The translations under genes were made by a program, and so were the position numbers. From positions 1 through 42,471 of the forward strand of contig CAIYPD010000038.1 in the NCBI GenBank assembly GCA_903928075.1: a DNA stretch of 42,471 bases. The letters run 5' to 3'. Below the pieces are notes generated by a model, which made no database searches, was not told where the DNA came from, and worked only from the letters and a program-made list of their open reading frames with translations. This DNA comes from Candidatus Firestoneibacteriota bacterium (GTDB taxonomy: Bacteria; Oederibacteriota; D2-FULL-39-29). Below, piece after piece: positions 1 to 42,471 of this stretch (within the stretch, counting starts at the first letter, position 1; each line of letters opens with the position of its first letter).

Positions 1-1
1 C

Positions 2-232
2 GAGAAAATTAACCTGAAGATAACCGGCCTGAAAAAAGGTGCCTATGGTTACAGAAGATTTCTACTGGATGCGAAGACTACCTCAAATGAAGAAGAAAAG
101 AGATTAAAAGTTCTGAAATGGGAAGATACGAAGAAGCTCACCATCTTTAAGGATTCATTTGACCTGGCGCCGTACGGCGTGACAATGATCCACTTAAAAT
201 TTAACAAAGACAACAAAATGGTTCTCTACTAA
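2..232 (+). CDS. C-terminal fragment of a GH39-like glycosidase (5' end outside window)
   Basis: An open frame runs from the window edge to a TAA at 230-232 and encodes 76 residues. It aligns closely with the last 70 or so residues of the next gene: RRFLLDAKTTSNEEEKRLK here matches TRFLLDVKTNSSEENRRLR there, and LAPYGVT matches LEPYGIT. It is therefore the tail of a tandem paralogue, probably the C-terminal beta-sandwich of a GH39-like enzyme. The catalytic part lies outside the window. The stop is only 11 bp before the next start and the AAAGGAG for that gene begins at the stop codon, so the two are almost certainly co-transcribed. Confidence 0.8.
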   Translation, partial: EKINLKITGLKKGAYGYRRFLLDAKTTSNEEEKRLKVLKWEDTKKLTIFKDSFDLAPYGVTMIHLKFNKDNKMVLY

Positions 233-243
233 AGGAGCGCTTA

Positions 244-1611
244 ATGGTGAATATCAATTTAAATGTTAAAGCAACAGGGAGCGACCTCGATATCGGTAGG
301 TTCGGCCTCGGGCAGGGAGGGTTTACAAATAACGCGCAGTTTGATTCCCATATACAGGATCTTAAAAACCTGAATCATAAATATCTCCGGATATTCGTTC
401 AGAATTACTTTGATGTTTATCCTGCGCACAATGTTTACAACTGGGAACTACTCGATAAAATGGTAAAGACGATCCTGGCTACCGGCGCAAAGTCGATTTT
501 ATGCATCTGCATCAAACCCAAAGTGCTTTTCCCTAAGAACGATGATAATATTATTCATCCCTATAACTATAAAGAGTGGGATAAACTTATCTTTGAAATG
601 GTTAAGCATTATAAAAAAATGGGCGTAAATATGTGGGAGGTGCTTAATGAATCCGATGCCGGGGAGTGGGGCGGGGCGCCTTACCATACGAAACCAAAAG
701 ACTACGCAATATTTTATGAGCATATCGCGAGAGCGGTAAAAAAAGCAGACCCCAAAGCCAAGATAGGCGGGCCTGCGGTATCAAATGCCAGCAAAGAGGG
801 AAGCAAGATTACCCCGTACTTGCTTCAGTATTGCAGTGAAAAGAACCTCCCTTTTGATTTTCTTACCTGGCACCGGTATGCGGACAATCCGCTTCGAATA
901 AAAGAGTCCATTGTCACCATGAAGAACCTTCTAAAAAAATATCCCAAGATAAAATGCGAAACGGGTATAACCGAATGGAGCGCTTCTTTTGTTGCTAACT
1001 ATATAAAATACACGAAGAACCCCGCGTACATGCCAAATTTTATCATAGAATCGATATTTCAAATGGTGGAAGAAGGACTTTCCTTCTGTAATTACTACCA
1101 AATAAGAAATTTGAACTTTACAGAAGGCATTTTCAAGGAGTGGATTTCAAAAAAAGCCCTGAGCACATTTGGCTGGTGCAACTACTGTTTTACGCATCTT
1201 GGTATCTTTGATTATCAGGGGCAACCAAGGCCGGCTTACTTTGCTTTTAAACTGCTCTCAAGGCTTGCCGGTAAGAGAATCCGAATCTATGATGTAGACG
1301 GCAATGTAAAGGTGCTGGCGGCTTATGACGAGGATTTCAAGATGGTAAACGCACTGATCTGGAACTTTGCCGTGGAAAAGCCTAAAAAAGAAACTATCAA
1401 GCTGAATATCTATAATGCGGAAAAAGGCGAATGGCGTTATACACGGTTTCTCCTGGATGTTAAAACGAATAGCAGTGAAGAAAACCGCCGGCTCAGGATA
1501 GTTGAGAGGAAGTTTATTAAAAACACAGATCACTTTGAAGATACCTTCATCCTGGAACCCTATGGGATAACACAGATAAACTTTAAAAAAAGTTTTCCTG
1601 TCGAAGTTTAA
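244..1611 (+). CDS. GH39-like (clan GH-A) glycoside hydrolase
   Basis: A 455-residue protein with no signal peptide, so probably cytoplasmic. Residues about 15-350 read as a (beta/alpha)8 barrel. WEVLNES at 131-137 carries the Asn-Glu pair typical of clan GH-A, making E136 the candidate acid/base. GITEW at 241-245 supplies E244 as the candidate nucleophile. LTWHRY at 208-212 and DYAIFYEHIARAVKKADP are also typical of GH39-type xylosidase/iduronidase relatives. The last 100 residues or so look like a beta-sandwich. AAAGGAG at 231-237 precedes the ATG. It is the second of two tandem paralogues and is followed 15 bp later by an SDR gene. A retaining glycosidase acting on an imported oligosaccharide is likely; the substrate is unknown. 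Confidence 0.8.
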   Translation: MVNINLNVKATGSDLDIGRFGLGQGGFTNNAQFDSHIQDLKNLNHKYLRIFVQNYFDVYPAHNVYNWELLDKMVKTILATGAKSILCICIKPKVLFPKNDDNIIHPYNYKEWDKLIFEMVKHYKKMGVNMWEVLNESDAGEWGGAPYHTKPKDYAIFYEHIARAVKKADPKAKIGGPAVSNASKEGSKITPYLLQYCSEKNLPFDFLTWHRYADNPLRIKESIVTMKNLLKKYPKIKCETGITEWSASFVANYIKYTKNPAYMPNFIIESIFQMVEEGLSFCNYYQIRNLNFTEGIFKEWISKKALSTFGWCNYCFTHLGIFDYQGQPRPAYFAFKLLSRLAGKRIRIYDVDGNVKVLAAYDEDFKMVNALIWNFAVEKPKKETIKLNIYNAEKGEWRYTRFLLDVKTNSSEENRRLRIVERKFIKNTDHFEDTFILEPYGITQINFKKSFPVEV

Positions 1612-1626
1612 AAAGGAGAATAACTT

Positions 1627-2403
1627 ATGTCAAAACGCTTACAAAATAAAGTTGCTGTCGTAACCGCTGCGACCGCCGGGATAGGCAGGGCCATTGCGCT
1701 GCTTTTCGTAAAGGAAGGAGCGAAGATTATTGTTAACGGGCGTGATGAAAAACGCGGAAAAGAAATGATTTCTGCTTGCAAAAGATACGGTAAAGCGGAA
1801 CTTGTTCTCGGGGACGTTTCAGAAAAAGAGACCTGGGAAAGGATAAAGGAAACGGCACTTCAAAAATTCGGAAAAATAGATGTTCTGGTAAATAACGCAG
1901 CTAACCTGTTCTATAAGACGGCGCTTGATACGACAGAGGAAGAATGGGACCGGACTATGAAGGTTAGTTTAAAATCGGCTTTTCTCGGCGCGAAGGCCTG
2001 TTTGCCTGCTATGGTAAAGAAAAAATCAGGCAGTATAATAAATATCTCCTCGGTCTGGGCTTTATGCGGCGGTCCCGGAGGAGCGGCCTACCAGGTTGGC
2101 AAGGGTGGGATGAACGCCCTAACAAACAGCCTGGCTATTGATTACGGAAAGTATAATATCCGGGCAAACACAATAACCCCGGGCCCGATAGCTTCCCTGC
2201 AGAATACTGATTATAGAAGAGACAAAAAAGCTATGAAAGCCTGGGGCAAGAGATTATCCCTTAAGATAAACGGCAAACCGTTCGGAATGCCTGAGGATGT
2301 TGCTTATGCCGCGGTTTATCTTGCTTCCGACGAAGCAAGATTTGTGACTACTGCAAATATATTGGTGGACGGTGGATGGGTGAATGGCGGGTGGTCAGAA
2401 TGA
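1627..2403 (+). CDS. Short-chain dehydrogenase/reductase (SDR)
   Basis: A 258-residue classical SDR with a Rossmann fold. The nucleotide-binding motif is TAATAGIG at 13-20, where the usual first glycine is alanine. Also visible are the NNAA motif at 89-92, S142 in the NISS strand, and the catalytic Y155xxxK159. ITPGPI and a C-terminal ILVDGG strand are standard for the family. The length is typical. AAGGAG at 1613-1618 sits well before the ATG, and the gene follows the GH39-like gene by 15 bp. It probably oxidises or reduces a sugar or sugar-derived polyol using NAD(P). The stop codon lies in a small hairpin (TGGTCA-GAA-TGACCA, 2392-2406). Confidence 0.9.
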   Translation: MSKRLQNKVAVVTAATAGIGRAIALLFVKEGAKIIVNGRDEKRGKEMISACKRYGKAELVLGDVSEKETWERIKETALQKFGKIDVLVNNAANLFYKTALDTTEEEWDRTMKVSLKSAFLGAKACLPAMVKKKSGSIINISSVWALCGGPGGAAYQVGKGGMNALTNSLAIDYGKYNIRANTITPGPIASLQNTDYRRDKKAMKAWGKRLSLKINGKPFGMPEDVAYAAVYLASDEARFVTTANILVDGGWVNGGWSE

Positions 2404-2411
2404 CCAACCGC

Positions 2412-2450
2412 AATGACTAATGACTGATAACTAATAAATGATAATGATTG
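2412..2450. repeat. Degenerate short-unit repeat, intergenic
   Basis: The start of the 230-bp gap after the SDR gene is low-complexity sequence built from near-repeats of TGACTAA, TGATAAC and TAATAAATGATAATGA. It has no coding potential and I recognise no function. Similar periodic sequence occurs in the next intergenic gaps. Confidence 0.5.
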
Positions 2451-2467
2451 AGTAGAATTGCTGGTCC

Positions 2468-2567
2468 ATAAAAGTCTGTAAAGGTTCGTAACAGTCTATA
2501 AAAGTAAATACTACCACAGTGTAAGGCCTTTAAAAACTTTTACAGACCTTGACAGACTTTTATAGAC
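2468..2567. repeat. Long imperfect inverted repeat with 10-bp periodicity
   Basis: The left arm (about 2468-2510) is made of 10-bp units GTCTGTAAAG, GTTCGTAACA and GTCTATAAAA starting at 2474, 2484 and 2494. The right arm (2537-2567), read on the minus strand, is GTCTATAAAA, GTCTGTCAAG, GTCTGTAAAA. The arms match over about 28 bp with few mismatches, so this stretch can form a long cruciform or RNA hairpin with a loop of about 40 bases. It lies between the SDR and aminotransferase genes. No T-tract follows directly, so a simple intrinsic terminator is not the obvious reading. Confidence 0.7.
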
Positions 2568-2578
2568 AAATATTTTTT

Positions 2579-2614
2579 AATCAGTGGAATCAGAAGTTTT
2601 GTAATCTGTGGAAT
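2579..2614. repeat. Short direct repeat upstream of the aminotransferase
   Basis: AATCAGTGGAAT (2579-2590) and AATCTGTGGAAT (2603-2614) are two 12-bp copies differing at one base, with starts 24 bp apart, just before the GAGGAGG (2622-2628) ribosome binding site. They could be an operator-type pair, or more of the repeat material filling this gap. Confidence 0.4.
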
Positions 2615-2633
2615 TTTTTTCGAGGAGGATTTA

Positions 2634-3974
2634 ATGAGTAAGCCGAATGAATTTGCGGTGCACCGCGACTGGGAATGGAAGTATCCTCTAATAGCCAAAA
2701 CAGAGGGGATTTATTTATATGACACTGAAGGCAATAAATATATTGACGGGTCCGGTGGTTCGTCCGTAGTCGTAAGTATCGGGCACGGAGTAAAAGAAAT
2801 ACCCGAGGCTATGCGCAAACAGGCAGAGGAGTTTTCCTTTTATCCTGCGCATATGTTTTCAAATGCCCGGGCACTGGAACTGTCGGAGCTAATGGCAAAA
2901 CAAGCGCCGCTTGGAATGAAGAATAACTGCAAAACCTGGTTTTGTTGTACTGGTACCGACGCTACCGATGATGCTTTGCGTCTGGCCCGGCAGTATTTCT
3001 ATGAAAAAGGGGAGAAGAACAAGCATATAGTAATTACCAGATGGCAGGGTTTTCACGGAAACAGCCTGTCTGCGGCAGGTTATTCCGGCCACACCTTCAG
3101 AAGAAGGATCTTTAACGGGATGTTTGCGGATTCCCCGCATATACCTCCTGCTTTCTGCTACAGATGCTACTTCGGCGACACTTACCCTAAATGTAAGTTA
3201 AAGTGTGCAAAAGCGCTTGAAAATATGATCTGCCAGTATGGCCCGGAAAATGTCGCAGGTTTTATTGCCGAACCGGTGGTGGGTGCGGCTCTCGGAGCGG
3301 TGCCTGCTCCTAAAGGATATTTTAAGGAAATACGCCGCATCTGCGATAAATACAATGTATTATTTATTTGTGATGAAGTTATGACCGGCTGGGGCCGGAC
3401 CGGAAAGATGTTCGGCATCGAACATTATGGCGTGACCCCTGATATTATCGCCTGCGCCAAAGGCATGAGTTCGGGGTATTCTCCGCTTGCGGCGGTTATG
3501 GCTAAAAAAGATATCTGGGAGCCGCTCGAGAAGAACAAATCGGCTTTCAGGGCCGGGCATACCCTTAATGCAAATGCTGTTTCCTGCGCCAGCGGTATTG
3601 CTGTAATAAATTATCTTATTAAAAATAACCTGGTAAAAAAATGCGACGAAGCCGGTAAATATTTCTTAAAGCAGATGCAAAAAGAGCTTCTGCCCATGAA
3701 GGCCATCGGAGATGCAAGGGGGCTGGGACTCATGGTCGGATTTGAACTTGTAAAAAATAAGAAAACAAAAGAATCTTTTCCAGGAAAAGAAAAAATGGGT
3801 AACAGGATACAGATTGAGGCCTTTAAACGGGGTCTTATAATTTATGCCTGCTCGGGGTCGGTAAACGGAGTAGAGGGAGACATGATACTTATGGCACCGC
3901 CGCTTATTGTAACCAAGAAACAAATTGATGAGGTAATAAAAATATTAAAGGAGACCATCAATGCGTGCATGTAA
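2634..3974 (+). CDS. Class III PLP-dependent aminotransferase
   Basis: A 446-residue cytoplasmic enzyme of fold type I, class III (ornithine/acetylornithine/GSA aminotransferase group). CDEVMTGWGRTG at 246-257 is the class III signature containing the PLP-binding Asp247. CAKGMSSGYSPL contains the Schiff-base lysine K276. A cysteine cluster, C175, C178, C187 and C191 (CYRCYFGDTYPKCKLKC), lies in the middle; clusters of this form occur in some class III aminotransferases and could bind a metal. The GAGGAGG at 2622-2628 is very strong. The 3' end overlaps the cupin gene by 14 bp, implying translational coupling. It probably aminates or deaminates a sugar-derived aldehyde or ketone; the substrate is not identifiable. 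Confidence 0.88.
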   Translation: MSKPNEFAVHRDWEWKYPLIAKTEGIYLYDTEGNKYIDGSGGSSVVVSIGHGVKEIPEAMRKQAEEFSFYPAHMFSNARALELSELMAKQAPLGMKNNCKTWFCCTGTDATDDALRLARQYFYEKGEKNKHIVITRWQGFHGNSLSAAGYSGHTFRRRIFNGMFADSPHIPPAFCYRCYFGDTYPKCKLKCAKALENMICQYGPENVAGFIAEPVVGAALGAVPAPKGYFKEIRRICDKYNVLFICDEVMTGWGRTGKMFGIEHYGVTPDIIACAKGMSSGYSPLAAVMAKKDIWEPLEKNKSAFRAGHTLNANAVSCASGIAVINYLIKNNLVKKCDEAGKYFLKQMQKELLPMKAIGDARGLGLMVGFELVKNKKTKESFPGKEKMGNRIQIEAFKRGLIIYACSGSVNGVEGDMILMAPPLIVTKKQIDEVIKILKETINACM

Positions 3975-4344
3975 GGTAAAGGATCTGACAAAATTCTGGG
4001 AAGAAAAAAAAGACGCAAAGTTTATAACCATAATGCTTTCTCCTATTTTAAAAAATTCAAGCAATGTTGGCGTGGGCTATGTGAAAGTCAATCCAGGCTG
4101 TGATAGTGGGACCCATCAGCATAGGGACGGAGTCGAGGAAGTCTGGTATGTCACCAAGGGGAAGGGAACACTTACCGTAGGTAACGAAGATACGAAGATA
4201 GAAGAGGGGATGGTACTTTATGGCGAACCCGGTAAGCCGCACTGTCTTACTAATACCGGAAAAGAAATTTTAGAGGCCATGTTTCTAATTACTCCGGCCG
4301 GCGAGGAAAAAAGAATATTAGACAATCTTCCGCAAGGAAGATAG
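3961..4344 (+). CDS. Small cupin-domain protein
   Basis: A 127-residue single-domain cupin. Motif 1 is GTHQHRDGVEEVWYVTKGKG, giving H52, H54 and E59/E60 as metal ligands. Motif 2 is EPGKPHCLTN, giving H94. This is the full set for a divalent metal site (2-His-Glu-His). The ATG lies inside the aminotransferase reading frame, preceded by AAGGAG at 3949-3954, so the two proteins are translationally coupled. Small cupins in such operons are often sugar isomerases, mutarotase-like proteins or ligand-binding regulators, and this one may act on the same carbonyl intermediate as the aminotransferase. The precise reaction is unknown. Confidence 0.85.
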   Translation: MRACKVKDLTKFWEEKKDAKFITIMLSPILKNSSNVGVGYVKVNPGCDSGTHQHRDGVEEVWYVTKGKGTLTVGNEDTKIEEGMVLYGEPGKPHCLTNTGKEILEAMFLITPAGEEKRILDNLPQGR

Positions 4345-4348
4345 ATGC

Positions 4349-4385
4349 GCGGAGAGTCGGAGGGGCAGAAGGGCAGCAAAAACAA
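4349..4385 (+). repeat. Direct repeat copy 1 (GGTCGGAGGGGCAGAAGGGC type)
   Basis: This copy begins GCGGAGAGTCGGAGGGGCAG, directly after the cupin stop. A second copy at 5310-5345 is about 90% identical. Both lie in the gap just upstream of a sugar-isomerase-type gene. Downstream of this copy are three perfect-period 8-bp units (TCTTGTTA, TCTTGTCG, TCTTGTAC; 4395-4418). The function is unknown; it may be a dispersed intergenic repeat. Confidence 0.65.
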
Positions 4386-4438
4386 AAGCTTTAGTCTTGT
4401 TATCTTGTCGTCTTGTACTCTGTTTAAGGAGGGGTATT

Positions 4439-5236
4439 TTGAAGCTGAGCGTTGCTATGACACTATCTGAAACCGGAAATATTCCTGTTGCTCTTTTTAA
4501 AGGGAGTCTGACGGTAAAAGTTAAAAAGGCGGTAAAAGCGGGCTACAGCGGGATTGAGGTAATGTCGGCCTATCCTGAGAATATTAAGGCATCAGATTTA
4601 AAATTAATAATTAATAATGGTTTAGAGATTCCGGCTTTTGGCACGGGGGGAATGTTTTTAAAAAGAAACGCTACTTTAATGTCCCGGGATAAGAAAAAAG
4701 CCGGGGAAGCTCTCTGCGCTCTATATGCCCTTATAAATGTTGCCTCTTTAAGCAAGGGCCTTATTAACATTGGCTCTTTCAAAGGCAGGACTCTCGGGGA
4801 AAAAGCTTACGAAAGGTATTTTAAAGCAGCCTTAAAGGACGCTCTCAACTACGCAAACAGGAAAAATGTAAGGATAGCGATTGAGCCAATCAACAGGTAT
4901 GAAACGGACTATGTGAGTACCGTAGCCGAAGGCCTTGAACTTATCAAAGCCGTGAAAAAAGATAATTTTGGGATGGTGCTGGACTCCTTCCACATGAATA
5001 TAGAAGAGCCGGATATTGAAAAGGCGGTCAAAAAAGCAGGAAAAAACATTTTTCATGTCCATCTTGGCGATTCTAACAGGTGGCCCCCGGGGTACGGGCA
5101 TTTTGATTTTAAGACTTTTATTAGGGCCCTAAGAAAAGAAAAGTATGACGGCTATCTTTCTGCGGAACTCTTACAGAAGCCGGATGCGGATACGGCCGGG
5201 TTTGATAATGCAACATTCATCAAGAAGTTAATATAA
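4439..5236 (+). CDS. Sugar phosphate isomerase/epimerase, TIM barrel (xylose isomerase-like)
   Basis: A 265-residue AP-endonuclease-2/xylose-isomerase-like TIM barrel. I place the start at the TTG at 4439 because AAGGAGG (4426-4432) lies 6 bp upstream and the protein then begins MKLSVAMTLSE, a typical first beta-strand. A longer frame back to 4397 would run through the ribosome binding site and intergenic repeat. Likely metal ligands are E149 (IAIEPINRYE), D182 and H185 (VLDSFHMN), H208 (FHVHLGDSNR) and E243 (YLSAELL), a complete site. It is the third gene of the aminotransferase-cupin-isomerase set and probably interconverts keto sugars. The stop codon falls within the left arm of the 62-bp inverted repeat. 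Confidence 0.85.
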   Translation: MKLSVAMTLSETGNIPVALFKGSLTVKVKKAVKAGYSGIEVMSAYPENIKASDLKLIINNGLEIPAFGTGGMFLKRNATLMSRDKKKAGEALCALYALINVASLSKGLINIGSFKGRTLGEKAYERYFKAALKDALNYANRKNVRIAIEPINRYETDYVSTVAEGLELIKAVKKDNFGMVLDSFHMNIEEPDIEKAVKKAGKNIFHVHLGDSNRWPPGYGHFDFKTFIRALRKEKYDGYLSAELLQKPDADTAGFDNATFIKKLI

Positions 5237-5296
5237 AGTATCCGCCATTAGGCGAGATCTCTCCAAAGAAGTTCTTTGAATGACAAAGTACAAAGT
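5235..5296 (+). repeat. Left arm of 62-bp inverted repeat flanking the isomerase gene
   Basis: Bases 5235-5278 are a perfect 44-bp match to the reverse complement of 6916-6959. The match continues with three mismatches to 5296 (6898 on the other arm). Within the arm are a GAGATCTC palindrome and a near-palindrome CCAAAGAAGTTCTTTG. It starts at the stop codon of the upstream gene and ends in an AAAGTACAAAGT repeat word. This is probably a dispersed repeat inserted in both orientations. Confidence 0.85.
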
Positions 5297-5309
5297 GAGA
5301 GATAGAAGA

Positions 5310-5345
5310 GCGGAAGGTCGGAGGGGCAGAAGGGCGGCAAAACAA
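5310..5345 (+). repeat. Direct repeat copy 2 (GGTCGGAGGGGCAGAAGGGC type)
   Basis: GCGGAAGGTCGGAGGGGCAG begins the copy. It matches 4349-4385 with two substitutions at the left, one at the right and a one-base gap. It lies between the left inverted-repeat arm and the start of the fucose-isomerase-like gene. The function is unknown. Confidence 0.65.
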
Positions 5346-5400
5346 TGAAAGTACCGAGTTGAAATCTTGTATTCTATGTTGATTATACGGGAGGCGTAAA

Positions 5401-6795
5401 ATGAAAGTAATCAAAGTTGGTCTGTTCTCCTTCTCCGACGGGAGACTTCCGGTCCACGAGTCTCTGGTACCGGTTATTGAAAAAGAAGCGGCGAAGATTA
5501 TTTCCTGTCTTATGAAGGCCGGGGAAGTAACTATTGTTAAAAGTAATATAATTAATTCTCCGACTCTGGCAAGAGAAGAGGCTAAGAGGCTTTCCGCCCA
5601 GGATATTGATGCGGCCATATTTAATTTTCCGGTATTTGCTTTCCCGAATTTTGCGACCATTACTGCCAACCTTCTTCGTATACCTGTGCTTCTTTTGGCG
5701 CCCAGGTCCGATGCTTTTCCTTCGGTGAACGGTCTGCTTTGCACCGCAACTAATCTGGCGCAGGTCGGAATCAAGCATGCCCGGGTCTGGGATGATATAG
5801 GAAAAAAAGAGGTGCTGGATAAAGTAATGGCTTTTGTCCGGGCATCTTTCACTTTGAATCAATTGAAAGGCAGCTCCTATGGCCTTATTGGCGGGCGCTC
5901 TATGGGGCTTTTTGCGGGCGCAGTTTCAATACCCGGGTGGCAGCGGACTTTCGGTGTGGATGTAAATCACATAGATGAGTATGAGATAGTAAGAAGAGCG
6001 GGGCTAATCGGTAAAGACAGGGTAGAAACCGGCTTTGCCTGGCTTAAAAAGACCGTAAAACAAATATGTTTTGATAAAGACCAATTGACGCCGGAAAAAC
6101 TGGAACTTCAGATCCGCTCCTATCTTGCCGCAAAGGATATTATCAAGGATTACTGCCTGGATTTTGTAGGCATCAAATGCCACTATGAGATGAGCGAGTA
6201 CTTTGTGACACAATGCCTGACTATCTCGCTATTAAATGATATGACGGACTGGGAAGGGCGGGGTGAGCCCATTGTTGCGGCCTGTGAGGCCGATTCCGAC
6301 GGGGCTTTGACTATGCAGATGATGAAGCTTCTCTCCGGTAAGCCGGCCGCGCTGCTCGACCTTAGACACTATGATGAGAAGAGTAAATTATTTGTCCTTG
6401 TTAATTGCGGGGCTTCGGCTCCCTGGTTCGTGGAAAGAAGCGCCAACGCCTGTAACAACTTCAGCAAGGCCTCCTTACAGCCGGCTATAAAAAAATACAA
6501 GGGCGGCGGCGCGCATGTAGAGTTTAATTACAAAGCCGGGAAATATACTGCGGCAAGATTGTTCAGGGAAAAAGATAGATATAAGATGTTAATCTCCCCG
6601 GTTGAGTTTAAAGATTTTCCTAAAGGTTATAAGAAAAATCCTCCGGTTTGGCCGTGCGCGCTGGCAAAACTCCCGGTGAGTCCGGACGATCTAATAGACA
6701 AACTAAGCGCGAACCATTTACACTTTGTATTTGGAGACTATATTCGGGAGCTGGAATACCTTTGTAATTTCTATAACATAGAAGTGGTTAAATAA
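5401..6795 (+). CDS. L-fucose/L-arabinose isomerase-like protein
   Basis: A 464-residue cytoplasmic protein of the FucI/AraA-like superfamily. The N-terminal 170 residues form a Rossmann-like domain (VGLFSFSDGRL, then IFNFPVFAFPN). The C-terminal half carries the expected metal-site positions: E296 in CEADSDGALTMQMM, D320 in LLDLRH and a histidine in NHLHFVFGDY (H439/H441). GGAGG at about 5390-5394 precedes the ATG. It probably converts an aldose to a ketose with Mn2+, feeding the neighbouring transaldolase; the substrate could be fucose, arabinose or another deoxy sugar. The gene stands alone between the two arms of a 62-bp inverted repeat. Confidence 0.8.
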   Translation: MKVIKVGLFSFSDGRLPVHESLVPVIEKEAAKIISCLMKAGEVTIVKSNIINSPTLAREEAKRLSAQDIDAAIFNFPVFAFPNFATITANLLRIPVLLLAPRSDAFPSVNGLLCTATNLAQVGIKHARVWDDIGKKEVLDKVMAFVRASFTLNQLKGSSYGLIGGRSMGLFAGAVSIPGWQRTFGVDVNHIDEYEIVRRAGLIGKDRVETGFAWLKKTVKQICFDKDQLTPEKLELQIRSYLAAKDIIKDYCLDFVGIKCHYEMSEYFVTQCLTISLLNDMTDWEGRGEPIVAACEADSDGALTMQMMKLLSGKPAALLDLRHYDEKSKLFVLVNCGASAPWFVERSANACNNFSKASLQPAIKKYKGGGAHVEFNYKAGKYTAARLFREKDRYKMLISPVEFKDFPKGYKKNPPVWPCALAKLPVSPDDLIDKLSANHLHFVFGDYIRELEYLCNFYNIEVVK

Positions 6796-6822
6796 AAGTA
6801 CAAGGTACAATGTACAAAGTAC
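6795..6822. repeat. Four tandem 7-bp units (AAAGTAC type)
   Basis: AAAGTAC, AAGGTAC, AATGTAC and AAAGTAC follow one another without gaps, starting at the last base of the isomerase stop codon. The same word recurs on the opposite strand near 6898-6908 and 6956-6964, and in the left inverted-repeat arm. The rest of the 207-bp gap (6823-6897) contains a GAAATCCACCAATGTTTTGT stretch that is partly self-complementary. Confidence 0.65.
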
Positions 6823-6897
6823 GAAGTTGAGCGGAAGCGAAATCCACCAATGTTTTGTGGCGGATAAAAGTTAAGGAGTAAAAGAGGTTTGGTTTTA

Positions 6898-6959
6898 ACT
6901 TTGTACCTTGTCCTCCAAAGAACTTCTTTGGAGAGATCTCGCCTAATGGCGGATACTTT
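6898..6959 (-). repeat. Right arm of 62-bp inverted repeat
   Basis: This is the reverse-complement copy of 5235-5296, with 44 bp perfect and 59 of 62 identical overall. In this copy the CTCCAAAGAA-C-TTCTTTGGAG palindrome is perfect, which may be the ancestral form. It lies about 44 bp upstream of the transaldolase start, so it is probably transcribed as part of the leader. Confidence 0.85.
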
Positions 6960-7002
6960 GTACTTTATAAAACACATTTTGCAGTAAAAGGGGAGTTAAC
7001 TC

Positions 7003-8016
7003 ATGAACTACATGGAATGGTTAAGTTCCAAAACAGCAACCGCCTGGTGGACAGATACCGCGGACTTAAATGATATTAAAGCGGCTCTGGCCAACGGAGC
7101 CGTCGGGGTTACGACAAACCCCGTGCTGGCCGCGCAAGCGCTCTCTGCCTCTCCGGCAAAATGGCGGGAGTTTGTTAAAGAGGGTTTAAGCCCGGCAGAA
7201 AAAGCGGAAGCACTTATGCAGGGTATTGTTAAAGAAATAGCGGAGCTGATACTTCCTGTGCATATAAAATCAGAAGGAAAACAAGGTTATGTCTGCGGTC
7301 AGGTCAATCCGGAAAAGCAATACGATACAAAGCATATGATAGAGATGGCAATTAGATACAGCAAATGGGCGCAAAATATTGCGGTAAAAATACCCGGAAC
7401 CCTTGCAGGAATGAGGGTTATCGAGGAATGCGTTGCAAACGGAATTACCGTTGCGTCCACAGCAAATTTCACCGTTTCCCAGGCGCTTGCTGTCGGTGAA
7501 AGCTGTAAGAAAGGCGGCGAGAGGGCAAAGAAAACCGGACAATCCGCAGGTAAATGCTTTGTTGCTGTGATGATAGGCCGACTGGATGATTACCTTCGCG
7601 AGGCTGCAGTTGATAACGGTTTATTTGTTGAGGAAGCGGATATTACAAAAGCCGGCCTTGCTGTGATAAAGCGGGCCTATGGTATTTTTAACGAAAGAAA
7701 ATATGAAGCCATCCTGCTGCCTGCGGCTATGCGCGGGAGTTATCATGTGACCGAACTTGCCGGTTCCAAAATGATTCTCTCCGTACCGCCAAAGATAGAA
7801 AAGGCCGTCCTTGATGCAAATTCATCTCAAGAGGAAAAGTTCTCCCGGCCTGTTGATAAAGATGCCCTCGGGCGTTTACAAAAATTTCCTGAATTTGTGA
7901 AGGCTTATGAACCAACCGGTCTCAGGCCGGAAGATTTTATTAACTACGGCCTGGCGCAACGCACTCTGACTCAGTTTATTTACGGCGGTTGGTCCAGAAT
8001 GGAAAATTTTAAATAG
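7003..8016 (+). CDS. Transaldolase family protein
   Basis: A 337-residue transaldolase/TalC-type (beta/alpha)8 enzyme. Asp18 in WWTDTA, the TTNP motif at 37-40 and the Schiff-base lysine K129 in IAVKIPGT are all present. TANFTVSQA (153-161) and VAVMIGRLDDY complete the active-site strands. It is longer than the small fructose-6-phosphate aldolase-type members (about 220 residues) and has an extra C-terminal region. GGGGAG at 6988-6993 serves the ATG, and the next gene follows 10 bp after the stop. It would transfer or cleave a dihydroxyacetone unit from a ketose or ketose phosphate, consistent with the upstream isomerases. The physiological substrate is uncertain. Confidence 0.88.
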   Translation: MNYMEWLSSKTATAWWTDTADLNDIKAALANGAVGVTTNPVLAAQALSASPAKWREFVKEGLSPAEKAEALMQGIVKEIAELILPVHIKSEGKQGYVCGQVNPEKQYDTKHMIEMAIRYSKWAQNIAVKIPGTLAGMRVIEECVANGITVASTANFTVSQALAVGESCKKGGERAKKTGQSAGKCFVAVMIGRLDDYLREAAVDNGLFVEEADITKAGLAVIKRAYGIFNERKYEAILLPAAMRGSYHVTELAGSKMILSVPPKIEKAVLDANSSQEEKFSRPVDKDALGRLQKFPEFVKAYEPTGLRPEDFINYGLAQRTLTQFIYGGWSRMENFK

Positions 8017-8026
8017 AGGTAAAGTT

Positions 8027-10660
8027 ATGAAAAAAATATTTGAAATAGAATGGATGCAGGCTAAGCCGGGAGGCCGTATTGAAATTAAAAACGGCCTCCT
8101 GGCAGGGCTTAAAATTGTCAAAGGGCGGGGCACGGTCAAAAAAAATTATTTTATTTTTAAAACCAAAGGCCCCTGCAGGCTGGCGGTTACTATTAAGGGT
8201 TTTGATTTCAAATTGAGCGCCGAAAAGCCCATTCTGAATATCAAAACCAAATTAAAACCATTCAGTTTCTTTTTAAAAGATGTGAGCAGTGATTTCCCGG
8301 TGATTATTCCCGAAGCCAAAGCCTGCGTTTTACCCGGTGGAGATAAGAGAAGTTATACCGATATCGAAAAAGAAGTGGCCGGCCGGAAGCAGAAGACCTA
8401 TCTTGACCGGATCAAAGAAGAACCGGAGGAAGACTTTAGTAACGCTTCTAAAAATGTGAGAAAAATGGTCTGTCCGGCCTGGCTCGGGACCGGCAGACAG
8501 GATATGCGTAATTTTGAGGTGGGCTTTGTAAACGAGGACGGTAATAGCGCCTGGAACTGGATCCAGCCGAAAGATCACTCCCGGAATGTGGTTTTACCTG
8601 ATACGGGCAAAAACGCAGTAGTATATTGTTTTTCTCTGGGCCGGGGAATAGGTGTTACCCATAATCTTGTAAAAAGGCTTGAGGACGGTTTTCTGCCTAT
8701 GGTCAGCGCCGAATATACAGATGAAAGCATAAAGTATAGAGTGCAGGCCTTTGTTTCGGCGGAAAGCGGAAATCTGAACACAAAAAATATTAGCGGTACA
8801 CATTATCTGGTGGCGGACAGGAATAGCGGCGGTATTGTTATTACGGATAAAGAAAAAAGCCAGTGTGACGAAATTTTAAAGAAGGAATCGCCCGCGAAGG
8901 AAGAAACAGTGCTGTTTTTAAAGATAGAGGCCGTGAATACCTCTGAGGTCCCGCGCTATGCCTGGTTCCAGGCGCTCATTCCCGAGACCACGGGCCAGTA
9001 TACGAAAATTAACTGGCAGTTAGAGAGAAAAACAGGGTTTTCCGCCTATTCAGTTGGGCGCATTTTCAGTGTTTCTTCTTTGAACGGAGAACCTCTTGCT
9101 GAAAGGGAAAATGCAATTCTGCTTAAGCCGGGGGAAAAAGCCGTTTTTCTTGCCCGGGTTCCCCATGCGCCGTTATCTAAAGCGCGCGCGGAAAAATTGG
9201 CAAAAATTGATTTTGAAAAAGCCTTTCGAAATTGTAAAAACTTTTGGAATAAAATATTAAGCGCCGGCGGACAGCTAAATGTTCCGGAAAAGCGCATAAA
9301 TGAAATGATAAAAGCGGGACTTGCTCATCTAAATATCGTAACCTACGGTAAAGGAGCTACCGGAGCGCTTGCCGCCTGTGTAGGCGTTTATTCGCCCATA
9401 GGAACTGAGAGCTCGCATATAATACAATTTTATGATTCTTTGGGCCTGCACGATACCGCAAGAAGATGTCTGGAATATTTTCTTGAGAAACAACATGAGA
9501 ACGGGGAGCTTATGAACTATGACCGGTACACCATAGAGACCGGCGCGGTGCTTTGGAACATAGGGATTCACTATGCCTATACAAAAGATACCGTCTGGGC
9601 GAAAAAAATCAAAGACAAGGTCTTGCTTGCCTGCGAGTTTATGAGCGCCTGGCGTGCGAGGAATTTGGGTAAGGAGCTTTTAGGCCGGGGCTACGGTATG
9701 ATTTCGGGAAAATGCGCCGACCCCGAAGACCCTTTCCACTCTTTTATGCTAAACGGCTACGCCTATTTGGGTTTGAAACATACCGGCCGGATGTTAGAGG
9801 ATATTGACAAAAAGGCAGCCGCGAAAGTTTTAAAAGAAGCCAAAGAATTAAAAAGTTACATAATAGCTGCAATGAACGAATCAATTGCTGATTCGCCGGT
9901 CGTGCCCTTGAGCGACGGCAACTGGGGCCGAACCTGTCCGACCTGGCCGGAGATGACAGGGCCCTGCGCGCTTTATACCGATAAAAAAAATATCCTCTAC
10001 TCGCATGGGGCCTACATAAGAGATATTCTCGGGCCGCTGTATTCTGTTTTTTGCGAGGTGCTGGACCCGAAAGAAAAAATTGCGGAAGCCATCTTGAATT
10101 TCTCTGCAGAGTTACTTTATCAGAGAAACTCTGCCTTCAGCCAGCCGTATTACAGCCCGCATCCCTGGGTACATCTAAAACGGGGAGAAACAAAGGAATA
10201 TCTAAAGGCTTTTTACAATACCGTTGCTGCGCTTGCGGACAGGGAAACTTATTCTTTCTGGGAGCATCTTTTTAGGGTAAGCCCCCACAAAACCCATGAA
10301 GAAGGCTGGTTTTTAATGTATTGCCGCTGGATGTTATATATAGAAGACGGCGAGTCGCTTAATTTGCTTTATGGAGCACCGTTAAAATGGTTTGAAGACG
10401 GAAAGGTCATCGAAGTAAAAAAAGTAAAAAGTTATTTCGGAGAATTGAATTTCAAAATAGAATCGAAAATAAAGTCAGGCTTTATAACGATGTATATCAA
10501 ATGTTCTTCAAAGAGAAAGCCGAAAGCGATAAATATAAAAATCCCTTCCGGTCTTGAAATAGCCGGTGTGCAGGGGGGCTGCTATGACAAGGAAGAAGAG
10601 GTTGTAATTGTTAAAGATTTTAAAGGAGAGGCAAAGCTTGTTTTTCTAATCAGTATATAA
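8027..10660 (+). CDS. Large six-hairpin (alpha/alpha)6 glycosidase-like protein
   Basis: An 877-residue protein without a signal peptide. Residues 1-410 are beta-rich, about 413-770 are helical and resemble a six-hairpin glycosidase barrel (IIQFYDSLGLHDTARRCLEY near 465-480, GELMNYDRYTIETGAVLWN near 490), and 775-877 form a terminal beta domain. This three-part layout is common to GH63/78/94/95-type enzymes, but I cannot assign a family. Acidic residues in the barrel (the NYDRY Asp and TIETG Glu) are catalytic candidates only. It follows the transaldolase by 10 bp with a GAGG-type ribosome binding site and precedes the esterase by 12 bp, so it sits inside an operon. A cytoplasmic glycosidase or phosphorylase is likely. 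Confidence 0.65.
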   Translation: MKKIFEIEWMQAKPGGRIEIKNGLLAGLKIVKGRGTVKKNYFIFKTKGPCRLAVTIKGFDFKLSAEKPILNIKTKLKPFSFFLKDVSSDFPVIIPEAKACVLPGGDKRSYTDIEKEVAGRKQKTYLDRIKEEPEEDFSNASKNVRKMVCPAWLGTGRQDMRNFEVGFVNEDGNSAWNWIQPKDHSRNVVLPDTGKNAVVYCFSLGRGIGVTHNLVKRLEDGFLPMVSAEYTDESIKYRVQAFVSAESGNLNTKNISGTHYLVADRNSGGIVITDKEKSQCDEILKKESPAKEETVLFLKIEAVNTSEVPRYAWFQALIPETTGQYTKINWQLERKTGFSAYSVGRIFSVSSLNGEPLAERENAILLKPGEKAVFLARVPHAPLSKARAEKLAKIDFEKAFRNCKNFWNKILSAGGQLNVPEKRINEMIKAGLAHLNIVTYGKGATGALAACVGVYSPIGTESSHIIQFYDSLGLHDTARRCLEYFLEKQHENGELMNYDRYTIETGAVLWNIGIHYAYTKDTVWAKKIKDKVLLACEFMSAWRARNLGKELLGRGYGMISGKCADPEDPFHSFMLNGYAYLGLKHTGRMLEDIDKKAAAKVLKEAKELKSYIIAAMNESIADSPVVPLSDGNWGRTCPTWPEMTGPCALYTDKKNILYSHGAYIRDILGPLYSVFCEVLDPKEKIAEAILNFSAELLYQRNSAFSQPYYSPHPWVHLKRGETKEYLKAFYNTVAALADRETYSFWEHLFRVSPHKTHEEGWFLMYCRWMLYIEDGESLNLLYGAPLKWFEDGKVIEVKKVKSYFGELNFKIESKIKSGFITMYIKCSSKRKPKAINIKIPSGLEIAGVQGGCYDKEEEVVIVKDFKGEAKLVFLISI

Positions 10661-10672
10661 CGGGAGAAAAAA

Positions 10673-11473
10673 ATGAAAAGAAAAGGCCTTGGATTTTTAA
10701 TTCTGGGAGGATTGATTCTTATGGGATTTTCGGAACCGAAAGACGAGAGTTTTGTTTCAAAACTGGATAATTCGAAGCAGCAATATATCGAACTCCTTCC
10801 GGATAAATTTGATGCCGCTAAACAGCACGACCTTATGATAGCGCTCCACGGACATGGCTCTGATCGTAACCAGTATGCCAAGGATAAAAGGGACGAGTGC
10901 AAGGGAGCGAGGGATGTTGCCGAAAAACACAATATGATATTTGTTTCTCCTGATTACCGGGCACCAACCTCCTGGATGGGGCCTAAAGCGGAGGCCGATG
11001 TGGTCCAGCTTCTCGAAGAATTAAAGAAAAAATACAAGATAGGTAAGGTCATATTTGTCGGCGGCTCGATGGGAGGAACTTCGGTCTTGATCTTTGCGTC
11101 GCTCCATCCAGGCCTTGTGGACGGGGTCTCGGCGCAAAATCCTATGGCAAATATGGTAGAATATACCAACTTTCAGGATGCGATAGCTAAATCCTACGGC
11201 GGGGATAAGAAAAACAGACCTGAAGAATATAAAAAAAGAAGCGCGGAATTAAATTATAAAAGCTTAATGATGCCGGTAGCCATTACCACCGGAGGTAAGG
11301 ATACCTCAGTGCCGCCGGAGAGCGCGCTTCGTCTGATAAAACTGCTGCAGGGAGTTAAAGGCTCTAATGTTCTATCTATACACAGAGAAAATACAGGCCA
11401 TTCGACAAACTATAAAGATACCGTGGACGCTCTGGAATTTGTAATAGAAAAGGTAAAAAAAACCAGTAAGTAA
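10673..11473 (+). CDS. Secreted alpha/beta-hydrolase esterase
   Basis: A 266-residue protein with a short hydrophobic N-terminus (1-20) that looks like a signal peptide or membrane anchor. The catalytic triad is clear: S132 in FVGGSMGG, D210 in GGKDTSVPP and H243 in NTGHST. HGHG at 60-63 would form the oxyanion hole. The layout matches phospholipase/carboxylesterase, feruloyl-esterase-like and prolyl-oligopeptidase-like hydrolases. It lies between a glycosidase-like gene and a SASA gene, 17 bp from the latter, so a role in removing acyl groups from a glycan is likely. GGGAG lies about 7 bp before the ATG. Confidence 0.82.
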   Translation: MKRKGLGFLILGGLILMGFSEPKDESFVSKLDNSKQQYIELLPDKFDAAKQHDLMIALHGHGSDRNQYAKDKRDECKGARDVAEKHNMIFVSPDYRAPTSWMGPKAEADVVQLLEELKKKYKIGKVIFVGGSMGGTSVLIFASLHPGLVDGVSAQNPMANMVEYTNFQDAIAKSYGGDKKNRPEEYKKRSAELNYKSLMMPVAITTGGKDTSVPPESALRLIKLLQGVKGSNVLSIHRENTGHSTNYKDTVDALEFVIEKVKKTSK

Positions 11474-11490
11474 GTTGGAGGTATTTTAAA

Positions 11491-13485
11491 ATGGAAAACC
11501 GGAAGGATATGCAAAATAATATAAGGGGAGCTAAAGTGCAAAAAAAAGGTTTTGCTCAAAAAGTATTTCTTTGGTATTGCTTTGCCATCTTCTTGCTGCT
11601 GCCGGCAGGCTCTTTTCCTGCCAGGGCCGAAGAGAATCTCGCAAGTATTTTTCAGGACAATATGGTCTTGCAGCGGGAAAAACCCGTCCCGGTTTGGGGC
11701 TGGGCTAAACCGGGTGCGCCGGTCAAGGTTAATTTTGGCGGGCAAAAAAAAGAAGCCAAAACCGACAACCAGGGCTATTGGAAGACAATGCTTGACCCGA
11801 TGGTTGCCGGCAGTGAGGGGCGTAACCTTGAAGTAGTAATAGGGAACACTGTTATTAACCGTAAGAATGTTCTTGTCGGGGAAGTTTGGATTGCTGCCGG
11901 GCAGTCAAATATGGTGGCTGCCGGACCGGATGCTGAGACGGGGCTCTATCCCCGTTATAGTTCTTCCCGCACCAAAGGAGAAAAACCGGAGATTAGATTT
12001 ACCGCATTTGGCTCAGGTGTTTCTCTTGAACCGCTTGCCGATGCTGAGGAGATAAAACGCGACACATCCTGGCAGCTGCTTAAAGACGGCAATTTACCTG
12101 TTTTGGCCAGCCTGCCTTTATATTTTGCAAGGGAGCTCAGTGATAAGCTTAATGTACCCGTGGGAATCATAATTGTGGCTGTTGCCGGGACAAATCAGTC
12201 CGCCTGGATGGCGAAAGATACACTGGAAAGTTTTCCGGGTAATAAAAATAAATCAGCCAACTTTTATCAGGAATTCTTTTCCTATAGTGAGGAAAGATTC
12301 TCGAAATCCAAAGGAAAGGCTAAATCCTGGAAGGAGTTCAAAGAGGTCGAAACTGCCTGGCGCGAAACAAAGAAGGGGTTATGGCCCGGAACACTGGATG
12401 TACTTAATTTTCCTACTGTGCTCTATAACACCCGTATCCACCCACTGGCTCCACTTTCTTTTCGCGGGGTTATCTGGCATCAGGGTGAGGCCGGTCCCGG
12501 CGGGCCCTATGGGGAACGCCTGGTGGCAATGATAAAACAATGGCGCGGGCTTTTTGGCCAGGAGTTTGATTTTATCTGGGGTACTTTGGGCCGGCAAACG
12601 ACCCAGCCGCCGCCGTTAAAACCGCTGCGTTCCTGGTTTTATTGCTCAGGCACAAATGTGGAGATACGGAAGGCACTAAAATTATTTGGCGAGGACAAAC
12701 ATGTAGCGCTGGTGGATTTTTATGATCTGGGCGACGAGCAGGTTCACTGGACACAAAAAGCCGAAGGAGGCCGGCGTTTGGCATTGGCGGCACTAACGGT
12801 GACTTATGGCCAGAAGCATTTGTATACCGGGCCAAGGATGGTGGAAGCAAAAATAGAAGGCAAGAAGGCGTTGGTCCGTTTCGAAATGGCCGGCGATGGC
12901 CTTATTTACAGTCCCTCCATAGAAAGTATCAGCGGTTTTATTCTTAAAGGAAAATCAGGTTTAATGAAATGGGGTCAGGTAAAACTTACGGGAAAGGACA
13001 CCGTTGAAATATCCCATCCCGAAATTCCGGACCTTGAGACCGTTTCCTATGGCGAAAGCCAGAACCCGCATGAAACATTATTTAGCAGCTCCGGATTTCC
13101 TGCATCGCCTTTTACCGTAAATCCGGTCACGGGTCCTTTATTTGCCGGGGATGCGGCCTGTTCTGCGCCACCGCAACTTCTGCAGCAGGAAAAAAACCTG
13201 GAGGTTATTTTAAACATCTGTCATGTCCGCCGCAGCGGTTATATTTTTCAGCCGAAATTGAAAGACGGTAAAACGGCTCCCCACGCTCCGGTGACGGTGC
13301 AGGCCTATATCCCCGCAGAATGGAAGAGTTTTGAAGTGGAGATCGGCGGGAAACGGCTTGAGGTCAAAGATACGGTAAAGGAAGGCGTCCGCTATGTTAT
13401 TTTTGATGCGCCTATGGATGGGACCTGGAGTATTGTCGCTGAAGCCGGGAAGGCCGCTGAATTGCGGAAGATAAACCGCTTTTAA
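11491..13485 (+). CDS. Secreted sialate O-acetylesterase-like (SASA) protein, copy 1
   Basis: A 664-residue SGNH-type esterase of the SASA family. A signal peptide is visible (FLWYCFAIFLLLPAGSFPARA, cleavage near 47). The mature part starts ASIFQDNMVLQREKPVPVWG, the family's N-terminal strand. GQSNM contains the nucleophile S139, HQGE is at 330-333, and the catalytic histidine is probably H419 in EQVHWTQKAEGGRRLA. There the usual DxxHP reads ExxHW, with an Asp one position earlier. GGAGG (11476-11480) supports the ATG at 11491. A GTG at 11536 with GGGGAG would give a more conventional signal peptide and is an alternative start. A paralogue lies at 21803. It probably deacetylates an acetylated glycan. 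Confidence 0.82.
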   Translation: MENRKDMQNNIRGAKVQKKGFAQKVFLWYCFAIFLLLPAGSFPARAEENLASIFQDNMVLQREKPVPVWGWAKPGAPVKVNFGGQKKEAKTDNQGYWKTMLDPMVAGSEGRNLEVVIGNTVINRKNVLVGEVWIAAGQSNMVAAGPDAETGLYPRYSSSRTKGEKPEIRFTAFGSGVSLEPLADAEEIKRDTSWQLLKDGNLPVLASLPLYFARELSDKLNVPVGIIIVAVAGTNQSAWMAKDTLESFPGNKNKSANFYQEFFSYSEERFSKSKGKAKSWKEFKEVETAWRETKKGLWPGTLDVLNFPTVLYNTRIHPLAPLSFRGVIWHQGEAGPGGPYGERLVAMIKQWRGLFGQEFDFIWGTLGRQTTQPPPLKPLRSWFYCSGTNVEIRKALKLFGEDKHVALVDFYDLGDEQVHWTQKAEGGRRLALAALTVTYGQKHLYTGPRMVEAKIEGKKALVRFEMAGDGLIYSPSIESISGFILKGKSGLMKWGQVKLTGKDTVEISHPEIPDLETVSYGESQNPHETLFSSSGFPASPFTVNPVTGPLFAGDAACSAPPQLLQQEKNLEVILNICHVRRSGYIFQPKLKDGKTAPHAPVTVQAYIPAEWKSFEVEIGGKRLEVKDTVKEGVRYVIFDAPMDGTWSIVAEAGKAAELRKINRF

Positions 13486-13623
13486 TATTGAATTGCATTT
13501 GTCTCCGGCGGGCGGTTGACAGTACCGATTTGGGGCTTGAAAGTTCTACTCTTTTGTGAGATAAAGGAAACTGTTGAGACATAAGGGCTTTTAGTAAGGA
13601 TGACTTTAAAAAGGAGAAGCACT

Positions 13624-14799
13624 ATGGGCTTAGAGATAGGAATGGCTGTTGAGAGGATCCAGTTCAGGAAAGGAAAAGCTCTAATTGGATACCCGAATCC
13701 CGATAAAAGAGTGAACCTTGGAACGAAGGAACCGCTGCTGGCGAAAGTGCTCACATTCAAATTTGACGGGAAAGTTGTTTTATCACTGGTGACACTGGAC
13801 CTTATCGGCCTGGGATATAGATATATAGAAGAAGTAAGAAAAAAAGTCCCCCACGAAATAATTCTGGCCTGTTCTCACTCCCATTCAACCAGTATCGCCG
13901 GCGGAGACGACAACAGCCTGTCGGTTTTTGAGCGCGATAAGGAATTTTCTGAAGCGGTTACAAATACCATTGCTAAAGCGGTAAAAAACTCGTTAATCAA
14001 TTTTATTAAAGTAAAGGCGGGAGCCGGCAAGGGTATTTCCGATATCGGGCACTGCCGGAGAGTTGTTACCAACGGAGTGTGCGTAAATGACTGGACGGAT
14101 GTTGAGAAGAAACATAAAGGCCCTACGGACAAAGAGGTAGGCGTGGTAAAATTTGAAAATGAAAAAGGCGAAACTATCGCCGTGCTGGTAAATTATTCCT
14201 GCCATCCCGTAACTATGGGGCCTTCAAATATGTATGCTTCTCCGGATTTTGTCGGTTATCTCCGGGACTATGTGCAAAGCAATATTAAAGGTGTTAATAT
14301 ATTTTATACCACCGGCGCGGGCGCGGATACCAATCCGTATGACTGTCTTTCTGCTGATTTTACCGTGGCGCAAAAAGCAGGGGAAACTCTCGGCAAAGAA
14401 GTGATAAAAGTTTTGAAAACAATTGAAACGCAGGAAGTAAAAAAAGTAAAATTCTGTAGAAATGAAGTAAGTTTTAATGTTAGAAAGGAACTCGGGGAAA
14501 AACACAAAATGAGATTTAAAGAGTTAGGCAACAAAATAAAGACCGAAGTCGACATGCTTAACATAGACGAGGTCCTGCTGGTTACTCTGCCGGGAGAACC
14601 TCTGGTTGAAATAGGCTTTAAGATAAAAAAAATGTCAAAATACAAAAACACCGTTGCCCTGGGTTATACCAATGATTACCTGGGTTATCTCTGCCCGGAT
14701 TCTTCAATACCGGAAGGCGGGTATGAAGTTTCAGGCGGGGCTTTAAGCCATGATGTTGAAAAGCCTATTTTAGGTTGTGTCGAAAAAAATATGCCGTAA
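13624..14799 (+). CDS. Neutral/alkaline ceramidase N-terminal-domain-like protein
   Basis: A 391-residue protein. I choose the ATG at 13624 because AAGGAG (13611-13616) lies 7 bp upstream; the in-frame ATG at 13600 would put the ribosome binding site inside the gene. H85 and H87 (CSHSHST) and H194 (NYSCHPVTMG) match the zinc ligands of neutral ceramidases. The nucleophile motif GDVSP is GADTNP here (234-239), with Asn where the ceramidase serine would be, so ceramide hydrolysis is unlikely. There is no signal peptide. Such single-domain relatives are frequent in PVC-type glycan clusters with unknown function. A 138-bp gap precedes it, holding a TTGACA at 13516 but no good -10. Confidence 0.7.
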   Translation: MGLEIGMAVERIQFRKGKALIGYPNPDKRVNLGTKEPLLAKVLTFKFDGKVVLSLVTLDLIGLGYRYIEEVRKKVPHEIILACSHSHSTSIAGGDDNSLSVFERDKEFSEAVTNTIAKAVKNSLINFIKVKAGAGKGISDIGHCRRVVTNGVCVNDWTDVEKKHKGPTDKEVGVVKFENEKGETIAVLVNYSCHPVTMGPSNMYASPDFVGYLRDYVQSNIKGVNIFYTTGAGADTNPYDCLSADFTVAQKAGETLGKEVIKVLKTIETQEVKKVKFCRNEVSFNVRKELGEKHKMRFKELGNKIKTEVDMLNIDEVLLVTLPGEPLVEIGFKIKKMSKYKNTVALGYTNDYLGYLCPDSSIPEGGYEVSGGALSHDVEKPILGCVEKNMP

Positions 14800-14813
14800 A
14801 AGGATGTAAACAA

Positions 14814-16457
14814 ATGCCAAAATTTGCAAAGCAGTTTCTTTTACAGTTTGTGCTCTGTCTACTAATTCTTGCCGGGGTGTTAAAGGCTGATTTCGACAGT
14901 CCCGCAATAAATGAAAATCTGAACGCAACCCTAAGCCCGGACCATATAGTGCTCTCCTGGACCGGGGATCCGAAGACCACGCAAACTATAACCTGGCGCA
15001 GTTCAACAGCCGTAAATAGCGGGGAAGTCCGGTACCGGGAAGCCGATGATTTAAAGAGCGTTTTTTTATCAGAAAAAGCGGCGGTCAGGAAATTCAGCAC
15101 CGTAACAGGAGACAAGCAGGGAAGTTTTAATATTTTTACGGTTACTTTGAAAAATCTTAAGCCGGATATGCGCTATGTTTATAAAGCTTTTTCCGGTACA
15201 GCGTCCGGCCGGGAAAGTATATTTTCTACAGGTATTTCAGAAAACAAGCCTTTCAAATTCCTGGTTTTTGGAGACAGTCAAAGCGAAAGCAAAGCCCCGG
15301 ATTATTTGCCCTGGCATGAAAATGTTACTAAGGCCTATGCTGCACATAACGAAGCCAAATTTATGGTCAATATGGGTGATCTCACCTCTTTTGGTATGAG
15401 CTACTCGCACTGGAATAACTGGCTTGAAGCGGCAAAAGGAGTGATTGATATGATTCCGGAAATGCCCGTAATCGGGAATCATGACGGGGTAGGAGAAGCG
15501 CCCGCAGCCAACTCGTTCATACCGGTCTATCTAATGGAACAACTGCCGGTTCCTCAAAACGGCCCTAAAGAAATAAAAGGCCAGGCATATTCCTATGACT
15601 ATGGCAATTCACATATAGTTGTCTTAAACAGCGAACAGGTTTATGGCACGGAAGAAGCGGCACACAGTCAGCTTAACTGGCTGGAGGCGGACCTGGCGGC
15701 CACGAGTAAAACCTGGAAGCTGGTATTTTTCCACAGAGCCCCCTACTATAACAGGCCCTCCCGGACGAACGAAGCCGTGAAAAAAACATTCTGTCCCATC
15801 TTTGACAAATATCATGTGGATGTGGTTTTTAACGGGCACGAACACGGAGTCGCTAGAACCTACCCAATACGGCAGGGAAAATTGTATTCCAGTCCCAAAG
15901 ACGGCACAGTTTATTATACGACCGGCCGAAGCGGCGGTGATTATTATAGTGACCTTTCAAAAAAAGTATGGGACGCATTTTTCTACGACCCGCAGGACCA
16001 ACCCTGCTATCAAGCAGTAGAGGTCAAGAATAACACCCTGACCATTAAAGCTTACAAGCAAGACGGTACTTTATTGGATAGTTACAGTATAGACAAGGAA
16101 AACAGCGCAAACAGTACATTTGCTCTGCTCCCGGGCCGGTACGGAGTGGCGCACTTTGTGGTTTACGGGGAACTGCCTTCCGGCCAGGCCGCGGGCAATG
16201 TTAGTACCGCTAAAAAAATAGATGATAAGTGGTTTGTTAATGCGAAAGTTTTTATGGGCTTTATCGGCGGCGGCGCGATTTTGAACTCTCAAAAAGTTGA
16301 ACTATTCTATGATCCCAGAAGCCTGAAAGTGCCGCCTGAAAAAGTTGTCATAACAGAAAAGAAAGTCGTCTATGTTTCGGTTGAGGTAATAAAACAATTT
16401 CTTGGTTTTGATTACTATTATGATGAGGCCTTGAATTTACTGTTTTTTACAAAATAA
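14814..16457 (+). CDS. Secreted purple-acid-phosphatase-like metallophosphoesterase with copper-amine-oxidase-N-type tail
   Basis: A 547-residue protein. The ATG at 14814, preceded by AAAGGATG, gives a signal peptide (MPKFAKQFLLQFVLCLLILA..). Residues 35-140 are a fibronectin-like N-domain of purple acid phosphatases (VLSWTGDP, ITWRSST). The metallophosphoesterase core follows: GDS at 153-155, GDL at 188-190, GNHDG at 221-225, FFHRAP, and GHEHG at 341-345. The last 75 residues (PEKVVITEKKVVYVSVEVIK then FLGFDYYYDEALNLLFF) resemble the small copper amine oxidase N-terminal/stalk domain. It begins 14 bp after the previous stop. It probably releases phosphate outside the cytoplasm. The tail may anchor it to a surface polymer. 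Confidence 0.85.
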   Translation: MPKFAKQFLLQFVLCLLILAGVLKADFDSPAINENLNATLSPDHIVLSWTGDPKTTQTITWRSSTAVNSGEVRYREADDLKSVFLSEKAAVRKFSTVTGDKQGSFNIFTVTLKNLKPDMRYVYKAFSGTASGRESIFSTGISENKPFKFLVFGDSQSESKAPDYLPWHENVTKAYAAHNEAKFMVNMGDLTSFGMSYSHWNNWLEAAKGVIDMIPEMPVIGNHDGVGEAPAANSFIPVYLMEQLPVPQNGPKEIKGQAYSYDYGNSHIVVLNSEQVYGTEEAAHSQLNWLEADLAATSKTWKLVFFHRAPYYNRPSRTNEAVKKTFCPIFDKYHVDVVFNGHEHGVARTYPIRQGKLYSSPKDGTVYYTTGRSGGDYYSDLSKKVWDAFFYDPQDQPCYQAVEVKNNTLTIKAYKQDGTLLDSYSIDKENSANSTFALLPGRYGVAHFVVYGELPSGQAAGNVSTAKKIDDKWFVNAKVFMGFIGGGAILNSQKVELFYDPRSLKVPPEKVVITEKKVVYVSVEVIKQFLGFDYYYDEALNLLFFTK

Positions 16458-16482
16458 CAGAAGAACGGCAGAGGAGGAAAAA

Positions 16483-17404
16483 ATGAATATTTTTAAAATA
16501 CCGGCTTTTGTTTTTCTTGCGGCTTTTCTTTGTTTTTCCACAGCAAAGGGGTACGGCAAAGAGGAAGTCAAGACGGCCGCGCCGATCTATGTAGGGGGCT
16601 TACTCCGTCGACCATGAGTTTGGAATAGTAACCGAAGAATGCATGGAAATATTAAAGACGAAAAAAATATTATACGGCAGCCGGTCCTGGGGACTGGTTA
16701 TCGGGTCGTATATCTCACGGCAAAAAGATTTTAAAACTAAACTTACCTGGGAGGGCACCGGCAATAAAAGGGTAAATTCTAAAGACATGGTTTTGACCGA
16801 CGATGTTTTTAAGGAGCCAAAGATACTGAATTTTATTTTCGACTCGGTGCCGAAAAGATGGCAATTTTTTGATGATTTTATAAGAAAGGAACCCTGGAGT
16901 TTTGGGAAGAAAATAGACGGCGGCCTACAAACCCTTTATTATATAGGGGACAAAGAAAGCATGGATGAGGCGTATTTTCCGATTCTTGACGGGCTTATCC
17001 GGGACTACCCGAATGTCAAGTTCGCAATCTCCACGCATAATGTGGGTGCCAGCGGAATGGATTTAAGAGGCAAAGAACAGCCGGAGGCCAGCGACTGGAA
17101 TGTTCGCGGCGGGGATTTTAGCGAAAAAGTCATTAAAAAATATTATGGCAAAATCGCCATTTTTGATATGCGCGATATTGTGTCTACCCGGCCGGACGGA
17201 ACCGTTTGTTCGTTTGAACATAAGGGGAAAACTTATAGAAAATTATGCCCGGAATACAATTCCAATAAAGACCTGATACATCCCAACACCCCGGAAGCGC
17301 AAGCCAGAATGGGGAAGGGCTTTTTGATCCTGCTTACCAAAATGTTTTGCGCGGACAAAATTCCAAGATCTCTGGTTACACCAAAGCCGGATATTTTAAA
17401 ATAA
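16483..17404 (+). pseudogene. Secreted SGNH-hydrolase-like gene with a single frameshift
   Basis: An ATG at 16483 after GAGGAGG opens a signal peptide (MNIFKIPAFVFLAAFLCFST) and reads to VGG at 16591-16599, then stops at 16615. The next reading frame continues without a gap as AYSVDHEFGIVTEECMEILK and runs to the TAA at 17402-17404. Removing one G from the GGGGG run at 16594-16598 joins the two into a 306-residue protein. ILYGSRSWG near the start and DLIHPN near the end resemble SGNH block I and the DxxH block V. The frameshift could be a true mutation, an assembly error in a homopolymer, or less likely programmed slippage. The downstream part alone has no signal peptide. Confidence 0.7.
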
Positions 17405-17410
17405 TTATAA

Positions 17411-17998
17411 ATGCGGCTTAAGGAAAAACTTATTCTCTGGTATTTCGGAGCCAAATTGAAAGTTTTTCTTGCCTTAGCAGGGGCAATATTTATTTTGTCA
17501 TTTTCTGACGCAAGAGCGCTTCAAGACGAGAGTGCTTTTTTTGGCTACGATAAATTTCTACATTTTACTGCCGGGTACCTGCTATCGGACGCTGCTTTTA
17601 CCATTCAGAAAAATAATAATGCGCTTCTTCCACTACTTCTCCCAACCGCAATAGGCACCGGAAAAGAAATAGTAGACAGTGTTTTTGACTGGAAAGACCT
17701 TGCCTGTACAGGGCTTGGTGCGGCAGTAAGAGTTTCTGTTTCCGGCGTAGAAGAGCTTCACTTCGGCAGTCTTACCCTGGAACACGCTAAGCTCGTTGAT
17801 TTTGCTGCCGGTTATATGGCTGCCGAGCTGGTATTTATAATCCAAAAAAACGATGAGATACTTCTGCCTGTTTTAATTCCTGTTTTTGCATCTGCGGGGA
17901 AAGAACTTGTAGACGGCTATTTTGACTGGAAGGATTTTGGTTATGTTTCATTTGGTGCAGTGGTAAGGTCTCTCCTGCGGGCAAGTTTTAAATTTTAA
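17411..17998 (+). CDS. Internally duplicated small membrane protein (YfiM/DUF2279-like)
   Basis: A 195-residue protein made of two copies of one unit. Residues about 46-109 (YDKFLHFTAGYLLSDAAF .. GTGKEIVDSVFDWKDLACT) and about 125-189 (HAKLVDFAAGYMAAELVF .. SAGKELVDGYFDWKDFGYV) align throughout. Shared positions are K, F.AGY, QKN, LLP, GKE(I/L)VD, FDWKD and GA.VR. The first copy has His51 where the second has Asp130. An N-terminal hydrophobic segment (17-32) precedes the repeats. The GKE..D...DWKD pattern recalls YfiM/DUF2279-type envelope proteins, but this is tentative. It starts 6 bp after the SGNH-like gene with no clear ribosome binding site, suggesting coupling. Confidence 0.6.
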   Translation: MRLKEKLILWYFGAKLKVFLALAGAIFILSFSDARALQDESAFFGYDKFLHFTAGYLLSDAAFTIQKNNNALLPLLLPTAIGTGKEIVDSVFDWKDLACTGLGAAVRVSVSGVEELHFGSLTLEHAKLVDFAAGYMAAELVFIIQKNDEILLPVLIPVFASAGKELVDGYFDWKDFGYVSFGAVVRSLLRASFKF

Positions 17999-18020
17999 AG
18001 GTGTTTCTCAGCAGGTAAAC

Positions 18021-18115
18021 GGTCCGTCAACTACGGAAATTGGTAACCTCAAGCTTTAGCTTGCGCAGTTTTACAGGCTAAAGCCTGACTCCTATCCTGT
18101 GACTGACCCGTTACC
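18021..18115 (+). repeat. Double-hairpin dispersed repeat, copy A
   Basis: A 95-bp element matching 23547-23637 at roughly 85% identity. It contains two palindromes: CAAGCTTTAGCTTG (18050-18063) and CAGGCTAAAGCCTG (18074-18087). It lies just after the duplicated membrane-protein gene and before a predicted promoter. The structure is REP-like; a role in transcript 3'-end formation or as a mobile REP-type element is possible. Confidence 0.8.
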
Positions 18116-18133
18116 TCAGCCGAAGTTAAATTA

Positions 18134-18162
18134 TTGAAGATGCCGGGAAAAAAGTTTAGAAT
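18134..18162 (+). promoter_or_regulatory. Predicted sigma-70-type promoter for the gene at 18273
   Basis: TTGAAG at 18134-18139 and TAGAAT at 18157-18162 are separated by 17 bp, each close to consensus. Transcription would begin near 18169 and leave an untranslated leader of about 104 bases before the ATG at 18273. It lies directly after the dispersed repeat, in the 274-bp gap separating two operons. Confidence 0.5.
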
Positions 18163-18213
18163 AGAAATGAAAAGTATTACAAGCATAAGGGCTAAAGTAA
18201 TTGCACCCAAAAA

Positions 18214-18234
18214 ACGGGGAGTAGGTTTCCCCGT
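18214..18234 (+). promoter_or_regulatory. Leader hairpin upstream of the NodB-like gene
   Basis: ACGGGGA (18214-18220) pairs perfectly with TCCCCGT (18228-18234) around the loop GTAGGTT, inside the predicted leader. No T-tract follows, so it is not an obvious terminator. It could be part of a regulatory leader RNA. I recognise no known riboswitch. Confidence 0.35.
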
Positions 18235-18272
18235 GGCTGCGAGGCTATAATTAAAACCGGAGGACAGGCGAA

Positions 18273-20159
18273 ATGAAAACTAACAAAACAGTTGACATGT
18301 TTTTTGTTAAGTCCGTGCCCTTTGTTTTGATTTTAGCAGTGCTTTTTTGCTCTTATTTTATATTTAACAACAGAGTGAAAAGAGACTTATATTTCGGGAC
18401 TTTTGATAATCTCTCTGCACCTGCGCTTAAGGCTCTTTCCCCGGTCAAATTTAACAAAAAAATATTAGTTTTAGAAGCCACCTCCACGGCTAAATATTTT
18501 AATAAAACAAAAAATGAACAGCTCTCGGCTATGTGGATTAATTTCCTGACGCAAAGCAATGTTTCAGGTGAAGTTGTTACCCAGGATGAATTTATAAATA
18601 CAAATCTTGATGTTTACGACATCTTGATCCTGCCTTTCGCACTTTGTCTTTCGGACGGCGAAATAGAGAAGATAAACAGGTTTGCCGCCTCCGGGGAAAA
18701 AGGGCTGATTCTGGACGGCTTTACCGGTGCCCGCGATGGAAAGGGCAATTGGCGGGACATCTCTTACTTGAGCAAAATTATGGGAGGATGTTCTTTTAAG
18801 GAGCTAAAAGAAGAAGAGAAGGGGGGCGGGACCGCGCATATTATTTTTGACGGAACCGGCAGTCTTTTTAAAGACATTGAGCCCGGCTTCAGGCTGGAGG
18901 TTAATACCTATAACAGGCCCCTCGCCGCCAATATTTCCGAAAACGACCCCGAAATAGACGGATACTGGGAATCTACCCCGGTCATTTATGAGAATAAATT
19001 GTCAGCCGGGGAAACAGGAATGGCTCACGGCAATTATTTCAAAGCGCGGTTCGTATGGCTGGGATTTCTCATGGGATCGGTAACCGGCAATCCTCTCGAT
19101 CAGGCCGCCTGCCGGAAGCTAATAGATGATATTTTGAATTATGTGTCTTTCCGGCCGCAAATTTATATAGACCGCTGGCCAAAAGGGGAAAGAGCCGCTG
19201 CTATTTTTGCCCAGGATACCGAAGATAGATTTCAAAATGCGTTAAATACTGTTTCTCTCCTTAGAAAAAAAGATATTTCCGCCACTTTTTTCTGCGTGCC
19301 GGAGCTTGCAAGTGAATATGACAAGGTATTTGCCGCCATTTATTCCCGGGATAAATTTGAGATCGGGCTTCACGGAGTTGAGGTGTACCGGGGTCAGAGC
19401 CTGGAGATGCAGACAGAGAGATTGAAAAAGGGCCGCTCTATCCTGGAGAGCCTCAGCGGAAGAAAAGTAAGGGGTTTCCGCCCGCCGGAAGCTATATATG
19501 ACGATAATACTTTACGGGCGCTGCAAACCTTAAATTATGTTTACATGGCCGGAGATGACCTTAAGCAGGCCGGTCCCGAAATAATACCTTTTCAAAAACA
19601 ACGGAGTTCCGGGGAAAAACAAAAACTCTTTGTTAAGTTCCCAAAAACAGGCAATGATGATTATGATCTTCTTGAAAGATATAAGATGCAGGACAAAACA
19701 AAGATGCTGGAGCTGCTCAAACGGGATTTCGATAGTATTTATAAAATAGGCGGACTTTACTACTATTCTTTTCATACGCAATTAATGGCCGAGGAAAAAT
19801 ACATTGATGTTATCTCCAAGTTTATTGATTATGTTAAAGGAAAAGATGTCTGGATTGCCTCATTTTCGGAAGCGAGAGACTGGGCGCTTAAGCGTTCTGC
19901 CGGAGCCGAAATTTCCAGTGTTCAAACAGGTGCCGGCCGGACAACAGTTAAGATAACCAATAATTCGGAAAACACGGTTGAAGAAGTGAAAATAAATCTT
20001 CTTCTGCCTTCTTCCCGAAAAATAAGTAAAGCTTATTTAGAAAAATCCGGCGAAATCCTTCCCTATTTCGAGGGAAAAGACGGAACAGTTATTTTTGAAA
20101 TACAAAGTATCAAGAGTAGCGGAAATATTATTTTTGAAATTGAATACGGTGAAAGATAA
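18273..20159 (+). CDS. Membrane-anchored protein with GATase-like and degenerate NodB polysaccharide-deacetylase domains
   Basis: A 628-residue protein with one N-terminal transmembrane segment (about 12-31). Residues 60-230 look like a class I glutamine amidotransferase-like/ThuA-type alpha/beta domain (KKILVLEATSTA, DVYDILILPFALCLSDGEIE). Residues 300-540 form a NodB-like barrel: FAQDTED with D315/D318 replaces TFDDG, GLHGVEV has H367 but lacks the second metal histidine, R403-P-P replaces RxPY, and SFH gives H501. The C-terminal 75 residues form a beta-sandwich. The metal site is incomplete, so deacetylase activity is doubtful; carbohydrate binding or another hydrolysis is possible. It has its own predicted promoter and is followed 67 bp later by the TIGR03790-type gene. 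Confidence 0.7.
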   Translation: MKTNKTVDMFFVKSVPFVLILAVLFCSYFIFNNRVKRDLYFGTFDNLSAPALKALSPVKFNKKILVLEATSTAKYFNKTKNEQLSAMWINFLTQSNVSGEVVTQDEFINTNLDVYDILILPFALCLSDGEIEKINRFAASGEKGLILDGFTGARDGKGNWRDISYLSKIMGGCSFKELKEEEKGGGTAHIIFDGTGSLFKDIEPGFRLEVNTYNRPLAANISENDPEIDGYWESTPVIYENKLSAGETGMAHGNYFKARFVWLGFLMGSVTGNPLDQAACRKLIDDILNYVSFRPQIYIDRWPKGERAAAIFAQDTEDRFQNALNTVSLLRKKDISATFFCVPELASEYDKVFAAIYSRDKFEIGLHGVEVYRGQSLEMQTERLKKGRSILESLSGRKVRGFRPPEAIYDDNTLRALQTLNYVYMAGDDLKQAGPEIIPFQKQRSSGEKQKLFVKFPKTGNDDYDLLERYKMQDKTKMLELLKRDFDSIYKIGGLYYYSFHTQLMAEEKYIDVISKFIDYVKGKDVWIASFSEARDWALKRSAGAEISSVQTGAGRTTVKITNNSENTVEEVKINLLLPSSRKISKAYLEKSGEILPYFEGKDGTVIFEIQSIKSSGNIIFEIEYGER

Positions 20160-20226
20160 AACACCGGGCTGAAAGCAGATCTGGAGACCGCTATTTAGGG
20201 CGGGATAATTCTTAGGAGGGCTTGAA

Positions 20227-21684
20227 ATGAAGAAGATTTTAATTATGATCGTAATTTTCGCTGGTTTTTGGTCCGAAGGTTTTGCTTATGATTCAAAAAC
20301 TCCGGAAAAAGTACTTATAGTCGTGAATAGTAATTCCACGGCTTCAAGTGATGTTGGAAGGTATTATCAGTCAAAAAGAGGTGTTCCTGAAACAAATTTT
20401 TTGCAGATAACCTGCACTACAACCGAGACTTGCACCGCAGTCGAATATGAAACGAACATAAGAGACCAGGTAAAAAATTATCTGGAGACTTCCGGGCTAA
20501 AATCCAAGATTTTGTATATTGTAATGTGCTATGGTATTCCTGTCAAGTTTGATTCTCTGGTAACAAGCGGTTATTCCTATCCGGGTGATACCTACAGGAG
20601 TGTGGATTCATTTCTAACGGATCCTTTTACAGCCCGGCCGGTATATCGTTCCATCGGAAGAACCAATCCCTGCAGAAATATGGATATCGTTAGAACTGAC
20701 AATACTTTCAATAATAACGGGGCGCCTTACTATTTTGTAACAAGAATTGACGGGCCAACTTCTGATATTGCCAAAGGTCTGGTAGACAAAGCAATGCTCG
20801 CGGAAAAATCTCTTATTCCGCCTCCACCAACTTATACAGGATATGTGGATGGGAACAATACCATCCAGGCGGAGGATGGCGGCGGATATAATTCAACCAA
20901 TAACGCGATACTCCGCTGTTATGATGAAATGCAAGCCGCAGGATGGAACTCCGTTAAAGATACGCATCCTGAGAGATTCGGGAATGCTACCACAGGCGTG
21001 ACACATTGTAAAAAAGCCATCTGGTATAGCGGCTGGTATGTCGGGACCTATGAAGATGTTTTTGACTGGCAGACCGGGGCAATCGGCTTTCATTTGTATT
21101 CCTGGACCGCGGCCTCGATAAGGACCGGGAACAGCTGGGTAACCGGAATGCTAAATCATGGCATAACCGGTACGGCCGGCACGGTTGCGGAACCTTTTAC
21201 CTGGGGATATATGATGTTCGATGTTTTTTATAACAGGTTTTTATCCACCACCAAAAAATTTAATTTTGCGGATGCCTGTTATGCCTCAACGGCAATGAAC
21301 CCCTCATATTCATCGGACTGGATGATGACCTTTGTCGGCGATCCCCTCTATACTATTTATGCCGGGGGAGCCTCGAAAAGCGGCAGCAAAGATATCAATC
21401 CCTTTGATATTGTGGTGCCGTATCCTAATCCCTATACTCCTTTGTCCGGCGTAAACGGGACTTTTAAAGTAAGAAATCTGCCGGGCAACTCGGTTTTTAG
21501 TATTTTTGATATTTCCGGACAATTGCTCAGGACTTTAAAGGAGGAAGACTTCGGGAATATTGGTTTTATTAATTGGGACGGGAGAGACAGTGATGGCAAT
21601 TATTTGCCCAATGGCATTTATTTATACACGCTTACGGATGTAGTCGGACATAAAAAAGCAGGAAAGATAGCGTATAAAAAATGA
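20227..21684 (+). CDS. Secreted TIGR03790-type protein with C-terminal FlgD-like Ig domain
   Basis: A 485-residue protein with a signal peptide (MKKILIMIVIFAGFWSEGFA). VLIVVNSNSTASSDVGRYYQ at about 29-48 followed by SKRGVPETNFLQI matches the start of TIGR03790, a family of unknown function in environmental bacteria including PVC members. Residues from about 391 (VVPYPNPYTPLSG .. VFSIFDISGQLLRTL .. WDGRDSDGNYLPNGIYLYTL) form a FlgD-like immunoglobulin domain, the type used as C-terminal sorting or attachment domains. GGAGGG precedes the ATG. It is most likely an exported surface protein; the central region is unassigned. The 118-bp gap that follows has no clear terminator. Confidence 0.75.
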   Translation: MKKILIMIVIFAGFWSEGFAYDSKTPEKVLIVVNSNSTASSDVGRYYQSKRGVPETNFLQITCTTTETCTAVEYETNIRDQVKNYLETSGLKSKILYIVMCYGIPVKFDSLVTSGYSYPGDTYRSVDSFLTDPFTARPVYRSIGRTNPCRNMDIVRTDNTFNNNGAPYYFVTRIDGPTSDIAKGLVDKAMLAEKSLIPPPPTYTGYVDGNNTIQAEDGGGYNSTNNAILRCYDEMQAAGWNSVKDTHPERFGNATTGVTHCKKAIWYSGWYVGTYEDVFDWQTGAIGFHLYSWTAASIRTGNSWVTGMLNHGITGTAGTVAEPFTWGYMMFDVFYNRFLSTTKKFNFADACYASTAMNPSYSSDWMMTFVGDPLYTIYAGGASKSGSKDINPFDIVVPYPNPYTPLSGVNGTFKVRNLPGNSVFSIFDISGQLLRTLKEEDFGNIGFINWDGRDSDGNYLPNGIYLYTLTDVVGHKKAGKIAYKK

Positions 21685-21802
21685 GACCAAATCCGGCTCC
21701 GGTTGTTCCCGGGGCCTGCTAAAGAAATCTTGAAGACCGAATTTTTGATCAGCTGTTTTTGCAAATTCAGTTTGCTTTTATATTTAAAGGAGGAAATACT
21801 AT

Positions 21803-23449
21803 ATGAAAAGGCATAAATTCTTTTATTTTTTTTCACGGTGTGCTGGTTTGGCATTGATCGGAACCTTTTGTTCCCAGTTCTCTGCCGCTGAAATAAAACT
21901 TCCGGCAATTTTCGGAGATCATATGGTGCTTCAAAGCGGAGCCGCAACAGTTTTTTGGGGAACCGCGGGGGCCAATGAGGAAATCACAGTAACCGCCGGC
22001 TTGGTAACCGGCAAAGCAAAAGCCGGGGATGATGGCAAATGGTTGGTGAAATTAACCGGCTTAAAAGCGTCAGAAAAGCCTATTGAGGCGACAGTCTCCG
22101 GAGTCTCCGGAAAATTGGTTTTCAAAGATGTTCTCATAGGTGATGTGTGGGTATGCAGCGGCCAATCGAATATGGCTTTACGGGCGAGTGAGACAATAGA
22201 CGGAAAAGAAGCGGCAACCTCGGCAAAATACCCTTCCGTAAGATTTTTTAATGTCCCTCAGCTGCCCTCCCTGAAACCGCTTGATGATTGCAAAGGTAAA
22301 TGGGAATTATGCACGCCCGAAACGGCGGCCCGTTTTTCGGCAGTCGGGTTTTTCTTTGCAAAAAATATTCTTGAAACACAAAAGATCCCGCTTGGTATGA
22401 TAGGTTCTCATTCGGGAGGCACTCCGGCTCAGGCCTGGACCAGCCTTGACGCGCTGTCTTCTGATCCTGAATTAAAAAATGGATTTGTTGATCTGGACAA
22501 GGTGCTGGGTAATCTCGATGCCGTCCGCGCTGAACACGAAAAATGGATGAAGGAATGCGGAATGGAATACAAGGAGAGCCTGAAAAAATGGTTCGCTGAC
22601 AGCTGGGCCGCCCAGCAGAAAAAGACCCCTGTACCTCCGCGTCCCAAACAACCTGCTAAACCCGAGCCTCTCGATCCTGACGGTTCCACCTCTTTCCCGA
22701 CGGTACTTTTTAACGGTATGATCCATCCGCTGATACCTTTCGGTATCAAGGGAGTCGTATGGTATCAGGGGGAATCAAATGCCGGAAAACCCGGGCTTTA
22801 CCGGAAACTTTTTCCGTTGATGATAAAAGACTGGCGCAGTCATTGGGGCCAGGGAGATTTTCCCTTTCTTTTCGTGCAGCTGCCGAATTACGGCAAGCGC
22901 CAGGCCGAACCGGTGCTCCAGGACGGCTGGTCCTTTGTGCGGGAATCGCAGATGCTGGGGCTTAAGTCCGCAGCTAATACGGGGATGGCAGTGACTGTTG
23001 ATATCGGCTATGGGGACAATCTACATCCGCCTACCAAGGCCGGCGTCGGTTACCGGCTGGCTCTTGCCGCAAGACATATCGCCTACAAAGAAGATCTGAT
23101 TTTTTCCGGTCCGCTCTATGACTCGCATATGATCGCGGGAAATAAGATTACCGTAAAGTTCAGTAATACCGGCGCCGGCCTTAAGATTGCAAAAGTTCCC
23201 TATCCTTCAAGCAATAAAGATGCCCCGACAGATGAACTCAAAGGTTTTGCTGTCTCTGGCGCAGATAGCAAACTTTTTTGGGCAAAAGCCAGAATAGAGG
23301 GAAAGGACTCCGTAACAGTTTGGAGTGAAAAGATAGCAGAGCCGAAACAAGTCTATTATGGCTGGGGCTCTGATCCTGAAGTTAATTTATACAACAGCGC
23401 CGATCTACCGGCTTCGCCGTTTCGCACAGAAACCACTCTGCCTAAATAA
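21803..23449 (+). CDS. Secreted sialate O-acetylesterase-like (SASA) protein, copy 2
   Basis: A 548-residue paralogue of the protein at 11491. A signal peptide ends near ..CSQFSAA (about 28-29), followed by the N-terminal strand IKLPAIFGDHMVLQSGAATV. GQSNM has the nucleophile S122. VVWYQGESNAG is the second block, with Tyr where copy 1 has His. The catalytic D405xxH408 (DNLHPPTKAGVGYRLALAA) is canonical, unlike copy 1. A proline- and lysine-rich linker (KKTPVPPRPKQPAKPEPLDP) sits in the middle. AAAGGAGG precedes the ATG. It probably removes acetyl esters from an extracellular glycan, with a specificity different from copy 1. Confidence 0.87.
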   Translation: MKRHKFFYFFSRCAGLALIGTFCSQFSAAEIKLPAIFGDHMVLQSGAATVFWGTAGANEEITVTAGLVTGKAKAGDDGKWLVKLTGLKASEKPIEATVSGVSGKLVFKDVLIGDVWVCSGQSNMALRASETIDGKEAATSAKYPSVRFFNVPQLPSLKPLDDCKGKWELCTPETAARFSAVGFFFAKNILETQKIPLGMIGSHSGGTPAQAWTSLDALSSDPELKNGFVDLDKVLGNLDAVRAEHEKWMKECGMEYKESLKKWFADSWAAQQKKTPVPPRPKQPAKPEPLDPDGSTSFPTVLFNGMIHPLIPFGIKGVVWYQGESNAGKPGLYRKLFPLMIKDWRSHWGQGDFPFLFVQLPNYGKRQAEPVLQDGWSFVRESQMLGLKSAANTGMAVTVDIGYGDNLHPPTKAGVGYRLALAARHIAYKEDLIFSGPLYDSHMIAGNKITVKFSNTGAGLKIAKVPYPSSNKDAPTDELKGFAVSGADSKLFWAKARIEGKDSVTVWSEKIAEPKQVYYGWGSDPEVNLYNSADLPASPFRTETTLPK

Positions 23450-23546
23450 ATATTTTTAAAGGAACTATTAAATCCCGGTCGGCGTTGACCCGTAAATGAA
23501 GAGCTAAATAAGCACTGACTGTAAAAACAGTGAAATTGCAGTAACC

Positions 23547-23637
23547 GGTCACCTACGGAGATTGGTAGCCGCAAGCTTTAGCTTGCGCAGTTTCGCAGGC
23601 TAAAGCCTGACTCCTGCCCTGTGACTGAACCATTACC
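23547..23637 (+). repeat. Double-hairpin dispersed repeat, copy B
   Basis: A 91-bp element matching 18021-18115. Its palindromes are GCAAGCTTTAGCTTGC (23571-23586) and CAGGCTAAAGCCTG (23596-23609). It lies in the 433-bp gap 23450-23882, the only gap above 300 bp in the window. The rest of that gap holds a hairpin (23703-23730), a possible promoter and no convincing gene. Confidence 0.8.
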
Positions 23638-23656
23638 AAATTGCAGTCTATTTGAA

Positions 23657-23686
23657 TTGCTTTTTAATGGCAAACAATGCTATAAA
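23657..23686 (+). promoter_or_regulatory. Possible promoter upstream of the PHP gene
   Basis: TTGCTT (23657-23662) and TATAAA (23681-23686) are 18 bp apart. If used, the leader before 23883 would be about 190 bases and would contain the 23703-23730 hairpin. This is a weak match in AT-rich sequence. Confidence 0.3.
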
Positions 23687-23702
23687 TTGATTTAGTTTGA
23701 CT

Positions 23703-23730
23703 AAACCGGTATAGGCAATTTACCCGGTTT
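23703..23730 (+). other. Hairpin in the 433-bp intergenic gap
   Basis: AAACCGG (23703-23709) pairs with CCGGTTT (23724-23730). Only one further T follows, so it is at best a weak terminator. It may instead be part of a leader for the PHP gene. Confidence 0.35.
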
Positions 23731-23882
23731 TGACGGTACATATATAGAAGGGCCGAAGGAGTTTTCAGAGTAATCTTACAAAGATCAGTATAGAAGTTGT
23801 TTGCTAGAAAATCACCGCAAAACTTGGTGAAAGGAGTTAAGGTTCTTACTTTTGTCCGTAAGATGAAAATGACAGCTAAACA

Positions 23883-24662
23883 ATGAAAATAGAGCACGAT
23901 TTACATATACATACTTACTTATCGAGTTGCTGTGTTGAAAAAGAATTGCAGACACCGAAGAATATTATCTCCCTGGCCGAGAAGATGGGAATGAAAACTA
24001 TTGGATTTGCCGACCATCTTTGGATGAGTCCTTCTATTCCCGCAAACGACTGGTATAAACCGCAAGATGAAAATCAGATAACAAGGTTAAAACAAAATCT
24101 TTCAACGATTAAAACAGGCGTGCGCGTGCTTGTAGGCTGTGAAGCGGATACTATTGGCCCCGGGAAGTTTAGCATAACTAAAGAATTTGCAAAAACATTG
24201 GATTATGTGCTTTTGTCGTGCAGTCATATTCACCTGGATAATTTTGACCAACCCAAGAGTCTGGCGCCGCGGGATATGGTCGAGCATCTGGTTAAAATGT
24301 TTCTCTCGGGAGTGGAGAGCGGCATTCCGACGGCAATTGCTCATCCATTCGCGCTATTTGGCCCCTTGCATGGGCGGTCTGACGGGTTAATCAGCACGCT
24401 GTCTGATACTGAGTTATTTGATATGTTCAGCGTGGCTGAAAAAAATAAAGTAGCTATTGAAATAAACGCGGCAGCGGTTGCTCTTAGAAGTGAGCCGGTA
24501 AGACTTATAACAAATGCAAAGAAAGCAGGCTGTAAATTTACCTTTGGCAGTGATGCTCATGGTCCGGCGGGACAACGGGCGCTTTTGAATCTTGAGCCGT
24601 TTCTAAACAAGACAGGCGTAACCGAAGACGATATTTTACCTTTAGCAATAGGGGGTAAGTAA
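23883..24662 (+). CDS. PHP-domain phosphoesterase (histidinol-phosphatase-like)
   Basis: A 259-residue cytoplasmic PHP protein. All metal-site motifs are visible: DLHIH (H8, H10), ADH (D44, H45), GCEAD (E87), SHIH (H115, H117), AHP (H154) and GSDAH (D224, H226). This is the full trinuclear set, so it should be active on a phosphate ester; the substrate is unknown. There is no good ribosome binding site directly upstream. A 7-codon frame starting at 23863 (MKMTAKQ) ends in the ATGA overlap with this start, so coupled re-initiation is possible. It stands alone between two gaps. Confidence 0.85.
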   Translation: MKIEHDLHIHTYLSSCCVEKELQTPKNIISLAEKMGMKTIGFADHLWMSPSIPANDWYKPQDENQITRLKQNLSTIKTGVRVLVGCEADTIGPGKFSITKEFAKTLDYVLLSCSHIHLDNFDQPKSLAPRDMVEHLVKMFLSGVESGIPTAIAHPFALFGPLHGRSDGLISTLSDTELFDMFSVAEKNKVAIEINAAAVALRSEPVRLITNAKKAGCKFTFGSDAHGPAGQRALLNLEPFLNKTGVTEDDILPLAIGGK

Positions 24663-24754
24663 TTAAAAATATTAAATTTGTAACATTTTTCAGGTTTGTA
24701 GTGTCTAAAATCATAGAGAAACATTTATTTAACACTAATTGTTTAAAAATAGAG

Positions 24755-24792
24755 GCGCCCGGAAATTTGAACCGTAATTTGCCGGAGGGCGC
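24755..24792 (+). ncRNA. Candidate structured leader RNA upstream of the FG-GAP gene
   Basis: GCGCCC (24755-24760) pairs with GGGCGC (24787-24792). Inside it, GG/CC and AAATT/AATTT pair around TGAACCGT, giving a long interrupted stem. A second palindrome, GTTTCGAAAC (24798-24807), follows before the AAAGGAGG of the next gene. The start ATAGAGGCGC resembles the first conserved block of lysine riboswitches, but the other blocks are not evident. It is more likely an unassigned leader structure. Confidence 0.3.
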
Positions 24793-24842
24793 AATTGGTT
24801 TCGAAACTGCTTAATAATATAAAGAAAATCAAAGGAGGCATT

Positions 24843-26762
24843 ATGCAAGATTGGTGCAGTAAAGTAAAGTTGTTTAAAGGAAAAAGCAATATCAGGACGG
24901 CGATATTTGGTTTTCTCGCACTGGTTCTATTTTGCGGTACCGGCAGTGCGTTCATAAACCCCAGTTTTACGCCTGTTGATATAGTCAAGCAATCAGATCT
25001 GGTGCTTCTTCTGGAATTTAAGAGCGTGGATAAAGACGGCAAAGCCGTAGCTACTATCCAGAAAGTATTTAAAGGCAGCACAAAGGATAAAGAAATTACC
25101 CTAAATATCGGCGCGGCTTCAATAGATGCGCAGGGCGAGGACTTTATAAACAGAATAAAAGACGGACAAAAACAGGCGGTATTTTTTGTCGGTGTTTTCC
25201 AGGTAGAGAATGTTGCGGTGGAAGGCCTGGGAGTGAAGGCTGTGGGCTTTTTACATTTTGCTTTTAAAGATGCGGACTGGCAATGGGCGGGATTTAAAAA
25301 AACCGAGAAAAATTCCTGGGATATGGAGAAGACAGAGAACTACCTCCTCGGGACCTGGGCGGGTGGTACGGATATGCTTGCGCGCGCGATAGATTATATT
25401 ATTGAGGACCCCGAAGCAACGGTTCCTCCGGTTATCGGTTCGGAGTGGGGCGGTAAAATTCAGATAGGAAAGCTAACCGGCAAGGTAACTTCTCTTATGG
25501 CCGTGGATATTTTGGATAACGGTAAAGCCGATATTTTTGCGGCTTGTGAGAGCGGCGATAGGCTCTTCAGATTCAACGGGAAAACCTATGACGATATTAC
25601 GGTCAAAACCGGCTTAAATTCGGTCTCCTCGATTTATGCCTGGGGAGATCTTAACGGTGACGGAAAAGCTGATATGGTAAGCTGGAACGGCAAGGAGCTA
25701 AGCGTCCAGTTTCAAAAGGCCGATGGGACCTTTGATAAAAAAGTTTTGAAAACAGGTACAGCGCTAGAAGGGGGATGCTTTTCTCTGGCACTACTTGATT
25801 CCGGCGACAAAGCCCGCCCGGCACTATTGGCCGGAACGGGAGCCTCACCCGTGCTCATATTTCCCCAGGCGGATGGAAGTGTAAAAACAGAAGTTCTCGT
25901 GGACGGACCATTTCCGGGCAAGGATTTTGGCGAAGGCGGGAGATGTCTGGCTGCTGATTTTGACAAAGATGGCATTATTGATTTTATACAGTTGTTTTCT
26001 TCAGGCGCCCTTTATTACAAAGGAAAAGGCCTGCTTAAATTTAATCCTCCCGTTTCAACTCAGATAGGCGCTACAAAAGGCAGTAGTGTCAGGTTGGGAG
26101 ATTTTGACGCAGACGGCCTGCCTGATATTGTTGTGGTGACGGGTGAAGAGAAATGCAGGCTCTGGCAGAATATCGGGGAAGGAAAATTTATTGATATGCT
26201 CAGTCTTTCAGGGGAAATTTACTATATAGCCAAGGAAGACGGAACGGATGTACAAGTCGGGGATTTTAACAATGATGGGCGGCAGGATATTTTAATTTCC
26301 TATCTGAATATTTCGACACAGTTATTCTTTAACCGCGGATTCCGGAGTTTTGGGCACGGCCGGGAGATGGATTCCAGTTTGATTCTGCCGGAGTCGTCGG
26401 ATGGTCAGCAAAAGCTCTGTGTGCTGGATGCAAACGGGGACGGCGCGCTGGACACAGCCGTAGTCATGAAGAACGGGGATTTCTGGCTTTTTGCGCGTAA
26501 GGTAGAAAATAAGGCACTGTCTGTTACCGCAAGGCTTTCCACCACCGGCTCTTATACCGGGCCGCTTACTCTAACCGCATGGCGGGATAAAAGGTGTTTC
26601 GGGGCGTGGACGATTACAGCCGGAGATGCCGGGGCTTTTGTCGGTCTGCCTGAGGCCGGGCCGGTTACCTTGAAATGGATTACTCCGGACGGAAAGTCTA
26701 AAGAAAAAGAAGTGATTGTGAAGGACGGGCCGGTTAGCGTCATTATTAATAAATTGAAGTAA
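24843..26762 (+). CDS. Secreted FG-GAP/VCBS-repeat protein
   Basis: A 639-residue protein starting at the ATG at 24843, fixed by AAAGGAGG (24831-24838). A signal peptide is visible (IFGFLALVLFCGTGSA, cleavage near residue 40). An N-terminal domain of about 160 residues precedes a beta-propeller-like region with five clear calcium loops: DLNGDGKAD, DFDKDGIID, DFDADGLPD, DFNNDGRQD and DANGDGALD, plus a degenerate DILDNGKAD. The last 75 residues look like an Ig-type domain. FG-GAP proteins are usually extracellular binding proteins. The last 45 bp of the gene are duplicated at 27781-27825 together with the next gene. It begins the cluster that leads to the four DUF4091 proteins. Confidence 0.82.
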   Translation: MQDWCSKVKLFKGKSNIRTAIFGFLALVLFCGTGSAFINPSFTPVDIVKQSDLVLLLEFKSVDKDGKAVATIQKVFKGSTKDKEITLNIGAASIDAQGEDFINRIKDGQKQAVFFVGVFQVENVAVEGLGVKAVGFLHFAFKDADWQWAGFKKTEKNSWDMEKTENYLLGTWAGGTDMLARAIDYIIEDPEATVPPVIGSEWGGKIQIGKLTGKVTSLMAVDILDNGKADIFAACESGDRLFRFNGKTYDDITVKTGLNSVSSIYAWGDLNGDGKADMVSWNGKELSVQFQKADGTFDKKVLKTGTALEGGCFSLALLDSGDKARPALLAGTGASPVLIFPQADGSVKTEVLVDGPFPGKDFGEGGRCLAADFDKDGIIDFIQLFSSGALYYKGKGLLKFNPPVSTQIGATKGSSVRLGDFDADGLPDIVVVTGEEKCRLWQNIGEGKFIDMLSLSGEIYYIAKEDGTDVQVGDFNNDGRQDILISYLNISTQLFFNRGFRSFGHGREMDSSLILPESSDGQQKLCVLDANGDGALDTAVVMKNGDFWLFARKVENKALSVTARLSTTGSYTGPLTLTAWRDKRCFGAWTITAGDAGAFVGLPEAGPVTLKWITPDGKSKEKEVIVKDGPVSVIINKLK

Positions 26763-26783
26763 TAATTTTTTAGGAGAAAAAAA

Positions 26784-27710
26784 ATGCTAAAAACATCTGT
26801 AAGATCCGTTCTGCTGTGGCTGGTAATCATAGCCGCAGTTTCCGCAGAAACATTTAACGCTATTTTAATCTCGCTGGACGGCGCGCGCAGAGAGCGTCTC
26901 TATTCCATGCTGGCTGCCGACAAGCTGCCGGCTATGAAACAATTTAAAACCAACGGTGCGCTTGTAGAAATAAAGGTTGAAGGCCATCAGACCGAGACCG
27001 GTCCGGGTCATGCCGAGATGTTGACCGGGCTTCCGAAAGAAATTACCAATGTTTATACCAATCCCAAATATGACGCCATTCCCGAAGGACTTACCATAGG
27101 TGAGCGGTTGAAAAAAGCCCTGGGGAAGGATAATATCGTGGTTATGATGGTCATGGGAAAAATGGGCTATATGGGCGCCCGCAGTCCTGCGGAGTTCACG
27201 GAAACTGAAAAGGATTCCTGGTGGGGAAATTTGACTCAGCCCTATATAAATGCGAGAAAGAATATTGACTTCTGGTTTGGAGATGAGGCGCGGGCTACTG
27301 ATGTTGTCGGGGCAAAAGGAATAACCTATTTGCAAAAATTCAAGGATAAAAGATTTTTTATGTTCCTGCATTTTAAGGACACTGATGCCGTAGGGCATAC
27401 TTTCGGGGAAAACTCCGCAGCTTATGAAGCGGCTTTTGTTATAGAAGACGCCTGGATAGGCAAGATAATTGATAAACTCAAAGACTTAAAAATATACGAT
27501 AAGACCCTAATTTATATAACCGCCGATCATGGCTTTGACAAGGGGGAGAAAACGCATTTAGATGCACCGGATATATTTTTAGCTACAAATGATAAAACAG
27601 TTAAAAAGAACGGCACCCAGGCGGATATAGTGCCCACCATATTGACCCAGTTCAATATAGATTTATCGAAACTTGAGCCAAAACTGCCAGGCAAACCGTT
27701 GAATCAATAG
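26784..27710 (+). CDS. Secreted alkaline-phosphatase-superfamily enzyme, tandem copy 1
   Basis: A 308-residue protein with a signal peptide (LLWLVIIAAVSA, cleavage near 21). The active site of the alkaline phosphatase/nucleotide pyrophosphatase superfamily is complete: D32 (ISLDGARRE), nucleophile candidate T72 (TETGPGHAEMLTG), D201 and H205 (DTDAVGH), D248 and H249 (TADHG) and H258 (THLDAP). It is short for the family and probably lacks the usual cap. AGGAG is at 26772-26776. The next gene is a close paralogue produced by tandem duplication. Phosphatase, phosphodiesterase and phosphotransferase activities are all possible; a role in removing phosphate groups from surface or environmental glycans is inferred. 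Confidence 0.82.
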   Translation: MLKTSVRSVLLWLVIIAAVSAETFNAILISLDGARRERLYSMLAADKLPAMKQFKTNGALVEIKVEGHQTETGPGHAEMLTGLPKEITNVYTNPKYDAIPEGLTIGERLKKALGKDNIVVMMVMGKMGYMGARSPAEFTETEKDSWWGNLTQPYINARKNIDFWFGDEARATDVVGAKGITYLQKFKDKRFFMFLHFKDTDAVGHTFGENSAAYEAAFVIEDAWIGKIIDKLKDLKIYDKTLIYITADHGFDKGEKTHLDAPDIFLATNDKTVKKNGTQADIVPTILTQFNIDLSKLEPKLPGKPLNQ

Positions 27711-27780
27711 AATATTTTAAAAATATCGGAATGCCCAAAGAAATTGAAAGGGAAGATTCAGGGAAAAGAGGCAATAGTGG

Positions 27781-27825
27781 GTGAAGGACGGGCCGGTTAG
27801 TGTCATTTTGAATTAATTGAAGTAA
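27781..27825 (+). pseudogene. Remnant of the FG-GAP gene 3' end at a duplication junction
   Basis: Bases 27781-27825 (starting GTGAAGGACGGGCCGGTTAG) repeat the last codons of the FG-GAP gene at 26718-26762 with a few changes. They are followed by the second phosphatase gene just as the original is followed by the first. This shows that the duplicated unit ran from inside the FG-GAP gene 3' end through the phosphatase gene. It has no function of its own. Confidence 0.85.
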
Positions 27826-27844
27826 AAAATAGAGGAGTAAAATC

Positions 27845-28771
27845 ATGCTAAAGGCATTGCTAAGGTCTGTTTTCCTGTGGCTGATAATTATAGCCGCAGT
27901 ATCCGCAGAAACAGTTAACGCTATTTTAATCTCGCTGGACGGCGCGCGCAGAGAGCGTCTTTATTCCATGCTGGCCGCCGACAAGCTGCCGGCATTATTT
28001 AAAATGAAAACTAACGGCGCGCTTGTGGAAATAAATATCGAAGGGCATCAAACCGAGACGGGGCCGGGTCATGCGCAGATGCTTACCGGGCTTCCCAAAG
28101 AAGTTACCAATGTGTATACCAACTCCAAATACGACGCTATTCCGGAAGGACTTACCATAGGTGAGCGCTTGGGAAAAGCTCTGGGCAAGGATAATATTGT
28201 TACAATTATGGTTATGGGAAAAACGGTGTATATGGGCGCCCGCAGTCCTGCCGAATTTACCGAAAAAGAAACGGAAGAATGGTGGGGAACCATGACCCAG
28301 CCCTATATCAACGCAAAAAAGAACATAGATGTCTGGGACGGAGATGAAACAAAGGTTGCGAGCGTTGTAGGGGCAAGAGCCCTGGGTTACCTGGATAAAT
28401 ATAAGAAAAAAAGATTTTTTATGTTCCTGCATTTTAAAGATACGGATGCGGAAGGTCATACTTTCGGGGAAAGCTCCAGGGCTTATGAGGCGGCCTTTAC
28501 CATTGAAGATGCCTGGATAGGAAAAATAATAGAAAAACTAAGAGAGTTAAAACTTTATGACAAAACCCTTATTTATGTGACCGCCGACCATGGTTTTGAC
28601 AAAGGGCAGAAATCACATCTTGATGCGCCGGAAATATTTTTAGTTACAAACGACAAAACAGTTAATAAAAACGGCACCCAGGCGGATATTGTCCCTACTA
28701 TTTTGACCCAGTTTAATGTTGATCTCTCAAAACTCGAGCCAAAACTGCCGGGAAATCCTTTAAACCGGTAG
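27845..28771 (+). CDS. Secreted alkaline-phosphatase-superfamily enzyme, tandem copy 2
   Basis: A 308-residue paralogue of the preceding gene, the same length and roughly 80% identical by eye. All active-site residues are kept: D32, T72, D201, H205 (DTDAEGH), D248, H249 and H258 (SHLDAP). Differences cluster at about 51-55 (LFKMK for MKQFK), 125-135 and 160-190 (VWDGDETKVASVVGARALGY for FWFGDEARATDVVGAKGITY), which may reflect a change in substrate pocket. The duplication includes the upstream flank (see 27781-27825), so the two genes share the same leader type. It ends 30 bp before the first DUF4091 gene. Confidence 0.82.
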   Translation: MLKALLRSVFLWLIIIAAVSAETVNAILISLDGARRERLYSMLAADKLPALFKMKTNGALVEINIEGHQTETGPGHAQMLTGLPKEVTNVYTNSKYDAIPEGLTIGERLGKALGKDNIVTIMVMGKTVYMGARSPAEFTEKETEEWWGTMTQPYINAKKNIDVWDGDETKVASVVGARALGYLDKYKKKRFFMFLHFKDTDAEGHTFGESSRAYEAAFTIEDAWIGKIIEKLRELKLYDKTLIYVTADHGFDKGQKSHLDAPEIFLVTNDKTVNKNGTQADIVPTILTQFNVDLSKLEPKLPGNPLNR

Positions 28772-28801
28772 AATATTCTAAAAATAAAAGGAAATTACTT
28801 T

Positions 28802-30811
28802 GTGATAAAATCAATATTTAAATTGGCCGCTGCGTTTTGGATAATGAGCGTTTTATTCACAGCGGGGACCTCTGCGGAAGTGCAGGTCTGGACGAGCGAT
28901 ATTATTACCAATGATATGGCGGGAACTGCTGTGAAAGAATTGAAAGCCGTTACCCTTGTGGGTGCCAAAAACGGCACATTTTCCGGAAAGATCGTGGTCG
29001 AATCCTCCGCTATTCTTAAAGGAGTAAAGGCCTCCGCAGGCGTTTTGACCGGCAAAGATGGTATCATTCCTGCGCAAAATATTCAAATCCGCTATGGGAA
29101 ATTCTGGGATAAACATGGAAATAAAGAACCCAGAGGCCCGGACATTCTTATGGAAACCTCACCGGAGGCAGCGCCCGTAAAGGACCGCAATGCAATTATC
29201 CCCGTATGGGTAACCGTAAAGGTACCCAAAGATGCGAAGGCGGGCATTTACTCCGGGGAGATAACAGTGCAACCCGCCGGCTCCGCTTCTGTCAAAGTTA
29301 AACTAAATATTTCGGTAGAGGATTGGACCCTGCCGGATTCTCAGGATTACCGTATATTTTCGGATTTTGTCCAGTCTCCGGATTCTTTGGCCCTGGAATA
29401 TAATGTTCCGCTCTGGTCCGAGAAACACTGGAAATTGATAGACCGCTCTTTTAAACTTTTAAGTCCGACCGGGGGGCGCGTGGTATATGTTCCGCTTATC
29501 TGCCGGACTAACTTCGGCAATGAGCAGACGATGGTCCGCTGGATTAAAAATGGTGAAAACAAATATGAGTATGATTACACCATTCTTGACCGGTATCTGG
29601 ACTCAGCCGAGAAGAATTTGGGTAAACCAAAACAAATAATATTTTTGGTCTGGGATATTTGTATGTCGGTAAAATCTCTGGAAAGAGGTTTATGGGGGAA
29701 TGATAAAGGACAGGGCACAAGAGAGGGCCGGACGGAACTCCTCGGGAAGGGTCCCCGGGTAACGCTTTTGAATCCGGTAACAAGTGAGACCGGCGTCCTC
29801 ACCTTACCCCGCTATGAAGATCCGGCGAGCAAGGCCTTGTGGCAGCCGATGTTCGCAGAAGTGCTAAAAAGAATGAGAAAACGCGAGCTTGAAAAAAACA
29901 TGATGCTTGGCATAATGCCGGATCTCTGGCCCAACAAAGAAGAAGTGGCTTTCTGGAAAGAAATTTCCGGGGGCAGCGCGTGGGCGATACACGGCCATGC
30001 CGGCTCGGCAAAAGATGTAATGATAGGTAATAAAGGCTTGTACAAGATCGCCGATATTGGTTATGCGGCCTTCGTCTATAACCTTGTGTATAATGTTAAC
30101 CCGGATAAAGGACGGTTGTATGGCTGGCAAAATCCGGCGTTACTTTCCAGTTATCAGCGGTTTGAAATGAATGCGGCCTCAACTTCCTATATCCGCCAGC
30201 TTCTGGCTTTTAATATTACCGGCGGCCAGCAGCGGGGCCTGGGCAGACTGTCGGCTGAATTCTGGTATGCAGTAAAAAACAAGAAGGGAGAACGCAGCGG
30301 AGCGGTCCACTCGCGTTATCCGGAAAACAACTGGCGCAACCTGGATATCGCTGACTGGTTCCTGGCGCCGGGCCCTGACGGGGCCTTGGCCACTGCGCGG
30401 CTTGAGTCTTTTGTAGAAGGCACACAGGTTTGCGAGGCGAGAATATTTTTAGAAGATGCCTTACTTACCTCAGGAAAAAAGCTCAAGCTGGGTGCTGATT
30501 TAGCCAAGCGCTGCCAGGAGGGCCTCGACGAGCATCACCATGCTATGTGGAAGACGGTCTGGAGTAACGATGAAGACCTGAAACTTGTAGGAAAGACGGA
30601 TGGCAACTGCCGTAATCCGCCGGAAGCTCTCTGGTTTGCCCTGGAAAAAGCCGGAAAGAAACTGCCGGAATACTGGTCAGGACCTGCCCGCACCATGCGC
30701 GCGGAAGAAGCAAGGAAAGGCCAGGAGTTATTTGTAGTCGGCTGGCAGGAGCGCGAAAAGAAACTCTTTGCCCTCGCGGGTGAGGTTGCAGCTAAACTCG
30801 AAACTAAGTAA
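28802..30811 (+). CDS. Secreted DUF4091/GH123-like protein, array copy 1 (short form)
   Basis: A 669-residue protein starting at GTG, with AAAGGA upstream and a signal peptide (..SVLFTAGTSA|EVQVW). Residues 25-180 are the N-terminal beta-sandwich (VWTSD, NGTFSGKIVVES, VPVWVTVKVPKDAKAGIYSG type strands). The central part looks like a (beta/alpha)8 domain with PLICRTNFGNEQTMVRW, IIFLVWDI, GIMPDLWPNKEE and AIHGHAG. WFLAPGPDGALATARLE near 520-535 followed by EGTQVCEARIFL is the PF13320/DUF4091-type C-terminal motif. GH123 is the characterised relative (beta-N-acetylgalactosaminidase); activity here is unproven. It lacks the lysine-rich C-terminal module found in the next three copies. Confidence 0.78.
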   Translation: MIKSIFKLAAAFWIMSVLFTAGTSAEVQVWTSDIITNDMAGTAVKELKAVTLVGAKNGTFSGKIVVESSAILKGVKASAGVLTGKDGIIPAQNIQIRYGKFWDKHGNKEPRGPDILMETSPEAAPVKDRNAIIPVWVTVKVPKDAKAGIYSGEITVQPAGSASVKVKLNISVEDWTLPDSQDYRIFSDFVQSPDSLALEYNVPLWSEKHWKLIDRSFKLLSPTGGRVVYVPLICRTNFGNEQTMVRWIKNGENKYEYDYTILDRYLDSAEKNLGKPKQIIFLVWDICMSVKSLERGLWGNDKGQGTREGRTELLGKGPRVTLLNPVTSETGVLTLPRYEDPASKALWQPMFAEVLKRMRKRELEKNMMLGIMPDLWPNKEEVAFWKEISGGSAWAIHGHAGSAKDVMIGNKGLYKIADIGYAAFVYNLVYNVNPDKGRLYGWQNPALLSSYQRFEMNAASTSYIRQLLAFNITGGQQRGLGRLSAEFWYAVKNKKGERSGAVHSRYPENNWRNLDIADWFLAPGPDGALATARLESFVEGTQVCEARIFLEDALLTSGKKLKLGADLAKRCQEGLDEHHHAMWKTVWSNDEDLKLVGKTDGNCRNPPEALWFALEKAGKKLPEYWSGPARTMRAEEARKGQELFVVGWQEREKKLFALAGEVAAKLETK

Positions 30812-30860
30812 GGGTTTTTTTTCAAAATATATATAAAAATCCCCGGAAAGGAGAGGTTCA

Positions 30861-33164
30861 ATGAGTAAATTAATTAGGTTGCTGGCAGTGTTGGTTACAC
30901 TAGGCATTGTTTTTCTTTCCCAAACTCGGGCAGCTGATGTAAAAATCTGGACCAGCGATGTAGCTTCTGATGAGTTGTTACCTAAGGCGGTTAAAGAACT
31001 GAAACCTATTCTTTTAGTCGGCGCCAGAAACGGCAGCTTTTCGGGTAAACTCGTAGTCGAGTCAAACGGTATAATAAAGGGAGTAAAGGCCTCCGCAGGC
31101 GCGCTTAGCGGGAGCGAAGGTATCATCCCCGCTTCAAATGTACAAATTCGTTACGCCACCTGGTTTCCGAAAAAATGGGGCTGGCCTACCAGGCCGGATG
31201 TTCTTTCGGAAACGCCGCAGGAGGTGAGTCCCGACGGATACAATCCGACTGTACTGCCCGTGTGGGTAACAGTTAAGGTCCCCAAAGATGCAAAAACAGG
31301 GGTATACACCGGAGAAGTAACTGTGCAAGCCGAGGGTGCTTCGCCTGTTAGGGTTAAGCTTAATCTTTCTGTTGAAGACTGGACTATACCCGACTCCCAG
31401 GATTTTCGTACCTGGATGGATTTTGTCCAATCCCCCGATACGCTGGCAGTGGAATATAATGTCCCGCTCTGGTCTGAAAAGCACTGGAAACTGATAGACC
31501 GGTCTTTTCAGTTCTTAAGTCCCACAGGCGGCCGCACGCTGTATGTGCCGCTTATCTGCCGGACCAACTTCGGCAATGAGCAGTCGATGGTCCGCTGGAT
31601 AAAAAAAGGCGAAAATAAATATGAATATGATTATAGTGTTATGGAAAAATATCTGGACTCTGCTGAGAAGAATCTGGGCAAGCCGAAATTAGTTATTTTT
31701 TTGGTCTGGGATATCTGTATGTCCGCGAAGTCGCTGGAAAGAGGGTTATGGTCTAAGGATAATGCTACCGGCAAGGGCCGCGCAGAACTTTTGGGCAAGG
31801 GCCCCCGCGTTACGGTTCTTAACCCGGCAACGAAAGAACCGGGCGTTCTGATACTGCCCCGCTATGAAGACCCGGCGAGCAAAGCCCTCTGGCAGCCGAT
31901 GTTTACGGAAGTAAAAAAACTTATGGAGAAGCGCGGGCTGGAAAAGACTATGATGCTCGGAATTATGCCGGACCTCTGGCCGAGCAAGGAAGAAGTTACT
32001 TTCTGGAAGGATGTATCGGGAGGCCTGGCCTGGGCGATTCACGGGCACGCTGGCGCGGCAAAAGATGTCATGATAGGAAATAAAGGGTTGTATAAGATCT
32101 CCGATATAGGCTACGCAGCCTATGTGTATAACCTGATGTATAATGTTAACCCTGATAAGGGCCGGCTCTACGGCTGGCAAAATCCGGCACTTTTAACCTG
32201 TTATCTGCGGCTCGGGGAATTAAACCGGTCGCCGGGTTCCTACACCCGCGCTCTTCCGGCCTTCTATATTACGGGGGGACAACGCGGAGGGGGAAGAATG
32301 GGTGCGGATTTCTGGCCTGCGATGAAGAACAATAAGGGGGAGCGTGCGGGAGCGGTCTATGCCCGTTATCCTGAAAACAATTGGAGAAACCTTGATATCT
32401 CAGACTGGTTCCTGGCGCCCGGCCCTGATGGCGCTATATCTACTGTCCGACTTGAGTACCTAAATGAAGGGATGCAGGAATGTGAAGCAAGGATTTTTCT
32501 TGAAGACGCGCTCTTAGACAGCGGAAAAAAAGCAAAACTCGGGGCGGATCTGGCTAAGCGCTGTCAGGAAGCGCTCGACGAGCATCACCGTGCGATGTGG
32601 AAAACCGTTTGGAACAATGATGAAGATCTGAAGCTTATTGGGCAGGTAGGCGACGCCCGAAACCCTGTTGAGGCAATAATCACAGCCCTGATTAAGGCCG
32701 GCAAAAAAATTAAGTATGGAGGCGAAGCCACTATTCCCGTTCAGGTCGAAGAGGCGAAGAAGGGCCAGGAGTGGTTTGCCCTCGGCTGGCAGGATAGAGA
32801 AAGGAAGCTCTTTGCTCTTGCGGGCGAAGTCGAGGTAAAAGTATCCGGAAGAAAAGCCTCGGTCGGTTCTGATACCGCCGAGCAGACGGCTACTTTAGTA
32901 AGCGAAAATACGGGCATAGCAAAAGAAAAAGTTTTTGAACTCTTGAAAACCAAAGGCATAAAAACGGAGGATGTTATAACTGTCTGTGCCGCGGCGGAGA
33001 TAACAAAAGCGGAGCCGGAAGAGCTTTATAAGAAAAGAAAGAAGGTAAATACTAACTTTGATTTTTTAAGCGACCTGAAACTGGAGAAAGAAGCAAAAGC
33101 GGCTCTGGATGCTCTCATAAAAAAGCTTAAAGCCGCTCTGGAAGAAGGAAAAAAGAAAAAATAA
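30861..33164 (+). CDS. Secreted DUF4091/GH123-like protein, array copy 2
   Basis: A 767-residue paralogue of copy 1. The signal peptide ends at ..FLSQTRA. The beta-sandwich, barrel and DUF4091 motifs are conserved (CRTNFGNEQSMVRW, VWDICMSAKSLERGLW, AIHGHAGAAKDVMIG, WFLAPGPDGAISTVRLE). It is the most divergent in the loop after the first domain (WFPKKWGWPTRPDVLS where the others have KFWD.HG..EP) and in the region around 600-650. From about 673 it adds a helical lysine-rich module (NTGIAKEKVFELLKTKG .. CAAAEITKAEPEELYKKRKK .. FDFLSDLKLEKEA). AAAGGAGAGG precedes the ATG. It is probably secreted or surface-held and glycan-active. Confidence 0.78.
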   Translation: MSKLIRLLAVLVTLGIVFLSQTRAADVKIWTSDVASDELLPKAVKELKPILLVGARNGSFSGKLVVESNGIIKGVKASAGALSGSEGIIPASNVQIRYATWFPKKWGWPTRPDVLSETPQEVSPDGYNPTVLPVWVTVKVPKDAKTGVYTGEVTVQAEGASPVRVKLNLSVEDWTIPDSQDFRTWMDFVQSPDTLAVEYNVPLWSEKHWKLIDRSFQFLSPTGGRTLYVPLICRTNFGNEQSMVRWIKKGENKYEYDYSVMEKYLDSAEKNLGKPKLVIFLVWDICMSAKSLERGLWSKDNATGKGRAELLGKGPRVTVLNPATKEPGVLILPRYEDPASKALWQPMFTEVKKLMEKRGLEKTMMLGIMPDLWPSKEEVTFWKDVSGGLAWAIHGHAGAAKDVMIGNKGLYKISDIGYAAYVYNLMYNVNPDKGRLYGWQNPALLTCYLRLGELNRSPGSYTRALPAFYITGGQRGGGRMGADFWPAMKNNKGERAGAVYARYPENNWRNLDISDWFLAPGPDGAISTVRLEYLNEGMQECEARIFLEDALLDSGKKAKLGADLAKRCQEALDEHHRAMWKTVWNNDEDLKLIGQVGDARNPVEAIITALIKAGKKIKYGGEATIPVQVEEAKKGQEWFALGWQDRERKLFALAGEVEVKVSGRKASVGSDTAEQTATLVSENTGIAKEKVFELLKTKGIKTEDVITVCAAAEITKAEPEELYKKRKKVNTNFDFLSDLKLEKEAKAALDALIKKLKAALEEGKKKK

Positions 33165-33192
33165 TATTTTTAAAAGAAAACAGCTCGAACAT

Positions 33193-33221
33193 TTGAAGTA
33201 TTTTCAGATAAAATATATACT
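33193..33221 (+). promoter_or_regulatory. Predicted promoter before array copy 3
   Basis: TTGAAG (33193-33198) and TATACT (33216-33221) are 17 bp apart. The expected start near 33228 would give a 14-base leader containing GGAGG (33231-33235) before the ATG at 33242. This would let copies 3 and 4 be expressed separately from the upstream operon. Confidence 0.5.
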
Positions 33222-33241
33222 ATTTAACCGGGAGGTATTAA

Positions 33242-35542
33242 ATGACGAGGGCAATATGTAAGATGGTGGTGGCTTTAGTAATACTGGGGGCTTTTCTGCC
33301 GGGTAAGTTAGCGGCGCAGGTCAAGTTCTGGACTAGTGATGTCATATCGAATGAACTATCTCCTAAAGCGGTTAAAGAATTGACACCGGTTACCCTGGTT
33401 GGCGCCAGAAACGGCAGTTTCTCGGGAAAAATAGTTATTGAATCCAACGGCGCGGTTAAGGGAATAAAGGCCTCTGCGGGCGCTTTGACCGGAAAAGACG
33501 GCACTATTCCGGCGCAAAATATACAAATTCGCTACGGAAAATTTTGGGATGTACATGGCGGCAGAGAACCTGCAGGCGCCGATATTCTTTTGGAAACTCC
33601 CCAGGATGCGTCTCCCGTAAAGGGCCGGACGGTGGTGCCTGTATGGGTAACTGTTACTGTGCCAAAAGATGCGAGCGCGGGAATCTATACCGGCGAGGTA
33701 AATGTCCAGGCGGAAGGTACTTCGGTCAGAGTTAAAATTAATATGGAGGTCGAGGACTGGACGATGCCCGACTCGCAGGATTACCGCACCTTTACGGATT
33801 TTGAGCAGTCTCCTGATTCTTTGGCTGTCGAATATGAAGTTCCTCTATGGTCTGAAAAGCACTGGAAACTTATAGACAAATCTTTCAAGCTCTTAAGCGG
33901 TACCGGCAGCCGTGTGGTTTATGTTCCGCTTATCTGCCGGACTAATTTTGGCAATGAGCAGACGATGGTGCGCTGGGTTAAAAAGGGTACGAACAGTTAT
34001 AATTATGACTATACCATTCTTGATAGATATTTGGACTCAGCCGAGAAGAACCTGGGCAAGCCCAAACAGGTTATTTTTTTGGTCTGGGATATATGTATGT
34101 CTGCAAAGTCACTGGAAAGAGGGTTGTGGGATAAGAATAACGCCACAGGAAAAAACCGCCAGGACCTGCTTGGAAAAGGAGCCCGTGTGACGGCTTTGGA
34201 CCCGGTGACAAATAGCACGAGCACAATAACCCTTCCCCGCTATGAAGACCCGGCGAGTAAGTCCCTGTGGCAGCCTATGTTTACTGAAGTGATGAAAAGG
34301 ATGAAAAAGCGCGACATAGAAAAGACCGCGATGCTGGGAATAATGCCTGACCTTTGGCCCAGTAAAGAGGAAGTGACTTTCTGGAAGGATATTGCGGGAG
34401 ATATGGGCTGGGCTATTCATGGTCACGCCGGCTCCGCCCAGGATGTCTTAATAGGGAAAAAAGGACTATATAAAATTTCAGATATTGCTTATGCCGCTTT
34501 CGTTTATGATCTGATATACAATGTAAGTACGGAAAAAGGACGTTTGTATGGCTGGAAGGGTCCGGCGCTGATTTCGGCTTACGATAGATTTGTAATGAAT
34601 GCGTATTCCTGCCTGGGTGTACGGGAGGCCCCGGCCTTTAATATTACAGGAGGACAGCGCGGGCTTGGGCGGTTGTCAGCAGAATTTTGGTATGCAGTGA
34701 AAGATAAGAAAGGCGGGCGCGGCGGTCCGGTATTTTCGCGGTATCCGGAAAACAACTGGCGCAATCTGGATATAGGCGATTGGTTTCTTGCCCCCGGGCC
34801 GGAGAGCACATTAGCTACGGCGCGTTTGGAGTCGCTTAAAGAAGGGGTACAGGTTTGCGAAGCGAGAATTTTTCTGGAAGACGCACTGCTGGACGGAACA
34901 AAGAAATCCAAACTTGGTTCGGATCTGGCCAAGCGGAGCCAGGACGCACTCGATGAGCAGCACCGTGCGATGTGGAAGACCGCCTGGAACACCGACGAAG
35001 ACCGTAAACTTGTGGGAGTCGCTCCGGGGAGTCGAAATCCTCAAGAGAATATTTGGGGGATGCTGGTAAAGGCCGGAAAAAAGTTGCCCGGATTCTGGGA
35101 TGGTTCGGCCCGTGCTTTGAGAGCAGAGGAATCCCAAAAAGGCGAGGAGTGGTTTGCTCTCGGCTGGCAGGAGCGGGAAAGGAAACTCTTTGCTCTTGCA
35201 GGCGAAGCAGATGCAAAGCTTACCGGCGGTGCCAGCAGTAAAACTTCCGATTCTTCGGGGCCGGTTGCCGAAGCGGTAAGTAAAAATACAAGTATTCCCA
35301 AGGAAAAAGTCCTTGAACTGTTAAGAAACAAGGGGACCAACAAGGACGAGGTCATCTCCGTCTGCGCGGCGGCGGAAATCACAAAAGGTGATCCGGATGA
35401 GCTTTACAAGAAGAGAAAGAAAGTAAATACTAACTTTGATTTTTTAAGCGACCTGAAATTAGATAAAGAAGGAAAAGCCAAATTGGAAGCTCTCATCAAA
35501 ACAATAAAGGGCTCGATAGAGGAAAAGAAGCTTAAGAAGTAA
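33242..35542 (+). CDS. Secreted DUF4091/GH123-like protein, array copy 3
   Basis: A 766-residue paralogue with a signal peptide ending ..FLPGKLAA|QVKFW. The N-terminal sandwich, CRTNFGNEQTMVRW, VWDICMSAKSLERGLW, AIHGHAGSAQDVLIG and WFLAPGPESTLATARLE are all kept. The GPDG of the DUF4091 motif reads GPES here. FTDFEQSPDSLAVEYEVPLW differs from the other copies by Glu for Val at the first position. The C-terminal module (from about 661: GGASSKTSDSSGPVAEAVSK onward) is nearly identical to that of copy 4, at nucleotide level too, suggesting recent duplication or gene conversion. It has its own predicted promoter and GGAGG. Confidence 0.78.
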   Translation: MTRAICKMVVALVILGAFLPGKLAAQVKFWTSDVISNELSPKAVKELTPVTLVGARNGSFSGKIVIESNGAVKGIKASAGALTGKDGTIPAQNIQIRYGKFWDVHGGREPAGADILLETPQDASPVKGRTVVPVWVTVTVPKDASAGIYTGEVNVQAEGTSVRVKINMEVEDWTMPDSQDYRTFTDFEQSPDSLAVEYEVPLWSEKHWKLIDKSFKLLSGTGSRVVYVPLICRTNFGNEQTMVRWVKKGTNSYNYDYTILDRYLDSAEKNLGKPKQVIFLVWDICMSAKSLERGLWDKNNATGKNRQDLLGKGARVTALDPVTNSTSTITLPRYEDPASKSLWQPMFTEVMKRMKKRDIEKTAMLGIMPDLWPSKEEVTFWKDIAGDMGWAIHGHAGSAQDVLIGKKGLYKISDIAYAAFVYDLIYNVSTEKGRLYGWKGPALISAYDRFVMNAYSCLGVREAPAFNITGGQRGLGRLSAEFWYAVKDKKGGRGGPVFSRYPENNWRNLDIGDWFLAPGPESTLATARLESLKEGVQVCEARIFLEDALLDGTKKSKLGSDLAKRSQDALDEQHRAMWKTAWNTDEDRKLVGVAPGSRNPQENIWGMLVKAGKKLPGFWDGSARALRAEESQKGEEWFALGWQERERKLFALAGEADAKLTGGASSKTSDSSGPVAEAVSKNTSIPKEKVLELLRNKGTNKDEVISVCAAAEITKGDPDELYKKRKKVNTNFDFLSDLKLDKEGKAKLEALIKTIKGSIEEKKLKK

Positions 35543-35565
35543 TAATTTTACCCGGAGGTTGTTTA

Positions 35566-37881
35566 ATGAAGAAGGGAATATGTAATTTGGCGGCAGCTCT
35601 GGCAATACTGGCGGCTTTTCTGCCGGGGAAGTTAACGGCGGAGGTCAAGATCTGGACCAGCGATGTTGTATCTGATGAGCTAGCTTTGAAAGCTGTTAAG
35701 GAAATTAAGCCGGTTACCCTGGTTGGAGCCAGAAACGGTAGTTTCTCCGGTAAAATAGTAGTTGAGTCTTCCGGCAGTATAAAAAGCGTGAAGGCCTCCG
35801 CGGGTGCTTTGACCGGAAAAGACGGCACCATTCCGGCGAAAAATGTGCAAATCCGCTACGGAAAATTTTGGGATAGACACGGCGGTCGGGAACCGGCAGG
35901 CGCCGATATTCTAACGGAAACTTTCGAAGAGGCGGCTCCGGTAAAGGGCCGCGCAGTAGTCCCCGTATGGGTCTCTGTTATTGTGCCAAAAGATGCGAGT
36001 GCGGGTACTTACACCGGCGAAGTAAATGTTCAGGCGGACGGCGCCTCGGCAAGAGTTAAACTTAGCCTTGAGGTTTCGGATTGGACGATGCCCGATTCGC
36101 AGGATTACCGCACCTTTACGGACTTTGTGCAGTCTCCTGATTCTTTGGCCGTTGAATACAATGTTCCGCTCTGGTCTGAAAAGCACTGGAAACTTATTGA
36201 CAGGTCTTTCCAGCTCTTAAGCGGCACCGGCAGCCGGGTTGTTTATATTCCTCTTATCTGCCGGACTAATTTTGGCAATGAGCAGACGATGGTGCGCTGG
36301 GTTAAAAAGGGTACGAACAGTTATGAATATGACTATACCATTCTCGACAAATACCTGGACTCGGCCGAGAAGAACCTGGGCAAACCCAAACAGGTTATTT
36401 TTTTAGTCTGGGATATCAGCATGTCAACCAAGTCCCTGTCCGCAGGTATTAACATATATGTGGCGGATAAAGGTAAAGCCGTCACAGAAAGCCGCCAGCA
36501 ATTATTGGGAAAAGGAGCCCGTGTTACGGCCTTTGACCCCGTTACAAATAATGCAAGTACACTGACCCTGCCCCGCTATGAAGACCCGGCGAGTAAGTCC
36601 CTTTGGCAGCCGATGTTTACAGAAGTTCTGAAAAGGATGAAAAAGCGTAATCTTGAAAATAACCTGATGCTTGGTATTATGCCCGACATTTGGCCCAGCA
36701 AAGAGGAAGTGACTTTTTGGAAGGATATCGCGGGGGGGCTGTCCTGGGCTATTCACGGCCATGCAGGCGCTGCCAATGATGTTATGATAGGAAACAAGGG
36801 ATTATACAAGATTGCAGATATCGGCTATGCCGCCTTTGTATATAATCTGGTTTACAATGTTAATCCGGACAAAGGAAGGCTTTATGGCTGGAAGATTCCG
36901 GCTCTGCTTTCGGCTTACGATAGATTTGTAATGAATCAGACTTCCTGCTGTGGTATACGGGAGGCTCCGGCCTTTAATATTACCGGAGGGCAGAGAGGAT
37001 TGGGCCGTTTATCAGCAGAATTCTGGTATGCTGTGAAAGATAAAAGCGGCGCGCGCGGAGGTTCTGTATTTATGCGTTACCCGGAAAATAACTGGCGCAA
37101 CCTGGACATAGGTGATTGGTTTCTTGCTCCCGGTCCGGATGGCGCATTGTCTACGGCGCGGCTGGAGTCTCTTAAAGAGGGGGTTCAGGTTTGCGAAGCG
37201 AGGATATTTCTGGAGGACGCGTTGCTGGATGCAAACAAGAAGGCAAAACTTGGTTCGGATCTGGCCAAAAGAAGCCAGGATGCTCTCGATGAGCAGCACC
37301 GTGCAATGTGGAAGAGTGTTTGGAGCAGCGACGAAGATCTTAAAATGGTTGGCAAGACAGAAGGCAATTGTCGTAATCCGCCGGAAGCGCTGTGGTTTGG
37401 CCTGGTAAAAGCCGGTAAAAAGATGCCGGAATACTGGGCAGGCTCTTCAAACACTTTGCGTTCCGATGAGGCACGAAAAGGCGGAGAGATTTTTGCCGTC
37501 GGGTGGCAGGAGCGGGAAAAAAAGCTCTTTGATCTTGCAGGCGAAGCAGATGCAAAGCTTACCGGCGGGGCCAGCAGTAAAACTTCCGATTCTTCGGGGC
37601 CGGTAGCCGAAGCGGTAAGCAAAAATACGGGTATTCCCAAGGAAAAAGTTCTTGAACTTTTAAGAAACAAGGGAACCAACAAGGATGAGATCATCTTCGT
37701 CTGCGCGGCGGCGGAAATCACAAAAGGGGATCCTGATGAGCTTTATAAGAAGAGAAAAAAAGTAAATACTAACTTTGATTTTTTAAGCGACCTGAAATTG
37801 GACAAAGAAGCAAAAGCCAAATTGGACGCTCTTGTTAAAACAATAAAAGGCTCGATAGAAGAGAAGAAGATTAAGAAGTAA
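35566..37881 (+). CDS. Secreted DUF4091/GH123-like protein, array copy 4
   Basis: A 771-residue paralogue, 23 bp after copy 3, with GGAGG and a signal peptide ending ..FLPGKLTA. The N-terminus and the C-terminal module are closest to copy 3. The stretch IADIGYAAFVYNLVYNVNPD and the region around 610-660 (GNCRNPPEALWFGLVKAGKK) are closest to copy 1, so the gene looks mosaic. The barrel segment VWDISMSTKSLSAGINIYVA replaces the VWDICMS.KSLERGLW of the other three, which may alter the active-site rim. Like the others it is probably extracellular and glycan-directed. The next gene, a glycosyltransferase, starts 27 bp downstream. Confidence 0.78.
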   Translation: MKKGICNLAAALAILAAFLPGKLTAEVKIWTSDVVSDELALKAVKEIKPVTLVGARNGSFSGKIVVESSGSIKSVKASAGALTGKDGTIPAKNVQIRYGKFWDRHGGREPAGADILTETFEEAAPVKGRAVVPVWVSVIVPKDASAGTYTGEVNVQADGASARVKLSLEVSDWTMPDSQDYRTFTDFVQSPDSLAVEYNVPLWSEKHWKLIDRSFQLLSGTGSRVVYIPLICRTNFGNEQTMVRWVKKGTNSYEYDYTILDKYLDSAEKNLGKPKQVIFLVWDISMSTKSLSAGINIYVADKGKAVTESRQQLLGKGARVTAFDPVTNNASTLTLPRYEDPASKSLWQPMFTEVLKRMKKRNLENNLMLGIMPDIWPSKEEVTFWKDIAGGLSWAIHGHAGAANDVMIGNKGLYKIADIGYAAFVYNLVYNVNPDKGRLYGWKIPALLSAYDRFVMNQTSCCGIREAPAFNITGGQRGLGRLSAEFWYAVKDKSGARGGSVFMRYPENNWRNLDIGDWFLAPGPDGALSTARLESLKEGVQVCEARIFLEDALLDANKKAKLGSDLAKRSQDALDEQHRAMWKSVWSSDEDLKMVGKTEGNCRNPPEALWFGLVKAGKKMPEYWAGSSNTLRSDEARKGGEIFAVGWQEREKKLFDLAGEADAKLTGGASSKTSDSSGPVAEAVSKNTGIPKEKVLELLRNKGTNKDEIIFVCAAAEITKGDPDELYKKRKKVNTNFDFLSDLKLDKEAKAKLDALVKTIKGSIEEKKIKK

Positions 37882-37908
37882 CGGGAAGCTGATTCTTGGA
37901 GATGCTGC

Positions 37909-38757
37909 GTGAGTGACAATTCAGAAGTAAAAGTAGGTCTGGTTCTACCGGTAATCACGAGCAGATATATTTTGAAGCTTGTCGCTAAAGTTCTTAAAAC
38001 TGTACAGCTTAAAAACTATCATATGTGCATAGTAAACAACGGGCAGCCGGCAGTTGCGGAGTATTTGGCTAAATATAAATGGCCTGCCAATGTAAGCATA
38101 TTGAATCTTCCTGAAAACAGATGTTTTGCCGGCTCGAATAATGCGGGCTGGAAGTATCTGCTGGAAAAATTCCCAACAGTCAAATATTTGGGTTCCTTAA
38201 GTGATGACACGATTCCGCGGGCCGGCTGGCTGGATAGTTTGGTCGAGGCTCTGGAAAAATATCCAAAAACCGGCTTAGCGGTGCCGGTTATTGAAGAGGA
38301 GTACGGAATTTTCCATTTAAGAGGAGGAAGGTTCTTTAAGAGGCTTAAAGGCCTGGGTATATTTAAAACGAAGGATCTTTGTGTTTATGAATATGATAAT
38401 TCCGTAACTATAAAATGCGTGGGGTTTGAGGCAGTCAAAGACACTTTTGTCCCGGTCATACGGGGCGCTTGTTTCCTGACGGACGCCCGGATTCTCAAGA
38501 AAATAGATTTCTTTGATGAAAGATTTAAAAACAGCTGTGAAGATGTGGATTTGTGCTTGAAAATGCTGACCGCCGGTTATAGGATAGTTTTAGCTAAAAA
38601 TTCGAGGGTTTTCCACCTGGGAGCCATGTCCGTTGGTTTAAAGAAGGCAGGTACTAATTATAACGCATCCCACAAGCTTTTTGATGAAAAATGGGGGAAG
38701 GATATTAGCAAATATAACAATATTGACAAAGAGGGTTTCTTAAAGCCGGGTGAATAA
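37909..38757 (+). CDS. Family 2 glycosyltransferase (GT-A)
   Basis: A 282-residue cytoplasmic GT2 protein starting at GTG, with GGAG 7 bp upstream. The N-terminal nucleotide-binding strand (GLVLPVITSRYILKLVAKVL), LPENRCFAGSNNAGW at 68-81 and SLSDDT at 96-101 (D99-D100 as the DxD-type metal site) are clear. CEDVDLCLKM at 210-219 supplies the acidic ED acceptor-side motif, with H236 shortly after. The layout resembles rhamnosyltransferase-like O-antigen enzymes. It has no transmembrane segments. Placement directly after the DUF4091 array suggests it builds a surface glycan related to the array's substrate, or glycosylates those exported proteins; both are inference. Confidence 0.85.
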   Translation: MSDNSEVKVGLVLPVITSRYILKLVAKVLKTVQLKNYHMCIVNNGQPAVAEYLAKYKWPANVSILNLPENRCFAGSNNAGWKYLLEKFPTVKYLGSLSDDTIPRAGWLDSLVEALEKYPKTGLAVPVIEEEYGIFHLRGGRFFKRLKGLGIFKTKDLCVYEYDNSVTIKCVGFEAVKDTFVPVIRGACFLTDARILKKIDFFDERFKNSCEDVDLCLKMLTAGYRIVLAKNSRVFHLGAMSVGLKKAGTNYNASHKLFDEKWGKDISKYNNIDKEGFLKPGE

Positions 38758-38852
38758 TAAGGCCGACCGTTACCGCAGTTTAGCAAAAGGTGTCTTTTCG
38801 TTTAGGCCGCCGGGTTGTCTTAACAGGCTGAAAACTTAAAGGATATCCTGAC

Positions 38853-38878
38853 TGTCCCCGCGTGACTGTCACACTTTT
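38853..38878 (+). repeat. 26-bp intergenic repeat, copy 1
   Basis: It begins TGTCCCCGCGTGACTGTCAC and matches 41081-41106 at 24 of 26 positions. The core GTGACTGTCAC is palindromic and is followed by a T-run. It lies just before the ribosome binding site of the MORN-type gene, in a 135-bp gap that otherwise shows nothing clear. Confidence 0.7.
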
Positions 38879-38892
38879 TAAAGGAGTTGAAG

Positions 38893-39438
38893 ATGCTAAA
38901 GATATTAGTAATAATTGTGGGGCTTTTTTCCGCCTGCTGCGGAGAAACAAATATAACGGGAGTCTTCAAATCTTCCGGGGACAACGCCATAACGGTAAAG
39001 TGTGAAGATTATACGGAAAAAGTAATATTAAATAATTTAACTAAGGAGGATCTTTTTGTCCTGTCCCAACTTGCTTTTTCCGACAATAACCTCCTGATCT
39101 ATATTTTCAATGAATATTTTTTTAACTACAAAGGTGAAATAGTGGCTTCAAATATTTATGACCTTAAAACAAAAAAATACACCTTTAAGGGCGGGGTTAA
39201 AGACGGGAAGATCTACTCGCTCAAAGAAGACGGTTCCTTTAAAACCGTATATATGTATAAAAATAACAAAAAACACGGTTTGACGGTCTCTTATGGCGAT
39301 AAGAATAATATTATCGCGGAAAAATATTATGTTGAAGATCTTTTGGACGGAGTTTCAAAGGAATATTCGGAAGAGGGAAAACTTGAAACGGAAAAGACCT
39401 ACAAAAAAGGCGTTCTGGAAAAAGAACGCGAATATTAA
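38893..39438 (+). CDS. Putative lipoprotein with MORN-type (YwqK-like) repeats
   Basis: A 181-residue protein. I choose the ATG at 38893 because GGAG (38883-38886) is 6 bp upstream; a TTG at 38887 in the same frame is too close to the ribosome binding site. The N-terminus (MLKILVIIVGLFSACC) is a signal peptide with a lipobox-like LFSAC, so lipidation at Cys15 is possible. The C-terminal part has repeats of the MORN_2/YwqK type: YKNNKKHGLTVSYGD, YYVEDLLDGVSKEYSEEGK, TYKKGVLEKEREY. The function of this family is unknown; it is often found in envelope proteins. It stands as a single gene. Confidence 0.65.
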   Translation: MLKILVIIVGLFSACCGETNITGVFKSSGDNAITVKCEDYTEKVILNNLTKEDLFVLSQLAFSDNNLLIYIFNEYFFNYKGEIVASNIYDLKTKKYTFKGGVKDGKIYSLKEDGSFKTVYMYKNNKKHGLTVSYGDKNNIIAEKYYVEDLLDGVSKEYSEEGKLETEKTYKKGVLEKEREY

Positions 39439-39478
39439 TTGGCGGTTTTAAAGAATAAAAGGAAGGCAATATAAGCTC

Positions 39479-39506
39479 TTGACAAAGTCCTAAGATATTG
39501 TATAGT
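39479..39506 (+). promoter_or_regulatory. Near-consensus promoter placed for a leaderless PilZ mRNA
   Basis: TTGACA (39479-39484) is a perfect -35 and TATAGT (39501-39506) a near-perfect -10, 16 bp apart. The next ATG is at 39514, 7 bp after the -10, exactly where transcription would start. No Shine-Dalgarno sequence is present between them. Confidence 0.65.
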
Positions 39507-39513
39507 TATAAAC

Positions 39514-39864
39514 ATGGGACTGGAAAACAAGCGGAATCAAATAAGGATCAGGGTTGTGCTGCCTGTAGAAGTTTTTGATATTGCAAAGCAAAAGAATTTT
39601 ACCGGCAGGATAATTGATCTTTCTGCAAGCGGCGCTGCAATCGTAGGCTCTGAAGAACTTATTTCCGGTGCAACAGTTCGTTTAACTTTCACCTTTGAAA
39701 ACAATACTTATAAAGATATTTCCGCAAAAATTGTCCGCGAAATAAAAAGACAGGATACTAAACATCTTGGGAGCGCCTTCTTTTCTCTGGATGACCAGAC
39801 ACGGCTGAAGCTTGAAGAGTCTGTCAGAAGAGTTAATTCAAGAATTTTAAGGGGCTGCCGGTAG
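39514..39864 (+). CDS. PilZ-domain protein (putative c-di-GMP receptor)
   Basis: A 116-residue single-domain PilZ protein. The c-di-GMP-binding signature is present: R7xxxR11 near the N-terminus (KRNQIR) and DLSASG at about 35-40, the (D/N)xSxxG motif. The remaining strands (TVRLTFTFENN, DISAKIVREIK, HLGSAFFSLDD) fit the beta-barrel. The binding motif is intact, so it probably senses c-di-GMP; the output partner is unknown. It lacks a ribosome binding site and its ATG coincides with the expected transcription start of a strong promoter, so its mRNA may be leaderless. It is a lone gene next to an envelope lipoprotein. Confidence 0.85.
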   Translation: MGLENKRNQIRIRVVLPVEVFDIAKQKNFTGRIIDLSASGAAIVGSEELISGATVRLTFTFENNTYKDISAKIVREIKRQDTKHLGSAFFSLDDQTRLKLEESVRRVNSRILRGCR

Positions 39865-39984
39865 AGAATTTTATAAAATAAGCAGGGAAAAACTTAAGTT
39901 AAAAACAGTTATATCTCAGTTTACCCGTAGTGAACTCCTATTATGCTCAGTTAAAATAAAATAAATCCGGTTTGGAGAAAAATA

Positions 39985-41055
39985 ATGGCTGGTAACAATA
40001 TGAGAGAGCTGGTACAAAGTATGCAGACCCGGATACTGGGGCGGACCGGTTTAAAAGTAAAAATTCTGGGCGTAGGGGGCATTTCTCCGCAGGATGTGGT
40101 CGAGAAGGCTCTTGAATATGGGCTGAATTTTTATGATGTGCATGGTTATAAAGACGCGCAGGGTGTAGATGGCCGGGTCAGGTTTAAGAATGCCTTTGGT
40201 AAAACTTCTTTAAAACGAGAGGATGTTGTTCTTACGGGCCGGTCTGCGGCGCTTACCTGCGAGGAATTGTTAAAGGACCTTGATAATGCACTGGATTTGA
40301 TGAAGATGGATTATTTTGATATTTACGGGCTGTATAATATTACCCAGGCCGCAGGCCGGGTGGAAAAGGCTATGGGGCCGGGCGGAGCGCTGGAAGGCCT
40401 AAAGAAGGCTAAAGCCGCAGGCAAAATAAGGTTCATCGGCGGGGTAAGCGGGCATCATCATAAGGAATTGATCCGGCTCATAAAGACTGATGAATTTGAC
40501 GCGGTTATGGTGGCGGTTAATGTCTTTGATCAGGATGTTGTAAGTGAAGTATTGCCGGTCACCAGAGCACTAAATATGGGAACACTGGCTATGAAGCCGT
40601 TTGCCAAAGGAATTTTTATAAGCAATCCAAAAGCCGCTCTCAATTATGTATTTTCCTGTGATATCTCTGCGGCCATCCCCGGGATGATGAATCTTCTTGA
40701 ACTTGAATGCAATATTCGCGCCGCGGCCGGATTTTGCGGCCTATCCAAAGCAGATATGGCGGCCCTGAAGAAAGAAGCGGATGAAATTTCCAAAACCGAA
40801 GGCACGCATATCTGCCGGCAGTGCGGCTATTGTGTTCCCGTCTGTGAACAAAATATTGATATCAAGAATATCTTTTATATGGAGAGACAGGCCAACCGTT
40901 ATTACAGCAAGCCCTGGGCGCAGGAAGCTTACGAAAAAGTTGAAAATAATGCAACAAAATGTATCGAGTGCGGAAATTGCGAGAAGGAATGCCCTTATGA
41001 CCTTCCTATACGCGAGATGCTCAAGAAAACCCATACGGACCTTGTTAAACCCTAA
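39985..41055 (+). CDS. Aldo/keto reductase-like protein with two C-terminal [4Fe-4S] motifs
   Basis: A 356-residue protein. Residues 15-245 form an AKR barrel; D51 and Y55 (NFYDVHGY) are kept, but the catalytic lysine position reads R86 (VVLTGRS) and the histidine position reads Y114 (YFDIYG). The C-terminus has two ferredoxin-type clusters: C277, C280, C283, C287 (ICRQCGYCVPVC) and C326, C329, C332, C336 (CIECGNCEKEC). Fe-S-tailed AKRs are common in anaerobes, but their reactions are mostly unknown. The altered tetrad suggests it does not do standard NADPH-dependent carbonyl reduction and may use electrons from the clusters. GGAG precedes the ATG. A 120-bp gap precedes it, with no promoter I can support. 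Confidence 0.8.
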   Translation: MAGNNMRELVQSMQTRILGRTGLKVKILGVGGISPQDVVEKALEYGLNFYDVHGYKDAQGVDGRVRFKNAFGKTSLKREDVVLTGRSAALTCEELLKDLDNALDLMKMDYFDIYGLYNITQAAGRVEKAMGPGGALEGLKKAKAAGKIRFIGGVSGHHHKELIRLIKTDEFDAVMVAVNVFDQDVVSEVLPVTRALNMGTLAMKPFAKGIFISNPKAALNYVFSCDISAAIPGMMNLLELECNIRAAAGFCGLSKADMAALKKEADEISKTEGTHICRQCGYCVPVCEQNIDIKNIFYMERQANRYYSKPWAQEAYEKVENNATKCIECGNCEKECPYDLPIREMLKKTHTDLVKP

Positions 41056-41080
41056 GAGAAAACAACTAAAATATTGAGAG

Positions 41081-41106
41081 TGTCCCCGTGTGACAGTCAC
41101 ACTTTT
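41081..41106 (+). repeat. 26-bp intergenic repeat, copy 2
   Basis: It begins TGTCCCCGTGTGACAGTCAC. This copy contains a perfect GTGTGAC-A-GTCACAC palindrome that can fold as a 6-bp stem with a CAG loop, followed by TTTT. It lies 26 bp after the aldo/keto reductase stop, where a weak terminator would be expected. Copy 1 is at 38853-38878. Confidence 0.7.
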
Positions 41107-41154
41107 AAGTAGGATGGTCCCATTATCCATATTGCTTTGTAGCTGAGGAAAAAT

Positions 41155-42183
41155 ATGAATTCATCCGAACTGGTAAAAAGGGCAATTCATTTTCAAAACC
41201 CTGATAGGATTCCTATCCGGCATATGCTTATGGATGCGGCTTTATACGAGCATGGCCAAAAACTGCCGGACCTGTATAAGAAAGTTAAAGGCGATTTCGG
41301 AGATCCCGCGCCGGTAAAAATACCAAAACCTGCGCCGAAGCATATTTCACCGGACGGAAACTACCGCAGGATAGAAAAAGACTGCTGGGGCGTGGAATGG
41401 GAATATATTAAATTTGGAATAGCCGGCCATCCTCTTAGCCGGCCGTTGGATAATATCGGTAATTTAAAGACCTACAAGCCCCCCGAGCCACCGAGATCAA
41501 GCGGAAAAGCTTTTGCTGATAAAAAAACAGTCGTGAAAAAAAACAAAGAAACAGGTTACTGTCTTGAGGGCTGGATAAACCTCTTCGAACTAATGCATGC
41601 CGTCAGGAATTTTGAGAATGTCTTGATGGATGTATTAGATAATACCCGGGAGATAAACCGTCTTGCCGATATGATAGTCGAATATCAGGAAGGCATGATT
41701 CAATATTTTATTGCGCTTGGCGTGGATGGCATAATGCTGGCGGATGACTGGGGCAGTCAAAATTCGCTCCTTATAGGCAGGGAGACCTGGCTTGAGTTTT
41801 TTAAGCCCAGGTATGAAAAATTAATAAAGCCGGTTAAGAGCGCGGGCATAGATGTGTTCTTTCATTCTTGCGGGCATATTCTCTCGTTACTTGATGATTT
41901 AGCGGATTTGGGCGTTGATGTAATCTGGCCGCAGTACGCTTCAAATGACCCTGAATTACTTGCGAAAAAAGCAAGAGAGCGGAAAATGTGCGTGGAACTT
42001 CATATGGATCGCCAGACGCTTATGACTTTTGGTGTTCCCGAAGAAATCGATGCGGCTGTGAAAAAAGCACGGGGGATATTCGGAAATAATAACGGCGGCC
42101 TTATCTATCACGCAGAGATAGACAACGGATTTTCCTTTGAAAATATCAAAGCGCTGTTAAACGCGTTCAAAAAATACTCATAA
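41155..42183 (+). CDS. Uroporphyrinogen decarboxylase (URO-D)-like / corrinoid methyltransferase-type protein
   Basis: A 342-residue TIM-barrel protein of the URO-D superfamily. The start (LVKRAIHFQNPDRIPIR) is typical, with FQNPDRIP the usual substrate-side loop. ADDWGSQNSLLIG and FHSCGH (H237, C239, H241) fit the zinc-site region of MtaA/MtbA-type methyltransferases better than true HemE. True HemE-type residues are not evident, and heme genes are absent nearby, so heme synthesis is unlikely. Members next to sugar-catabolic and Fe-S genes are frequent in anaerobic PVC-type genomes with unknown substrates, possibly methylated compounds. GAGG lies before the ATG. Confidence 0.82.
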   Translation: MNSSELVKRAIHFQNPDRIPIRHMLMDAALYEHGQKLPDLYKKVKGDFGDPAPVKIPKPAPKHISPDGNYRRIEKDCWGVEWEYIKFGIAGHPLSRPLDNIGNLKTYKPPEPPRSSGKAFADKKTVVKKNKETGYCLEGWINLFELMHAVRNFENVLMDVLDNTREINRLADMIVEYQEGMIQYFIALGVDGIMLADDWGSQNSLLIGRETWLEFFKPRYEKLIKPVKSAGIDVFFHSCGHILSLLDDLADLGVDVIWPQYASNDPELLAKKARERKMCVELHMDRQTLMTFGVPEEIDAAVKKARGIFGNNNGGLIYHAEIDNGFSFENIKALLNAFKKYS

Positions 42184-42317
42184 GCGGGCAACTGTACCCT
42201 ATAATATAAAAGGCTGATATAAAAAGCAGCCGGCACAGGAGAGTCAAATCTTATGCTTGAAATTGCCATGATAAACGGTGATAATAAATAAAGATACTAA
42301 TGTTTACGGAGGTTTCA

Positions 42318-42368
42318 ATGAAAAAGATTCTAACAAGTCTTGTTTTTTTGAGTCAATGCCTTTCTTAG
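42318..42368 (+). pseudogene. Aborted signal-peptide ORF (start of a disrupted secreted protein)
   Basis: ACGGAGG (42306-42312) and an ATG at 42318 open MKKILTSLVFL, a standard signal-peptide start. The frame then reads SQCLS and stops at 42366-42368. The sequence character changes near 42350. The simplest reading is that a secreted-protein gene was interrupted by an insertion here. The rest of the gene, if it exists, lies beyond the window. Confidence 0.5.
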
Positions 42369-42471
42369 TTGAAATTGATAAAGGCTCCATGTTTTTTTAA
42401 GCCGCCTTGGCTTCTTTGCGAGCAGTATTCAAGGCGATTTTTAAAGATTCTCTTAATGCCGTTAAATGCCG
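42350..42471. mobile_element. Possible end of an insertion sequence
   Basis: From about 42350 (GAGTCAATGCCTTTCTTAG) the sequence breaks the signal-peptide ORF and leads into a minus-strand reading frame ending 47 bp inside. A transposase 3' end close to an element boundary would look like this. No inverted-repeat partner or target duplication can be checked because the element continues outside the window. Confidence 0.35.
42397..42471 (-). CDS. C-terminal fragment of a minus-strand protein (possible transposase)
   Basis: Reading the minus strand from the window edge gives RHLTALRESLKIALNTARKE followed by AKAA and a stop (42397-42399). It is the only minus-strand frame I support. The basic helical tail is compatible with a transposase C-terminus, but 24 residues are too few to assign a family. 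Confidence 0.4.
   Translation of the reverse strand, partial: RHLTALRESLKIALNTARKEAKAA

Follow-up and report, generated by a model that had tools for sequence, protein, structure and literature searches.

The window analysed here is a stretch of 42,471 nucleotides which makes up an entire contig of the 2.72 Mb genome of a Candidatus Firestonebacteria bacterium. It holds a tandem array of four paralogous genes (copies A to D), lying among the neighbours listed below, where the sister genome is that of a second species:

23883..24662, forward strand: PHP-domain protein (Pfam), first gene of the conserved neighbourhood, with a 70% identical counterpart in the same position of the sister genome
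24795..26762, forward strand: FG-GAP repeat protein (Pfam) upstream of the array, with an 81% identical counterpart in the same position of the sister genome
26784..27710, forward strand: secreted protein of the type I phosphodiesterase/alkaline phosphatase superfamily (PF01663), a neighbour kept in the sister genome
27845..28771, forward strand: second phosphodiesterase paralogue (PF01663), 30 bp before copy A
28802..30811, forward strand: copy A, 669 aa, GTG start; PDLWP, without the DE pair and without the C-terminal extension
30861..33164, forward strand: copy B, 767 aa; PDLWP, without the DE pair, with the C-terminal domain
33242..35542, forward strand: copy C, 766 aa; PDLWP, without the DE pair, with the C-terminal domain
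35566..37881, forward strand: copy D, 771 aa, the copy modelled; PDIWP, without the DE pair, with the C-terminal domain
37909..38757, forward strand: family 2 glycosyltransferase (PF00535), 27 bp after copy D

The open reading frames are exactly those of the first-pass annotation, which had described four head-to-tail paralogues of 669, 767, 766 and 771 residues on one strand, each with its own signal peptide and ribosome binding site. The copies are separated by 49 bp (A-B), 77 bp (B-C) and 23 bp (C-D), each begins with a hydrophobic N-terminus of the signal-peptide type (as judged by eye), and they are preceded by purine-rich Shine-Dalgarno-like stretches, which are, in the order listed, AGGAAA, AAAGGAGAGG, GGGAGG and CCGGAGG. 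The motifs CRTNFGNEQxMVRW, VWDI, AIHGHAG and WFLAPGP, also reported in that reading, occur in all four proteins. Since the copies share 67-81% pairwise protein identity, the array has arisen by duplication and not by chance. Frameshifts or a pseudogene status of the copies were considered and ruled out by the intact reading frames and the low dN/dS values. A search of NCBIfam returned no name for any of the four proteins.

The kinship with GH123 and DUF4091 proteins proposed from the sequence is borne out by both Pfam profiles and fold. When the profiles PF13320 and that of the GH123 N-terminal domain were searched, as had been suggested, all four copies passed the curated cut-offs, with matches to PF13320 at E 1e-17 to 1e-19 (64.7-68.6 bits, cut-off 23.1) and to PF22680 at E 2e-8 to 1e-10 (34.6-41.9 bits, cut-off 27). 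The PF13320 alignment is confined to the first half of the model (positions 2-159 of 324), and ends in the copies approximately where the DE motif would stand. An AlphaFold2 model of copy D, built with 91 family sequences, reached a pLDDT of 93.2 and a pTM of 0.84. The best match of this model in a Foldseek search against the PDB was BvGH123 (E 6e-29, TM 0.68 by target length), and the top 22 were all GH123-type beta-N-acetylgalactosaminidases/hexosaminidases (E 6e-29 to 4e-15), the first unrelated match appearing at E 2e-6 with a TM below 0.3. The entire GH123 fold is therefore present, beyond the half aligned by the Pfam model. A profile-profile comparison between GH123 and the branch to which the copies belong gave a probability of 99.8%, and model, profiles and Foldseek agree on the GH123-fold architecture, that is, an N-terminal beta-sandwich, a (beta/alpha)8 barrel and the DUF4091 region.

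In GH123 enzymes, two consecutive barrel residues, Asp and Glu (DE), stabilise the 2-acetamido group and act as acid/base, respectively; as described by Sumida et al. 2024 (PMC11087588), GH123-type mutants in the Asp have little or no activity, and those in the Glu show reduced activity. A consecutive DE at the catalytic site was found in none of the 132 branch members compared, including all four copies, and in three of the 132 a DE occurs farther downstream, past the conserved Pro. Within the same phylum, 14 of 14 PF13320 proteins from outside the branch keep the pair, all of them frame-checked open reading frames, one of which comes from the same family as the host genome. The local pattern at this site in the branch is [S/T/G/P/C/N]-D-x-x-P, in which the Asp is residue 374 of copy D, whose numbering is used throughout. 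In hhalign, in two MAFFT runs and in a profile alignment to NgaDssm, Asp374 is matched to the catalytic Glu, and the stabiliser Asp is matched to a small residue. A conflicting weak alignment to BvGH123 (6 bits; motif DERP) places Asp374 on the stabiliser Asp and not on the Glu, in which case the former position would be without an acid. Whether Asp374 replaces the Glu or the Asp is thus not certain from these alignments, which indicate a broken pair either way. The active site seems to differ on strand 8 as well: position 482 is Ile, Leu, Val or Met in 116 of 136 rows, the same column holds Trp in all ten DE-bearing proteins, and the Gly-x3-Trp spacing suggests that it corresponds to W431 of NgaLy, an active-site Trp. 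Gly478 on that strand (G427 of NgaLy) is kept in 127 of the 132 members. Around five further conserved residues of NgaLy (D95, W115, Y392, Y466 and R478), the alignment with the branch is of low certainty.

The first-pass annotation had made its assignment depend on a structural match to GH123 and on an Asp-Glu pair; the former is strong, and the latter is absent in all four copies. The copies are not GH123 enzymes as defined, and the N-acetylgalactosaminidase label of their GH123 relatives should not be transferred to them, because the DE pair is absent. That they are still beta-N-acetylgalactosaminidases, using a single carboxylate, is improbable. They do hold the complete GH123 fold and a curated Pfam match, and Glu-to-Asp mutants of GH123-type enzymes have been described to keep a reduced activity (PMC11087588), but in the favoured alignments the stabiliser Asp is replaced by Ser, Thr, Gly, Pro, Cys or Asn, and the invariant substrate Trp has been lost. 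As the residue handling the acetamido group is likely gone, GalNAc chemistry is disfavoured.

Other positions of the barrel have become fixed in the branch instead. The main ones are listed below with their codons in copy D (counts over the 132 members):

36412..36414, forward strand: Asp283, just after barrel strand 3; Asp or Glu in 101 of 132
36685..36687, forward strand: Asp374, after strand 4, at the DE site; Asp in 112 of 132, the next residue never being Glu
36760..36762, forward strand: His399, after barrel strand 5; 132 of 132
36922..36924, forward strand: Arg453, after barrel strand 7; 132 of 132

The model predicts Asp374, Asp/Glu283, His399 and Arg453 to lie at the C-termini of strands 4, 3, 5 and 7 of the barrel, respectively, the end which in GH123 bears the catalytic pair. 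The only residues invariant in every member are Tyr198, His207, His399 and Arg453, and Asp256 and Tyr263 are fixed or nearly so. His207 and Asp256 are also common among DE-bearing relatives, and their roles may be structural. This invariant set is an argument for a reading that we regard as unlikely, in which the copies carry out another glycan chemistry (e.g., beta-elimination or transglycosylation) and the carboxylates form a catalytic group with His399, Arg453 and Tyr198. Groups of His, Tyr and Arg are frequent in polysaccharide lyases, and a lyase-like gene adjoins other copies of the family. However, His207 is shared with several DE-bearing GH123 relatives, so that part of the fixed set is probably structural, and the significant Foldseek matches include no lyase.

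The two carboxylates are less constant, Asp374 being missing in 20 of the 132 members and Asp/Glu283 in about one quarter of them, and sub-clades exist which lack both and yet conserve His399 and Arg453. These sub-clades, together with the branch-wide disappearance of the GH123 catalytic pair and of the invariant substrate Trp, argue for the main rival explanation, doubtful in our view, according to which the copies are non-catalytic pseudoenzymes whose old active site has turned into a lectin-like pocket, acting as surface or released binders of different glycans; the large copy numbers would fit a recognition repertoire. Against it stands the finding that 96 of 132 members, spread over several phyla, retain both Asp374 and an acidic residue at 283, which would be needless for a mere scaffold. 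Co-variation of the two acids was discarded as evidence: their raw co-retention has an odds ratio of 18 in a Fisher test which ignores kinship, and the effect is gone with phylogenetically independent pairs. Because it is lost once relatedness is counted, a joint working of both residues is not supported.

The array represents a small part of a much larger family. The host genome contains 19 PF13320 matches, or 22 by the family profile (including partial genes at contig ends), and the sister genome 12 and 18, respectively. The host thus carries about 20 of these genes, scattered over many sites and contigs, and for this reason the proposal that a single array forms a dedicated system for one glycan is weakened, the array itself being real. 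When 84,980 species genomes were scanned, 69 loci were found, nearly all of them in Planctomycetota (Phycisphaerae, Brocadiaceae-named and others) and Firestonebacteria. Single planctomycete genomes gave 34 and at least 47-53 profile matches, counts which in the largest of these genomes include partial matches to the N-terminal sandwich only. The highest PF13320 count in one Planctomycetota genome is 59, of which a few are DE-bearing canonical proteins; this genome, of about 6 Mb, is that of the planctomycete RA.bin114 (G061), in which tandem runs of at least three PF13320 genes lie on single contigs (e.g., at loci L118 and L185). Duplication in the branch has been heavy and specific to individual lineages. 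In a FastTree phylogeny, the branch forms one clade apart from the DE-bearing proteins with a support of 99, in a tree which has some long outgroup branches and an untested root. No description of the expansion of this DE-less branch was found among the full-text papers covered that name DUF4091.

Two architectures exist in the family, a short form of ~670-800 aa, to which copies A-D belong, and a long form of ~900 aa with ~270 extra residues at the N-terminus. Over ~100 aa of this extra part, the family profile matched a putative GH78-type rhamnosidase, and a sequence search of the PDB with the N-terminal domain of one long relative alone gave no match. Copies B-D, but not copy A, end in an accessory domain of ~100 aa and six helices:

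32859..33161, forward strand: C-terminal all-helical accessory domain of copy B
35228..35539, forward strand: C-terminal all-helical accessory domain of copy C
37567..37878, forward strand: C-terminal all-helical accessory domain of copy D

Neither this domain nor the loss of the DE pair figured in the first-pass annotation. The domain recurs on short-form copies located elsewhere, as well as on small secreted proteins (~230 aa) whose front part is different; among 59 relatives, it was detected solely in the host's own order. A structure search with it found no significant relative, the best match having an E of 0.23, to designed proteins. A docking or anchoring part is our guess for its role. 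One of the small proteins, of 233 aa (L141:6878-7579), is secreted and joins a different front part to the same helical domain, and related genomes from the same order encode similar proteins of ~230 aa.

Three of the four copies have orthologues in the sister genome: that of copy B is 88% identical over 500 codons (dN/dS 0.06), that of copy C 94% identical (dN/dS 0.10) and that of copy D 90% identical (dN/dS 0.09), and a fourth orthologue pair, located elsewhere, has a dN/dS of 0.12. No orthologue of copy A was found in that genome. In its contig 20 (L059:4380-4650), the C-terminal helical domain stands alone directly after the phosphodiesterase gene, and is the scar of a lost paralogue. The history of the array is one of birth and death under purifying selection.

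Regarding the neighbourhood, Pfam agrees with the phosphatases, FG-GAP protein and glycosyltransferase named in the first reading, and the survey of related genomes which it recommended has shown that the order PHP - FG-GAP - phosphodiesterase - array is kept in the sister genome at 70-82% identity, the order of the copies being different. The glycosyltransferase at 37909..38757 is probably outside the system, because no counterpart was found on the contig that carries the array in the sister genome. Taken over the various copies, the neighbouring genes include those of polysaccharide deacetylases, acetylesterase-type SASA proteins, one alginate-lyase/heparinase-like protein and GH42/GH39-like proteins. 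The substrate of the array is not named by its neighbourhood. Two links drawn from it were dropped, one to demethylation, based on URO-D-type genes beside many copies, given that the genome holds 39 URO-D-family matches, and another to sulfated glycans, as three of six PF00884 matches are strong and three weak, two of the weak ones being the window phosphodiesterases.

Elsewhere in the window, positions 11491-13485 and 21803-23449 encode two SASA-type (sialic acid acetylesterase-like) proteins, one of which is 67% identical to a relative encoded close to the array of the sister genome. The protein encoded at 20227-21684 has a C-terminal FlgD_ig / CHU_C type IX secretion-like domain, which suggests a sorting system. 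An open reading frame of 877 aa (8027-10660) and a pair of 253 and 195 aa (16643-17998) match no Pfam family above the cut-off. URO-D-family (methyltransferase-like) genes are expanded in this 2.7 Mb genome, one of their matches lying at 41155-42183.

According to these data, the best explanation, to which we give a probability of about one half, is that the copies are secreted glycoside hydrolases with a rebuilt catalytic site, forming a separate branch of the GH123 fold. An action on carbohydrates is what the fold, the secretion, the selection and the glycan-processing neighbours point to. The absence of the pair is not enough to make the copies non-enzymes, because Asp374 stays and His399, Arg453 and Asp/Glu283 are nearly fixed; a catalytic role for these residues is proposed from their conservation. 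In the postulated mechanism, hydrolysis would proceed without the substrate-assisted catalysis on GalNAc, Asp374 would act as the acid in place of the GH123 Glu, Asp/Glu283 would provide the second carboxylate, and His399 and Arg453 would bind the substrate. The targets would be glycans without a 2-acetamido group, and the copies may differ in which linkages or side chains they are adapted to in complex polysaccharides. A broader proposal, possible but tentative, is that a large family of glycoside hydrolases with the GH123 fold has given up substrate-assisted catalysis for a conventional mechanism, its carboxylates having been relocated (Asp374 on strand 4 and Asp/Glu283 on strand 3), and has become a main polysaccharide-processing kit of these uncultured lineages, with ~20 genes in Firestonebacteria and up to 59 PF13320 matches in one planctomycete.

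If the branch is active, it would be an example of a substrate-assisted hexosaminidase fold converted to another mechanism, and if inactive, a group of secreted pseudoenzymes that has expanded greatly. In domain-based annotation these proteins appear as GH123, which implies N-acetylgalactosaminidases; because the branch lacks the defining pair, genomes of some Planctomycetota and of Firestonebacteria would each carry tens of misleadingly labelled genes.

Among known systems, the closest are the GH123 enzymes sensu stricto, BvGH123 (PDB 5L7R/5L7U/5L7V) and CpNga123 (5FQE-5FQH), which have the same whole fold and domain order and give the best Foldseek and the best profile match of the branch. 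In contrast to them, the branch lacks the consecutive Asp-Glu, is only ~16% identical over the fold, has Ile, Leu, Val or Met in place of the substrate Trp, and shows a new fixed His399 and Arg453. GH20 and clan GH-K comprise other substrate-assisted hexosaminidases, in which the catalytic acids lie where strand 4 of the barrel ends, and no GH-K family appeared among the significant Foldseek matches to the copy D model. The branch also shares the DUF4091 region, the barrel, the N-terminal sandwich and the strand-8 Gly with the GH123-related Groups 1-4, represented by NgaCa, NgaAt, NgaDssm and NgaP2/NgaLy (PDB 8K2F-8K2N; Sumida et al. 2024, PMC11087588). As described in that work, DE is present in 94% of 734 DUF4091 sequences and is kept by all the characterised members of Groups 1-4, whereas the branch is a separate clade without it. 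Compared with all these systems, the array is ordinary in kind, being an expansion of a known fold; what is unusual is the degree of this expansion, and the loss of the defining catalytic pair across a large branch which domain databases still label GH123.
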